Below are positions 1 through 49,780 of a stretch of DNA of 49,780 bases, in pieces. Origin of the DNA: Candidatus Celaenobacter antarcticus. Its GTDB lineage: Bacteria; Cloacimonadota; Cloacimonadia; JGIOTU-2. Location of the stretch: assembly GCA_030765865.1 (NCBI GenBank), contig JAVCDK010000038.1, positions 1 through 49,780 of the forward strand, written 5' to 3'. The notes under the pieces are model-generated. The model did not search any database. It was not told the origin of the DNA and saw nothing but the letters and a program-made list of their open reading frames with translations. Within the stretch, counting starts at the first letter, position 1; every line of letters begins with the position of its first letter. The translations under genes and the position numbers were made by a program.

Positions 1-791
1 AATCGGAAACCGTTGTCTCCGTTGATATCAAAATCAATCGGCACTTCCGTACCAGACCAGGGTTCGGTATAAGTATATTTCGCTTTGAGTTGCGTGCTTT
101 CATATCCAATACCACCGTAAAAAGTGACAGGAAGAACAACCAGTCCCCTGCTTGCATGAATATTTACAAACGCACTGTTTACTGTTACAACATCACCCAA
201 CTTCAGTTGTTGATATGAACCTTGAATAGAAATCGGAAGTAACGCAGAAAGCATGGGGATAAGTTTGCTTACTTGATATTTCACACCACCACCCACAAAG
301 GAGATTTTGCCCATATCTTTAATTTCATAGGGAGGAATATAACGGACTTCTACTTCGAATCCACCGGGCAAACCAAGATGTGCCTGGGGTACTATAAGAG
401 GAACAGCTTTAATATCAACACCACCGGGTAAGAAAAGCTCAGGGTATTCGTCAGAAGTAAAAAAACCACCGTTGTTGCCAAAAACTGTAGCCGAAACCAC
501 TTCCGTTTCTTTGTATCGAAGAGTATCTGGATTTTGAGCCAAGAATGTTTTATCATCATCAGGAACAACTGCTAGCATAGCATTAAAAGTCAAGCCAAAA
601 CTTAGGGGGCTGGTCTTTGCAGTACTGAACCAGCCGGAATTCAGGTCGCTTCCAAAAGCATTCACAAATGGCTTCATATACTCTTTGCCGTTCACTTCTC
701 CAAAGTTTTTTAAATCATTAATAATATCTCCTTGTGCTATAGATATTATACCGAACAAAATAATCAGAAAAATCGATACTATCTTCTTCAT
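1..791 (-). CDS. Exported DUF6588-like protein, partial (C-terminus off the window)
   Basis: An open frame of 263 codons runs from an ATG at 791 to the window edge. It is preceded on the minus strand by GGAGGT, a strong ribosome binding site. The first 19 or so residues (basic MKK, then a hydrophobic stretch ending in AQG) look like a Sec signal peptide. The remainder alternates hydrophobic and polar residues with many Gly and aromatic residues, as in outer-membrane beta-barrels. The block NSGWFSTAKT followed by VVPDDDK resembles the DUF6588 family of Bacteroidota-type surface proteins; this is from memory, not a search. It lies 49 bases downstream of tyrS on the same strand. Function unknown. 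Confidence 0.6.
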   Translation of the reverse strand, partial: MKKIVSIFLIILFGIISIAQGDIINDLKNFGEVNGKEYMKPFVNAFGSDLNSGWFSTAKTSPLSFGLTFNAMLAVVPDDDKTFLAQNPDTLRYKETEVVSATVFGNNGGFFTSDEYPELFLPGGVDIKAVPLIVPQAHLGLPGGFEVEVRYIPPYEIKDMGKISFVGGGVKYQVSKLIPMLSALLPISIQGSYQQLKLGDVVTVNSAFVNIHASRGLVVLPVTFYGGIGYESTQLKAKYTYTEPWSGTEVPIDFDINGDNGFR

Positions 792-840
792 GTGTACCTC
801 CATAAATTTTAATTTGAACACATATTTTTACATTTAAGTG

Positions 841-2091
841 TCAAGAAATTCTGAATTTCTTAATCAGTTTTATTTTCAAAAATTTTCTTTTTCCTACCTT
901 TATTATCATATCATTTTTGACTTCAATATCAGCGCTACTATCAGAAATAGTATTTCCATTAATATGAACAGCACCCTGTTTTATTAATGCTTTTGCTTGA
1001 TTGCCGGAGTTGCTTAAATTATTATTCCTTAATAAATCAACAATCCAAATCTTTTGTTGTGACATATTTACTGTTGGTATTTCATCGGGAATTTCTTTCC
1101 GGGTAAAGACAGTGTTAAAATGATTCTCGGCTTTCTCAGCAGCTTCTTTATTATGATAAAGCTCAACGACCCGGCGAGCCAGGTTTTGTTTGATAAGCTT
1201 TGGATTTATCCCTTTTTCGAGTTCTTTTTTCATGGCTGCGATCTCTTCTGGTGATGAAAAGGCGGCATAAAGAAAATAATTTTCGATAAGCTCGTCAGGA
1301 ATGGACATGATCTTGCCGTATTTATCTTCCGGTGAATCAAAAATTGCGATGTAGTTGCCAAGACTTTTGCTCATTTTTTCCACACCGTCCGTACCGATGA
1401 GAATGGGCATCAGCACTGCAACCTGTTCCGGCATATTGAAGTATCTTTGCATATCCCGTCCTGCAAGAATATTGAATTTCTGCTCGGTTGCACCAAGTTC
1501 GACATCAGCTTTGATGGCTACGGAATCATACGCCTGCAAAATAGGATACATCAGCTCATGTAAGCCAAAAGGAAGACTCTCTTCATAGCGTCTGCGGAAT
1601 GTGTCGTGCGCCATGATCTGCGCCATTGTAAATTTTCCGAGTAATGAAATGAATTCAGAAAGCTGCATCGGACCAAACCACTCGCTTTGATAACGAACTT
1701 CAGTTTTATCTTTATCAAGCACATGGTAAAGCTGTTCCATATATTTCTCGGCATTTTGTTTTACCTCTTCGGCAGAAAGATGTGGTCTGGACTCGTTCTT
1801 ACCGGTCGGATCACCAATCTGTGCAGTATAGTCACCGATAACGATCACGCCGACATGTCCAAGGTCCTGAAATCTTCGCATGATCCGGATGGGCACCATA
1901 TGCCCGATATGAACATCTGAAGCAGTAGGATCGATGCCGTATTTTATCCTGAGTGGAATATTTTTCTTGTGAGAATAATTGAGTTTTTTAATGAGTTCAT
2001 TTTCGGGAATGATCTCTTCAACTCCCTGCTTAATGATCTCCATTTGCTTTTGTATATCCAAAATTTCTCCCGATTTCATAATCTTATTCAT
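841..2091 (-). CDS. tyrS: Tyrosyl-tRNA synthetase
   Basis: Class I aminoacyl-tRNA synthetase that charges tRNA-Tyr in the cytoplasm. With the start used here (416 residues) the HIGH motif is at 61-64 and KMSKS at 239-243, and a C-terminal S4-like RNA-binding domain covers roughly the last 70 residues (QAKALIKQGAVHINGN). The frame stays open further upstream to 2190, but that extension runs into the tRNA-Leu gene and has no family similarity, so it was excluded. Two starts are plausible, ATG at 2091 or at 2079; neither has a clear Shine-Dalgarno. The gene directly follows tRNA-Leu on the minus strand and is probably co-transcribed with it. Confidence 0.95.
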   Translation of the reverse strand: MNKIMKSGEILDIQKQMEIIKQGVEEIIPENELIKKLNYSHKKNIPLRIKYGIDPTASDVHIGHMVPIRIMRRFQDLGHVGVIVIGDYTAQIGDPTGKNESRPHLSAEEVKQNAEKYMEQLYHVLDKDKTEVRYQSEWFGPMQLSEFISLLGKFTMAQIMAHDTFRRRYEESLPFGLHELMYPILQAYDSVAIKADVELGATEQKFNILAGRDMQRYFNMPEQVAVLMPILIGTDGVEKMSKSLGNYIAIFDSPEDKYGKIMSIPDELIENYFLYAAFSSPEEIAAMKKELEKGINPKLIKQNLARRVVELYHNKEAAEKAENHFNTVFTRKEIPDEIPTVNMSQQKIWIVDLLRNNNLSNSGNQAKALIKQGAVHINGNTISDSSADIEVKNDMIIKVGKRKFLKIKLIKKFRIS

Positions 2092-2145
2092 AGGTTTATT
2101 CTTGACAACAGATATGCTCCTTTTAAGAGCTGAATCATAAATAAT

Positions 2146-2233
2146 TGGTGCTGAAGAGGGGACTCGAACCCCTAAATCCATAATGGACACTAGGTCCTGA
2201 ACCTAGCGCGTCTACCACTTCCGCCACTTCAGC
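2146..2233 (-). tRNA. tRNA-Leu (anticodon CAG)
   Basis: A complete class II tRNA of 88 nt including an encoded CCA. The acceptor arms GCTGAAG/CTTCAGC pair perfectly (7 bp). The anticodon arm CTAGG-TTCAGGA-CCTAG gives anticodon CAG. A long variable arm has the stem TCCAT/ATGGA, and the T arm is AGGGG-TTCGAGT-CCCCT. The long variable arm and CAG anticodon identify leucine. A TTGACG hexamer at 2267-2272 (minus strand) could be its -35 box, but the -10 is poor. Confidence 0.97.
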
Positions 2234-2325
2234 ACGAGTGAGAAAATTCAGATACTCATGATTGAGCGTCAAGAAAATCACGTTTCGAAAATAATGAAGA
2301 ATAGATCGGTGACGAGAGATTACTT

Positions 2326-2901
2326 ATGAACAGCAAAGAAATTGAAAAAATATTAGTAGATTCCGGTGCCTTCCTTGAAGGGCATTTCAAACTTACATCA
2401 GGTAAGCATAGTAAGTATTATGTCGAAAAAATAAAACTCATCCAGATACCTGAAGATGTAGTAAAGATCGGGAGAGCTTTTGCAAGGAAATGTAACCATC
2501 TTGATTTTGATGTCGTCGTAAGTCCCGCCCTTGGTGCAATCGTACTCGGTTATGAAGTTGCAAGGCAGATGGGTAAGAGATTTGTTTTCACTCAGAGAAA
2601 AGATGGAAAGATGTCGATCCGCAGCGGATTCGATCTGCAACCCCACGAGAAAGTTCTTATAATCGAAGATGTGACCACAACAGGCGGAAGCGTTTTCGAG
2701 GTGATAGATTGTATAAAAGAGAGAAATGTAGATATTGTCGGAGTGGGGCTCGTTGTTGATAGAAGCGGAGGTACGATTGATTTCAGAGTGCCCGTATTTC
2801 CCTTATTGACATTGAAGATCGAAGCTTACGAACCTTATGAATGCCCTTTGTGCAAAGAGAATATCCCCATCACAAAACCCGGTTCGGGCGGTAGAAAGTA
2901 G
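2326..2901 (+). CDS. pyrE: Orotate phosphoribosyltransferase
   Basis: Transfers ribose-5-phosphate from PRPP to orotate to form OMP in pyrimidine synthesis. The PRPP-binding loop VLIIEDVTTTGGSV is at residues 110-123, and FTQRKDGK (about 88-95) matches the catalytic lysine loop. At 191 residues it has normal family length. A C-terminal extension carries a CPLCK pair (two cysteines), seen in some bacterial PyrE. The start ATG is 92 bases from the divergent tRNA-Leu gene. A DUF1844 gene follows after 8 bases, suggesting co-transcription. Confidence 0.93.
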   Translation: MNSKEIEKILVDSGAFLEGHFKLTSGKHSKYYVEKIKLIQIPEDVVKIGRAFARKCNHLDFDVVVSPALGAIVLGYEVARQMGKRFVFTQRKDGKMSIRSGFDLQPHEKVLIIEDVTTTGGSVFEVIDCIKERNVDIVGVGLVVDRSGGTIDFRVPVFPLLTLKIEAYEPYECPLCKENIPITKPGSGGRK

Positions 2902-2909
2902 GAGAATAC

Positions 2910-3185
2910 ATGGAGAATATAGATGCTTTCAAACAGATAATATTGTCCTTTCAATTGCAGGGATTGATTGCTCTCGGGAAGATTGAACATCCATCCTTAA
3001 AAAAGTCTGAAATGAAACCGGAAGTAGCCCAATCTTCTATTGAAATGCTGGTAACTCTGAGAGAGAAAACAAAAGGGAATCTGGATAAAGATGAAGAAGC
3101 AATTCTCAATGAAGCGATCTCAAATTTGAAGATGCTGTATGTAGGGGAATTGAAAAAGAGCGAATCGAAAGAGGATGATAAATAG
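2910..3185 (+). CDS. DUF1844 family protein
   Basis: A 91-residue soluble, mostly helical protein. The pattern of an N-terminal helix with FQLQGLIALGKIEHP, then SSIEMLVTLREKTKGNL and an acidic helix matches DUF1844 as I remember it. This is a small uncharacterised bacterial family often found near nucleotide metabolism and translation genes. The ribosome binding site GGAGAA is 7 bases before the ATG. It sits between pyrE (8-base gap) and the formimidoyltransferase fusion (25-base gap), so all three may form one transcript. No function can be inferred. Confidence 0.75.
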   Translation: MENIDAFKQIILSFQLQGLIALGKIEHPSLKKSEMKPEVAQSSIEMLVTLREKTKGNLDKDEEAILNEAISNLKMLYVGELKKSESKEDDK

Positions 3186-3210
3186 AGAATATTTAAGGAG
3201 TTTATAAAGT

Positions 3211-4902
3211 ATGAAAATTGTTGAATGTGTTCCAAATTTTAGTGAAGGGCGCGACGAAGCGATAATCAAACAGATCACTGACCAGATCGAGGAAGTCGAT
3301 GGTGTGGTGCTGCTCGATGTTGATCCCGGTAAAGATACGAATAGAACTGTTGTAACCTTAGTGGGAACTCCCGAAGGTGTCGAGGAAGCTGCGTTCAGAG
3401 CAATTAAAAAAGCATCTGAGATAATTGATATGCAGCAGCATTCCGGCGCTCATCCGCGAATGGGAGCAACCGATGTCTGTCCTTTTGTACCTGTAGCAGG
3501 TGTTACGACCGAAGACTGCATCGAAATATCTAAAAAGCTTGGAAAAAGAGTTGGAGACGAATTAAAAATTCCCGTGTTTCTTTATGAGCATTCTGCATCA
3601 ACAAAAGAGAGACAGAACCTTGCAAATATACGGCAGGGAGAATTTGAAGGAATGGCTAAGAAACTTGAAGATCCTCACTGGAAACCCGATTTCGGTCCTG
3701 CTAAAATACACAAAAATGCTGGTGCTCTGGCAACCGGTGCTCGTGAATTCCTTATCGCATATAACATAGACCTGAACACCAGAGATACACAAAAAGCAAA
3801 GGAGCTTGCACTGACGATCCGTGAAAAGGGGCGCAGGATGCGTGATGAAAATTACCAGCCCGTCAAAGACGATGAGGGAAATCTCATCATGACCCCCGGC
3901 ATTTTTAATCATGTGAAGGCGATCGGTTGGTATATCCCGGAATATGGACAGGCACAAATTTCAATAAATCTTACCAATTACAAAATTGCACCTCCCCATC
4001 TTGTGTTCGACAAAGTTCGCGAGATTGCATTTGAAAAAGGATTGGTCGTCACAGGCAGCGAGCTTGTGGGACTGATCCCTCTTGAAGCAATGCTAAACGC
4101 AGGAAGATATTTTCTGGAAAAACAGGGCTCATCTTATGCGGTGTCTGATAAAGAGCTGGTTCATACTGCTATTGTTTCTCTCGGATTGAATGACATTTCA
4201 GAATTCGATCCAAACGAAAAGATAATCGAGTATAAAATTGCAAAGCATAATTTATTGGTAAATTTCACCGTAAAAGATTTTGTTGATGAACTTGCATCTG
4301 ATTCTCCTGCACCTGGTGGAGGAAGCGTTGCTGCGTTGTGCGGTAGTCTTGCCGCAGGTTTGACTGCAATGGTCGGCAATCTCACAACTGGAAAATATAA
4401 ATTTAAAAACTCTGAAGAGAGAATCGCTTACAAAGAAAATGAAGCACGAATGTTCACAATGGCGTGGGAAGCACAGCAGATGAAGAAGCAGCTTATTGAA
4501 GCGATCGATAAAGATACCGAAGCATTCAATAATTATATGGCTGCAATGAAGCTTCCAAAGAAGACTGAAGAAGATAAGATAAGAAGATCAGAAGCAATTC
4601 AAAAAGCGATAAAGGATGCCACCCTGGTTCCGTTACACACGATGAAGTTGTGCTGGGAAGTCATTGTCCTGGCTGAGACTGCAGCAAAATATGGAAATCA
4701 AAATGCACTTTCCGATGCAGGCGTTTCTGCAATAACAGCTCTTACCGGCTTGAAAAGTGCGTATTTCAATGTGCTCATAAACCTGCCCGGCGTAAAAGAT
4801 AAAAAGTTCCAAAATAAAACCCGCGAAGAAGCAGAAAAAATCCTTAAGCAATCCGTTGAATTAACAGACAAAATTGAAAAAAACGTTTTAGAGAAATTAT
4901 AA
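3211..4902 (+). CDS. Glutamate formimidoyltransferase / formimidoyl-THF cyclodeaminase fusion
   Basis: A 563-residue bifunctional enzyme of histidine breakdown. The N-terminal half (1 to about 300) transfers the formimino group of formiminoglutamate to tetrahydrofolate; VECVPNFSEGRD at the start and HSGAHPRMGATDVCPF (about 77-92) are typical of the transferase. The C-terminal part (about 350-563) is the cyclodeaminase, beginning with DELASDSPAPGGGSVAALCG, giving methenyl-THF plus ammonia. The two-domain fusion is the arrangement known from animals and some anaerobic bacteria. It implies that the host ferments histidine to glutamate and feeds one-carbon units into folate. An AAGGAG site precedes the ATG. 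Confidence 0.94.
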   Translation: MKIVECVPNFSEGRDEAIIKQITDQIEEVDGVVLLDVDPGKDTNRTVVTLVGTPEGVEEAAFRAIKKASEIIDMQQHSGAHPRMGATDVCPFVPVAGVTTEDCIEISKKLGKRVGDELKIPVFLYEHSASTKERQNLANIRQGEFEGMAKKLEDPHWKPDFGPAKIHKNAGALATGAREFLIAYNIDLNTRDTQKAKELALTIREKGRRMRDENYQPVKDDEGNLIMTPGIFNHVKAIGWYIPEYGQAQISINLTNYKIAPPHLVFDKVREIAFEKGLVVTGSELVGLIPLEAMLNAGRYFLEKQGSSYAVSDKELVHTAIVSLGLNDISEFDPNEKIIEYKIAKHNLLVNFTVKDFVDELASDSPAPGGGSVAALCGSLAAGLTAMVGNLTTGKYKFKNSEERIAYKENEARMFTMAWEAQQMKKQLIEAIDKDTEAFNNYMAAMKLPKKTEEDKIRRSEAIQKAIKDATLVPLHTMKLCWEVIVLAETAAKYGNQNALSDAGVSAITALTGLKSAYFNVLINLPGVKDKKFQNKTREEAEKILKQSVELTDKIEKNVLEKL

Positions 4903-4921
4903 AATCTCTTATGGAAATTTG

Positions 4922-4958
4922 GATGCACATGAATGAATAATTTGTGTGCATCTTTTTT
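4922..4958 (+). terminator. Rho-independent terminator of the pyrE-formimidoyltransferase unit
   Basis: The arms GATGCACA (4922-4929) and TGTGCATC (4945-4952) are perfectly complementary over 8 bp with a 15-nt loop, followed immediately by T6. The ATG of the endonuclease IV gene begins only four bases after the T tract. Confidence 0.85.
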
Positions 4959-4961
4959 ATT

Positions 4962-5804
4962 ATGAAATATATCGGAGCGCATGTAAGTGCTAGCAAGGGT
5001 GTGCAGAATGCCCCGCTTAATGCTCATGAAATTGGAGCAAAAGCTTTTGCTATGTTCACAAAGAATCAAAGGCAATGGCACGCAAAACCGCTTGAATACC
5101 AGGTTATTGCAAATTTCAAAGAAAATTGCTCCAAACATGGATTTTCATCAAAATATATTATGCCACATGACAGCTATCTGATAAATCTCGGTCATCCGCA
5201 AAAAGATGCTCTTGAAAAATCCCGTGCTGCTTTTCTCGATGAAGTTGAACGGTGTGAATTATTGGGGTTGGATTACCTGAACTTTCATCCCGGCAACGCA
5301 TTGAATACAATTACTTCCAAAGAATGCCTTGAAATTATTGCAGAATCAATCAACATCACGATTGAGAAAACCCGGAATCTGATACTCGCGATAGAAACAA
5401 CAGCTGGAATGGGTTCGAGTGTGGGTTCTTCTTTCAAAGAACTTGCACAGATTATCGAGAAAATTCAGAATAAATCCAGAGTTGGCGTGTGCATCGATAC
5501 ATGCCATATTTTCGCAGCAGGATACGATATCAGCACTAAAATGAAATATGAAGATACAATGAAGCGGTTCGAAGATGAGATTGGTATTGATTATCTTAAG
5601 GGAGCTCATCTCAATGATTCAAAAAAAGAATGTGGCAGCAGAATTGATAGACATGCTCCTATTGGTAAAGGTTTCATCGGCATAGATGGTTTCAGGTATA
5701 TCATGAATGATGAAAGATTTGATGATATACCTCTCATTCTGGAAACACCCGATAGAGAAAATTGGAAAAACGAAATAAAATTTCTCTATGGCCTCATTGA
5801 ATAG
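4962..5804 (+). CDS. nfo: Endonuclease IV (AP endonuclease)
   Basis: Zinc-dependent endonuclease that cuts 5' to abasic sites in base excision repair. The 280-residue protein begins MKYIGAHVSASKG. It carries the AP2EC signatures: AIETTAGMGSSVG, CIDTCHIFAAGYD, HLNDSKKECGS with RIDRHAPIGKG, and LILETPD, supplying the His/Asp/Glu zinc ligands. The ATG at 4962 was chosen because the family starts there; an in-frame GTG at 4944 lies inside the terminator hairpin. No Shine-Dalgarno is visible and the sequence just upstream is the terminator stem and T tract, so translation must be leaderless, coupled to read-through, or weak. Confidence 0.95.
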   Translation: MKYIGAHVSASKGVQNAPLNAHEIGAKAFAMFTKNQRQWHAKPLEYQVIANFKENCSKHGFSSKYIMPHDSYLINLGHPQKDALEKSRAAFLDEVERCELLGLDYLNFHPGNALNTITSKECLEIIAESINITIEKTRNLILAIETTAGMGSSVGSSFKELAQIIEKIQNKSRVGVCIDTCHIFAAGYDISTKMKYEDTMKRFEDEIGIDYLKGAHLNDSKKECGSRIDRHAPIGKGFIGIDGFRYIMNDERFDDIPLILETPDRENWKNEIKFLYGLIE

Positions 5805-5817
5805 AGAAGGAGGTTCA

Positions 5818-6957
5818 ATGAATAAAAATATCGCAGTATTTGGAGCCGGACTTGTCGGTCATGAGATCGTGAGAGATCTGGCAAAAGATGAAAAATATCA
5901 TATTACTGTTTTTGACAAGGACGCAAGCAAACTCACTCAGTTTGAAGGCATAGACAAATTAGAAGTTCGGCATGTAGACCTTGTAATAGAAACGGATTTT
6001 ACCGAATTATTAAAAGGGGTTGATCTTGCAATTTCGGCAGTACCCGGTTTCATGGGATTTGAAACACTGTTGAAAATTATCAAGACAGGAACAAATGTAG
6101 TTGATATTGCCTTTTTTCCAGAGGATCCTTTTCCCCTCAATGAGTTTGCAAAAGAGCAAAATGTGACAGCAGTAATAGACTGCGGAGTCGCTCCCGGTCT
6201 ATGCAATATCATATTGGGCTATCAAAATGCCCAAATGGATGATATAACAAGATATGAATGTTTTGTAGGTGGATTGCCAAAAGTTCGAAAAATGCCTTTC
6301 CAGTACAAAGCGGGATTTTCCCCGATAGATGTGCTGGAGGAGTATATACGACCTGCACGCTTTATCGAGTTTGATAAAGAAATCATAAAACCTGCTCTTT
6401 CTGATATAGAACATATCGAGGTGCCTGGAGTTGGGACACTGGAAGCGTTTAATACGGATGGGCTTCGAACTTTGTTGAGAACCGTTCAAATCCCATTTAT
6501 GAAAGAAAAAACATTAAGATATCCCGGGCATGCCCAGATCATGAAAGTACTGCGGGACAATGATTTCCTGAGCTACAAGGAGATGGATGTGAATGGCAAA
6601 AAGATCAAGCCGATAGAGATGACATCAAAGCTGCTTTTCAAGAACTGGCAATTTGCCCAAGGCGAAGAAGATATTACCTTTATGAGAGTTATCATTGATG
6701 CCAAAAAGGGCAATTCGAATTATTCATTCACCTATGATCTGCTAGATTCTTATGATAAGAAAACAGGCACGACTTCCATGGCACGAACTACCGGTTACAC
6801 ATGTACGGCTGTTGCCCGGCTTCTGCTCCAAGAGAAAAAACTACCAAAGGGTATATGCCCTCCGGAATATATCGGAATGGATGAGAGCAACTACAACTTT
6901 ATAATAAATAAATTGGCAGAAAGAAATGTCGTTTTACATAAAAAGGAAATCGTATAG
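5818..6957 (+). CDS. Saccharopine dehydrogenase-like NAD(P) oxidoreductase
   Basis: A 379-residue protein with an N-terminal Rossmann fold (AVFGAGLVGHEIVRDLA, GxGxxG near residues 8-13) and a long C-terminal substrate domain, as in the saccharopine dehydrogenase / lysine 6-dehydrogenase superfamily. VDIAFFPEDP and DCGVAPGLCN are typical of that superfamily. AGGAGG ends 5 bases before the chosen ATG; an earlier in-frame start overlaps nfo and lacks such a site. It probably acts on an amino acid intermediate, which suits an amino-acid fermenter, but the exact substrate is not deducible. Confidence 0.85.
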   Translation: MNKNIAVFGAGLVGHEIVRDLAKDEKYHITVFDKDASKLTQFEGIDKLEVRHVDLVIETDFTELLKGVDLAISAVPGFMGFETLLKIIKTGTNVVDIAFFPEDPFPLNEFAKEQNVTAVIDCGVAPGLCNIILGYQNAQMDDITRYECFVGGLPKVRKMPFQYKAGFSPIDVLEEYIRPARFIEFDKEIIKPALSDIEHIEVPGVGTLEAFNTDGLRTLLRTVQIPFMKEKTLRYPGHAQIMKVLRDNDFLSYKEMDVNGKKIKPIEMTSKLLFKNWQFAQGEEDITFMRVIIDAKKGNSNYSFTYDLLDSYDKKTGTTSMARTTGYTCTAVARLLLQEKKLPKGICPPEYIGMDESNYNFIINKLAERNVVLHKKEIV

Positions 6958-6966
6958 GAGGTAAGC

Positions 6967-7185
6967 ATGGCAGCGTTTGAGGTATTATTGCTGGTTTTCG
7001 GCATTGTGCTCCTGCTGTATTGTTTCTATGCTTTGACATCAGGCAGGTTGCGTATTAAGCGCCCGAGAAAGTGGAAAGAAAATCTAAAAGAGTTCAAAAG
7101 AGAAAAATTACCATTCATATATTATTTTATGATACTGGTATGTTTTCTTATCGGAATCATTTTAATAATGATCGCACTAATATAG
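6967..7185 (+). CDS. Small membrane protein, two predicted helices
   Basis: A 72-residue protein with hydrophobic segments at about 4-25 and 48-71 separated by a basic loop (RLRIKRPRKWKENLKEFKREK). This predicts a hairpin in the cytoplasmic membrane with a positively charged cytoplasmic loop. GGAGGT precedes the ATG by 4 bases, and the gene follows the saccharopine-dehydrogenase-like gene by 9 bases. I do not recognise a family. Its original downstream neighbour was probably the polyferredoxin gene now at 8711, because a decayed copy of that gene's start lies 13 bases beyond its stop. Confidence 0.7.
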   Translation: MAAFEVLLLVFGIVLLLYCFYALTSGRLRIKRPRKWKENLKEFKREKLPFIYYFMILVCFLIGIILIMIALI

Positions 7186-7197
7186 GGAGATTCGAAT

Positions 7198-7290
7198 ATG
7201 AACAATAAAATTTTACTTGGTGTGAAGTTGGGTAATATTCAGCTCGTTGAATTGAAGGTTGTACAATTGGGACTTGAATGTTGCGAATAA
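7198..7290 (+). pseudogene. Decayed copy of the 5' end of the polyferredoxin gene at 8711
   Basis: A 30-codon frame starting MNNKILLGVKLG follows GGGAGA by a proper spacing. Its DNA closely matches the start of the gene at 8711 (MKDKILLSLKLL): ATGAA..ATAAAATTTTACTT is shared, and about 29 of the first 35 bases agree by hand alignment. Weaker similarity continues to around 7260. The frame then stops. It looks like the original gene start, separated from its body by the ATPase-bearing segment. Confidence 0.55.
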
Positions 7291-7402
7291 AAAAACAGTT
7301 GACATTAATCTTAAGGGGTCACAAAAATACGTATCGTAAAACAGTGAGTTGATTGGGTCGTTAAATAGCGAGTCGTAAAACGACGACCTGAAAAGAGGTT
7401 TG

Positions 7403-8545
7403 ATGGAAAATCCTTTTAAATACGGAGAAATTGTTTCGGGAGAAAATTTCTGTAACAGGGAAAAAGAATTAAAAGAAATCAAGAGGGCAATTGTCAACGG
7501 ATATTCTTTTTGGATGTATTCTCCTCGAAGGTTCGGTAAATCTTCACTAATTTTGAAAGCATTTGATGAACTGGATGATAAGAATATTATCACGATATAT
7601 TTCGATATGTATAAGCTCGAAACATTGGATAATTTTGCCAGAGAGTATTCTGCCTTATTAGCAAAAGAACTTTTCAATTGGAAAACAGGAATAAAGAAAT
7701 TAACCCAGAAAATCGGAAAATTATTTAACAATCTTTATCCGAAAATTTCATTTGATTCTTATGGAAATCCGTCAGTCTCTCTCGAAATTCAGAATATAGA
7801 AGATCATGCCGATATTGAAACTATTCTAAATATTCCCGATAAAGTCGCTGAAAAAAAAGATATCCAAATATGTATTGCTTTTGATGAATTTCAGGAAGTT
7901 CAAAGAATAAAACCTTTTCTGATCAATTGGATGCGTTCTCTTTTCCAATTCCATAAGAAAGTGTCATACATTTTTTTAGGAAGCAAACAATCTCTTATGG
8001 AGTTTATATTTACGGATATGAATTCACCATTTTATGAGTTCGGTTTCAAAATGCCGATTTATCCGATATCAAATAGTGATCTGACATCTTATATCAAAAA
8101 CAGGTTCAGAAAAACAAAGCTGAAAATCAGCAATAATACAATCTCAAATATTTTGGAAAGATCAAGAAGTCACCCGCATTTCACGCAATATTTTGCGGCT
8201 GTGATCTGGGAAATGATACTGGAGGGTTTTGATAATAAAAACATCGCTTTTAATACTTTATGGATGAAAAGGATTATTGATAGTCAGTCCTTTATTTTTG
8301 AGAATATATATGACCAATTAAGTTTAAATCAAAGAAAAACTCTAATTGCAATATCAAATTTAAAATATGAAAAACTATTTTCAGGAGAATATCGAAAAAA
8401 GTATGATCTGCCTGAAACATCTTCGTTAACTTCAACTATAAATAGTTTAATAAAAAAGAATTTGGTTCAAAAGGCAAAAGGGAGTTATGAAATCATAAAT
8501 CCTGTTTTTGAGGAGTGGATAAAATTATTGCATACAGAGTATTAA
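7403..8545 (+). CDS. AAA+ ATPase, archaeal-type ATPase (PF01637-like) family
   Basis: A 380-residue protein. Walker A is SPRRFGKSSLI (about residues 40-50) and Walker B is ICIAFDEFQEV; YIFLGSKQSL is the sensor-like segment after Walker B. The C-terminal third (TLIAISNLKYEKLF to the end) looks like a winged helix of the type that follows these ATPases. The family is often multicopy and lineage-expanded, with poorly known roles. The ATG at 7403 has AGAGG upstream. Flanking DNA (7291-7402 and 8546-8710) is AT-rich and non-coding, and the gene interrupts an otherwise tight gene order, suggesting that it arrived by insertion. Confidence 0.85.
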   Translation: MENPFKYGEIVSGENFCNREKELKEIKRAIVNGYSFWMYSPRRFGKSSLILKAFDELDDKNIITIYFDMYKLETLDNFAREYSALLAKELFNWKTGIKKLTQKIGKLFNNLYPKISFDSYGNPSVSLEIQNIEDHADIETILNIPDKVAEKKDIQICIAFDEFQEVQRIKPFLINWMRSLFQFHKKVSYIFLGSKQSLMEFIFTDMNSPFYEFGFKMPIYPISNSDLTSYIKNRFRKTKLKISNNTISNILERSRSHPHFTQYFAAVIWEMILEGFDNKNIAFNTLWMKRIIDSQSFIFENIYDQLSLNQRKTLIAISNLKYEKLFSGEYRKKYDLPETSSLTSTINSLIKKNLVQKAKGSYEIINPVFEEWIKLLHTEY

Positions 8546-8710
8546 ATAAGAGTTGCAAATAATCCCCAATGGCAAAATAGTAAAAATCGAATTGGAAAAT
8601 TAATAAAAAATTTAATAAAGCTAAAAGGATATGAATGAAAAGAAAGAAACCTGAAGAAAATGATCAATGGTTGTTTGATGTTTGTATTATTATAGAATGA
8701 GAGGAATAAT

Positions 8711-9883
8711 ATGAAAGATAAAATTTTACTTAGTTTGAAGTTACTACTGGTCATTCTGTTCGTTGTTGTTGGTTCAATTATTTCTGTGCGATTGTGGTCA
8801 GGAAAAGGAGAGAAACTCGCAAAGCCAGCCGAACTCATTATCAAAAGCAATATGACCATTGCAGAAATCGGGAAAGCGAATGATATTGAGAATATCGTAC
8901 TTAAGAAAGCATTTGGACTTCAGACAAAAGAAGAACTGAAAAGGAATTTCTCAGAATTCTCACTCACGCAGGAAGAAGCGATAAGCAGGATAAACAAATT
9001 TATGGCGCTGCAAGCAGAAGATGCTTCTAAGAATTGGATGAAAATTGTCATCAAGTTCGGTCTCTGGGTTGCTTTCCTGATCTTCATGTTTGTGATGGTG
9101 AAAAAGAAAAAAGTCAAAACTACAAACAGGAAATGGTTCTATTTCATCGCAGTGATGATATTCGGCGTAATCCTCAGCGCAGATCCCTCACCGATGGGAA
9201 CTATAAAAGATAATTTCACACTCTTTGGCGCTTACCATGTCCTTTTCCCGCCAAGGTTGGTCGCTCTCGCACTCATGCTGCTCATGGTAATTCTCGCGAA
9301 TAAATTCATCTGCTCGTGGGGATGCCAGCTTGGCACCTTGCAGGATCTTATCTTCAGGATAAACAAAGATAATAAAGGAAAGCCGGTTGTTCCACAGATT
9401 AAAATTCCATTCATTATAACCAATACAATACGAATTATATTTTTCATCATATTTGCCGCAATTGCCCTGATCTGGGCTTTTGATATTATTGAACCCGTCG
9501 ACCTTTTTAAAATATTCAAGCCGGCAACACTCGGCATTATTGGAATTATTTTTGCAGCGATTATTTTCAGTTTATCATTGGTCGTATATCGTCCATGGTG
9601 CCATTTATTTTGCCCGTTCGGACTGATTGGCTGGATCGCAGAAAAGATCAGTCTGAACAATATTAAGGTTGATTATGATAAATGTATTGCATGCGGAACG
9701 TGTATAAAAAAATGTCCCTCAACTGTGATGGAAGCAATCATAAAGCATAAGAAAACGATCCCCGATTGTTTTTCGTGCGCGTCCTGCATAGAGAGTTGCC
9801 CTGTCGATGCGATCAGTTTCAACAGCGGGAAACGTGCAAATCCGCCGAAAGAGATTTTAGAGAAACTAGGGGAGAAAGGTTAA
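8711..9883 (+). CDS. Membrane-bound polyferredoxin protein (NapH/CcoG-like 4Fe-4S protein)
   Basis: A 390-residue membrane electron carrier. It has a signal-anchor-like helix at 7-27, a soluble segment at about 35-110, and then roughly five hydrophobic helices. CSWGCQLG (C201, C205) and CHLFCPFG (C297, C301) are the paired CxxxC(P) motifs of the Fer4_5/NapH group. Two classical 4Fe-4S sites follow: C325, 328, 331, 335 and C353, 356, 359, 363. It probably transfers electrons between the membrane and a periplasmic or cytoplasmic partner, which cannot be named. Its 5' end is duplicated at 7198. Confidence 0.85.
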   Translation: MKDKILLSLKLLLVILFVVVGSIISVRLWSGKGEKLAKPAELIIKSNMTIAEIGKANDIENIVLKKAFGLQTKEELKRNFSEFSLTQEEAISRINKFMALQAEDASKNWMKIVIKFGLWVAFLIFMFVMVKKKKVKTTNRKWFYFIAVMIFGVILSADPSPMGTIKDNFTLFGAYHVLFPPRLVALALMLLMVILANKFICSWGCQLGTLQDLIFRINKDNKGKPVVPQIKIPFIITNTIRIIFFIIFAAIALIWAFDIIEPVDLFKIFKPATLGIIGIIFAAIIFSLSLVVYRPWCHLFCPFGLIGWIAEKISLNNIKVDYDKCIACGTCIKKCPSTVMEAIIKHKKTIPDCFSCASCIESCPVDAISFNSGKRANPPKEILEKLGEKG

Positions 9884-9967
9884 GTGTGGAGTGTTCCGCC
9901 TTCATTACATTACGCCGCGATAAAAGGTTGAAAGGCTAGAAGGTTAGAAAAACCAAAATAAAAAAAG

Positions 9968-9995
9968 GGGAGAAAGCTCGTAAGAACTTTCTCCC
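9968..9995 (-). terminator. Hairpin with minus-strand T tract (orphan terminator)
   Basis: GGGAGAAAG (9968-9976) and CTTTCTCCC (9987-9995) pair over 9 bp with a 10-nt loop. Read on the minus strand the stem is followed by CTTTTTT, so it has terminator form in that direction, although no minus-strand gene is recognisable upstream. On the plus strand it lacks a T tract. Confidence 0.45.
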
Positions 9996-10019
9996 GACTT
10001 TCCTTGAGCGGAAAGAGAA

Positions 10020-10091
10020 GATGTATCTGATTGGGTTTTGGGGTCCAATCAATAATACATCAAGGAGGGAATTATGAGGACTTTAATATAA
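10020..10091 (+). promoter_or_regulatory. Structured leader with strong ribosome binding site and a 5-codon frame
   Basis: GATGTAT (10020-10026) pairs with ATACATC (10055-10061), and GATTGG (10029-10034) with CCAATC (10045-10050), forming a two-part hairpin. AAGGAGGG (10062-10069) then leads to ATG at 10074, but the frame encodes only MRTLI before TAA at 10089. This is either a leader peptide or, more likely, the 5' relic of a lost gene. Confidence 0.35.
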
Positions 10092-10202
10092 GGTTATTAT
10101 GATAAATGATGTCAAGAAAATGATATAACGGGTTGCGGGTTGCAAGAATTACATTACAGCGTGACGAAGAAGGGACCAACCCGGAAGCTGATCCCATGAG
10201 TA

Positions 10203-10245
10203 TCAATCTCAGATTCTTCATGCTCATTGAGTTAACTGAGATTGA
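10203..10245. repeat. Perfect 10-bp inverted repeat
   Basis: TCAATCTCAG (10203-10212) and CTGAGATTGA (10236-10245) are exactly complementary with a 23-nt loop. No T tract follows on either side. Role unknown. Confidence 0.6.
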
Positions 10246-10457
10246 ACAAAAGAACACCATAATTATATGGTAAATTTATAGAATACAATGTTATAAAAAT
10301 GTCAAGAAATATGCTGGGATAAGAAAGAATTGACAAAAAGGTGAAGAAATTAAATAAATGTTTCAACATTGAGGTGAATACTGTTTTTACAAATGAAAAT
10401 GAGCGGAAATAGATGTGGAAGTAATAAAATGAATAAAAAAATAGAAGAAAAATGACG

Positions 10458-10550
10458 AATAATCTAAAAGCGAAATCCCCGACATATGTCGTAGACACCA
10501 CGAATTTGGCTGAGTTCACGACATTAATGGCGGGGATACAACCGTTATGC
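10458..10550 (+). mobile_element. attC-like site, partly degenerate
   Basis: GTTATGC at 10544-10550 matches the G/TT-initiated integron core site. It follows a nested imperfect stem: ATCCCCG (10475-10481) with CGGGGAT (10531-10537), and inside it ATGTCGT (10486-10492) with ACGACAT (10518-10524). The expected 5' partner of the core is only approximate (GAATAAT at 10458-10464). The AlbA_2 gene starts 24 bases after the core, the spacing expected for the first gene of a cassette. Confidence 0.45.
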
Positions 10551-10573
10551 ACAACCCAAAAACAGAGTACTAA

Positions 10574-11704
10574 ATGAATCTTGAATCTGAAATATTAAGC
10601 TTAATAGAATCTAAAATAGAAGGTGATTACTGGGATTTTAAGCAAGAACCCCACGATAATAAAGCTTCTCTTCTGCATGATATTCTTTGCATGTCGAATA
10701 GCCTTCACCGCGGAAATAGATTCTTAATTTACGGAGTATCAGACCCCAAAGTGGGAACCGAAGTAATTGGATTAACTAGAGAGCAGAACGGTCGGAAGAC
10801 ACAAGTCAAGTTCATAGATTTCTTGAGGACTAAACCATTTGCAGGTGATTGCCGTCCAGAAATAGAGCTACATACATTAGAGATTTATGGTAAAGAGATT
10901 GATGTTTTAATAATATTTGATAATCCGTTAAAACCATATTATTTAACAGAGGACTACAGAGATAAAGATAAAAATGTAAAAGTTAATTCTATCTATACAC
11001 GAACAAATGATACAAATACACCAATTGATAAATCTGCAGATGTTGGAGTCATAGAAAAAATGTGGATACAAAGGTTTGGGCTTGACTTATCTCCATTAGA
11101 ACGAATGAAATTATTATTGCTTCAACCGAAAGAATGGTTTAAAGACATTGGGAATAAAACATATGCCTACCATCTAGATTTTCCTGAATTCAGGATAGAA
11201 TTTTCCGAGGTTCATGAGTTTTGGGAAGTTTTTAGTTTCTTTTTTACAAATGAAAAATCATACTTAGGAACTGCTACTTGCAAATATCACTCAACAACAC
11301 TTTTTGAGCTCGAGTATATGTATTGTGACGAGATGAGAATAGAATTATCTGTTCCTAAAACTGCATATGTCAAGTTGAAGAATTCTGAAAATTGGTTTTA
11401 TTATTACAATCTTGAGGAATTAGACGGAATATTCCTGTATTTTATGACAAACGGATTGACGCATTTGCATTCAAGAAGTCCTGCATTCCCTTTTGTTTTG
11501 TTTAACAATAAAGTGCAGATGAAAAAATTCATAGAATACCTTGAAGCAAATGAGAATAATTTGAATAAAATAAAGCCAGACTTTTATGCAGAACATGCAA
11601 AAGACAGAATGAAAAAACAGGATAAAAATTCAGTTATTGACCCTCTATTTATTGATAGGGTAATACAGTTGAACAAAAAATGGGCAGGGCATAACAATGT
11701 ATAA
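10574..11704 (+). CDS. AlbA_2 (Schlafen-type) domain protein, probable integron cassette gene
   Basis: A 376-residue protein. Residues about 8-135 match the AlbA_2 / Schlafen-type putative nucleic-acid-binding domain: EGDYWDFKQEP, then ILCMSNSL....NRFLIYGVSD in place of the usual small-residue/glycine stretch, and VGLTREQ. The C-terminal half (about 170-376) is not recognised. The weak ribosome binding site, its position between two attC-like sites and a stop codon lying inside the downstream attC arm all fit a promoterless cassette gene. AlbA_2 proteins occur in transcription control and in defence loci; the role here is unknown. Confidence 0.75.
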   Translation: MNLESEILSLIESKIEGDYWDFKQEPHDNKASLLHDILCMSNSLHRGNRFLIYGVSDPKVGTEVIGLTREQNGRKTQVKFIDFLRTKPFAGDCRPEIELHTLEIYGKEIDVLIIFDNPLKPYYLTEDYRDKDKNVKVNSIYTRTNDTNTPIDKSADVGVIEKMWIQRFGLDLSPLERMKLLLLQPKEWFKDIGNKTYAYHLDFPEFRIEFSEVHEFWEVFSFFFTNEKSYLGTATCKYHSTTLFELEYMYCDEMRIELSVPKTAYVKLKNSENWFYYYNLEELDGIFLYFMTNGLTHLHSRSPAFPFVLFNNKVQMKKFIEYLEANENNLNKIKPDFYAEHAKDRMKKQDKNSVIDPLFIDRVIQLNKKWAGHNNV

Positions 11705-11818
11705 AAATAATAGCCGAGATAGTAGTAAATTAAGGTATTGTAGCACGCTTCAACTTTATTGTAACTTGAAAGGGATGAAGCCCGCAATCGGCTACTATTC
11801 TTATACTAAACGTTATGT
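11689..11818 (+). mobile_element. Integron attC recombination site
   Basis: The outer core GCATAAC (11689-11695) is complementary at 6 of 7 positions to GTTATGT (11812-11818). Inside, TATAAAAATAATAGCCGA (11700-11717) pairs with TCGGCTACTATTCTTATA (11788-11805) at 16 of 18 positions. Spacers between core and stem are 4 and 6 nt. The centre holds a further GCTTCA/TGAAGC stem. Length (130 bp), core sequences and imperfect long stem are those of attC sites of the VCR-like class. The upstream gene's stop codon lies within the 5' arm. Confidence 0.75.
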
Positions 11819-12015
11819 AAAAAAAGGAAAAAAGAAAAGAATAATTATGAAAAATTGTACGAAGTACATATACACGCAAAAATTGGGAGTATCCCCGAAA
11901 TTTTTGGTAGATTTATTGGTGATATCACCGAACATGTTCGGGGATACATTCATTAGCAGAAATATAGTAAATAGCTAAATAAAAGATTAATGTTTTGAAA
12001 AAAAGGGATAATGTA
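11819..12015. other. Non-coding leader of the caspase cassette
   Basis: Together with the attC site this makes a gap of about 310 bases between the AlbA_2 and caspase genes. It contains the perfect hairpin at 11889-11947. A Shine-Dalgarno-like AAAGGGAT lies just before the caspase gene. Open frames here are short, repeat-derived and not gene-like. Confidence 0.5.
11889..11947. repeat. Perfect 11-bp inverted repeat sharing its arm with the 10475 hairpin
   Basis: GTATCCCCGAA (11889-11899) pairs exactly with TTCGGGGATAC (11937-11947); the loop contains the palindrome GGTGATATCACC. The arm core ATCCCCGA/CGGGGATAC also forms the stem of the attC-like site at 10475-10537. It may be a degenerate attC whose core has decayed (CATTAGC follows at 11951), or another repeat family. 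Confidence 0.5.
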
Positions 12016-14259
12016 ATGCGTAGATTTATAAAAATCGTACTTTGTATTTTATGTATATTGTTGTTAACTTCAACGGTATATGGGAAAAAGAAGAAAATTA
12101 ATGCTTCTGATAAATTGATCATTCATTTCTCAAGAGAAGGATTTTATCCTCTAACATCTTGGCAGTATGCACATGGTTGTAAAGAGGAAACTAAATATGA
12201 GGATTACCTATGGTATGAATTCAATGATTGGTTTTTTGAGGGAACCATCTGGGAGACACAGATTGTTTTAAAAACTAAGGAACCAGGAAATTATGATTTG
12301 ATTATAAAACCTTTTTTTAACATCAATGTTATTAAAAGTGGAAAAAATTGGAAATATTCTTGGGATATTACATTGGATATATATAACTTTTCTGACACTA
12401 AATTATTTACTATAAAGCGTAATATTACAAAATATTTCGATCGTCATTATGGACCAGGAGATCTAATAGCTAAATATATGAGAGATGATTCTCAAATAAC
12501 TTCAATTGAAAATGAATTTATTGCACATCCCCTATTTATGCTTGCAACCTTTTGGAAAAATGAAAATTCTAAACTGTCATCAAAAAATAATAAAAACTCA
12601 TCAATAATCTGGAATGGATACTCCTGCGAAAATAATAATAGTTCAATTCAAGACCCCTTTTCTAAAATCAGAGAAAATATCCAAAAACAAATTGATGAAT
12701 ACTTAACACCAAGAAATCCTGTTGATATTAACTCGAGAATTCCAAATATAGTGAGTAAACCTATACTTCCTGATTTACCAAAATTAGTGAAAGGACAATT
12801 TGAAACAATAACTATGTTTGATGAACGTGTTAGAAAAGCAATGGATGAAAGACAAATTCAAATGGATGAAAGACAAATTCAAATTGTTGAACTTCAAGAA
12901 AAATATCGAATTGATGTTGAAAACCGGAACAAAATAATTGAAAATTTACAAATAGAATACAGCAATGATTTGGAAAAAATTAAGAATGAACAAAAATTAA
13001 AAAAAGACATACTTACCCAGAAAATTAACGAATTTACTCAAAAATCATTTTTCGAAGTAATGGGCTTTCCTTTACTAGAAAATCCTGTTTATGATTCAGA
13101 GACTGAGATCATGTATGTTGATTTAAAAGCTTCAAATGCTGACTATCAGAAGAAAATTGCATTGAATTTACCCCTTTCAGAAGCAGAAACATTTTATAAT
13201 AATGTAAAAGCAGAATACGCAATGCCAATAGTAATATATTCAATTGAAGAAAATTCTATTAATCTAAATCAAATAAAAATCTACTCTAATGAAAAATTTT
13301 ACTCGGCTACTTTGACTGATGAAGATTTTGAACCAGAAATATTTGAAATAGCGTTAGAAGATAAAAAAGTAGAATTTGATTCTGAGCAGCAAATATACTT
13401 AGAATTACAAAACCCCAACCTTATAGATACTTATCGAGTAAGTGCAATCCAATATGGAGAGAACCCTGAATCAAAAGGAATAGAATATGATGATGATTTA
13501 ACTCCCATTATTGATAAATTAGAGAGAAAACCTGAAGATTCAAGAAATTGGCTTTTCATTATTGCAGTGGAAAATTATGATGAAACAGATCCTGTGATCT
13601 TTTCTAAAAACAGTGCTGTGCTTTTTAAAAAAACTGCTCAGAAAGTATTCGGAATAAAAGATAGAAATACTTATGCATTAATAGAAAATGATGCAACAAG
13701 TGGAAAAATCAAAGATAAACTACAACGTTTATTTGATAATGTCAAAGAAGGAGATGTAATTTATTTCTATTATAGCGGTCATGGTGTTCCAGTGCCACAA
13801 ACTGAAGACTCTTTTATCTTACCTAAAGATAAAATTGTGGATTATATTTCAAAGGAATCCGAATTCAATTTATCTAACATTTATAAGAATCTCTCAGATT
13901 CAAAAGCTGAAAAAGTATTTGTATTTATTGATGCTTGTTTTAGTGGTAAAACTGATAATGTCCCAATTTTTAAGGGTGTTGCTCCCGGTCTAATCAAAAC
14001 TAAGAAAATTCAGTTTAATAAAGACAAAATGGCAATAATTACAGCTGGCAAAGACAATCAATTCTCAAATAGTTTTGATGAAAAGGGTCATAGAATGTTT
14101 AGTTATTATCTCATAAAAAGTTTGGCAGAGAGAGGAGACATTGAAATAAATTTGCTATATAAAGATATTAGTGTTAAGGTTCATGACACATCTTTTGAAA
14201 AAGGTGATACTTATATTCAGGAACCACAGATTTATGGTAATAAAAAATTGAAACTGTGA
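12016..14259 (+). CDS. Secreted caspase-fold (C14) peptidase with coiled coil
   Basis: A 747-residue protein with an N-terminal signal peptide (residues 1-22, MRRFIKIVLCILCILLLTST then VYG). Residues about 40-210 are an unrecognised beta-rich domain. A coiled coil at about 265-345 contains a duplicated heptad unit (MDERQIQ twice). A middle domain follows, and the C-terminal caspase-like domain covers about 505-747. The catalytic dyad is visible: H589 in YYSGHGVP and C641 in FIDACFSGK. The ATG at 12016 has AAAGGGAT upstream; a TTG at 11995 is in frame but less likely. It pairs with the following DUF4384-type gene (14-base gap). Substrate unknown. Confidence 0.85.
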   Translation: MRRFIKIVLCILCILLLTSTVYGKKKKINASDKLIIHFSREGFYPLTSWQYAHGCKEETKYEDYLWYEFNDWFFEGTIWETQIVLKTKEPGNYDLIIKPFFNINVIKSGKNWKYSWDITLDIYNFSDTKLFTIKRNITKYFDRHYGPGDLIAKYMRDDSQITSIENEFIAHPLFMLATFWKNENSKLSSKNNKNSSIIWNGYSCENNNSSIQDPFSKIRENIQKQIDEYLTPRNPVDINSRIPNIVSKPILPDLPKLVKGQFETITMFDERVRKAMDERQIQMDERQIQIVELQEKYRIDVENRNKIIENLQIEYSNDLEKIKNEQKLKKDILTQKINEFTQKSFFEVMGFPLLENPVYDSETEIMYVDLKASNADYQKKIALNLPLSEAETFYNNVKAEYAMPIVIYSIEENSINLNQIKIYSNEKFYSATLTDEDFEPEIFEIALEDKKVEFDSEQQIYLELQNPNLIDTYRVSAIQYGENPESKGIEYDDDLTPIIDKLERKPEDSRNWLFIIAVENYDETDPVIFSKNSAVLFKKTAQKVFGIKDRNTYALIENDATSGKIKDKLQRLFDNVKEGDVIYFYYSGHGVPVPQTEDSFILPKDKIVDYISKESEFNLSNIYKNLSDSKAEKVFVFIDACFSGKTDNVPIFKGVAPGLIKTKKIQFNKDKMAIITAGKDNQFSNSFDEKGHRMFSYYLIKSLAERGDIEINLLYKDISVKVHDTSFEKGDTYIQEPQIYGNKKLKL
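12841..12882 (+). repeat. Perfect 21-bp tandem duplication in the coiled coil
   Basis: The unit at 12841-12861 is repeated exactly at 12862-12882 and adds one heptad (MDERQIQ) to the coiled coil. Identity at every third-codon position indicates a recent event or a variable repeat. Confidence 0.9.
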
Positions 14260-14273
14260 AATTGGGGTAATCA

Positions 14274-15269
14274 ATGAAACAAACTTTAATTTTTGTAATT
14301 TTAATTTTCTCTTTCAGCTTATTGTTCGCTTCACAACCAGATTGGTATCGTAAATTATCTCAGAAAGATTTTGAGATCATCGGTTATGGTAGCAGTAAAG
14401 ACCTCGAAGAAGCAAGATCTATGGCTAAAAAAGAAATTGCAAATTCAATTCAAGCTCAAATAATTTCTGAAAACATTTTTGAAACTTCCGAAATTAATAG
14501 CGTCGTGAGCGAGAAAGCAAACCTGTATTTAGCAGCAAAAACTGATGTTGTTTTAAGTGATCTGAAAACTATCAAAGAAGAACAAAAGAAAAAGGTTTGG
14601 TATGTAGCCCTATGTTATGACAACCTTCCAATTGAGAAGAAATTTGCCCAGAAAGTATCATTATCAAAGCATAAATCAGAAAATCAGAATAAATATTTTA
14701 TTAAATCACCCTTAATACAATCAATCAATGAAGAATTGAATTGTATTTTGGACATCAAATTAAAAAGAAAGAATAAGATTTGGTATTTGGCTTATGGAAA
14801 TGTTATGCTACCATTATGCCCTGATGAATTTGAGAAATTATTTATTAGCTATGAATCAGAAAATATTTCAATAATTCCATCTAAATCTTCAGTTCTTACA
14901 GAAGGCGATGTTTTTTCTTTTTCAATTGAATCAAAAAAGAATGGTTATTTGTCTATAATTAATGTATATGAAGACGGCGAATGTTTTATCATAACTTCTA
15001 ATCAACCAGTGATGACTAATCAACTTATCAGTATTCCCGATAAATCTTCCGATAATGAATTAATTGCAGGATTGTTTACTGAAAAACAACCAACTTACGA
15101 CTTATACGTAGCTCTATTTGATAACAAAGAAATTAACCTCAGTAGATTACAAACTGCAGGGAGCAAAATTGAAAAAGAAGAATGGCATTATAAATTTAAT
15201 GAAGTTTTAGAGATGATGAATGAATACGAATTTTGCACTGTTTTAATAAGAACAAGACCAAAAATGTGA
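14274..15269 (+). CDS. Exported LPP20/DUF4384-like partner of the caspase protein
   Basis: A 331-residue protein with a signal peptide at 1-19 (hydrophobic core, SLLFAS). Residues about 20-120 resemble the LPP20 lipoprotein fold (PDWYRKL, IIGYGSSKDLEEAR), although no lipobox cysteine is seen. Residues about 205-310 resemble DUF4384 (FSIESKKNGYLSIINVYEDG and the later DLYVALFDNKE). DUF4384 domains are often associated with bacterial caspase-fold proteins. With the preceding gene this forms a two-gene exported module that seems to have arrived as one cassette. Function unknown. Confidence 0.7.
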   Translation: MKQTLIFVILIFSFSLLFASQPDWYRKLSQKDFEIIGYGSSKDLEEARSMAKKEIANSIQAQIISENIFETSEINSVVSEKANLYLAAKTDVVLSDLKTIKEEQKKKVWYVALCYDNLPIEKKFAQKVSLSKHKSENQNKYFIKSPLIQSINEELNCILDIKLKRKNKIWYLAYGNVMLPLCPDEFEKLFISYESENISIIPSKSSVLTEGDVFSFSIESKKNGYLSIINVYEDGECFIITSNQPVMTNQLISIPDKSSDNELIAGLFTEKQPTYDLYVALFDNKEINLSRLQTAGSKIEKEEWHYKFNEVLEMMNEYEFCTVLIRTRPKM

Positions 15270-15324
15270 TTATGCCAACAAGCGTGACCACGCGAAAAAA
15301 TGCTTGGTGCAAGCCAAACATTAT
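15270..15324 (+). mobile_element. Possible degenerate attC end of the caspase cassette
   Basis: GCCAAC (15274-15279), then CAAGC/GCTTG (15279-15283 and 15302-15306), then CAAACATTATAT resemble an attC whose G/TT core has become ATT. The overall pairing is weak, so this is tentative. Confidence 0.25.
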
Positions 15325-15519
15325 ATGAAGAAATTGAAAAGATATGTTTTAGTTGTTTGTATGATTTTGATGGGTTGTAGGTGTGTGAGAGCTGATAATC
15401 TAAAAGTGCATTTTATTGATGTGAGGTAAGGGGACGCGATATTGGTGCAGTATGAGGGAGAGAATTATTTGATCGACTCGGGGCGGAATTTGAGCTCGGA
15501 TAAGCTGATAAATATGTAG
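15325..15519 (+). pseudogene. ComEC-like metallo-beta-lactamase fragment with nonsense mutation
   Basis: The frame reads as an N-terminal signal peptide (MKKLKRYVLVVCMILMG) followed by LKVHFIDVR, a stop at 15427, then GDAILVQYEGENYLIDSGRN. Family members have FIDVGQGDA here, so the apparent GGG-to-AGG and CAA-to-TAA changes destroyed the motif. The frame ends at 15519 after about 64 codons, with the metal-binding HxHxDH region missing. It is a dead remnant of a secreted metallo-hydrolase. Confidence 0.7.
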
Positions 15520-15609
15520 CCACTATTCGATTTCCTCCGAGGTTTTTTTAAAAAAGCACGGAATCAAAATCGAATTCGTGCTTTTATTTATGTTTGGGGG
15601 TTAAGAGAT
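15520..15609. other. Non-coding tail between the dead fragment and hppA
   Basis: Only the bidirectional hairpin at 15550-15586 is evident. With 15270-15519 this makes a stretch of about 340 bases without an intact gene. Confidence 0.5.
15550..15586 (-). terminator. Terminator downstream of hppA (bidirectional form)
   Basis: GCACG (15556-15560) pairs with CGTGC (15577-15581), extended inward by AAT/ATT across a bulged base. A-rich and T-rich flanks on both sides give a T tract in each direction. It sits 29 bases beyond the hppA stop on the minus strand. Confidence 0.65.
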
Positions 15610-17814
15610 TTACATTATTCCAAGAAACTGCTGAATTGCAGGTGAAAACGCAACGATCAAACCTGCAAAAACAATACTTACCATGCTCATCAGTTTAATT
15701 AAAATATTAATAGAAGGACCGGCAGTATCTTTGAACGGATCTCCGACAGTATCACCAACTACACATGCCTTGTGAATTTCCGAACCCTTGCCGCCGTAGT
15801 GTCCGATTTCGACATATTTTTTTGCATTATCCCATGCGCCGCCCGAGTTATTCATCATAACTGCAAGAGTAAAACCGGTTGTCAGTCCTCCGACGAGGAG
15901 TCCCATCACTCCGGCAACACCAAGAATTAGACCAACAACAATAGGAGTGAGAATGCCTAGAATTGCTGGGGCAACCATTTCTTTCTGAGCCCCTTTAGTT
16001 GAAATGGATACGCACTTTGCATATTCAGGTTCGGCCGTGCCTTCCATAATGCCGGGAATTTCTTTAAATTGTCTACGAACTTCAGCAACCATATCACCCG
16101 CCGCACGACCAACCGCCTTGAGCGTCATCGCTGCAAAGACAAAGGTTACCATGGCACCAATAAATATGCCTATGAGCGCTTTGGGGTTCATAAGTGTAAT
16201 ATTATAATAATCAACAAAATTGGCAATAGAGGCAGTACTCAGGTCAACGCCTGCGATCATCGTTTTTCCTGCGAATTCCAAACCCTTTCGAACTTCTTCT
16301 AAATAAGCTGCAAGAAGTGCCATTGCAGTAAGCGCAGCAGAACCGATTGCAAATCCTTTTCCTGTTGCAGCAGTTGTATTTCCGACTGAGTCGAGGGCAT
16401 CGGTGCGTTCCCGTACCTCTTTTGGAAGTTTGGACATCTCGGCATTTCCACCGGCATTGTCCGCTATAGGACCAAAGGCGTCCATCGCGAGGGTGACACC
16501 GAGTGTAGAAAGCATGCCGACAGCACCAAAACCGATTCCGTACAATCCCATTTCCGGAATGCTGAAACCCTTACTCACTGCAAATGCAGAAAGAATGGCA
16601 ATGGCAATTATGATAACTGGAGCACCTGTGGATTTCATCCCAACTGCAAGTCCGTCTATTATCACAGTTGCAGGTCCGTATTCCGCCTGTTTTACTATTC
16701 CTCGGGTTGCTTTAAAGCTATAAGATGTTGAGCGTTCAGTAAAAACTCCGATCAGAATACCCGCAAGCAATCCTATTACCATAGCAAAAAATACGCCAAG
16801 TGAATATTCAGGAGGAAGCATCCATTTGGTGACAAAGAATGCAACAATTGCAATGAGGATCGAGCTGCCATACACTCCTTTATTCAGTGCGGACATAAGG
16901 TCTTTTGTGGTGGCATCTTCTTTTGTTGAAACCAGGTAAATGCCAAGTATTGAGAGGAATGCACCGATGCCGGCAAGGATCATAGGGGTTGTAACGAAAC
17001 GGATAGCAATGCCCTGCAATGCTGGTATTTTTATAGAGATTTGTGTGAACGCAGCCATGCCGAGTGCGGCAGTAGCTAATATAGAACCACAATAAGATTC
17101 ATACAGATCTGCACCCATACCTGCGACATCACCGACGTTATCACCTACATTATCTGCGATAGTGGCAGGATTACGAGGATCGTCTTCAGGAATACCAGCT
17201 TCTATTTTGCCAACTAGGTCGGCTCCCACATCAGCAGCTTTAGTATAAATACCTCCGCCGAGACGGGCAAAAAGCGCCTGTGTTGAAGCACCCATTCCGA
17301 AACTCAGCATGATCACGGTTATTGTATGAAGATCAACCTTGAAGAGATTCAGCACAAAGAACCATGTAGAGATGTCGATCAGTGCAAGTCCGACAACTAC
17401 GAGCCCCATCACACCACCGGCACGGAACGCGATAGTCAAACCCTTATTAAGACTTTGACGCGCACCCTGAGCGGTTCTGTTTGAGGCAAGGGTTGCTGTG
17501 TTCATTCCGATCCATCCTGCAAGTCCACTGAAAAATCCACCGGTCAAAAACGCCCATGGAATAAGCGGGTGGAGCACTTTCAGCACCCATGCCATGATAT
17601 TAAATACAATGAATGCACCAATGAAGAATTTTCCCACACCTTTATATTGCTGCTTGAGATATGCGAATGCTCCTTCGCGCACATACTTGGCGATTTTCTG
17701 CATCTGTTCATTACCCGGGTCTTCTTTCTTTACACTCTTATAAAGAACGAAAGAGAATATGAGGGCAATGATAGCACCAGCGGGAGCTACAATCCATAAC
17801 AAGGGGATATTCAT
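15610..17814 (-). CDS. hppA: Membrane pyrophosphatase (K+-dependent type)
   Basis: A 734-residue, roughly 16-helix enzyme that hydrolyses PPi and pumps H+ or Na+ across the cytoplasmic membrane. The substrate-binding [11 protein letters not shown] is at 195-205, followed by the [19 protein letters not shown] acidic region. [10 protein letters not shown] (about 479-488) has alanine at the position where K+-independent enzymes have lysine, so it should be K+-dependent. Whether it pumps Na+ or H+ cannot be decided by eye. TCAGGAGG precedes the ATG. It would recover energy from PPi and feed the same ion gradient used by the Mrp complexes that follow on the other strand. Confidence 0.96.
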
Positions 17815-18433
17815 AGAGGATCCTCCTGAAATTAATGTTAATATGGCGACAGATTTCTAACCCCATTTAGCTTTGTCAAGGATTGGAAGTCGATAACATA
17901 CACACCCTCAAAATATTTTAATTACATGACACTTTTTGATAAGATGTCGATGAATTATCAAGAAAAGTGGAAGCACTTTTGTAACACAAGACTCCGATCT
18001 TGCGAAGATATTCGACATCCATCTTCATTTCATTACGTCGTGACAGGTCCTTCTTCATTTCATTTCAGTCTTCTCCGCCAGCTGGCGGATACACCCAGAC
18101 AAGACGCCGTGACAGGTCGGAATGTTGATCTACTCCCACACCTCTAAACCAAGTCCCAGTTTACCAGGGCATAATTTAATGTAGATAAACACAAGGGGAA
18201 TTAAGATATTTATACGCTATATTGGTGTGTCTTTATATTCAAATTTAAAGATATTTTGTGTCATAAAAGAAAAATGTAATTTTAAAATGCTATTGATTTT
18301 TAAATAAAAAAATCTTTCTCAGAAAAACTTGACACGTTAACAAATACCAAATGTTTTACCGACCAAATAATTTAATTCGAAAATTAATTTATTATATGAT
18401 CAGACCTAAACGCTTGAGTGAGAAAGGACAGAA
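17815..18433. other. Divergent intergenic region of hppA and the redox operon
   Basis: These 619 bases separate divergent genes, so promoters for both are expected. TTGACA hexamers lie at 17874-17879 (minus strand) and 18329-18334 (plus strand), but neither has a convincing -10 at 16-18 bases. Two copies of CGTGACAGGTC (18039-18049, 18108-18118), two of CTTCATTTCATT and the palindrome TCCGCCAGCTGGCGGA (18074-18089) form a repeat element. A 73-codon frame at 17926 is made of this repeat and is not considered a gene. 18130-18433 is AT-rich. Confidence 0.5.
18022..18118. repeat. Dispersed CATTAC..CGTGACAGG repeat element
   Basis: CGTGACAGGTC occurs exactly at 18039-18049 and 18108-18118, with the perfect 16-nt palindrome TCCGCCAGCTGGCGGA (18074-18089) between. 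Related copies, CATTACGCCGCG at 9907 and ACATTACAGCGTGACG at 10150, are found in the other gene-free region. It looks like a REP-like family. Confidence 0.5.
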
Positions 18434-19456
18434 ATGGTCGTTTCAAAATCCGATCTAATTAAATTTTTCGATACAGTACAATCTGAATTTGATATTTTTG
18501 TTCCCTATCAAACTGAGAGGGAAAAGGACGATCTCGTATTCAAGCAATATGATTCTGAAAAGGAATTTGTGCTCGATAAATACCGTACTATTGATCCAGT
18601 GCGAACTCTATTTTATTTGCCTTCAGAAAGTGTGCTTCCCCCTTCTGCAAAAACTAATAAAAGAATTATTGCAGGTGTGAAAAACTGTGATCTTCTCGGG
18701 CTTGCTGTTCTGGACGATGCACTTCTCAATGATAATTTTGTAGAGCCAAATTACAAAATCTGGAGAGATAGTTCCTATATCATAAGCTGCGATTGTACAG
18801 ATGCATTGCAGACATGTCATTGTGTTTTGCTTGATAATAATCCATATCCAAATAATGACACAGAAGGCGATGCATTATTTGATCTAAATGTTTCTCCAGT
18901 TGAAGATAAATTCATTATTGAGGTTGGCAGCAAGAAGGGAGAAGAACTTCTTGAGAAGATCAAGGAAGTTTGTACGCTTACAGAAGTCACTAATAATGAT
19001 AAAGAAATTCGCGAAGCAAATCATGCTGAGGTTCTCAAAAAAGTCCGTGATATAAATTCTGATTTTACACAGGACAGACATTATGATGTCATCACAGAGA
19101 ACAAGGAAGCTTCTGTATGGAAAGAGTTCTGCAATGAATGTGTGCAGTGCGGCGCATGTACAAATATTTGCCCGACGTGTTACTGCCTAATTCTTAATGA
19201 TGAAAGCACGAAAGAAGAATTCCGCAAGGTTCGTTCGTGGGATTCCTGTCAGCTTGTAGGATATGCAGAAGTTGCCGGCGGAGGAACTCCCCGCGAGCAC
19301 AGATGGGAAACCTTCAGAAACCGCTATCAGTGCAAATACAATTTCATGAAATTCAATTTCGATAAATTAGGATGCACAGGATGTGGGCGTTGTATTTCCG
19401 CCTGTCCTGCTGAAATCGATTTACGAGAAGTTATTCAAAGTTTACAGGAGGTTTAG
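18434..19456 (+). CDS. HydB/AsrA-like 4Fe-4S electron-transfer subunit
   Basis: A 340-residue cytoplasmic iron-sulfur protein of the type found as beta subunit of sulfhydrogenases and subunit A of anaerobic sulfite reductases. It has an N-terminal alpha/beta domain with GVKNCDLLGL and conserved cysteines (C85, C119, C121, C128, C130), then two ferredoxin-like sites, C233/236/239/242/246/249/251 and C314/317/320/324. It would relay electrons between the flavoprotein encoded next and a partner. The flavoprotein gene begins one base after its stop (TTG start). Its base composition (about 40% G+C in samples) matches the hydrogenase at 32953 onward, not the intervening block. Confidence 0.85.
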   Translation: MVVSKSDLIKFFDTVQSEFDIFVPYQTEREKDDLVFKQYDSEKEFVLDKYRTIDPVRTLFYLPSESVLPPSAKTNKRIIAGVKNCDLLGLAVLDDALLNDNFVEPNYKIWRDSSYIISCDCTDALQTCHCVLLDNNPYPNNDTEGDALFDLNVSPVEDKFIIEVGSKKGEELLEKIKEVCTLTEVTNNDKEIREANHAEVLKKVRDINSDFTQDRHYDVITENKEASVWKEFCNECVQCGACTNICPTCYCLILNDESTKEEFRKVRSWDSCQLVGYAEVAGGGTPREHRWETFRNRYQCKYNFMKFNFDKLGCTGCGRCISACPAEIDLREVIQSLQEV

Positions 19457-19457
19457 G

Positions 19458-20285
19458 TTGCCAGACAAAAACCCCTACGAAGTATTAAAAGCAGATGTCC
19501 TTGATGTCATCGAAGAATCTCCAACGATCAAATCTTTCTATCTTAAACCCGAAAGCCCCTTTGAGTTTGCCACAGGTCAGTTTATTGAGCTCTCATTACC
19601 AGGAATTGGTGAGGCGCCATTCACTCCATCATCATCTCATTATGAAACGGAAAAAATGTGGGTGACCATCATGAATGCCGGATTTGTGACAAATGAAATT
19701 CACAAAGTTCAAAAAGGTGATGTCATGGGTATTCGCGGACCCTATGGAAAGGGTTATCCTCTTGATAAGTTCAATGGAAAAGATGTCCTTCTTCTTGGTG
19801 GTGGTGTAGGACTTGCGCCTCTTCGGTGCCTGCTCCAAACCATGATCCATGATGCCAAAGATTACAAAAGTATCACTGTATGCTTTGGTGCAAGAACTCC
19901 TGCGGATATGATCTACCAGGATCAGATCGATGACTGGAAGAGTGTTGGCGGAGTTCGTCATCTCTGTACAGTCGACAAATGCTCTGAAGGTGACAAATGG
20001 CATGGAAAGACAGGCGTGGTCACAGTTCTGTTGGATGACGTCATTATTGATCCCAAAGATGCTATCGCAATTGTTTGTGGACCTCCTATCATGATGAAGT
20101 TTGGAACTTTCTCTTTGATTGATAAAGGTTTCAAGCCGGAGAATATTTATCTCTCAATGGAGAAAAAGATGTACTGCGGATTTGGCCAGTGCAGGCATTG
20201 CGTGATTGGTAAATATTATGCCTGCAAAGATGGTCCCGTGTTCACCTATGAACAGATCAAAGACGAAGAAAAGATCTGGGATTAA
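19458..20285 (+). CDS. HydG/AsrB/NfnA-like FAD, NAD(P) and 2Fe-2S reductase subunit
   Basis: A 275-residue ferredoxin-NADP reductase-type flavoprotein. It has an N-terminal FAD-binding barrel, a central NAD(P) domain starting near DVLLLGGGVGLAPLRCLL, and a C-terminal 2Fe-2S site with C240, C245, C248 and C256 (CGFGQCRHC...C), as in dihydroorotate dehydrogenase B and NfnA. A TTG start at 19458 was chosen because AGGAGG lies 6 bases upstream and the family begins there; an earlier frame overlaps the previous gene in its ferredoxin region. It is the probable NAD(P)H entry or exit point for the HydB-like partner. Confidence 0.88.
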   Translation: MPDKNPYEVLKADVLDVIEESPTIKSFYLKPESPFEFATGQFIELSLPGIGEAPFTPSSSHYETEKMWVTIMNAGFVTNEIHKVQKGDVMGIRGPYGKGYPLDKFNGKDVLLLGGGVGLAPLRCLLQTMIHDAKDYKSITVCFGARTPADMIYQDQIDDWKSVGGVRHLCTVDKCSEGDKWHGKTGVVTVLLDDVIIDPKDAIAIVCGPPIMMKFGTFSLIDKGFKPENIYLSMEKKMYCGFGQCRHCVIGKYYACKDGPVFTYEQIKDEEKIWD

Positions 20286-20308
20286 TTATTTTCGTGAGAG
20301 GATTTTAA

Positions 20309-20830
20309 ATGTTAGAAAAGGAAGTTGAAAAGAGATTTGGGTTGAAAAACTTTTTATATCTCTTTTTCTTTTTGATTGTTATATGGCTTGCCCTTACCAC
20401 AACATTTCAATGGCAAGAACTTATTGTCGGTATTTTCATCAGTTTGGTTCTCGCATTATTTTTAAATAAGAACTATATTGAATTAGGACTTCCTTCTTTA
20501 ACCATAAAAAAAGTCGCATTTATTATTGTATATATATTTGTCCTTTTTACAGAAATAATAAAAGCTAATTTTGATGTAGCATATAGGGTAATTCATCCAA
20601 AGATGCCGATAAAACCAGGAATTGTAATCATCAAGACAGAATTGAAGCAGGATATTGCCAAAATGATTCTGGCAAATTCGATTACTTTGACTCCTGGCAC
20701 ATTTACGCTGGACATTAAAGGGGACAAGCTTCTTATACATTGGATATATGTCCGTTCCGAAGGTATAGAAGAGTCTACAAAAAATATTGGTGAACGATTT
20801 GAAAAATATTTAAAGGTGATATTTGCATGA
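20309..20830 (+). CDS. mnhE: Mrp-type antiporter subunit E (complex A)
   Basis: A 173-residue membrane protein with two or three N-terminal helices and a cytoplasmic domain carrying the family pattern NFDVAYRVIHP then KPGIV, and LANSITLTPGTFTLDI. It belongs to the seven-subunit Na+(K+)/H+ antiporter module. It is the first gene of the AT-rich complex A block. GAGAGG precedes the ATG. The flavoprotein at 20841 follows closely. A paralogue sits at 41201 in complex B. Confidence 0.9.
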   Translation: MLEKEVEKRFGLKNFLYLFFFLIVIWLALTTTFQWQELIVGIFISLVLALFLNKNYIELGLPSLTIKKVAFIIVYIFVLFTEIIKANFDVAYRVIHPKMPIKPGIVIIKTELKQDIAKMILANSITLTPGTFTLDIKGDKLLIHWIYVRSEGIEESTKNIGERFEKYLKVIFA

Positions 20831-20840
20831 AGGATTTATT

Positions 20841-22193
20841 ATGTGTAAAAAAGAGATATTGATTATAGGCGGAAGTGCAGCAGGTATTACTGCCGCTATT
20901 ACTGCAAGAAGATATTATTCGGACGCTAGGATTACTATCATTCGTAAAGAAAAGGAAGTCTTAATTCCTTGTGGTATTCCATATATTTTTGGAACTCTTG
21001 GGTCGGCAGAGGAAGATATTATTGCTGATACTGTGCTATCAAAAAATAATATAGAGCTGATTATAGACGAAGTCATTTCTATAAATAAAGGCAACAGAAT
21101 TGTTAAAACTGCTGATGGGAAAACTCTTAAATATGATAAAATGATTTTAGCAACAGGGTCTTCGCCATCTATACCACCGATACCTGGCAGTGATATTGAG
21201 AATGTATTTCCTATAAAGAAAGAAATAAATTATATAAAGAAAATTCTAAGTAGAGTAAATGTGTCAAAGAATGTGTTAATAATCGGCGGCGGATTTATTG
21301 GTCTTGAGTTTGCTGATGAATTAAACAAAAAGAAGAATTTAAATGTTACAGTAATAGAACTTCTCCCATATTGTCTTCTTTTGGCCTGTGACGATGAATT
21401 TTGTAAAAAAGTAGAAAAAGCACTTATAGATAGAGGTATTAATCTATTAACTGAAAGAAAATCAAAAGCAATTTTAGGAGATAAAAAAGTAGAAGCTGTA
21501 GAATTAGAAAATGGTCAAAGAATCAATGCGGATTTAGTAATTTTGTGTACTGGGATTCATCCAAATATTAATTTAGCATTAAATGCTGGTTTAATGGTAG
21601 ATCGAAGAAAGGGTATAGTGGTTAATGATTTCATGATGACAAGTGATAATAATATTTTTGCTGCAGGTGATTGTACTCAAAAAAGATGTTATCTTAGCGG
21701 GGCACCGATTGTAATGGGATTAGCATCTATAGGTTCTACTCAAGCCAGGATAGCAGGAGCGAACTTATTTGGAGTCCGCCGAAGAATGGAATGTGCTGTT
21801 GGCATATTTTCTACACGTTTTGGTGAACTTGCGGTAGGTTCTGCCGGATTGACCCAGAGAGCTGCAGAAGGTAATAATATCGATGTGATAATAAGCCAGG
21901 CGATTGCACCAGATAAACATCCGGGTTATCTTCCTGAGACTTGTGAGACCGGTGTAAAATTGATTTTTGAAAGGGATACAGGTTTACTTATAGGTGGACA
22001 GGTTTATGGTGGCGCATCAGTTGGAGAATTAATCAATTTTATAGGTTCTCTTATCCAAACTAAAAAAAGGGCAGATGAAATATGTACTTTCCAAATAGGC
22101 ACTCACCCTTTATTAACCGCTTCCCCGATGGCATATCAGATTATTAATGCATCTCAAGTTGCTTTAACAGATTTGAGAAAAGTGAGGTTATAA
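20841..22193 (+). CDS. CoA-disulfide reductase/NAD(P)H:sulfur reductase-like flavoprotein
   Basis: A 450-residue pyridine-nucleotide-disulfide oxidoreductase. It has an FAD motif GGSAAGITAAI (10-20), an active-site-like cysteine C44 in IPCGIPY, an NAD(P) motif IIGGGFIGLEFADEL (about 150-164), and FAD contact NIFAAGDCTQ. C44 corresponds to the redox cysteine of CoA-disulfide reductases and NSR-type elemental sulfur reductases (usually CGLPY). A single-base overlap with mnhF and a position between mnhE and mnhF place it inside the operon. A TTG at 20823 is in frame, but ATG at 20841 with AAGGAT is preferred. The substrate may be CoA disulfide, polysulfide or oxygen. Confidence 0.85.
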   Translation: MCKKEILIIGGSAAGITAAITARRYYSDARITIIRKEKEVLIPCGIPYIFGTLGSAEEDIIADTVLSKNNIELIIDEVISINKGNRIVKTADGKTLKYDKMILATGSSPSIPPIPGSDIENVFPIKKEINYIKKILSRVNVSKNVLIIGGGFIGLEFADELNKKKNLNVTVIELLPYCLLLACDDEFCKKVEKALIDRGINLLTERKSKAILGDKKVEAVELENGQRINADLVILCTGIHPNINLALNAGLMVDRRKGIVVNDFMMTSDNNIFAAGDCTQKRCYLSGAPIVMGLASIGSTQARIAGANLFGVRRRMECAVGIFSTRFGELAVGSAGLTQRAAEGNNIDVIISQAIAPDKHPGYLPETCETGVKLIFERDTGLLIGGQVYGGASVGELINFIGSLIQTKKRADEICTFQIGTHPLLTASPMAYQIINASQVALTDLRKVRL

Positions 22194-22450
22194 TGGATTC
22201 AACATTGCTTGTTTTTATGGTAATTATAGGAATAGGCATTTTTCTAAGTTTTTTGCGTATGTTAATTGGTCCTACTGCATCTGATAGAGCTGTTGCAGTT
22301 GATACTATTACCACAACTGTAGTTGCTTTACTGGTTCTATTAGGTTTTGTTTTCAAAAGATATGTTTACCTCGATGTTTCACTGGTATATTCTTTATTGG
22401 CTTTTGTTGGACTAGTCGCTATTGCAAGATTTCTGGAAAAGGGGATTTAA
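22193..22450 (+). CDS. mnhF: Mrp-type antiporter subunit F (complex A)
   Basis: An 85-residue three-helix membrane protein with the family signature RMLIGPTASDRAVAVDTI and a C-terminal ARFLEKG. It is part of the Mrp Na+/H+ antiporter module. It overlaps the preceding flavoprotein gene by one base and adjoins mnhG directly, indicating translational coupling. Confidence 0.93.
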   Translation: MDSTLLVFMVIIGIGIFLSFLRMLIGPTASDRAVAVDTITTTVVALLVLLGFVFKRYVYLDVSLVYSLLAFVGLVAIARFLEKGI

Positions 22451-22783
22451 ATGGAATTATTTGGTGTGATAATTACAGGAATTGGTGTAATGTTTTTATT
22501 TCTTGGAAATCTTGGCATTCTGCGACTACCTGATGTTTACAATCGGATTCAAGCAGGGACAAAATGCACAACTCTGGGTGCTGTTCTCACTATTATGGGT
22601 GTTGGGATAATGCAGCCAGCCTGGCTCTGGAAATGTCTGCTTATTGCATTATTTGTTTTGGTGACAAATCCCATTTCCAGCCATGCAATAGCCAGGGGTT
22701 CCCATAAAAGTGGAGTTCCTCTATGTGATAGAAGCGTTGTGGATAAGTCGGAAGAATTTGAGGAATATAAGGAGGAAAAATGA
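22451..22783 (+). CDS. mnhG: Mrp-type antiporter subunit G (complex A)
   Basis: A 110-residue protein with three hydrophobic helices and the typical LGNLGILRLPDVYNRIQAGT segment followed by NPISSHAIARGSHKSG. It is part of the Mrp antiporter module. Its stop overlaps the start of the DUF4040 gene (ATGA). Confidence 0.93.
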   Translation: MELFGVIITGIGVMFLFLGNLGILRLPDVYNRIQAGTKCTTLGAVLTIMGVGIMQPAWLWKCLLIALFVLVTNPISSHAIARGSHKSGVPLCDRSVVDKSEEFEEYKEEK

Positions 22784-23019
22784 TAATTGTGGTTTCTTTG
22801 TTGATAATCTTAATGCTAATTTCCGCAATTGCAGCACTTATTTATAAGGATTTGATTAGTGCAGTGATTGCTGCTTGTATGGTCAGTTTAATAGCAGCAG
22901 TACTATTCTATTTTCTTCAAGCGCCTGATGTAGCGATGGCTGAAGCATCTATTGGAGCAGCATTGGTCACTGCTATATTTGTTATAGCAATCCGAAGAAC
23001 AAGAAGGCATGAAGAATGA
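22780..23019 (+). CDS. DUF4040/MbhD-like antiporter subunit (complex A)
   Basis: A 79-residue protein with three helices and the DUF4040 motif FYFLQAPDVAMAEASIGAAL. It corresponds to MbhD of membrane-bound hydrogenases and to part of the C-terminal extension of MrpA. It stands alone here, whereas in complex B the same domain is fused to the next one. It overlaps its neighbours by 4 bases on both sides. Confidence 0.9.
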   Translation: MIIVVSLLIILMLISAIAALIYKDLISAVIAACMVSLIAAVLFYFLQAPDVAMAEASIGAALVTAIFVIAIRRTRRHEE

Positions 23020-23699
23020 GAAAAATTATCGGTATTATCTTATTAATTATTATTTGTTGGGGAATTATTTTAGCCCTACATAAAATCCCTTTTGGAATAC
23101 CAAAAACAAAAGTTGGCGAATATTATATAGATAAAGGAAGGGAAGAAACGGGAGCTGCAAATATTGTTACGTCAGTAGTAGTTAATTATCGTGGATTTGA
23201 TACACTGGGCGAAGTTACAATACTTTTTTTGGCAGCAATTGGATTGGGAGCTGTTTTGTCGAACTTCAAGGAAAAAGGAAAAAGGAAAATTGAACTGGCC
23301 AGTTTAATACTGAAAACAGGTTGTCGTTTCTTATTTCCTTTAATACTTCTTTTTGGTGCGTATATTTTTATTCATGGACATCTTACTCCTGGGGGCGGCT
23401 TCCAGGGGGGAGCTATTATTGCGTCCGCTTTCCTTCTCGTTTATCTTGGTTGCCGTGGAAGGATATTCAATGAAGTTGGTTGTAAAATTACTGAATCCCT
23501 AAGCGGTTTGGTTTTTATCGTGATGGGATTAATTGGTTTGACAGTTGGGGGACACTATTTTCTATCCAATTTCATGCTGACAGGTCAGATAAATACTTTA
23601 TTCAGTGCAGGCATAATACCAATAATTTATATCGCAATCGGACTGAAAGTCGGTTCGGAATTGACGGGGGTTATTGATAATTTAATGGAGAAAAGTTAA
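23016..23699 (+). CDS. MbhE-MnhB fused antiporter subunit (complex A)
   Basis: A 227-residue membrane protein made of two modules. Residues about 1-90 hold the MbhE-like segment (GEYYIDKGREETGAANIVTS, then NYRGFDTLGEVTILF). Residues about 95-227 form an MnhB domain (IFIHGHLTPGGGFQGGAIIA). In complex B the junction falls elsewhere: MbhD-MbhE fused and MnhB separate. It is part of the antiporter region that couples redox work to ion movement. Confidence 0.9.
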   Translation: MRKIIGIILLIIICWGIILALHKIPFGIPKTKVGEYYIDKGREETGAANIVTSVVVNYRGFDTLGEVTILFLAAIGLGAVLSNFKEKGKRKIELASLILKTGCRFLFPLILLFGAYIFIHGHLTPGGGFQGGAIIASAFLLVYLGCRGRIFNEVGCKITESLSGLVFIVMGLIGLTVGGHYFLSNFMLTGQINTLFSAGIIPIIYIAIGLKVGSELTGVIDNLMEKS

Positions 23700-24058
23700 T
23701 GGATTTTTTATCTAATTATATTTATTACATTGGTGCTTTCGGACTTATATTTATTGGTCTTTTTATTATACTGGTAAAGCATAACCTGATCAAAGTAATA
23801 ATAGGAATAGGCATTCTTGATACGGGGGTAAATCTATTTATCGTTGCTGTGGGTTATATAAGCAAAGGAACTGCTCCTATATTTTCCAAATCCGGTCTCG
23901 ATGCTAAGAATATGGTTGATCCGGTTCCTCAGGCTTTGGTGCTGACATCTATTGTAATCGGAGTTGCGATATTAGCTCTTGCTCTTTCTTTAGCAATAAG
24001 ATTATATCAGCATTACGGAACACTTGATCTTCGTAAGATAAAGGAGCAAAGATGGTAA
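23699..24058 (+). CDS. mnhC: Mrp-type antiporter subunit C, NuoK-like (complex A)
   Basis: A 119-residue three-helix protein homologous to NuoK, with GIGILDTGVNLFIVAVGY and the C-terminal DPVPQALVLTSIVIGVA. Its start overlaps the preceding stop by one base and its end overlaps mnhD by 7 bases. Confidence 0.93.
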   Translation: MDFLSNYIYYIGAFGLIFIGLFIILVKHNLIKVIIGIGILDTGVNLFIVAVGYISKGTAPIFSKSGLDAKNMVDPVPQALVLTSIVIGVAILALALSLAIRLYQHYGTLDLRKIKEQRW

Positions 24059-25521
24059 ATCCTGTTCTGTTAATTGTTGTACCGCTTGTACTTGCTTTTG
24101 CATTACCCTTGGTGGGTTTGATCTCAAAAAAGAATATCAAATATATTCCGGTTCTTGCTTTTCTTTTTAATTTTGTTATTTCATTACTATTAATACCTAA
24201 AGTTCTGCATCAAGCCATCATTGTAAAAATCGGTGGTTTTCTTCCTCCCTTTGGGATCAATCTGTTCGTAGGACCTGTTGGCATTTTATTTTCTACTTTG
24301 ATTGCATTAGCGGGATTATTAGTTTCCATTTACGCTTTATCATATATTAAAGAGGGTTCGAAAGAAAAATACCATATCCTTTATCTTCTACTATTAACCG
24401 GAGCAACAGGTGTAGTTCTTACAGGAGATATGTTTAATCTTTTTGTTTTTTTTGAAATTCTCTGCATTTCATCTTATGCCCTTGTGGCCTATCTCGGGAA
24501 CAAAGCGGGAATTGAATCTTCAATAAAATATCTTATTCAGGGTTCGGTTGGTTCCAGTCTCCTTTTGTTGGGTATAGGTTTACTTTACGGACAATTAGGT
24601 ACTCTTAATATGGCAGACATTGCTAACCAAATTCATTCTTCAAGTTCACCATCGATATTTGTTCCAATGGTACTTATGATAACAGGTTTAGGAGTTGAAG
24701 CAGCAATATTTCCACTTAATGCCTGGCTGCCTGATGCACACTCTTCTGCTCCTTCATCCATTAGTGCGATTCTTTCCGGTATTGCTATTGAAGTGGGGCT
24801 TTATGCTGTAATTAGAATTATATTCACAATATTTAATGCATCAAGTTTCTTGATGTTTTTCATTTTCTTAGGTGTATTAACACTTCTAATCGGTGAGATG
24901 TCTGCATTCAGTCAGAAGAATATAAAAAGAATGCTGGCTTATTCAAGTATTGGCCAAATTGGTTTAATCATGTTTGCAGTTTCGCTTAATACACAATACG
25001 GAGTAAGTGCCGGACTTTTCCAGATGATAAGTCATACTCTCGGCAAAGGGTTATTGTTTTTGGCAGCAGGATATATGATCTATCGCAGCGGTTCTATGGA
25101 TATTTCTTCTTTTGAAGGTATAGGTAAAAAAATGCCTTATACATCATTGGCTTTTACAATTGGTACTTTTTCTATTATAGGATTACCGCCGTTTATTGGA
25201 TTCGCAAGTAAATTTATGGTTATAAAAGCGGCTCTTGCAAAAGAAGGGATAATATTTACCGTTCTTATAGGACTTGCTCTTATAGGAACTATTATTGAAA
25301 GTGCGTATTTTTTCAGAGTTGTGCAGGTGATTTATTTTAAGAAAGGAAATGGAAATCAGGTAAGGAAAGAAGCTCCTATCACTGGATTAATTCCAATGTT
25401 TATATTTGCACTCTTGATAATATTTATCGGAGTTTATCCAAATTTTATAATCAAGATTTTAAATTCAGCGGCTTCAGAGCTTCTTAATCGAATAGACTAC
25501 ATAAGGAGTGTTTTAGGATGA
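24052..25521 (+). CDS. mnhD: Mrp-type antiporter subunit D, NuoN/L-like (complex A)
   Basis: A 489-residue protein with about 14 hydrophobic helices and the proton-conducting subunit signature (FPLNAWLPDAHSSAPSSISA, about 222-241), together with the GEMSAFSQKNIKRMLAYSS segment. One of two antiporter-like channel subunits in complex A. Adjacent genes overlap by 4-7 bases. Confidence 0.93.
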   Translation: MVNPVLLIVVPLVLAFALPLVGLISKKNIKYIPVLAFLFNFVISLLLIPKVLHQAIIVKIGGFLPPFGINLFVGPVGILFSTLIALAGLLVSIYALSYIKEGSKEKYHILYLLLLTGATGVVLTGDMFNLFVFFEILCISSYALVAYLGNKAGIESSIKYLIQGSVGSSLLLLGIGLLYGQLGTLNMADIANQIHSSSSPSIFVPMVLMITGLGVEAAIFPLNAWLPDAHSSAPSSISAILSGIAIEVGLYAVIRIIFTIFNASSFLMFFIFLGVLTLLIGEMSAFSQKNIKRMLAYSSIGQIGLIMFAVSLNTQYGVSAGLFQMISHTLGKGLLFLAAGYMIYRSGSMDISSFEGIGKKMPYTSLAFTIGTFSIIGLPPFIGFASKFMVIKAALAKEGIIFTVLIGLALIGTIIESAYFFRVVQVIYFKKGNGNQVRKEAPITGLIPMFIFALLIIFIGVYPNFIIKILNSAASELLNRIDYIRSVLG

Positions 25522-27377
25522 CTTTGGAACTTTTACTTATAGTTGCTTTTGGCGGTGCATTTCTTACATATTTTTTAGGCAAGATTTCCTCTAGTCTTAG
25601 GAATGGTTTTGCAGTACTCAATGCATTAGCATTAGTGGTTATGACTGCTTTTTTATACGGTCAAACTGTGGAGAAAAATCTCCATTTCGGATTTTTAGGT
25701 ATGCCATTTGTCCTGAGAATAAATATGCTCTCATGGTTCTTTGCTATTACAATTGTTGGTATTGGTCTATTATCAATTATTTATTCTCTTAAATATATAG
25801 AAAATGGGAAAAAGTTGGATTTTTATTATTTTACGACATTACTTATTAATGCCAGTATGTTGGGAACTGTAATTTGTGGTGATTTAATATCATTTTATAT
25901 GTTCTGGGAGATAATGAGTTGGAGCACTTATCTGTTAATAAGTTACAAGGGGGGGGACAAGGCACTTTTTGCTGGAATAAAATATATAATTATGTCAATT
26001 ATTGGATCACTTGCGATGCTTGTTGGTATTATTAGTTTATATACTCATTTTGGGACTCTGGAGATATCAACCTTAGCTATCCAGATACAAGGTGCTTCCC
26101 TAAATTATATTCTCTTCATTTTAATTATGTTCTCTACGGCTTTTATAATTATTAATGCGTTTTGGCCCCTCCATATCTGGCTTCCTGATGCACATGCAGA
26201 AGCTGTATCCCCATTTTCATCAATACTTTCTGCGGTATTAGTAAGAAAAGGTATGTATGGACTCTATCTGTTTATGTATGTTATATTGGGATTAAATATT
26301 CTGAATAGATTAAAATTCGGTTTCATAAGTTTTACTGGAGTATTTTGCTGGATAGGAGCTATTACCATAGTATTTGCAGCATTAACTGCTTTATTACAAA
26401 ATGATTCTAAGAGAATTCTTGCATGGAGTACTGTCGGACAAGGTGGTTATATGATTTTAGGGGTTGCTTTTGTAACTCCTTTGGGAATGGCAGGTGGTAC
26501 ATTTCATATTCTAAATCACTGTATTTATATAGCCTTACTTTTTTTTGTCGCTGGAGCCATTGAATACCGAACCGGAGGTATTAGAGACTTAAATTCACTT
26601 GGTGGTTTGATTAAAAAGATGCCTGTAACTTTTATAGGAGGTTTAGTCGGCATATTTGGTTTAATTGGCTTGCCGTTGACTAATGGTTTCGTTTCAAAAT
26701 GGTTAATATATAAAACATTAATACTTGGAAATCGTCCATTTTTAGCTTTCGCTGCATTTCTGGGTACATGGGGTACTGTTTTATATGGATACAAATTTAT
26801 TCATAATATATTTTTAGGACAGTTACCCGAAAAGTATAAAAATATTAAAGAAGTTCCTTTTACGATGCGAATACCAATAATTATATTAACAATATTGGTT
26901 TTTTTATTTGGCATACTTCCTGGTATTCCTCTAAAAGTAATTAATGCTATTGGTATTTCTTTAGGTTTTGAATCATTAGATGTTACATTATGGGGGATTG
27001 CTTCAGAAACTGGTACATTGAATACTATAAATATTTTTGCTGCAATACTAATCGTTGGAATAATCATTTGGTTAATTTTTAAAGCAGGTAGAAAAGCTCC
27101 CAAAGTTGACCAATATGATAATTATGCTGCTGGTTCAGCTATCCCCAAAAATAAATATAACTACACAGTTGATTATTATTATCCCTTTACTAAAATGATT
27201 TCTCCTTACCTCAAGGATATTTTTGATCTATTTTACACGAAGATTGCAAACACAGTACAGAAACTCTGCAATAGCACAAGAAAAATTTACACTGGATATG
27301 TTGGTAGTTATGTAATGTATATCGTTCTGTTTTTGGCTATACTGATTTTAGTACAATTAAAATGGGGTGTATTCTAA
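25518..27377 (+). CDS. Second antiporter-like subunit, NuoL/MbhH-like (complex A)
   Basis: A 619-residue polytopic protein with PLHIWLPDAHAEAVSPFSSI and ALLQNDSKRILAWSTVGQGG. A C-terminal extension of about 120 residues ends in a further helix (VMYIVLFLAILILVQL). It is homologous to NuoL/NuoM and MbhH and should conduct ions next to the NuoH-like subunit. It overlaps mnhD by 4 bases and the NuoH-like gene by one base. Confidence 0.92.
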   Translation: MTLELLLIVAFGGAFLTYFLGKISSSLRNGFAVLNALALVVMTAFLYGQTVEKNLHFGFLGMPFVLRINMLSWFFAITIVGIGLLSIIYSLKYIENGKKLDFYYFTTLLINASMLGTVICGDLISFYMFWEIMSWSTYLLISYKGGDKALFAGIKYIIMSIIGSLAMLVGIISLYTHFGTLEISTLAIQIQGASLNYILFILIMFSTAFIIINAFWPLHIWLPDAHAEAVSPFSSILSAVLVRKGMYGLYLFMYVILGLNILNRLKFGFISFTGVFCWIGAITIVFAALTALLQNDSKRILAWSTVGQGGYMILGVAFVTPLGMAGGTFHILNHCIYIALLFFVAGAIEYRTGGIRDLNSLGGLIKKMPVTFIGGLVGIFGLIGLPLTNGFVSKWLIYKTLILGNRPFLAFAAFLGTWGTVLYGYKFIHNIFLGQLPEKYKNIKEVPFTMRIPIIILTILVFLFGILPGIPLKVINAIGISLGFESLDVTLWGIASETGTLNTINIFAAILIVGIIIWLIFKAGRKAPKVDQYDNYAAGSAIPKNKYNYTVDYYYPFTKMISPYLKDIFDLFYTKIANTVQKLCNSTRKIYTGYVGSYVMYIVLFLAILILVQLKWGVF

Positions 27378-28312
27378 TGCAAATTTCGGAATTTATTCTA
27401 TCACCACTTTTAGCTTTGATTATTGGTATATTCTTTTTAGGTTTAGCAAGAAAGATAATGGCAAGAATACATTGGCGTTATGGTCCTCCCATTACTCAAC
27501 CAGTTATAGATATTATCAGGATGTTCAGTCAAAAAGCAATAAGTCATGGATCAATATTCAATTTTGGATTAATTTTTTCGTTAACAGGATCTATTGTTGT
27601 CATCTTATTTCTTCCAATCGGGAAAATGTGTCCATTAAGTTCTGGGGGTTTATTGGTAATATTGTATCTTATGCTTTTAGCTCCTTTAGGAATAGCACTA
27701 AGCAGTGGTGAAGCAGCTAATCCTAATTCCAGTATCGGAGTATCAAGAAAATTTCTTCTGGCTCTGGGATATGAGGTTCCGTTTCTGCTTATTCTTCTTG
27801 CAGTTATGGCACATTATCATACTATTTCATTAATTGAAATAGTGAGAATACAAGCAAATACAGGATGGTCTTTTGGTTCTTTACCTTTGGTATTATCTGG
27901 GATTGCTTATTTTTTGATACTTCCAGCTATATTAGGTATGAGACCTTTTGAAATTTCGGGCGCAGCTCAGGAAATTTCTTCAGGTCCAAAGGTAGAATTT
28001 GGCGGAAAATTTTTAGCTTTTTCTACAATACAACATGCCTTACATGAATTTATTGGTATTTCGCTTTTTGTAAATCTATTTCTTGGAGGTTGGGATTTGT
28101 TTGGGATTTTAGAACCCATCTCAAATACAATATGGGGTATTATTTTGGGGATAATCATTTTCTTAATAAAAATGGTAATAATATTTATTATAGAACTTTT
28201 TATAAATGCAGTGTTTCCCCGCTTCAGAATTGAGCAAGCAATGAAATATTTATGGAAATGGCCTACATTATTATCTTTTATCGGGCTTCTTATAGTAGTT
28301 TTATTTAATTAA
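27377..28312 (+). CDS. NuoH/EchB/MbhM-like membrane subunit (complex A)
   Basis: A 311-residue protein with about eight helices that anchors the hydrophilic arm. MARIHWRYGPPITQPVIDI and GMRPFEISGAAQEISSGPKV match the quinone/coupling-site loops of this family. The ATG at 27377 was preferred over 27362 because the family starts at MQISEF and GGGGTG lies 8 bases upstream. It overlaps the previous stop by one base. Confidence 0.92.
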   Translation: MQISEFILSPLLALIIGIFFLGLARKIMARIHWRYGPPITQPVIDIIRMFSQKAISHGSIFNFGLIFSLTGSIVVILFLPIGKMCPLSSGGLLVILYLMLLAPLGIALSSGEAANPNSSIGVSRKFLLALGYEVPFLLILLAVMAHYHTISLIEIVRIQANTGWSFGSLPLVLSGIAYFLILPAILGMRPFEISGAAQEISSGPKVEFGGKFLAFSTIQHALHEFIGISLFVNLFLGGWDLFGILEPISNTIWGIILGIIIFLIKMVIIFIIELFINAVFPRFRIEQAMKYLWKWPTLLSFIGLLIVVLFN

Positions 28313-28330
28313 CAATTAAAGGTAATTTAT

Positions 28331-28888
28331 ATGGATAGAAATAAAATTAGTAAATGGTTGAAAAATCCCGGTAAAATGGCACACAAATATTCATTTCATG
28401 TTGTATATTTTTGTACGGGATGTGGAATTATTGAAATCCCACCTTCTATCACTGCAAGATGGGATGCAGAACGATTTGGTATAATACCCGTAGCTACACC
28501 CAGACAGGCAAACCTGTTTTTAATTACAGGATATGTTTCAACAAAAACATTAAAAGCAATCATAAGAACTTACGAGCAAATGCCTGACCCTAAATATACG
28601 GTTGCATTAGGTTCCTGTCCCATAAATGGTGGAATGTACTATGATTCCTATAATACTATCACAAGCTTGGATAAGTACATTCCTGTAGATGGTTATATCG
28701 CAGGCTGTATGCCACGCCCGGAAGCAATATTTATTGGAGTTACTCATTTATGGAAGTTGATCGATATGGATAAAGCTGACGGATATAAAAGATACAGAGA
28801 AGATTATGTGCATTACCGTGCAAACCAGGAACAACTTTTTGGTGAGTTGGAATGGCCTCCATTATTCATAAAGGAAATAGTAAAATGA
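28331..28888 (+). CDS. NuoB/MbhJ-like small subunit with 4Fe-4S cluster (complex A)
   Basis: A 185-residue subunit carrying the proximal cluster, with cysteines C28 and C31 (FCTGCGIIEI), C96 (GSCPINGG) and C126 (AGCMPRPE). The residues NGGMYYDSYN resemble complex I and group 4 hydrogenase small subunits. All cluster ligands are present, so electron transfer to the large-subunit interface should be intact even though the large subunit has no [NiFe] site. It overlaps the next gene by 4 bases (ATGA). Confidence 0.92.
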   Translation: MDRNKISKWLKNPGKMAHKYSFHVVYFCTGCGIIEIPPSITARWDAERFGIIPVATPRQANLFLITGYVSTKTLKAIIRTYEQMPDPKYTVALGSCPINGGMYYDSYNTITSLDKYIPVDGYIAGCMPRPEAIFIGVTHLWKLIDMDKADGYKRYREDYVHYRANQEQLFGELEWPPLFIKEIVK

Positions 28889-29406
28889 CTGATTTAAAGC
28901 AAATGCTTTTATCCGGGTTTGACGATATTAATATCAATATTCCTGAAGATAACAGAATGGTTGTAAGTACAAAAAAAGAAAGTGTATTATCAATATTAAT
29001 CTATCTGAAAAAATTTGGATATAACCATTTTGCACTTGTTTCTTGTAATGATTGGATTGATGATAACGAGTTTGAATTAATCTATATAGTTTCTGCTTAT
29101 CAAAAAAATGACGAACAATATCAAGATATTGAAAAAAGTAGTATCATAGTAAAAACAAGAATTTCCCGAGAAAAGGCAAAGTTTATAACAATCATAGATA
29201 TTTTTGAAAATGCAGAACCTTATGAACGAGAAATCCATGAAATGTTCGGAATAAATTTTGAAGGACATCCACGATTAACACCGCTAATGCTTGAAAGAAA
29301 TTACAAGATTCCCCCTTTCAGAAAAGATTTTGATACAAATAAATATGTAGAAAACACTTTTGGAAAAATTCCTTCTATTAAAGAAAGGAAAGAAGGAAAT
29401 AAATGA
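28885..29406 (+). CDS. NuoC/MbhK-like subunit (complex A)
   Basis: A 173-residue 30-kDa-subunit homologue with the diagnostic NAEPYEREIHEMFGINFEGHP in the C-terminal half. It starts at 28885 (AAGGAAA upstream); a longer frame from 28852 lies inside the preceding gene and was rejected. It overlaps the large-subunit gene by 4 bases. Confidence 0.9.
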   Translation: MTDLKQMLLSGFDDININIPEDNRMVVSTKKESVLSILIYLKKFGYNHFALVSCNDWIDDNEFELIYIVSAYQKNDEQYQDIEKSSIIVKTRISREKAKFITIIDIFENAEPYEREIHEMFGINFEGHPRLTPLMLERNYKIPPFRKDFDTNKYVENTFGKIPSIKERKEGNK

Positions 29407-30503
29407 GAGAACTTGAATTATATTTTGGACCTCAGCATCTCGGAATGGTGGGGAACTTTAGCATAACACTCAAAGTGGAAGGTGATAGAATAATAAAAGC
29501 AAGTGCGAACCCGGGATATTTACACCGTGGATTTGAAAAACTGATGGAACAGAGAACCTGGATACAAAACTTCCCATTAGTATGCCGAATAAATGTTGTG
29601 GAACCTGATCACATGGAATTGATTTATTCCATGGGTGTGGAAAAATTGGCAGGGATTGAAGTTCCGAAAAAAGGTAAATATATCAGAAGTATCTACTGTG
29701 AGATGGCTCGAGTTGCATCACATTTATTTGGAGCATGGGCTTATGCTAATATGCTTGGCTTTGACACTGTTGCGAATTGGGCAATGTATCATAGGGATCT
29801 TCTGCTGGATATGTTCGAAGAACTTACCGGTGCAAGAGTTTATCATATTTACATACGTCCCGGTGGAGTAAGACGGGATTTTCCAGATGGATTTACTGAT
29901 AGATTAGTAAAAACATTACACAAAATCGGCGGGAAAGTACCAGATTATAATGCTCTTTTTTTTGAAAATAGATTGTTTAAAGAAAGAGCAGAAGGAATCG
30001 GAGTTGTTACACGTGAAGAAGCAATTCGTATGGGTGCTGTAGGGCATACCATAAAAGCAATTGGAATGGAGTATGACATTAGAAAAATAGAGCCCTACGC
30101 TGCATATGATCAGGTGGATTTTAATATTCCAACCAGAACTGGCGGAGATGCTTATTCTCGGCTTTTAGCAATCCGAGATGATATGATCGAAAGTGTTCAT
30201 ATGATATTCAAGCTTATAGATAAAATGCCCACTAATGGTGAGGTTTGTACTAAAACCCCAAATCCGTTCAAATGGAAAGTACCAGCCGGAGAAGCTTATG
30301 TAAGATGTGAATCATCCCGTGGTGAATTGGGACTTTACATGGTGAGTAATGGGGGAGATAAACCTTATAGAGTTCATTTTAATACACCATCGTATAATCA
30401 CGGTCTTACGGTTTTGGAAAAAGCGCTTGAAGGTGAAAGCATTGCTGATGTAGGCAATATTATGATTAGTTTGTATGTAGTACCTCCAGAAATAGATCGA
30501 TAA
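29403..30503 (+). CDS. NuoD/MbhL-like large subunit lacking [NiFe] ligands (complex A)
   Basis: A 366-residue homologue of the 49-kDa subunit of complex I and of hydrogenase large subunits (YFGPQHLGMVGNFSI, GYLHRGFEKLMEQRTW). Where hydrogenases have RICGIC it has LVCRINVV (about 59-66). The protein ends YVVPPEIDR with no DPCxxC. All but one of the [NiFe] cysteine positions are therefore lost (C61 aligns only roughly), so it cannot be an active hydrogenase. The pocket presumably serves another acceptor, as in complex I, Fpo or the Mbx/Mbs enzymes. Confidence 0.93.
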   Translation: MRELELYFGPQHLGMVGNFSITLKVEGDRIIKASANPGYLHRGFEKLMEQRTWIQNFPLVCRINVVEPDHMELIYSMGVEKLAGIEVPKKGKYIRSIYCEMARVASHLFGAWAYANMLGFDTVANWAMYHRDLLLDMFEELTGARVYHIYIRPGGVRRDFPDGFTDRLVKTLHKIGGKVPDYNALFFENRLFKERAEGIGVVTREEAIRMGAVGHTIKAIGMEYDIRKIEPYAAYDQVDFNIPTRTGGDAYSRLLAIRDDMIESVHMIFKLIDKMPTNGEVCTKTPNPFKWKVPAGEAYVRCESSRGELGLYMVSNGGDKPYRVHFNTPSYNHGLTVLEKALEGESIADVGNIMISLYVVPPEIDR

Positions 30504-30522
30504 TAAAAAAATGGAATGATAT

Positions 30523-32382
30523 ATGAATAAGACAAATTTTTTAAATCCTTTTAAGGCAATAAAATATCTTTTTGAAAAACCAAAAACACTAAGATACCCG
30601 TTTGAAACAAAAGAGATTGCTGACAGATATAGAGGATTTCATAAAAATGACTGGGATAAATGTACCGGATGCGGAAATTGCGCTGATATATGTCCTAATA
30701 AAGCTATCATTATGGTTAAAATTGATGAACTGATAGCAAAACCGGAAGAAGGCATGAAAGATGAAAGGCCTCAATTAGATTATGGAAGGTGCTGTTTCTG
30801 TGGTTTGTGCGTTGATATTTGTCCACCCGGATCCCTATCTCTCACTAAAGATTTTTTTCATATTCATTTTGATACAGATACTTTTAAATTTATTCCAAAA
30901 GATGAAAAAAATAATAAAGAAATTTTTAAATCTGAGGATGATTATTCCATTTTTAATGCAAGCCTTTCTCACCGAAAAGAGAATTATGGAGGATTCTCCC
31001 CTGATATACGTTATGCTTTGTTTGAACCTGATAGAATAGAAATGCCTGAGATAGAACCTGATGAGCGTAAATTATCTTTTATTGAGCAGGTGATTGGATA
31101 TGATAAAGATCAGGCCAGAGAAGAAGCAGGGCGATGTTTGGAATGTAAACTTTGTGAAGAAGCTTGTCCTGCTCATCTTAAAATATCAGATTATATTGAT
31201 GCAATATATCGCGAAGAACCAAAAGAATCACTTGAGAAAATATTTGAGGATAATCCAATTCCTTCAATCTGCGGAAGAATATGTATGGCACATTGTGAAG
31301 ATGCCTGTTCATTACATATAAGAGGAGATTCACTTGCTATCAGATGGATTAAAAGATATGCTGCTGATACTATTAAAAATTTCAAAGAAGAACTTGAGAT
31401 ACATCCAGGCAAACCTACAGGAAAGAAAATTGGTATCATAGGTGCCGGTCCAAGTGGCTTGTCATTGGCATACTTTCTACGGCTTCAAGGTCATGAAGTT
31501 GTTGTTTATGATGAATTAACTGGTGGCGGGGGAGCAATCAGAATAGGTCCACCAGCATATAGACTTCCTCTTGAGGCAATTGATAAAGATGTTAATTATA
31601 TAAAATCTTTGGGAGTTGAGTTTAATTTTAATACTAAAGTAGGAAGAGATGTAAAATTTGAAGATATATTTAAGAGTAATGATGCTGTCTTCATTGGAAT
31701 TGGAAACACAATAAGTTTTTCTACAAGAGTTCCAAATTCAGATAAATGCATATTTGCTCTTGATTTTCTAAAAGATAATAAAATTGGCGAAATGAGGAAA
31801 GTTGATAAAAATGTTATAGTCATTGGTGGTGGAAATGTAGCAATGGATGTGGCAAGAGAAACTACAAGACTTCAGCATATTCAATATCCAGGACAAGAAG
31901 TAGTAACTAAAACAGTCTCATTAGAAGATTGGGATGAATTGCCGGCTACGGATTTGGAAATAAAAGAAGCAAAAGAAGAAGGTATTAAATTTAATCCAGC
32001 TTGGGGTCCAAAAGAAGTTGTACTTGATGATAAAGGAAACATTTCTGGACTTTTATGTAAGAAAGTGAAGTCAGTGTTTGACGAAGATGGAAAATTTTCT
32101 CCTACTTTTTACGAAGAAAAGGAAAAATTTTTAGAAGGTGGTATGATAATCGAAGCAATTGGGCAAAGACCTGATTTTTCATTTCTTCCTGATGAACTGA
32201 ATAAAAAACTGGAATTCACAGAAAGAAGGAAAGTAAAAGTAGATGAAAATGGGATGACAACTATCCCCAAAATCTTTGCCGGAGGCGATATAGTTAACAT
32301 TAATTTAGATGCAGTTACAGCAATTGCAGATGCAAAAATCGCCGCAGAGGGCATAAATAAATATTTTAACAAAAATCAATAA
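30523..32382 (+). CDS. NuoI-type ferredoxin fused to GltD/NfnB-type NADPH oxidoreductase (complex A)
   Basis: A 619-residue three-part protein. Residues 1 to about 125 are a NuoI/MbhN-like ferredoxin subunit with two 4Fe-4S sites (C47/50/53/57 and C90 or 91/93/96/100); its start FKAIKYLFEKPKTLRYPF aligns with the complex B ferredoxin at 42391. Residues about 180-290 are the GltD-type cysteine domain (C205/208/211/215 and C250/254/258/262). The remainder binds FAD (GAGPSG, 306-311) and NADPH (GGGNVA, 435-440), ending GDIVNINLDAVTAIADAK. The fusion would wire an NADPH-reactive flavin directly to the membrane arm. Confidence 0.92.
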   Translation: MNKTNFLNPFKAIKYLFEKPKTLRYPFETKEIADRYRGFHKNDWDKCTGCGNCADICPNKAIIMVKIDELIAKPEEGMKDERPQLDYGRCCFCGLCVDICPPGSLSLTKDFFHIHFDTDTFKFIPKDEKNNKEIFKSEDDYSIFNASLSHRKENYGGFSPDIRYALFEPDRIEMPEIEPDERKLSFIEQVIGYDKDQAREEAGRCLECKLCEEACPAHLKISDYIDAIYREEPKESLEKIFEDNPIPSICGRICMAHCEDACSLHIRGDSLAIRWIKRYAADTIKNFKEELEIHPGKPTGKKIGIIGAGPSGLSLAYFLRLQGHEVVVYDELTGGGGAIRIGPPAYRLPLEAIDKDVNYIKSLGVEFNFNTKVGRDVKFEDIFKSNDAVFIGIGNTISFSTRVPNSDKCIFALDFLKDNKIGEMRKVDKNVIVIGGGNVAMDVARETTRLQHIQYPGQEVVTKTVSLEDWDELPATDLEIKEAKEEGIKFNPAWGPKEVVLDDKGNISGLLCKKVKSVFDEDGKFSPTFYEEKEKFLEGGMIIEAIGQRPDFSFLPDELNKKLEFTERRKVKVDENGMTTIPKIFAGGDIVNINLDAVTAIADAKIAAEGINKYFNKNQ

Positions 32383-32399
32383 CATCAAAAGGAGTTATT

Positions 32400-32786
32400 A
32401 TGCTAAAATTGTTAAAAGCAAAAGATATCATGATGAAGGAAGTAATAACTATTGGACCAGATATTCTATTAAAAAAAGCAATAAAAAAATTACTTGAGAA
32501 TGAAATTAGTAGTATGCCTGTAGTAGATGACACAGGGGAAATGGTAGGTATTATTTCTTGTGTAGATATTCTTAATTTAGCATTCGATGGTTATCTCAGT
32601 AATACAAAAGTTGAAATGGTTATGACAAAGAATGTTGTTTATTTTAAACCTGACACAAATGTAGAGGAAATTGCTTTTGCTATTTCTAAAAACCATTTCC
32701 ATAGAATACCAATTGTTAAGGATGGTAGAATAGTAGGAATTGTTTCGCGAAGAGATATTATTAAAAGTGTGCTTTCGTTTATATGA
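32400..32786 (+). CDS. Two-CBS-domain regulatory protein
   Basis: A 128-residue soluble protein consisting only of a CBS pair: KAKDIMMKEVITI...SSMPVVDDTGEMVGIIS and VEMVMTKNVVYF...FHRIPIVKDGRIVGIVSRRDI. CBS pairs bind adenylates or NAD-type ligands. AAGGAG precedes the ATG, and the gene follows the NuoI-GltD fusion by 17 bases as the last gene of the AT-rich block. It may sense energy or nucleotide state for complex A; that is inference. Confidence 0.92.
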   Translation: MLKLLKAKDIMMKEVITIGPDILLKKAIKKLLENEISSMPVVDDTGEMVGIISCVDILNLAFDGYLSNTKVEMVMTKNVVYFKPDTNVEEIAFAISKNHFHRIPIVKDGRIVGIVSRRDIIKSVLSFI

Positions 32787-32952
32787 AAATTGAATTAATT
32801 ATTAAAATCTCAATTGAGACACATAACATATATTGATGAAAAATGAAAATAAAATTTGCGAAAAAGAATAGCCACGAGATCATACCAAGAGAGTTTATCC
32901 TAAGTATTGTCAGTGTTAGCTTGTGGCATAATTACGAAGGAAAGACAGTATC
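32787..32952 (+). promoter_or_regulatory. Leader region of the hydrogenase operon
   Basis: These 166 bases separate the AT-rich block from the hydrogenase genes. They hold the perfect palindrome TCTCAATTGAGA (32808-32819) and a hairpin GCCACGAG (32871-32878) with CTTGTGGC (32920-32927), 8 pairs including one G-U and a 41-nt loop. They probably contain the promoter of the hydrogenase operon, but no -35/-10 pair stands out. Confidence 0.4.
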
Positions 32953-33459
32953 ATGAAAAGATTATTTGTAGATATACCTAAGCTTCTAAAAGAAGAAAGT
33001 CTCGAATGCATTGATTGTGAATATCTGTATCACGAAGGGGCTAATCGCGGTGTATTTTCTATTGTAGAAATCGCAGAATTCGGTGCTTATTGCCGCCAGT
33101 GCAAGGAATCTTTCTGCATCGAAGCGTGCCCCAATGACGCACTTGAGCATAGCAAGACCAACATGATATTGCGTCATAATATGCGCTGCGTTGGTTGTAA
33201 AAGCTGTATACTTGCATGCCCTTTTGGTACGATCTTTCCAGAGGTTATTAACTATATTTCTCAAAAATGTGATTTCTGTTTAAATCAATTGGAAATTGAT
33301 CCAAACTATGTTCCGCTTTGTGTAAAAACTGCACCAAATGAGACTTTGAAAATGGTCGATATAGATAAAGATGATCCTGAAAATAATATTTATCTTGTCG
33401 GCAGCAGAATGGCAGTAAAGACACATCATTGGCGCAACAAAGTCGGGAAAAATAAATAG
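32953..33459 (+). CDS. HycB/CooF-like polyferredoxin (complex B)
   Basis: A 168-residue cytoplasmic ferredoxin. Two complete sites are visible, C47/50/55/59 and C79/82/85/89, plus further cysteines C19, C22, C106, C109 and C123 that could ligate additional clusters, as in CooF/HydN/HycB proteins. It is the first gene of the hydrogenase operon and its likely electron donor or acceptor. GAAGGA lies upstream of the ATG. Base composition (45% G+C in a 60-base sample) differs sharply from the preceding CBS gene (30%). Confidence 0.88.
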   Translation: MKRLFVDIPKLLKEESLECIDCEYLYHEGANRGVFSIVEIAEFGAYCRQCKESFCIEACPNDALEHSKTNMILRHNMRCVGCKSCILACPFGTIFPEVINYISQKCDFCLNQLEIDPNYVPLCVKTAPNETLKMVDIDKDDPENNIYLVGSRMAVKTHHWRNKVGKNK

Positions 33460-33487
33460 TGTAGGATGGCAAGGTTCAGGAGATAAT

Positions 33488-34417
33488 ATGCTAAAATATT
33501 TGTTCTATTTGCTCGTGTTCCCGGGTTTTCTGTTTGCATCTGTATTCGGTCTTATCGTAGGATGGATAGAGAGAAAGGTCAGCGCACGAGTACAATTCCG
33601 TGTTGGTCCTCCATTTTTTCAGAATTTTTATGATGTATTCAAGCTGTGGGGAAAAGAGATCATTCTTATAAGGAGTACACCCTATTTCATATTTGTCATT
33701 GCACCGATCATTGCCTTTGCAACAGTAGTTATGACCTCTACGATCGTGGGTGTGGCTTTTTTCTACCGAGTCGGCATCGGGGGAGATCTGATTTTCATAG
33801 TATATCTCATGGTCATATACTCCGTCGCGCTGATACTTGGAGCATCCTCGACCGGTAATGTATATTGCAGCATCGGCGCCGGAAGAGAAATGAAAATGCT
33901 CATTGCCGACGAACTGGCTTTCATACTGGTTATTTTTGTCCCGATCATTCGGGCAGGATATAAGATCGATCTTACACAAATTTTGGCATATCAAAGCGAC
34001 AATGGCATGATCGTTGGAACTGCATCAGGTATTATTGCATTCATTGTCGGGATACTCTGCCTTCAAGCGAAAATGGGTATGGTGCCCTTTGATATTGCGG
34101 AAGCAGAAACTGAAATTGTCGGAGGTCCGCTCATGGAGTATTCCGGTCCATTGCTTGCATTCTGGAAACTGGCGCATTATATGATGTATGTTTTTCTGCC
34201 AATGCTACTTGTGATCCTTTTCTGTGGCGGCATGAGCTTTGCATCCTTTGGCACGATCATGGCAGGGATAGGAAAGTATCTACTTATTGTTGTGCTTATG
34301 ATACTGATAAGAAATACAAATCCCCGTGTGCGTATTGATTCTGCAATTAATTTCTTCTGGAAATGGGCAAGCCCCCTTGCTCTTATCGCCGTAATTCTGG
34401 CAATCATAGGAGTGTAA
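33488..34417 (+). CDS. [NiFe] hydrogenase membrane anchor, NuoH/EchB-like (complex B)
   Basis: A 309-residue protein with about eight helices. GWIERKVSARVQFRVGPP and MGMVPFDIAEAETEIVGGP are the conserved cytoplasmic loops of NuoH/EchB/MbhM. It anchors the hydrogenase arm and probably forms the entrance of the ion path. AGGAGA precedes the ATG, and the small-subunit gene follows after 3 bases. Confidence 0.94.
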   Translation: MLKYLFYLLVFPGFLFASVFGLIVGWIERKVSARVQFRVGPPFFQNFYDVFKLWGKEIILIRSTPYFIFVIAPIIAFATVVMTSTIVGVAFFYRVGIGGDLIFIVYLMVIYSVALILGASSTGNVYCSIGAGREMKMLIADELAFILVIFVPIIRAGYKIDLTQILAYQSDNGMIVGTASGIIAFIVGILCLQAKMGMVPFDIAEAETEIVGGPLMEYSGPLLAFWKLAHYMMYVFLPMLLVILFCGGMSFASFGTIMAGIGKYLLIVVLMILIRNTNPRVRIDSAINFFWKWASPLALIAVILAIIGV

Positions 34418-34420
34418 ATT

Positions 34421-34840
34421 ATGGCTTTTTATAATAAAATTATTAAGAAATCAATCTGGGTTTTCCATGTAAGTGCAAGCCCTTGTAACAACTGCGATAT
34501 AGAAATTCTCGATCTGATCACACCCGGATATGATGTGGAGCGCTTCGGTATCAAACTGGTCGGCTCAGTCCGGCATGCTGATGTACTTCTTGTGACTGGC
34601 ATAGTATCTTATAAAGTTGCACCCCGTATCAAACAGTTGTACGAACAAGCTGCCAAACCTATTTTTGTAATCGGTATCGGGACGTGCACAGCAGGTGGCG
34701 CAACCTTCAAAACAAGTTATAATAAAGCAGGAGTCCCACTTGATAAAGTTATTCCTGTAAATGCCTATGTGACGGGATGCCCTCCCAAACCAGAAGCTAT
34801 GATCGACGGCGTATTAAAATTGTTAGGAACATTAAAATGA
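34421..34840 (+). CDS. [NiFe] hydrogenase small subunit, EchC/MbhJ-like (complex B)
   Basis: A 139-residue subunit carrying the proximal 4Fe-4S cluster, with ligands C22 and C25 (SPCNNCDIE), C89 (GTCTAGG) and C120 (TGCPPKPE). Its short length is typical for group 4 enzymes, which have a single cluster here. Stop and next start overlap (ATGA). Confidence 0.94.
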   Translation: MAFYNKIIKKSIWVFHVSASPCNNCDIEILDLITPGYDVERFGIKLVGSVRHADVLLVTGIVSYKVAPRIKQLYEQAAKPIFVIGIGTCTAGGATFKTSYNKAGVPLDKVIPVNAYVTGCPPKPEAMIDGVLKLLGTLK

Positions 34841-35286
34841 GCGATAAAGGCACAGAATTTTTTGAAAAATTTCAAGATAAAATAACGAGAGTTATTAAGA
34901 AGCCAAGAAGAAATTATTTCAATGTAAAGAACGAGGACATTTGGGAGATTGCAGATTATCTCTTCAATACAATGGGCTGCCGCCTCTCTGTCTGCACTGC
35001 TACTGAGGTGTATGACGGGCTCGAAGTTCTTTACCATTTCTCTGATGATACAACTGGAATTTATTATAATCCACGTGTGAAAACCAGTCTTGAAAATCCT
35101 GAAATAAATTCAATAACACCACTGATCGAAGGTGCAAACTGGATCGAAAGAGAAATGTACGATCTTTTTGGTATTAAGTTCAAAGGACATCCCGATTTGA
35201 AAAAATTGCTGACCATCAACAATCCGCATTTTAGTGAGGATGACCATCCAATGCGTTTTAATCGCAACAGAACAAAAGAGAAGTAA
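34837..35286 (+). CDS. [NiFe] hydrogenase NuoC/EchD-like subunit (complex B)
   Basis: A 149-residue homologue of the 30-kDa complex I subunit, with the signature GANWIEREMYDLFGIKFKGH. The start at 34837 overlaps the previous stop; a longer frame back to 34777 lies within the small-subunit gene and was rejected. It assembles between the small and large subunits. Confidence 0.9.
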   Translation: MSDKGTEFFEKFQDKITRVIKKPRRNYFNVKNEDIWEIADYLFNTMGCRLSVCTATEVYDGLEVLYHFSDDTTGIYYNPRVKTSLENPEINSITPLIEGANWIEREMYDLFGIKFKGHPDLKKLLTINNPHFSEDDHPMRFNRNRTKEK

Positions 35287-35310
35287 CAGGTTTATGCAGA
35301 GGAGCATGTA

Positions 35311-36528
35311 ATGAGTAAATGCAGAATTCCTTTAGGTCCTTTTCATCCTTTGTTGGAAGAAGCGGAATTCTTTGATATAAAAGTCGAAGGTGAAAAAGTC
35401 GTTGATATTGAGATGGAAACCGGTTGGATGCATAGAGGTCATGAGAAAATCTCGGAAACCAAGTCATATACGCAGTCAATCTTCTTGGTGGAGCGTATTT
35501 GCGGGATTTGTTCGACTTCGCATCCCTTTGCCGCAACCCATGCGATGGAAGATATAGATAATGTAGAAATACCTGAACGGGCACAATATATACGAATTTT
35601 TATCGGAGAGATGGAAAGAATTCACAGCCATCTTCTCTGGCTCGGTCTTGCGGGACATTTTATAGGATATGACACTCTCTGGATGTGGGCATGGAGATAC
35701 CGCGAACCGGTTCTTCAAATTTTTGAAAAGGTATCGGGCAACAGAAATCATTATGCAATGTTCCGTGTCGGTGGAGTAAGCAGAGATTTCGATAATGCAT
35801 TAATCCCCGAAATTCATCCTACACTCGATATGATTGAAAAGAAAATGCTCATGATCGCCGGTGCCGCTAAAGATGATCCTGTTTTGCGTTCACGCCTTAA
35901 AGGAGTTGGTGTCCTGACAAAAGAAGATGCAATAAATTACTGCGCAACTGGTCCTACTGCCCGTGCATCCGGTGTGGATATTGATGTGCGACGTGATGAC
36001 GGTCTGGAGTATGATCTAATAAATCTTGATGTTATAGTATTGCCTAATGGCGATGTATATGATAAGCTTGTTTTACGTGTACTGGAAATTATTGAATCGG
36101 TAAAAATTGCACGGCAATGTCTTGATGCATTCCCGAAAGTTGGAGGAGAATATCTTAATAAGGTAAAACACATTTCTCCTGGTGAAGGAATAGGACGTTA
36201 TGAAGCTCCTCGCGGTGAAGTGTTTCATTATATTCGCAGTGATGGTTCGAACCGTCCTCTTCGTCATAAAGTGCGTGCTCCCAGTTTTTCAAACATCCCA
36301 ACTTACAAAGCATCCTGTGTAGGCATTCCACTTGCTGACGCACTTATCACTCTTGCTGCTGTCGATCCTTGCTATTGCTGTACAGAGCGCAGTATTCGTG
36401 TTGTCGATAAAAATAACAAAAAATTAGAACATAATCTATTAACCATGTCTCGTGAGAAAACTGCACATATTAAGAAAGTAGTTGCCGGCAGCGAGAAAAC
36501 ACCCATCGATAGAATTTTTGAAGATTAG
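35311..36528 (+). CDS. Group 4 [NiFe] hydrogenase large subunit (complex B)
   Basis: A 405-residue catalytic subunit. All four nickel-iron ligands are present: C64 and C67 in ERICGIC, and C354 and C357 in DPCYCC. A TER follows directly and then about 45 more residues, which would be the C-terminal extension removed by a maturation protease. This identifies complex B as an active H2-evolving or H2-oxidising enzyme of the energy-converting group 4, close to the Mrp-linked Mbh type. GAGGAG precedes the ATG. Confidence 0.96.
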   Translation: MSKCRIPLGPFHPLLEEAEFFDIKVEGEKVVDIEMETGWMHRGHEKISETKSYTQSIFLVERICGICSTSHPFAATHAMEDIDNVEIPERAQYIRIFIGEMERIHSHLLWLGLAGHFIGYDTLWMWAWRYREPVLQIFEKVSGNRNHYAMFRVGGVSRDFDNALIPEIHPTLDMIEKKMLMIAGAAKDDPVLRSRLKGVGVLTKEDAINYCATGPTARASGVDIDVRRDDGLEYDLINLDVIVLPNGDVYDKLVLRVLEIIESVKIARQCLDAFPKVGGEYLNKVKHISPGEGIGRYEAPRGEVFHYIRSDGSNRPLRHKVRAPSFSNIPTYKASCVGIPLADALITLAAVDPCYCCTERSIRVVDKNNKKLEHNLLTMSREKTAHIKKVVAGSEKTPIDRIFED

Positions 36529-36553
36529 GATTTCAAGAAGAAAGGGTACATAA

Positions 36554-38368
36554 ATGTGGAATAATTATCTATTTTTGCTTGTCGTTATCCCGATAATTGC
36601 AACCATTATTAATCTTTTTGTACCAAAGATTATAAAGAAGCTTATCACTCTTGCAGCTGTGATATGGTCGCTCGTGCTGAGCATCAAAGTGTTCAGCGCA
36701 ACTACATTGAGCTTTTCCTTATTTGGCTCAACGATTTTCCAGACTGATACATTATCAAAGTTCATTTTGCTTTTTATAAACATTTTGAGCACGATCATAT
36801 TGATTTACTGTCTTAAAAATGTAAAAAAGGAATATGAAGGAAATTTCTTCTTACTTTTCGCACTGACTGTCAGTTTCTGCAATGGCGTTGCCCTGAGTTC
36901 CAATATGATCGCTTTCCTTATTTTCTGGGGACTTTCCGGTTTGCTTGTGTATCTATTCGGTATTTTGAATGCTCCGAGAAGTGCAGAAAGTTCACGAAAA
37001 GCATTTATCGTCCTTGGAACATCAGACGTGCTTCTTCTTTTTGGTTTGGCTGTCATGTATGTTATGACGCAGAATAGCAATTTATACTTAACGAAAATTG
37101 CATTATCAAATGTTTTAACTTATATTGCATTTTTCTGTTTATTACTTGCCTCATTTGCAAAGGCAGGGGCATTTCCTATGCATACATGGGTGCCCGATTT
37201 TGCCAAGGATGCACCTATCGAAAGTGTCGCACTTCTTCCTGCTGCTTTAGACAAACTTTTAGGTATATATCTTCTTGCACGTATAATGAATTCTTTATTC
37301 GTTTATCCATTTGTGATAAGGGCAATTGTTATGATACTTGGTGCGTTGACCATTATCATTGCCGTTATGATGGCTTTAGTTCAACATAACGGACGGAAAC
37401 TTCTTGGATATCACGCAGTGAGCCAGGTCGGTTACATGGTACTCGGTCTTGGAACAGGCAATCCGATCGGCATAATTGGTGGTTTGTTTCACATGGTAAA
37501 CCATGCAATATATAAATCAAGCTTATTTCTATCATTCGGCTCAGTTGAAAAGAGAACCGGCACTCCCGAACTCGATAAATTAGGGGGGCTTGCAAAGAAA
37601 ATGCCACTCACTTTTGTCGCCGCACTGATTGGGGCACTATCAATTTCTGGCGTTCCGCCATTTAACGGATTCTTTTCAAAATGGATGGTTTACCAGGGAG
37701 TTCTTATTACAGCTTCTCAACAGGGCAAAATATGGCAGATCGTGATGAATGTGTGCTTTGTTCTTGCCATATTCGGAAGTGCATTAACACTTGCAAGTTT
37801 TATTAAATTTCTCCACTCTACCTTCCTTGGCAAATTGCCGAAAAAATATGAAGGCGTGAAGGAGATCAGCTTCAATAACTGGTTTGCAAATCTTTTACTA
37901 GGAGCTCTTTGTCTGATCTTCGGTGTGTTTGTTTTTGCAATTCCTGTAAAATTATTCTTGCTGCCAATAATTGGCGCGGGTACTATTAAAACATTGCTTC
38001 TTGGATTTTACAGTTCAAAGATTATACTTTACTTCTTTGCAGCATCCATACTGCTCGGTCTTATCATCTATATTGTATTTAAGAAGATCAGATTCGATGA
38101 TGAATATGTCGGCACCTATCCTACAACCGACGAGCACAGGGCTACAGGTGTAGAGTTCTACAATGAAGTCTCTTCGATGAAACCATTCGATAAGATCTTC
38201 GAGTGGGCAAATAAGAAATATTTTGATATATATAAATGGGGAACGATGTTTTCCCTATGGCTTGGTGGCGTGTTCCATAAGCTGCATTCGGGTTTATTAC
38301 ACACTTATGCGATTTGGACGCTTGCGGGTTTAGTTGTTGTCACCATAATTTTGTTAAGTGCAATTTAG
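36554..38368 (+). CDS. NuoL/EchA/MbhH-like antiporter subunit (complex B)
   Basis: A 604-residue polytopic protein with KAGAFPMHTWVPDFAKDAPI and MALVQHNGRKLLGYHAVSQV, the two channel-helix signatures of the family. About 14 helices are followed by a C-terminal hydrophilic stretch and one last helix. It is one of two antiporter-like subunits of complex B. Confidence 0.92.
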   Translation: MWNNYLFLLVVIPIIATIINLFVPKIIKKLITLAAVIWSLVLSIKVFSATTLSFSLFGSTIFQTDTLSKFILLFINILSTIILIYCLKNVKKEYEGNFFLLFALTVSFCNGVALSSNMIAFLIFWGLSGLLVYLFGILNAPRSAESSRKAFIVLGTSDVLLLFGLAVMYVMTQNSNLYLTKIALSNVLTYIAFFCLLLASFAKAGAFPMHTWVPDFAKDAPIESVALLPAALDKLLGIYLLARIMNSLFVYPFVIRAIVMILGALTIIIAVMMALVQHNGRKLLGYHAVSQVGYMVLGLGTGNPIGIIGGLFHMVNHAIYKSSLFLSFGSVEKRTGTPELDKLGGLAKKMPLTFVAALIGALSISGVPPFNGFFSKWMVYQGVLITASQQGKIWQIVMNVCFVLAIFGSALTLASFIKFLHSTFLGKLPKKYEGVKEISFNNWFANLLLGALCLIFGVFVFAIPVKLFLLPIIGAGTIKTLLLGFYSSKIILYFFAASILLGLIIYIVFKKIRFDDEYVGTYPTTDEHRATGVEFYNEVSSMKPFDKIFEWANKKYFDIYKWGTMFSLWLGGVFHKLHSGLLHTYAIWTLAGLVVVTIILLSAI

Positions 38369-38384
38369 TTTTAAGGAGGCTTAA

Positions 38385-38924
38385 GTGCCAGTTGATGTTT
38401 GGTTGTACTTTATTTTAGGATTCATGATAGTCGGTTCGATTGCATGTCTGGAGATAAAGAATATACTTTCTTCGATCATTACCATTGGGGTGGTTGGATT
38501 GGGTTTGTCCTTAGCGTTCCTCTTCTTAGGAGCTCCGGACCTTGCTCTTGTTCAGTTCGTGTTTGAAATTCTCTGCATGATCATATTGATCCGTGCATTT
38601 GCAAAACGTTCTATCGAAGTTCGTGCGCTTCGTAGAGATGTGCCGGAAACAATTATTGCAATTGTTATACTTGCAAGCATTTTTGTGCTGAGCATCTTTG
38701 CATTCAAGGATCTGCCCTCATTCGGCAAACCGATCGTACGCGTTGCAGAGCGTTATCTTACACAAGCAGGAGTGGAAACCGGTTCTCAAAATATCGTCAC
38801 CTCCGTTATTCTAAACTATAGAATATATGACACATTAGGTGAGGTTACAGTACTCTTTACCGCAATTTTAGGTGCACTCACTGTATTACGTAAAACAGGG
38901 AGGAAAAAAAGACATGCAGAATAA
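38385..38924 (+). CDS. MbhD-MbhE fused antiporter subunit (complex B)
   Basis: A 179-residue protein combining an N-terminal DUF4040/MbhD domain (FLFLGAPDLALVQFVFEILC) with an MbhE-like C-terminus (ERYLTQAGVETGSQNIVTSV, then NYRIYDTLGEVTVLF). The start is GTG with a strong AAGGAGG. In complex A the same two domains are encoded separately and MbhE is joined to MnhB instead. It overlaps the mnhB gene by 11 bases. Confidence 0.9.
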   Translation: MPVDVWLYFILGFMIVGSIACLEIKNILSSIITIGVVGLGLSLAFLFLGAPDLALVQFVFEILCMIILIRAFAKRSIEVRALRRDVPETIIAIVILASIFVLSIFAFKDLPSFGKPIVRVAERYLTQAGVETGSQNIVTSVILNYRIYDTLGEVTVLFTAILGALTVLRKTGRKKRHAE

Positions 38925-39363
38925 TTTTCCCAATGAAGGTATGTCCGTAATTGTCAAAACAATTACCCGTTTTACTGTGTGGCTGATTTTCCTATATGGT
39001 CTTTATATTGTTATTCATGGTCATCTTTCCCCAGGTGGTGGTTTTGCGGGCGGTGTGATCATTGCACTTTCTTATGTTCACTTGACTCTTGCATATGGTA
39101 AGAATTTTGTGTTAGCCCGAGTAGATAAGTTTGCAATGCACAATTTGGAAGCTCTTGCAGGGATCCTCATCGTGCTCACAGGTATTATCGGCTTATATGT
39201 GACAGGACATTTCCTCGCAAATTTTATGGGAATCGGCGAACTATATACACTTATCAGTGCCGGCTACATCCCTATGCTGAATATCTTTATTTGTGTGAAG
39301 GTCGGCATGGGATTGTATCTCGTGTTCTACTATTTAGCCAGTTTTAAAACGCAGGAAGGATAA
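38914..39363 (+). CDS. mnhB: Mrp-type antiporter subunit B (complex B)
   Basis: A 149-residue four-helix protein with the MnhB signature IVIHGHLSPGGGFAGGVIIA. The start at 38914 has GGGAGG upstream and overlaps the end of the previous gene; a longer frame to 38872 was rejected. Confidence 0.92.
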   Translation: MQNNFPNEGMSVIVKTITRFTVWLIFLYGLYIVIHGHLSPGGGFAGGVIIALSYVHLTLAYGKNFVLARVDKFAMHNLEALAGILIVLTGIIGLYVTGHFLANFMGIGELYTLISAGYIPMLNIFICVKVGMGLYLVFYYLASFKTQEG

Positions 39364-39366
39364 AAT

Positions 39367-39702
39367 ATGATATTATATATAATGTGCTTTTTCCTCTTTT
39401 TGGTCGGTGTGTATGGTACGATCACCAAAAGAGATCTGATTAAGATAATACTTGGAATTGGTATCATGGGTTATTCCGTAAATCTATTCCTCGTGCTGCT
39501 TGCATATCGTACTGGAGCTCTTGCACCGATACTTAAAAAAGGATTCAATGTGACAATGGTTGATCCTATTCCTCAGGCAATGGTGCTTACATCCATCGTT
39601 ATCGAACTTGGAATCACGGCACTCATGGCTGCACTTGCGATCAGGATCTATCAAAAATATGACACCTTTGATATTACGAAGATCAGGAGACTACAAGGAT
39701 GA
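39367..39702 (+). CDS. mnhC: Mrp-type antiporter subunit C, NuoK-like (complex B)
   Basis: A 111-residue three-helix NuoK homologue with LGIGIMGYSVNLFLVLLAY and DPIPQAMVLTSIVIELGI. It lies 3 bases after mnhB and overlaps mnhD by 4 bases. Confidence 0.93.
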   Translation: MILYIMCFFLFLVGVYGTITKRDLIKIILGIGIMGYSVNLFLVLLAYRTGALAPILKKGFNVTMVDPIPQAMVLTSIVIELGITALMAALAIRIYQKYDTFDITKIRRLQG

Positions 39703-41204
39703 TATTATCACAGTTTATTTTCGTCCCCTTACTCGCCGCATTTCTCATTGTTCTCATTGCCCGTAAAAAAGAAAATATCGCTGCTGTTATTGCCCTTGCT
39801 GCCTGTGCGTGGATTTTGATCGTTTCGTTCATTGCGTTCTTTAAGCTCCCTGCCCACGGAGGTATGATCCTAAACAATACTAGTGGATGGAGAATGCCCT
39901 ATACGATCAGTTTGATCTTGGATAATCTTTCTTCATTTATGCTGATAGTGGTGAACCTTGTTTCCTTTCTCTCTGCATTCTATGCGATGCAGTACATAAA
40001 TCATTTCACAGGTAAATGGAATTTCTTCGCACTCTTTATGCTGATGGTGACCGGAATGAATGGAGTGATACTTACAGGCGACTTCTTCAACTTGTATGTT
40101 TTCATGGAGATATCACTCATTTCTGCCTATGCTCTTGTTGCCTTTGGTACGGAATCCGAAGAACTGGAGGCAGCATTCAAATATGCCTTGATGGGTGCGA
40201 TCACTTCCACAATGATATTGTTCGGTATTGGAATTCTTTACAGTTATACTTCCACACTTACAATGGCAGATGTAGGTCTTCATCTGAGAAGTGCAGGAAC
40301 CCCCAAAATGATTTTTCTTGTTTATGGTTTATTTATTGCAGGTTTTGGATTGAAAACAGCACTCGTTCCTTTCCATGCATGGCTTCCAGATGCGCATCCA
40401 TCAGCTCCCGCACCGATCTCAGCAATGCTTTCCGGTGTACTTATCAAAACGCTTGGCGTATATGCTTTAGTAAGGATTTTCTTCAATGTATTCGGAGCTC
40501 CCACAGTTGTATTGCAGATACTTATGCTGCTTGGAACACTCTCGATTGTGATTGGGGGATTTCTTTCTGTCGTGCAATGGGATTTTAAACGGTTGCTGGG
40601 ATTTAGCAGTATCAGTCAGATAGGATATGTAGTGATTGGTTTTGCGCTTGGTACACCTCTCGGCATTCTTGGTGGTATTCTTCATCTTTTCTATCATTCG
40701 ATCTTCAAATCCCTTCTTTTCCTGAACAGCGGAGCTATCGAATATGCAACCGATACGCGGGATCTGCGGCAGTTGGGTGGGCTTTCGAAAGAAATGAAGG
40801 TAACTTCCGCAACAACAATGGTGGGTACTTTATCAATTGCAGGAATTCCACCTTTTAACGGTTTCTTCAGCAAGCTCATCATTATCATTGCTTGTATTTC
40901 AGCAGGGCAGATAGTTGTAGGTATTATTGCAGCACTGGTGAGTATTGTTACTCTCGCCTACTTCCTGAAAGTTCAAAAGCATGCATTCTTTGGCAAAAAG
41001 GGATCTGCAAAAGTGCTTGAGAAAGTTCCCTTTGCCATGAAAACCGCGATGATCATTTTAGCGGCACTTTGCCTTATCAGTTCCGCCATTATGATTCCTT
41101 CGATTCGAAAAAATTATCTAAATCCCATAGTGAATACCGTTATGGGAAGAACTTCATATATCGACAAAGTCGAGCCCTATTTTGATAAAGGGAGTGTTAA
41201 ATGA
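39699..41204 (+). CDS. mnhD: Mrp-type antiporter subunit D (complex B)
   Basis: A 501-residue channel subunit with about 14 helices. LVPFHAWLPDAHPSAPAPIS and LSVVQWDFKRLLGFSSISQI are the conserved signatures. The paralogue in complex A is at 24052. It overlaps neighbours by 4 bases on both sides. Confidence 0.94.
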   Translation: MILSQFIFVPLLAAFLIVLIARKKENIAAVIALAACAWILIVSFIAFFKLPAHGGMILNNTSGWRMPYTISLILDNLSSFMLIVVNLVSFLSAFYAMQYINHFTGKWNFFALFMLMVTGMNGVILTGDFFNLYVFMEISLISAYALVAFGTESEELEAAFKYALMGAITSTMILFGIGILYSYTSTLTMADVGLHLRSAGTPKMIFLVYGLFIAGFGLKTALVPFHAWLPDAHPSAPAPISAMLSGVLIKTLGVYALVRIFFNVFGAPTVVLQILMLLGTLSIVIGGFLSVVQWDFKRLLGFSSISQIGYVVIGFALGTPLGILGGILHLFYHSIFKSLLFLNSGAIEYATDTRDLRQLGGLSKEMKVTSATTMVGTLSIAGIPPFNGFFSKLIIIIACISAGQIVVGIIAALVSIVTLAYFLKVQKHAFFGKKGSAKVLEKVPFAMKTAMIILAALCLISSAIMIPSIRKNYLNPIVNTVMGRTSYIDKVEPYFDKGSVK

Positions 41205-41704
41205 AGACGGAAACAAAAAGCAGGATCGTTGTTTTTTTTCTATCCTTATTAGTGTGGATATTCATAACCATGGTTTTCAGTATTTCCTCCTTAATCGCAG
41301 GCATCATCATAGCGCTGATAACTACGATCTTTGCAGGCGAGATGCTGATCGTAACAGAAAGAAAATTTCGTCTTAAACGAGTATGGTACACAATTGAATA
41401 TTTTATTAAATTCATCTGGGAACTGATGAAAGCTAATTTACATGTTGCATATATTGTCATTCATCCTCTTCTTCCAATCAAACCCGGTATCATTAAAGTG
41501 AGAACAAAACTTAAAAGAGATTCTGCACTTACCATGCTTGCAAATTCAATAACCTTAACTCCCGGAACACTAACGGTAGATATTGATGTTGATAATCAGG
41601 TATTATATGTACACTGGATCTATGTGAAATTTACCGATATAGATCAAACCACAGAATATGTGGGTGGTCGCTTTGAAAAACTACTCGAGGAGATCTTTGA
41701 ATGA
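41201..41704 (+). CDS. mnhE: Mrp-type antiporter subunit E (complex B)
   Basis: A 167-residue protein with two N-terminal helices and the MnhE domain (ANLHVAYIVIHPLLPIKPGI, LANSITLTPGTLTVDI). Chained by 4-base overlaps to mnhD and mnhF. Confidence 0.93.
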   Translation: MKTETKSRIVVFFLSLLVWIFITMVFSISSLIAGIIIALITTIFAGEMLIVTERKFRLKRVWYTIEYFIKFIWELMKANLHVAYIVIHPLLPIKPGIIKVRTKLKRDSALTMLANSITLTPGTLTVDIDVDNQVLYVHWIYVKFTDIDQTTEYVGGRFEKLLEEIFE

Positions 41705-42042
41705 GAGTTTTTAGATGGTTTATAGGTTTACTTTTCATTGCAGCATTCTTTGTGATAAATTTTGTTGTATTTACTGAAATTCCCTTCAACTATAAGTTGA
41801 TCAATGTGCTCCTTTTCTGCTCGCTTTTCATACTTATACGAGTAGTGAAAGGACCTTCAGTTGCAGATCGTATTGTAGCTATTGATATTCTTGGTATTTT
41901 GATCATAGGAATATGTGCAATCCTTGCGATTGCATTGCAACGCTCATATTTCATAGATATTGGTATTGCCTGGGGTCTTCAAAGTTTCATTGGAGCTTTG
42001 GCGCTTGCCAAATTCTTGGAAGGGAGGTCGCTTGATGCCTGA
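41701..42042 (+). CDS. mnhF: Mrp-type antiporter subunit F (complex B)
   Basis: A 113-residue protein with the MnhF core (RVVKGPSVADRIVAIDILGI). It has an extra N-terminal helix of about 28 residues compared with the 85-residue complex A version. Overlaps mnhE by 4 and mnhG by 8 bases. Confidence 0.9.
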   Translation: MRVFRWFIGLLFIAAFFVINFVVFTEIPFNYKLINVLLFCSLFILIRVVKGPSVADRIVAIDILGILIIGICAILAIALQRSYFIDIGIAWGLQSFIGALALAKFLEGRSLDA

Positions 42043-42394
42043 TCTAGCAATTAATCAAATTATCGGATATGTTATCATTTGCATTGGCGTTATTTTTGAC
42101 CTTTTTGGTGTGCTCGGACTTGTGCGCCTTCCTGATGTATATAATCGTCTCCAGGCTGCCACAAAAAGTGTGACTTTTGGCTCTGCGGGAATCCTGTTCG
42201 GCGTGTTTGTTTACTCCGGTTTTACTGCAATGGGTTTCAAGGCAATTCTCTGCGCAGTATTCATACTTTTAACCTCTCCTGTTTCTGCACATGCGGTTGC
42301 AAGAGCAGCACACAAAGCAGGAATCAAATTGACTGACAAGACAATCATTGATCTGTATCGCCAAGACAAAGAAAAGAGTGAGGAACAGAAATGA
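42035..42394 (+). CDS. mnhG: Mrp-type antiporter subunit G (complex B)
   Basis: A 119-residue three-helix protein with FGVLGLVRLPDVYNRLQAAT and SPVSAHAVARAAHKAG. ATG at 42035 is preceded by GGGAGG, which decides against the longer frame from 41960. It overlaps the ferredoxin gene by 4 bases. Confidence 0.92.
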   Translation: MPDLAINQIIGYVIICIGVIFDLFGVLGLVRLPDVYNRLQAATKSVTFGSAGILFGVFVYSGFTAMGFKAILCAVFILLTSPVSAHAVARAAHKAGIKLTDKTIIDLYRQDKEKSEEQK

Positions 42395-43002
42395 TTATTC
42401 CAAAACTTCGAGAATTAGGTGAAGCAATTGTATCACTTTTTTCAAAACCAGTAACGAGTAAATATCCCTTTACAAAGAAGCCCTATGAGCCGGTCAAACA
42501 GTTCAAGGGGAAACCAATATTTAATGAAGAAGAATGCATTGGCTGTGGTGCCTGTGCTCAGGTCTGTCCTGCCAGCGCAATCGATCTTACTGATATTCCT
42601 GAGGAAGGCAAGCGCATATTACAGGTAAATTATACTAGTTGCATTTATTGTGGACAATGCGAAGAACACTGTATAACTCAAAAGGGCATACAGCTTTCTA
42701 ATGAATACATTACCGCTACTTTCAGCCCGGACAAAGAAGCAGACTTCATGAGGATCGAAAAGAAACTCATTGTCTGTCCGGTTTGTGGAACAACGATCGC
42801 TACGGAAGATCACATGAATTGGCTGGTAGAAAAATTAGGACCCAAAGCTTATGGTAATCCTAATCTTCTCGCCTTCATTCAACTTCGATACCAGGACCTG
42901 CCGGACTCTAAGATCAAGAATGACAAGCTCCGTAGAGAAGATTATTATAAATTGATGTGTCCACGTTGTAGACACCAGGTTGTTGTCGAAGATGCATTCT
43001 GA
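42391..43002 (+). CDS. NuoI/EchF/MbhN-like ferredoxin subunit with extra C-terminal CxxC pairs (complex B)
   Basis: A 203-residue iron-sulfur subunit that links the soluble electron donor to the hydrogenase. Two 4Fe-4S sites are at C49/52/55/59 and C84/87/90/94. The C-terminal third carries CPVCG (C129, C132) and CPRCRH (C190, C193), forming a zinc-ribbon or rubredoxin-like pair not expected in a plain NuoI. It is the last structural gene of complex B. Confidence 0.9.
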   Translation: MIIPKLRELGEAIVSLFSKPVTSKYPFTKKPYEPVKQFKGKPIFNEEECIGCGACAQVCPASAIDLTDIPEEGKRILQVNYTSCIYCGQCEEHCITQKGIQLSNEYITATFSPDKEADFMRIEKKLIVCPVCGTTIATEDHMNWLVEKLGPKAYGNPNLLAFIQLRYQDLPDSKIKNDKLRREDYYKLMCPRCRHQVVVEDAF

Positions 43003-43472
43003 CGAGTTAAAGAAATTATTTACATCTATAAAAGATAAACGAACCCTATTTGTAGGGCTGGGAAATTATCAGCGCGGTGATGACGCCATTGGATTATATA
43101 TTGTTGAACAACTGCAATCAAAATATAAAAAAAAAAATTACGTACCTGATCGCAGAAACAACTCCCGAAAATTATTTTAGCATACTCACTTCACGAGATT
43201 TGGATGTAATAATATTCTTTGACGCATGCCGATTTTCATCAATTATAGGAGAGATTAAAATTTTGCAACATAAAGAAATAAGTACCTTTGCAACCTCAAC
43301 CCATACGAGCTCGATTAGTGTAATTATTTCATATATTAACAAGTTTTCAGATGTGAAAGTTGAAGTGATCGGTATAAATATAAAGAGTGCAGATTTTGCA
43401 TCTGAAATTTCATCTGAACTTAAAGAGAGCGCTGATTCTCTTATAACTATGATACAAGATGCAACACGCTGA
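42992..43472 (+). pseudogene. Hydrogenase maturation protease (HycI/HyaD family), frame broken at an A11 run
   Basis: The endopeptidase that trims the large subunit C-terminus. The first frame (from ATG 42992) gives VGLGNYQRGDDAIGLYIVEQ, the GDD nickel-binding motif. The second frame gives IIFFDACRFSS and TSTHTSSIS, the second aspartate and the histidine ligand. They are separated by eleven consecutive A bases (43127-43137); the reading frame is restored if one A is removed. It is either a true phase-variable or slippage site, a sequence error or a recent mutation. The uncleaved extension on the large subunit at 35311 would need this enzyme. Confidence 0.85.
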
Positions 43473-45729
43473 GATACTACTTACAGGAATAGTGCAAGGG
43501 GTTGGATTTCGTCCTTTTGTAAAGAGAACTGCCCTGGAGCATGGCATCAAGGGTTACGTTGAGAATAGAGAATTCGGTGTAAAAATAATTGCCCAGGCAC
43601 CGAAGAAATCTATTGATAAATTTTTGAAGGATATTCTCAATAACGCCCCAGCAGTCTCAACAATTCTAACTCATTCAATGAAGTATCTTGAAGATGATGT
43701 GTCCGACTTCGAAACATTTGAAATTGCACCAAGCAAGAAGAAGGGGGAGATATCGGCGCTAATCCCGCCTGATATTGCTACATGCGAGAAATGTGCTCAA
43801 GAGATAATTGATAAAAATGATAGACATTTTTCTTACCCTTTTACAAATTGTACGAATTGCGGGCCTAGATTTTCAATAATTCAGTCAATTCCTTATGACA
43901 GAAAAAACACAACAATGGGGAAGTTTATTATGTGTGATGACTGCAATCGGGAATATACAACAATTGCAGATAGAAGATATCATGCGCAACCGAATGCCTG
44001 TCCTAAATGCGGTCCGGAATTACGTTTTATAGAAATTGCAGACGAAAGCCCCGTTGTCACTGCGAGGAGAGAAAAGGCGTTTGATAAAACCATATCGCTT
44101 CTTCAGATGGGAGAGATCGTTGCGATCAAAGGGATTGGGGGCTACCATCTTGTGTGCAATGCTATGAATAAAGATGTTGTGGAAAAACTCGGAATTTTGA
44201 AGTACAGACCGCAAAAACCTTTTGCGCTCATGGCAAAGGATATAGAAACTATAGAAGAATATTGTGCGGTAAATAAGGATGAAAAGAATATGCTGGAAGG
44301 TCAGCAAAAGCCGATAGTGCTGCTTACTAAGGAAAATGAAATTCTGGAGCATGTAGCTCAGGGTGTTAAAGATCTCGGTTTTATGCTTCCCTATACCCCA
44401 TTACATTACCTGCTTTTCAAACATTTCAGTTTGCTTGTATTTACAAGTGGGAATATATCCGAAGAAGCCCTTGAAAATAATGACGATTCTGCATATCAAA
44501 ATCTTGCAAATATCACCCAATATTATCTTTCCTACAACAGAGAAATATATAATCGTATCGATGACTCAATTGTTACTTTTGCGGGTGATCAAAAAATTCT
44601 AATACGGAAGGCTCGAGGATTTGTACCCAAACCAATTAATATTGCAAGAGGAATCGGAAAACCGCAGATATTCGCTTCGGGTGCAGACATGAAGGGTTCA
44701 TTTGGACTTACAAAGGAGAATATATTTATTGGCAGTCAATATCTCGGCGACCTTGCGTTTGCATCAAATACTAAATTTTACAAGGAATCCCTTGAGTACT
44801 TTCAATCGATATTCGAGATGAAACCGCAGATTGTCATGACGGATTCTCATCCAAATTATTTCTCGACCCGGCTTGCTCAAGAATTTGCAGAAAATAACGA
44901 ATTACCCATTCACTTTATTCAGCATCATAAAGCTCATATCTATAGTGTAATGGCGGAAAATGATCTTGAAAATGTGTTAGGGGTTTCATTTGACGGGACC
45001 GGCTATGGAGATGATGGAAATATTTGGGGTGGCGAATTTTTTATTATTAACAACACAGAGTCTGAGAGATTTGCTCATTTGAATTATGTGCCTATGATTT
45101 CTGGGGAGCGCGCTGCGAAAGAGCCCTGGAGAATGGCATTGATATATTTATATAAATATTATCCTGAGATAGTTGATAGTATTATTACGGAAAAAAAATT
45201 CCCGCAGAAAGATATGATCATTCTTCAACTCCTCAACGATTCGGTCAGACTTCAAACTTCGAGCATGGGGAGATTCTTTGATGCTGTTGCAAGTCTTATA
45301 GATGTGTGCCATTTCAATTCTTATGAAGGCGAAGCTCCCATGAAGTTGGAAGCACTGGCAGATGAGAACTTTTCAGAATATTATCATTTTGTTTTTGATA
45401 AACAAAGGTCACTTATTGAAGTTGATTTGATAATTAAGGGTATTGTGAACGATATTCAAGAGCAGAAGTCGAAAAAATATATTTCATCAAAATTTCACTT
45501 TACAATTGCAAAGATGGTTTTCGATTTATGTAAAAAAATGAAGAATGAATCCGGCATAGATGCAGTAGCGCTTTCCGGTGGTGTGTTTCAGAATGTCGTG
45601 CTTGTTAATATGATAAAAAGAGTATTTGCCGGCAGTGAGCTTAAGTTATTTTGGAACACAAAAGTGCCTCCTAATGATGCAGGAATTGCGCTCGGTCAGG
45701 TTTATTCATATCTATTGAAAAGCAGGTAA
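43459..45729 (+). CDS. hypF: Carbamoyltransferase HypF
   Basis: A 756-residue maturation enzyme that converts carbamoyl phosphate into the cyanide ligands of the [NiFe] site, acting with HypE. Order of domains: acylphosphatase (GIVQGVGFRPFV, about 6-17), zinc-finger region (CEKC, CTNCGPRFS, CDDCNREY, CPKCGPE), YrdC-like domain (AIKGIGGYHLVCNA), and Kae1-like domain (HHKAHIYSVMAE, VSFDGTGYGDDG, ALSGGVFQNVVL). It overlaps the end of the protease frame by 14 bases. Confidence 0.95.
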   Translation: MQHAEILLTGIVQGVGFRPFVKRTALEHGIKGYVENREFGVKIIAQAPKKSIDKFLKDILNNAPAVSTILTHSMKYLEDDVSDFETFEIAPSKKKGEISALIPPDIATCEKCAQEIIDKNDRHFSYPFTNCTNCGPRFSIIQSIPYDRKNTTMGKFIMCDDCNREYTTIADRRYHAQPNACPKCGPELRFIEIADESPVVTARREKAFDKTISLLQMGEIVAIKGIGGYHLVCNAMNKDVVEKLGILKYRPQKPFALMAKDIETIEEYCAVNKDEKNMLEGQQKPIVLLTKENEILEHVAQGVKDLGFMLPYTPLHYLLFKHFSLLVFTSGNISEEALENNDDSAYQNLANITQYYLSYNREIYNRIDDSIVTFAGDQKILIRKARGFVPKPINIARGIGKPQIFASGADMKGSFGLTKENIFIGSQYLGDLAFASNTKFYKESLEYFQSIFEMKPQIVMTDSHPNYFSTRLAQEFAENNELPIHFIQHHKAHIYSVMAENDLENVLGVSFDGTGYGDDGNIWGGEFFIINNTESERFAHLNYVPMISGERAAKEPWRMALIYLYKYYPEIVDSIITEKKFPQKDMIILQLLNDSVRLQTSSMGRFFDAVASLIDVCHFNSYEGEAPMKLEALADENFSEYYHFVFDKQRSLIEVDLIIKGIVNDIQEQKSKKYISSKFHFTIAKMVFDLCKKMKNESGIDAVALSGGVFQNVVLVNMIKRVFAGSELKLFWNTKVPPNDAGIALGQVYSYLLKSR

Positions 45730-45731
45730 TA

Positions 45732-45953
45732 ATGTGCTTAGCAGTACCGTATAGAATAATTTCAAAAGACGGCAACAAAGCCATTGCAGATGTCTTCGGC
45801 ATGAAAAAGGAGATAGACATCCGCATTATAGAAGATGTTGAAATCGATGAATATGTGCTTGTTCATGCGGGCTTTGCTATTCAAAGGGTAAACCAAGAGG
45901 ATGCAAAAGAAACCCTTGAACTACTTACCGAGTTGTGTGAAGCCGAAGAGTGA
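45732..45953 (+). CDS. hypC: Hydrogenase maturation chaperone HypC
   Basis: A 73-residue protein beginning MCLAVPYRI, with the essential N-terminal Cys2 that, with HypD, carries the Fe(CN)2CO unit to the large subunit. The later segment YVLVHAGFAIQRV is typical. It lies 2 bases after hypF and 3 before hypD. Confidence 0.95.
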   Translation: MCLAVPYRIISKDGNKAIADVFGMKKEIDIRIIEDVEIDEYVLVHAGFAIQRVNQEDAKETLELLTELCEAEE

Positions 45954-45956
45954 GTT

Positions 45957-47045
45957 ATGAGCGATAAGTTCCGAAACAATCCCGAACTAAAACCTCTTCT
46001 AAAAAAAATCAAGAATGAGGTCGTAGCATTGGATGGGAAAGCACTTCCGTTGAAATTTATGGAAGTGTGTGGTACTCATACTGTATCAATACTCAAATTT
46101 GGCTTCAGGCATTTTTTCAAGGACTCAATTAAATTTCTATCAGGACCTGGTTGTCCTGTATGCGTTACTTCAACAAAAGATATTGATAAAATAATATTTT
46201 TAGCACAACAGGGTCATCATATTGTCACATTCGGGGATCTGATCAAGGTTCCCGGAACACATTCAAGTTTAGAAAAAGAAGTTGCAAAAGGCGCGTTGGT
46301 CAGTGTCGTGTACAGTCCGTTGGACGCACTTAAGATCGCAAAAATTACATCTAAAGAAGTGATTTTCATTGCAGTCGGGTTTGAAACTACGATACCCTCT
46401 ATTGCAAGCTTAGTACTGGATGCGTATGCTCAACAAATCAACAATATCAGCATTCTTTGTCTGGTAAAAACGATGCCGAATGTGTTAAAATACCTTCTTT
46501 CACAACTGCAAGGTGAAATAGATGGATTTATTATGCCCGGGCATGTAAGTGTGATAATTGGTGCCGAGCCATACGAGTTTATTCCAAAGGAATATAATAT
46601 CCCCTGTACCGTAGCCGGGTTCGAACCGGTAGATCTTGGATTAGGCGTTGAATCCTTAGTATCCCAGATCAAAAACAAGAATCCATTTGTTGATAATCGA
46701 TATACAAGAATGGTTAAACCAGAGGGTAACAGAGCAGCACAGGAATTGATTTCAGTAGTATTTCAGGAATGTGATGTGTCATGGCGAGGTTTTGGCTCAA
46801 TTCCGAATAGCGGATTATGCGTGATTGAGGAATTCAAACAATTTGATGCCGAGAAAAAATTTCAGATCGAAGTAAAAGATGAAGTTGTACAATCTGCCTG
46901 CATCTGCGGAGATATCATAGCAGGAAAGAAATCACCTCTTGATTGCACCTTGTTTAGAAAAAAATGCACTCCAGAGAACCCGATCGGACCCTGCATGGTT
47001 TCCTTCGAAGGTGCATGTGCTGCATATTATAAGTATGGAGAATGA
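45957..47045 (+). CDS. hypD: Hydrogenase maturation protein HypD
   Basis: A 362-residue scaffold for assembling the Fe(CN)2CO group. Conserved motifs are MEVCGTHTVSILKFG, SGPGCPVCVTS, and the C-terminal 4Fe-4S ligands in CICGDI...CTLFRKKCTPENPIGPC. It overlaps hypE by 4 bases (ATGA). Confidence 0.96.
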   Translation: MSDKFRNNPELKPLLKKIKNEVVALDGKALPLKFMEVCGTHTVSILKFGFRHFFKDSIKFLSGPGCPVCVTSTKDIDKIIFLAQQGHHIVTFGDLIKVPGTHSSLEKEVAKGALVSVVYSPLDALKIAKITSKEVIFIAVGFETTIPSIASLVLDAYAQQINNISILCLVKTMPNVLKYLLSQLQGEIDGFIMPGHVSVIIGAEPYEFIPKEYNIPCTVAGFEPVDLGLGVESLVSQIKNKNPFVDNRYTRMVKPEGNRAAQELISVVFQECDVSWRGFGSIPNSGLCVIEEFKQFDAEKKFQIEVKDEVVQSACICGDIIAGKKSPLDCTLFRKKCTPENPIGPCMVSFEGACAAYYKYGE

Positions 47046-48049
47046 TGGATAAAAATACGATTTTTCTCTCCCATGGAAGCGGTGGCAAACAGAGCCAAGA
47101 ATTATTAGAACTTATCTACAATACGCTCAATGAGGTTGTCATAAACCATGGGGAAGATAGCGGCGTCTTTCAAGCAGTCGAAGGCAAGGCAGCTATTACT
47201 ACAGATAGCTACACGGTTGATCCCATATTTTTCCCGGGTGGTAATATCGGGAAATTAGCTATTTGCGGAACCACAAATGACCTCGCAATGGTTGGTGCGA
47301 TACCTAAATTAATTACTTTATCATTAATGATCGAAGAGGGATTCAGCTTTGATGATCTAAATAAGATACTGATCTCGATAAAAGACGAGACAAAAAAGGG
47401 GAATATCTCTATCATTGCGGGAGACACTAAAATTGTGAGCAGGGGCAAGATAGATAAAATATTTATCAATACAGCAGGATATGGAGTTTTAGCAACAAAT
47501 GAATCAATATCATCGAAGAATGCAAAACCGCAGGATGATGTTATTATCACAGGTGATATTGGAGATCACGGTGCCTCAATAATGGCTTACAGGAATGGGT
47601 TCGAATCATCTTTAAAATCAGATTGTGCAAATGTTGCCCCTCTTATAAAAGCTCTTCTGGAACAGGAAGCGATAATTCATGCCCTAAGAGATCCCACCCG
47701 CGGGGGGCTGGCATCGATTCTTAATGAGATCGTCGCTTCTTCAAAAGTGAATATTATTCTTGAGGAAGAGAGGTTGCCTATAAAAGAAAGTGTGTCCGGA
47801 GTGTGCGATGCACTCGGTATTGATCCGCTTTATATGGCATGCGAGGGAAGGGCTGTCATAATTTGTCCCCAGGATGAAACTAATGAAGTGCTGAAAATTT
47901 TACATAACGAACCTCTAGGGAGCAACGCACAGGTTATAGGACGGGTTACTGAAAGATCAGATACACCAAAATTGTTTTTGAAAACCTTTATTGGAGCAAA
48001 GAGAATATTACCGCTACTTTCACGCGAACAAACACCAAGAATTTGTTAA
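47042..48049 (+). CDS. hypE: Hydrogenase maturation protein HypE
   Basis: A 335-residue AIR-synthase-type ATPase that dehydrates the carbamoyl group to the cyanide ligand on its C-terminal cysteine. The protein ends in PRIC, with the essential final Cys intact. Other motifs include SHGSGGK, TTDSYTVDPIFFPGG, CGTTNDLAMVGA and DPTRGGLASILNE. hypA and hypB are not in this window. Confidence 0.96.
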   Translation: MMDKNTIFLSHGSGGKQSQELLELIYNTLNEVVINHGEDSGVFQAVEGKAAITTDSYTVDPIFFPGGNIGKLAICGTTNDLAMVGAIPKLITLSLMIEEGFSFDDLNKILISIKDETKKGNISIIAGDTKIVSRGKIDKIFINTAGYGVLATNESISSKNAKPQDDVIITGDIGDHGASIMAYRNGFESSLKSDCANVAPLIKALLEQEAIIHALRDPTRGGLASILNEIVASSKVNIILEEERLPIKESVSGVCDALGIDPLYMACEGRAVIICPQDETNEVLKILHNEPLGSNAQVIGRVTERSDTPKLFLKTFIGAKRILPLLSREQTPRIC

Positions 48050-48060
48050 TAGGAATATAA

Positions 48061-49224
48061 ATGCCGGACCAGAATACTACAAATCTGAATAAAATTTTTA
48101 AAATCCTTCTGCTGATCATACTGATCTATTTCTTTTTCCTCAGTATCGTGATGATGGGAGCAGGCTTTAAGAGCTTTAGCGGTCTTTCTGAAAACCTTAT
48201 TGCAAGCGTAAGCAATCCTATAATGGGATTGCTTATTGGAATTCTTACCACAAGCATTGTACAGAGTTCATCTACTACAACGTCAATTGTCGTGGGTTTA
48301 GTTGCCAGTAATATTCTTGGCGCTGATTCTATACGAATTGCCATCCCGATCATTATGGGGGCGAATATTGGCACCACTATCACAAATACTATCGTATCAC
48401 TGGGACATATTTCAAGAACAGATGAATTTAAGAGGGCTTATGGCTGTGCGATAGTACACGATATATTCAATATTATTGTGGTTGCTATTCTTTTGCCTTT
48501 GGAAATATATTTCGGGTTCATAGAAAAAATATCTCTTAAGCTTGGTTCCTTCATTCTGCACGCAAATATTGGGGGTGCAGAGTTCAAGAGTCCAATCGGA
48601 ATGATCACAAAACCCATTGTAGGATTTCTATATGATCCAAAATATCCTGATGCATCACCGGGATTCTTGCAGAAATTATTTTCTCAACCTGTCGCACAGA
48701 TATTGATCCTTGTTATAGCTATGATATTTCTATTTATTGCATTAAAATATATGGTCAAAGTCATCCGACAACTGGTTATCGGCAAGGTTGAAAATTTCTT
48801 TTCCGATTACATTTTCCGCAATGGTGTGCTTGCATTGCTTCTCGGTTTGGTTCTCACCGCCATCGTCCAAAGCAGCTCGATCACGACCTCCATTATGGTA
48901 CCCCTGGCAGGTGCAGGTATTGTAAATATCTATCAGATTTTTCCCTATACAGTAGGCGCAAATATTGGAACAACAGTAACTACCCTATTGGCAGCTATGG
49001 CGACGGGCTCGCCGGCAGCGCTTGTGGTAGCGCTTTCTCATTTCACCTTTAACGTACTTGGAATGATACTGATACTGCCCTTGAAACCGATAAGAATGAT
49101 CCCGATAAAAATCGCTTTATGGGTATCAAATTTGACAACTAAAAGCAAGATATATCCAATTTTATTTATCATTATGATATTTTTTGTTATACCAATATTT
49201 ATTCTTCTTATAACAAAAAGATGA
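48061..49224 (+). CDS. Na+/phosphate cotransporter (NptA/PNaS family)
   Basis: A 387-residue membrane protein with an inverted-repeat architecture. The two QSSS motifs characteristic of the family are present, TSIVQSSSTTTSIVVG in the first half and TAIVQSSSITTSIMVP in the second, each followed by GANIGTT. It imports phosphate with Na+ and would use an Na+ gradient if the Mrp or pyrophosphatase systems here make one. It is followed by a PhoU-like gene, the usual partner. Confidence 0.93.
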   Translation: MPDQNTTNLNKIFKILLLIILIYFFFLSIVMMGAGFKSFSGLSENLIASVSNPIMGLLIGILTTSIVQSSSTTTSIVVGLVASNILGADSIRIAIPIIMGANIGTTITNTIVSLGHISRTDEFKRAYGCAIVHDIFNIIVVAILLPLEIYFGFIEKISLKLGSFILHANIGGAEFKSPIGMITKPIVGFLYDPKYPDASPGFLQKLFSQPVAQILILVIAMIFLFIALKYMVKVIRQLVIGKVENFFSDYIFRNGVLALLLGLVLTAIVQSSSITTSIMVPLAGAGIVNIYQIFPYTVGANIGTTVTTLLAAMATGSPAALVVALSHFTFNVLGMILILPLKPIRMIPIKIALWVSNLTTKSKIYPILFIIMIFFVIPIFILLITKR

Positions 49225-49249
49225 GTAAATTCTTAAATACGAGGTACAT

Positions 49250-49780
49250 ATGTTAAAAGAATTAATTAAATTATTCAAAAAAAGTAATCTCTATAAAGAG
49301 GCACACAAGGACGCCTGTGTTATGCTTAATCGGGCAAATAATATGTTTGATAATGCTAGCGCTCAACTGCGGGGAAGGGAGATCCCTCATCCCGATGTTG
49401 ATATTTATTATGAGGAAAGAAAGGTCGATAAAACGGAACGCGCTGTACGAAAGAAAGTTTTAATACATCTATCTGCCACGGGTGCTATGGACTCAACCGA
49501 GGCGATCATTCTTATCGGTATAGTAATAGACATTGAGCGAGTGGGTGATTATACTACAAACATCCTTGAACTTGCACGTGCAGCAAATATGAAGCTGGAT
49601 GCAGGAATTCTTGAAGATGAACTGACCAATATTGAGCTGGAGATAGAGCGCCTTTTTGATGTAGTGAGCACGGCTTTTGAAGAGTATGATAAGGATGTTG
49701 CCGAGTCTGTTATCAATAAAAAATTAACCGGAAGATGCGAGATAATCCTACATCAACTTATGACAGAAGATATTGGTTTG
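49250..49780 (+). CDS. PhoU-like protein, partial (runs off the window)
   Basis: The frame is open from ATG 49250 (GAGGTA 5 bases upstream) to the end of the window, 177 codons. It is predicted to be all-helical. The segment DIERVGDYTTNILELA matches the PhoU metal-binding signature (E/D..R.GD.a.NI). PhoU-like domains regulate phosphate uptake. Only 25 bases separate it from the Na+/Pi carrier, so the two are one unit. Confidence 0.9.
   Translation, partial: MLKELIKLFKKSNLYKEAHKDACVMLNRANNMFDNASAQLRGREIPHPDVDIYYEERKVDKTERAVRKKVLIHLSATGAMDSTEAIILIGIVIDIERVGDYTTNILELARAANMKLDAGILEDELTNIELEIERLFDVVSTAFEEYDKDVAESVINKKLTGRCEIILHQLMTEDIGL

What the first reader, a model, noticed from the sequence alone, without database searches (positions are those of the whole stretch)
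11689..11818. Integron attC site without an integrase in view
Core sites GCATAAC and GTTATGT bracket a 16/18-bp imperfect stem, and the preceding gene ends inside the arm. With the GTTATGC at 10544 this delimits a cassette (about 10545-11812) carrying an AlbA_2 gene. It would be a cluster of attC sites lacking a nearby integrase in an anaerobe where integrons are little studied.
Basis: partly seen in the sequence, partly recalled or inferred. Interest (0 to 1): 0.6.

Follow-up and report, generated by a model that had tools for sequence, protein, structure and literature searches.

The report
Stranded gene cassette, non-IntI integron-like system
The hairpin closes a movable gene cassette carrying a likely anti-phage gene, but the cassette sits between insertion sites of a different recombinase from the classical integron enzyme, belonging to a little-studied integron-like system that is widespread in this group of anaerobes and related to gene arrays in gut Bacteroides.

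Summary
The hairpin at 11689-11818 is real, and GTTATGC (10544) and GCATAAC (11689) do bound a cassette with an AlbA_2 gene (PADLOC PDC-S50). It is a poor classical attC: a model of 31 attCs from other phyla misses it; one retrained on this phylum scores it weakly (14.7 bits, E 0.31 per 50 kb). It lies between two sites (10438-10548, 11842-11971) that are 90% and 81% identical to sites directly behind genes of a non-IntI tyrosine recombinase clade in relatives. Behind such genes lie arrays of same-strand genes, each ending in a hairpin of a second attC-like family. Each cassette's start is the reverse complement of its own end (54 cassettes: 5.2 bases beyond TTA versus 0.7 for mismatched pairs). 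The genome holds at least 18 such hairpins, a whole recombinase, and an AlbA_2 paralogue as first cassette behind a recombinase remnant. The 5.7-kb block is absent from two same-genus genomes. So this is an orphaned piece of an integron-like system, not simply an IntI CALIN, although true attCs and a broken intI also exist in the genome. Closest known: rAID arrays of Bacteroidales; a Bacteroides ovatus array shows the same cassette ends. The mechanism is inferred, not tested.

The parts
9866..15549 (.). 5.7-kb block absent from two same-genus genomes (43 bp and 175 bp there instead)
   Evidence: blastn of the window against G112:C31 and G115:C74, both flanks colinear
10438..10548 (+). att1: recombinase-linked insertion site without its recombinase; ends CGGGGATACAACC|GTTATGC
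   Evidence: 98/109 identical to the site directly behind the G109 recombinase gene, 91/114 to G114
10544..10550 (+). R' core GTTATGC, start of cassette 1 (crossover inferred between 10544 and 10545)
   Evidence: sequence; position by analogy with 54 cassettes
10545..11812 (+). cassette 1
   Evidence: start TTATGC and own end GCATAA are reverse complements; paralogues are cassettes elsewhere
10574..11704 (+). SLFN/AlbA_2-domain gene, PADLOC PDC-S50 (candidate phage defence)
   Evidence: Pfam PF04326 42.6 bits; PADLOC PDC-S50 E 4.6e-107
11689..11818 (+). attC-like hairpin: R'' 11689-11695, stem arms 11699-11717 and 11788-11806, R' 11812-11818
   Evidence: fold; R2 14.7 bits; not hit by R1 or R3
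11842..11971 (+). att2: second recombinase-linked insertion site; ends TTCGGGGATACATTC|ATTAGCAG
   Evidence: 104/128 identical to the site directly behind the G075 recombinase gene; also similar to sites behind the own-genome C67 gene and the C7 remnant
11953..15320 (+). probable cassette 2 (decayed end): caspase-fold gene plus LPP20-like gene
   Evidence: starts at the att2 core; ends at the decayed attC-like site
11995..14259 (+). caspase (Peptidase_C14) domain gene
   Evidence: Pfam PF00656 E 1.9e-15
14274..15269 (+). LPP20 / DUF4384-like gene
   Evidence: Pfam PF02169 E 5.5e-6
15271..15327 (+). decayed attC-like site of the second family (CCAACAAGCGTGACCAC...CCAAACATTATATG)
   Evidence: shares AACAAGCGTGACCAC with the end of the G119 AlbA_2 cassette; below threshold of R3

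Best explanation
The 9.87-15.55 kb block is an orphaned fragment of an integron-like cassette platform that does not use IntI. In intact copies a tyrosine recombinase gene is followed within about 10-40 bases by a palindromic att site, and then by genes in the same direction, each ending in a single-strand-foldable hairpin. The recombinase is inferred to join the hairpin of a circular cassette to the att site at (A/G)|TTA, inserting the gene behind the platform. In the window two such att sites survive without their recombinase genes. Cassette 1 (AlbA_2/PDC-S50, a candidate phage-defence gene) sits at att1 and ends in the atypical hairpin at 11689-11818. Cassette 2 (caspase plus LPP20 genes) starts at att2. 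The array could still be moved in trans by the whole recombinase on contig C67. Shown: site homology, gene order, cassette-end complementarity, insertion polymorphism. Inferred: the recombination reaction, folding in vivo, and defence function.
For: att1 and att2 match sites directly behind recombinase genes in relatives at 98/109 and 104/128 (shuffles far lower). Arrays behind these genes carry hairpins of one covarying family (score 0.365 versus 0.132 shuffled and at most 0.07 slid). 54 cassettes: own start and own end match 5.24 bases beyond TTA versus 0.70 for mismatched pairs, permutation maximum 1.54. At least 18 such sites in this genome. The AlbA_2 paralogue on C7 is the first cassette behind a recombinase remnant 91% identical to C67 and has 12-bp complementary ends; the G119 homologue follows a hairpin of the same family. 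The block is absent in G112 and G115. Recombinase presence goes with this site family across 123 genomes (20/24 versus 26/99, Fisher 4e-7). No such site in 929 kb around 80 IntI genes of other phyla.
Against: The window hairpin itself is not found by the model of the second family and is found only weakly by the phylum-trained classical model. It has no bulged base, and its own-end match is only 3 bases beyond TTA. No recombinase remnant is detectable in the window by tblastn. Genome-level association is confounded by kinship, and classical sites co-occur with the new ones. One array with a broken IntI (L025) holds both kinds of site.
Confidence: 0.72

Rival explanations
1. A classical IntI integron cassette that integrated away from an integron, leaving a single attC (SALIN, possibly by attC x attG insertion).
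For: R2 (built from classical attCs of this phylum) places its best window hit exactly at 11689-11818 (E 0.0098 in the 1.6-kb region). True attCs and a broken intI exist in the genome. A true attC in a same-class genome has the same ends GCATAACAATG...CGTTATGT. The bottom strand folds better.
Against: R1 gives no hit even without filters. No extrahelical base; spacers 3/5 fit the second family rather than the classical one. Both cassette borders lie next to recombinase-linked att sites of the other clade, and the paralogous AlbA_2 genes are cassettes of that system.
Confidence: 0.18
2. The hairpin is an ordinary inverted repeat or gene-end structure and the GTTATGC/GCATAAC match is chance.
For: Low model scores; the core boxes are short.
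Against: 0 of 100 shuffled windows give a comparable structure; no T-run of a terminator follows; the borders coincide with att1 and lie close to att2; homologous genes have cassette ends at the same places.
Confidence: 0.06
3. att1 and att2 are parts of two independent integrative elements (recombinase plus cargo) that decayed side by side, and are not cassette platforms.
For: Two different att types lie 1.3 kb apart; some relatives carry recombinase genes in tandem pairs.
Against: Arrays of several cassettes with matching own ends follow the same recombinases in several genomes.
Confidence: 0.04

Closest known systems
[quoted passage not shown] 2019, which is not held)
   Same: Tyrosine recombinase upstream of co-oriented short genes with conserved intergenic motifs. 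A Bacteroides ovatus array has cassette starts and ends that are exact reverse complements (6-9 bases), and its recombinase falls in the same clade.
   Different: Longer and more varied genes (caspase, AlbA_2, ankyrin) rather than short immunity genes; another phylum; long covarying hairpins with a bulged C; in the window the recombinase has been lost.
Classical integrons, CALIN and SALIN (IntI with attC)
   Same: Cassette logic, single-strand-foldable sites, core (A/G)TTA with R boxes, same-strand genes, insertion site next to the recombinase.
   Different: Recombinase lacks the IntI-specific insert and scores below the TIGR02249 cut-off (231 versus 265 bits); bulged base on the opposite arm and spacers 2/5; att lies behind the recombinase gene.
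XerA/XerD-like simple tyrosine recombinases (NF040815)
   Same: Catalytic domain; NF040815 219.8 bits versus a cut-off of 220.
   Different: N-terminal extension of about 85 residues and linkage to cassette arrays rather than chromosome dimer resolution.

Membership tests
Classical integron attC (IntI substrate) | Hit by a covariance model of attCs | tested here: inconclusive
   R1 from other phyla: no hit with filters off; R2 from this phylum: 14.7 bits, E 0.31 per 50 kb
Classical integron attC (IntI substrate) | R'' and R' boxes with complementary ends | tested here: met
   GCATAAC / GTTATGT; own start TTATGC
Classical integron attC (IntI substrate) | Extrahelical base in the L stem, 5' arm | tested here: not met
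   No bulge over 19 positions in the window site; 48 of 51 classical sites of this phylum have one on the 5' arm
CALIN | At least two attC sites and no IntI nearby | tested here: not met
   One weak site in the window; definition from PMC9024848
IntI integron integrase (for the C67 recombinase) | Score above the TIGR02249 cut-off and IntI-specific insert | tested here: not met
   231 versus 265 bits; positions 181-239 of the model unmatched; IntI rows form a separate clade 100/99
Second attC-like family (R3) described here | Hit by the R3 covariance model | tested here: not met
   Window site 11689-11818 not found by R3
Second attC-like family (R3) described here | Spacers about 2-4 / 5-7 and a bulged C six pairs into the 3' arm | tested here: inconclusive
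   Spacers 3/5 fit; an unpaired C (A.C mismatch) sits at the seventh pair instead of a bulge
Recombinase-linked att sites of the C67 clade | Homology to the site directly behind the recombinase gene | tested here: met
   att1 98/109 to G109, att2 104/128 to G075
rAID array | Recombinase plus co-oriented short immunity genes plus intergenic motifs | tested here: inconclusive
   Same recombinase clade and cassette-end rule, but no recombinase in the window and cargo is not short immunity genes
Any of the above | Recombination activity on the folded strand | not testable with these tools
   needs a bench assay

The most novel reading that the evidence does not exclude
There is a second class of integron, built on a non-IntI tyrosine recombinase clade with mirror-image hairpin sites (bulged C on the 3' arm), shared by this phylum and Bacteroidota. 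It would include rAID arrays and possibly the recombinase next to tet(X3), and would be missed by tools trained on IntI and classical attC.
Probability: 0.6. Interest if true: 0.82.

Novelty: new variant of a known kind. Interest (0 to 1): 0.66.

Why it matters
If right, gene capture by cassettes does not depend on IntI alone. A separate recombinase clade with its own hairpin sites moves varied cargo, including candidate defence genes, in anaerobes where classical integron finders see little. It suggests a mechanism for the conserved intergenic motifs of rAID arrays and a direct test: does this recombinase join single-strand hairpins to its att site?

Tried and rejected
Rfam scan: only a tRNA. 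First hand-made attC scanners were too strict or had the wrong geometry; replaced by one calibrated on real integrons. The idea that the hairpins at 10474-10538 and 11889-11947 are a genome-wide repeat: the exact pattern occurs only in the window, and they proved to be parts of att sites. The idea that the C67 integrase is IntI: rejected. An integrase remnant in the window: none found by tblastn. Ross et al. 2019 could not be read. A one-letter slip in a structure string was corrected. Structure prediction was not used.

Full report
What is there. The bottom strand folds at -18.5 kcal/mol (z -4.2), the top at -13.5, and no comparable structure arises in 100 shuffled windows. The gene before it carries an SLFN/AlbA_2 domain and matches the PADLOC phage-defence candidate PDC-S50 over nearly its whole length.

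Is it a classical attC? I took 80 IntI loci from other phyla, extracted 47 attCs, and built a covariance model R1 from 31 of them. R1 recovers attCs in held-out integrons but not the window site, even with filters off. In the same genome R1 finds true attCs on other contigs, and a model retrained on the phylum (R2) finds more, giving three on C26 in all. R2 scores the window site 14.7 bits, its best hit in the window. A true but broken intI (58% identical to the G115 IntI) lies on C101 beside attCs. IntI genes above the family cut-off occur in two same-genus genomes. So integrons are present in the group, and the window site is at best an aberrant attC.

The better clue. An AlbA_2 paralogue in the same genome (C7, 50% identical) lies directly behind a C-terminal remnant of a different tyrosine recombinase. 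The intact copy is on C67 (361 residues; TIGR02249 231 bits versus a cut-off of 265; NF040815 219.8 versus 220). Both are followed by a palindromic site ending CGGGGATACAnACATTA. In relatives the genes of this clade whose end could be read have a palindromic site behind the stop codon, then a different gene on the same strand. The window holds two copies of such sites: 10438-10548 (98/109 identical to G109) and 11842-11971 (104/128 identical to G075). Cassette 1 begins at the end of the first; the second begins about 24 bases after its hairpin.

It is a cassette system. Behind these recombinases in G119, G095, G099 and on own contig C67 are arrays of same-strand genes with hairpins between them. 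Sites from these arrays, from C7 and from one same-class contig (12 in all) gave model R3; the L stem shows strong covariation. R3 finds 18 sites in this genome at E up to 0.001 (20 at E up to 5) and sites in 46 of 123 genomes of the phylum, but none in 929 kb around IntI genes of other phyla. In 54 units between successive sites, the start matches the reverse complement of the unit's own end for 5.24 bases beyond TTA on average; mismatched pairs give 0.70, and 2000 permutations reach at most 1.54. That is the mark of units that move as circles. The bulged base is on the 3' arm in 75 of 81 sites (C in 73 of those 75, most often after six pairs), whereas the classical sites of the phylum have it on the 5' arm in 48 of 51. 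This mirror-image geometry is a tested difference between the two site families.

The window block as a whole. 9866-15549 is missing from G112 (43 bp instead) and G115 (175 bp) with both flanks colinear. It reads: att1, cassette 1 (AlbA_2), hairpin 11689-11818, att2, a caspase gene plus an LPP20-like gene, and a decayed second-family site at 15271-15327. No recombinase gene or remnant is detectable. I therefore call it an orphaned piece of the non-IntI platform. The weak point is that the hairpin itself is atypical for both families; its assignment rests on its neighbours and on the behaviour of the homologous AlbA_2 genes.

What is known. IntegronFinder 2.0 reports CALIN with at least two attCs (PMC9024848), and a single one is called SALIN (PMC12690207). 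Cassettes can also land at attG sites (cited in PMC12901181). The closest system is rAID of Bacteroidales, defined by a tyrosine recombinase, co-oriented short immunity genes and conserved intergenic motifs (PMC12247911). A Bacteroides ovatus plasmid array of this kind shows the same cassette-end rule (runs of 8, 9, 9, 8, 9 and 6 matching bases counted from TTA), and its recombinase groups with the C67 clade apart from IntI (some branches are long). The original rAID paper was not readable here, so how far its authors went towards an integron comparison is not known to me from the text. For that reason I rate this a new variant of a known kind rather than categorically new.

The phylum is not named by the tools. 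From the gene content and a single-contig 2.2-Mb genome in the same class I think it is Cloacimonadota; this is memory and inference, not a result.

Noticed in passing
L010 (own contig C101) 614-2082: A true intI broken into pieces with a GIY-YIG ORF between the pieces, flanked by classical attCs: a dead integron in the same genome.
   Followed up: partly
L362 4052-6175 (plasmid pHH1107): The recombinase (TnpF) in front of tet(X3) belongs to the same clade; a palindrome ending CTTGTTATGTGCC lies between them and an attC-like stretch GGCTACTAACAAGC...GTACATTAGCTGCC follows the gene. tet(X3) may be a cassette of this system; its own ends match only weakly.
   Followed up: partly
L366 5155-9038 (Bacteroides ovatus plasmid): SMI1/KNR4 and Imm26 genes form a cassette array with short hairpins and complementary cassette ends.
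   Followed up: yes
L025 (G099:C175) 52-5693: A frameshifted IntI with an array that mixes one classical attC and several second-family sites.
   Followed up: partly
L224, L217, L216, L223, L230: In many relatives the recombinase genes come as tandem pairs in front of the att site.
   Followed up: no
window 20286-32937: A 12.6-kb block is missing from G112 (about 9 bp there), another large difference between same-genus genomes.
   Followed up: no
window 15326-15516: A short gene remnant with an early stop follows the decayed second site, possibly the start of a third, truncated cassette.
   Followed up: no

Follow-up and report, generated by a model that had tools for sequence, protein, structure and literature searches.

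A gene at 30523-32382 on the forward strand of the DNA analysed here (49,780 nucleotides in all, hereafter the window) raises the question of what becomes of a membrane-bound ion pump when its ferredoxin-docking subunit is joined on one chain to a flavoprotein with a dinucleotide site. The gene closes the operon of complex A, one of two membrane complexes in the window, and a preliminary description of this DNA had read it as a NuoI subunit fused to a GltD/NfnB-type flavoprotein, through which complex A would use or make NADPH directly. We asked whether the fused frame is genuine, to which kind of complex it belongs, which coenzyme it is likely to use and where its electrons may go.

The fusion gene and its operon

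The gene is a single open reading frame of 619 codons, running from an ATG start to a stop. Its N-terminal part is a NuoI/MbsN-type dicluster domain of about residues 1-120 (30523-30882), with cluster cysteines at 47, 50, 53 and 57 and at 90, 93, 96 and 100, and a complete GltD/NfnB-type flavoprotein occupies about residues 165-618. A domain search, proposed in the preliminary description as a check, returned models of both kinds on the one chain. Pfam places a Fer4 dicluster domain at 46-103, Fer4_20 (DPD domain II, 4Fe-4S) at 185-286 (31075-31380; cysteines 205, 208, 211, 215, 250, 254, 258 and 262) and Pyr_redox_2, the FAD/NAD(P) domain, at 302-602 (31426-32328; GAGPSG at 307-312 and GGGNVA at 435-440), and NCBIfam places NuoI models over 3-153 or 12-119 and GltD models over 167-618. 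The best PDB match of the NuoI part is chain N of the Pyrococcus furiosus MBS complex (6u8y_N, 2.6e-29), and the GltD part strongly matches NfnL (5jca_L, 1.7e-66). In addition, residues 11-120 are 36% identical to the stand-alone NuoI of complex B, bearing out the alignment reported for the N-terminal residues, and the reading of the gene as a NuoI subunit fused to a GltD/NfnB-type flavoprotein is confirmed. Scans for promoters and terminators gave a yield no better than chance.

The fusion is spanned from end to end (residues 2-618 against 7-609 of a 611-position model) by NF010590 (PRK13984), an NCBI family labelled 'putative oxidoreductase', and scores 683 bits, which is below the curated cut-off of 946 bits for a model centred on Thermotogota. 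The earlier view that the fusion is undescribed therefore needs amending, as the gene is already catalogued under this family. The entry gives no function, and we found no paper that describes the fusion, although an earlier description in a review is possible.

The fusion is the final gene of a forward-strand run at 20309-32382. Ahead of it lie, in order, an MrpE/MbsA-like subunit (20309-20830), a flavoprotein resembling CoA-disulfide reductase/NSR (20823-22193), MrpF/MbsB-like (22193-22450) and MrpG/MbsC-like (22451-22783) subunits, a 79-aa DUF4040-like ORF at the place of MbsD (22780-23019), MrpB/MbsE-like (23016-23699) and MrpC/MbsG-like (23699-24058) subunits, an MrpD-like antiporter subunit (24052-25521) and a NuoL/M-like antiporter subunit (25518-27377), both of MbsH/H' type, a NuoH/MbsM-like membrane anchor (27362-28312), and NuoB/MbsJ-like (28331-28888), NuoC/MbsK-like (28852-29406) and NuoD/MbsL-like (29403-30503) subunits. 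The Mrp-type subunits were assigned by position and homology in related operons, the 79-aa ORF by homologues at the equivalent place, NuoL by NCBIfam and related operons, NuoH and NuoC by NCBIfam, and NuoB and NuoD by matches to 6u8y_J and 6u8y_L. Two further forward-strand genes, akin to sulfhydrogenase beta/gamma and AsrA/AsrB, stand at the operon head in this lineage only (18434-20285). These AsrA/HydB- and AsrB/HydG-like genes are present in the related locus L038 and missing from most related operons; the gene at 19383 is nearer to AsrB/HydG than to the NfnA family, and the pair is a possible second NAD(P)H module.

The arrangement around the fusion is strict. NuoD lies directly 5' of the fusion, in Mrp-NuoLHBCD operons, in 79 of the 80 related loci with enough upstream DNA. 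A strict gap rule flags seven loci as lacking NuoD; six of these do show NuoD before the fusion, leaving L086 as the sole true exception. No stand-alone NuoI-type ferredoxin-docking subunit was found in complex A, and because the fusion follows NuoD where NuoI would stand, it replaces the NuoI/MbsN subunit. The earlier claim that an FAD/NAD(P) flavoprotein is covalently joined to complex A, at its hydrophilic arm, has thus held up. The same strict tie to NuoD, and an operon devoid of any GltB-like partner, rule out the GltD subunit of glutamate synthase. Related operons vary in other respects. In more distant ones (L041-L047 and L050-L055) MrpD and NuoL appear as a single ORF of about 1,040-1,060 codons, the two being separate in the window, and in a relative at 68% identity (L113, from 11897 onwards) the operon gives way to genes for an HdrA-like protein carrying a FlpD domain and an HdrB-like protein.

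Spread of the fusion and kind of complex

Of 125 genomes searched from the same phylum, many hold full-length relatives of the fusion; four of these relatives are 77-84% identical and the others about 36-47%. A scan of named genomes added some fifty more. Among the named genomes the hosts belong to Cloacimonadota, Sumerlaeota, Fermentibacterota, Bacteroidota, Chlorobiota, Spirochaetota, Bacillota (Halanaerobium), Thermotogota, Alpha- and Gammaproteobacteria, WOR-3, Acidobacteriota, Delongbacteria, Myxococcota and Mycoplasmatota. We aligned 72 relatives from at least a dozen phyla, making 73 rows with the window protein. In Thermotogota the fusion is present in 69 of 101 genomes, 55 of them above the NF010590 cut-off, and one fusion scores 1,215 bits against the model, in a genome that we take to be T. 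maritima MSB8. Only Thermotoga maritima exceeded the cut-off among 14 named control genomes. The earlier suggestion of a wider association, extending to Thermotoga, is therefore borne out. Furthermore, since the fused frame is found as one ORF in dozens of independent assemblies, it is due neither to chance nor to misassembly.

The membrane complex that most resembles complex A is the MBS of P. furiosus (formerly MBX; PDB 6U8Y, PMC7684303), which has thirteen subunits (A, B, C, D, E, G, H, H', J, K, L, M and N), including the antiporter-like H and H'. Its proximal [4Fe-4S] cluster is held, unlike those of complex I and hydrogenases, by three cysteines in a shortened loop; the first cysteine of the loop is a mutable non-ligand, and the quinone residues H38 and Y87 of Nqo4 are missing (PMC7684303). 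The window run, leaving aside the NSR-like gene, also encodes thirteen subunits, contains the whole MBS/MBX set and has two MrpD-like subunits. MBS is the best PDB match for NuoB, NuoD and the NuoI part of the fusion: NuoD matches 6u8y_L with an E-value of 4.8e-102, as against 1.8e-70 for Nqo4 of Thermus thermophilus, and NuoB matches 6u8y_J with 227 bits, as against 124 for the next entry. Across the loop (FCTGCG) NuoB and MbsJ align gaplessly; the loop has the shortened two-cysteine form, and all three cysteine ligands are present. This pattern extends to the related operons, in which every readable NuoB has [CG]TGC in the loop and two further cysteines, the first loop cysteine being glycine in many. 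The point of departure from MBS is the N subunit, which in P. furiosus is a ferredoxin-fed NuoI subunit of 208 aa, whereas in the window NuoI continues into a flavoprotein that has a dinucleotide site. The MBX of T. maritima, a member of NF010590, shares both the operon order and the fusion; it is 43% identical, and the window operon differs from it in having the NSR-like and AsrAB-like genes and in adjoining an Mbh-type hydrogenase.

Given its overall architecture, complex A might be taken for an NAD(P)H:quinone oxidoreductase akin to complex I and fitted with a different input module, the more so as its NuoD exceeds the NuoD cut-off of PRK06075 and some hosts of the fusion are respiring Proteobacteria. 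We consider this very improbable, as equivalents of Nqo4 H38 and Y87 are missing from every readable NuoD of the fusion operons, and NuoB lacks the tandem cysteines of cluster N2 that identify complex I. Complex I was rejected for want of the quinone residues. The window NuoD also has no NiFe cysteines. Judged by these motifs, complex A is a variant of MBS/MBX type and not a quinone complex.

The neighbouring complex B (32953-43002), unlike complex A, retains the NiFe motifs in its large subunit and is followed by hyp genes. The whole region (32953-48049) comprises a group-4 [NiFe] hydrogenase that is Mbh-like and has Mrp subunits, then a protease-like ORF, hypF, hypD and hypE. The same pairing of complexes A and B is seen in two other loci of this family, L037 and L038, and no NuoD other than those of the two complexes was found in the window genome.

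Cofactors and coenzyme of the flavoprotein part

An AlphaFold2 model of the fusion, built from a 52-row alignment, has a mean pLDDT of 90.2 and a pTM of 0.87. Foldseek places NfnL, Xfn, NfnABC, GltD, StnC and DPD on top, NfnL with a TM-score of 0.86 of its own length. All 16 cluster cysteines are invariant in the 73 aligned fusions, as are Lys277 (codon at 31351-31353, within the Fer4_20 domain) and Arg347; in the FAD/NAD(P) domain the glycines, Arg347 and Asp589 are invariant. Electron transfer from a GltD domain to a dicluster ferredoxin domain has a natural precedent in DPD. Both AegA/YgfT and DPD carry a dicluster ferredoxin and GltD on one chain and, unlike the window fusion, are not subunits of an Mrp-type membrane complex.

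Although the GltD part resembles NfnB/NfnL (NADH-dependent ferredoxin:NADP oxidoreductase) in fold and cofactor layout, two of the three features of a bifurcating NfnB fail. The position of the glutamate ligand to the FAD-proximal cluster of NfnB is taken by Lys277, and the YRR motif is replaced by SLE; the arginine near FAD N5 is present (Arg347, corresponding to NfnB R201), and it is also retained in the non-bifurcating StnC. The window operon further differs from Nfn in having no gene whose closest match is the NfnA family. A bifurcating Nfn was rejected on the first two features. StnC of Sporomusa ovata, a fusion of GltD with NuoG, has its Lys170 at the position of Lys277, where it is a cluster ligand needed for activity, and its FAD does not bifurcate (PMC10482914). 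Since Lys277 matches this ligand, the FAD of the fusion is likewise expected not to bifurcate. StnC is also alike in joining GltD to a Nuo-type Fe-S chain and in an extra cysteine, Cys114, which corresponds to Cys250; it differs in having NuoG and not NuoI, no membrane arm, and NADPH as its coenzyme.

Coenzyme choice can be approached through the end of the second strand in the dinucleotide domain. There, the NADP-linked GltD-family proteins that we read (NfnL, StnC and a GltD-like paralogue) have YRR and then M(P/T)A. At the position of this NADP motif (YRRxxxxMPA; 31918-31947) the window fusion has S466-L467-E468, followed by P474-A475, after an insertion of eight residues relative to YRR-type members. 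YRR is present in 24 of the 73 fusion rows, always 17 residues past GGGNxA, and SLE, ALE or CLE (xLE) in the other 49, at 23 or 25 residues; proteobacterial fusions have LAD where the motif has MPA. In a maximum-likelihood tree made without the motif columns (a quick search, root unknown) the YRR/xLE change occurs once, on a branch with an SH-aLRT of 99. All 30 Thermotogota fusions read among the best NF010590 matches are of xLE type, and so is the fusion of T. maritima MBX. Three draft genomes (G053, G054 and G060) have two fusions apiece, and in G054 and G060, where both were read, one is YRR and one xLE.

In Rossmann folds, when both arginines are lost and beta-2 ends in a fixed acidic residue, NADH is indicated over NADPH, although arginine-to-glutamate is a rule of thumb for coenzyme choice and not proof. 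Plant and yeast NADH-GOGAT have glutamate at this place, as do some bacterial GOGAT labelled as NADPH-dependent, so this parallel is not proof either. The window genome supplies an internal control, as its StnC-like paralogue keeps YRR, and the loss of YRR is therefore not a habit of the genome. From its motif, the window protein quite probably prefers NADH. The earlier attribution of FAD and NADPH motifs to the GltD part stands for the cysteine domain, the FAD fold and the NAD(P)-binding GGGNVA, and fails for the NADP-specific arginines; NADPH as substrate of the window protein finds no support, given SLE in place of YRR and a YRR-bearing paralogue in the same genome. The wider proposal that complex A uses or makes NADPH directly can draw on the mostly NADPH-linked habit of the GltD/NfnB family, the GxGxxA-type motif, and the existence of the YRR sister clade, which in some Thermotogota is followed by nfnAB-like genes. 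Nevertheless, with the arginines gone from the window clade, a glutamate fixed at the end of beta-2 and YRR intact in the paralogue, we regard it as distinctly unlikely.

For the YRR type itself NADPH fits, as some of its Thermotogota operons are followed by nfnAB-like genes. These NfnA/NfnB-like genes lie directly 3' of the fusion at L183 (15178-17471), L099 (11848-14100) and L102. A rubrerythrin/ferritin-like gene is found 3' of many xLE-type fusions (L065, L093, L096, L114 and L117), and at L117 three ORFs of similar size follow the fusion in a row.

Proposed electron path and partner

On balance, we lean towards the view that the fusion encodes the NuoI (MbsN) subunit of an MBS/MBX-type pump in which electrons pass from NAD(P)H through FAD and the clusters to sulfane sulfur, coupled to ion movement, the window type working with NADH. 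Fusion to a GltD-type flavoprotein would have turned a ferredoxin-docking subunit into an NAD(P)H dehydrogenase arm. Two electrons would be exchanged between NAD(H) and FAD and would then leave the flavin singly. Their route would cross the lysine-associated [4Fe-4S] cluster next to the FAD, the other GltD cluster and the pair of NuoI clusters before reaching the three-cysteine [4Fe-4S] cluster of NuoB. There, sulfane sulfur (polysulfide) would be reduced or, in reverse, formed from sulfide, and the redox step would be coupled to H+ or Na+ movement through the NuoH/NuoL/Mrp arm as in MBS. The window protein would use NADH and the YRR sister clade NADPH. Published schemes for T. maritima MBX show a ferredoxin-fed sulfur reductase (PMC9431562). 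In our reading these pumps probably run on NAD(P)H and not, as is now assumed, on ferredoxin.

Sulfane sulfur is the most likely partner at the NuoB/NuoD cavity, because the MBS site is conserved, an NSR-like gene lies in the operon and mbxA of T. maritima is induced by sulfur, its expression rising 4.36-fold (PMC9431562). However, T. maritima membranes gave no H2S with NAD(P)H or with reduced ferredoxin (PMC9431562). This counts against the sulfur step, the only relevant published assay being negative. The orphan fusion L086 (9980-11791), on a gammaproteobacterial contig with no complex gene within 10 kb, also counts against our main reading. So does energetics, as NADH and polysulfide are close in potential and little energy would be gained. 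Moreover, sulfur as the partner is argued from likeness to a single archaeal enzyme. For sulfur-oxidising Proteobacteria, running backwards would be sensible, with ion-motive force spent on moving electrons from sulfide to NAD+.

The silence of the T. maritima membranes is also one of the points that would suit a different arrangement, in which complex A is an ion-pumping, Rnf-like ferredoxin:NAD(P)+ oxidoreductase, with reduced ferredoxin entering at the NuoI/GltD arm and the fused flavoprotein reducing NAD(P)+. Such a complex would enjoy a large potential difference, NfnB-type proteins do bind ferredoxin, and an early proposal for the Pyrococcus Mbx, as cited in PMC6349859, was indeed a ferredoxin:NADP+ oxidoreductase. 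However, a path from ferredoxin through NuoI to NAD(P)+ would bypass the coupling site at NuoB, NuoD and NuoH, yet the MBS-type cluster is conserved in all members. Furthermore, the glutamate ligand of the bifurcation type is replaced by lysine, the window genome has an RnfC-like gene (G000:C52), and T. maritima has Rnf (PMC7414866). We therefore consider this arrangement unlikely and retain NAD(P)H as donor and sulfane sulfur as acceptor.

The gene family by name, the MBS complex and the NfnB, StnC, AegA and DPD relatives are already known. This analysis adds the strict tie of the fusion to MBS-type complexes in many phyla, its division into two coenzyme classes, the lysine that never varies, and NADH in place of NADPH as the predicted coenzyme of the window protein. 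By gene structure, electron entry into T. maritima MBX would be through an NAD(P)H flavoprotein, which would alter the energy balance of a model fermenter and is testable. An archaeal-type MBS pump would thus have acquired its own NAD(P)H dehydrogenase, separately from the NuoEFG module of complex I, and one problem would have been solved twice. More tentatively, and with slightly less than even confidence, we suggest a widespread and unrecognised class of MBS-type pumps that are powered by NADH or NADPH, or make either, by way of a fused flavoprotein arm, with two coenzyme classes sometimes in one genome, which would link NAD(P) pools to sulfane sulfur in anaerobes and run in reverse for sulfide oxidation in sulfur-oxidising Proteobacteria and animal symbionts.

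Several other features of the window and its genome were seen. A gene for a sodium-translocating pyrophosphatase (15610-17814, reverse strand) lies beside the two ion-pumping complexes and hints at a sodium economy. A StnB/StnC-like pair lies at a contig end elsewhere in the genome (G000:C24:25963-28780). A caspase-like peptidase ORF (754 aa, TTG start) and, after it, a 331-aa ORF whose start resembles a signal peptide (together 11995-15269) are unrelated to the fusion. Lastly, a tRNA-Leu gene (2146-2233, reverse strand) overlaps the GTG start listed for the tyrosyl-tRNA synthetase ORF at 841-2190, so the true start of this ORF is probably an internal ATG.
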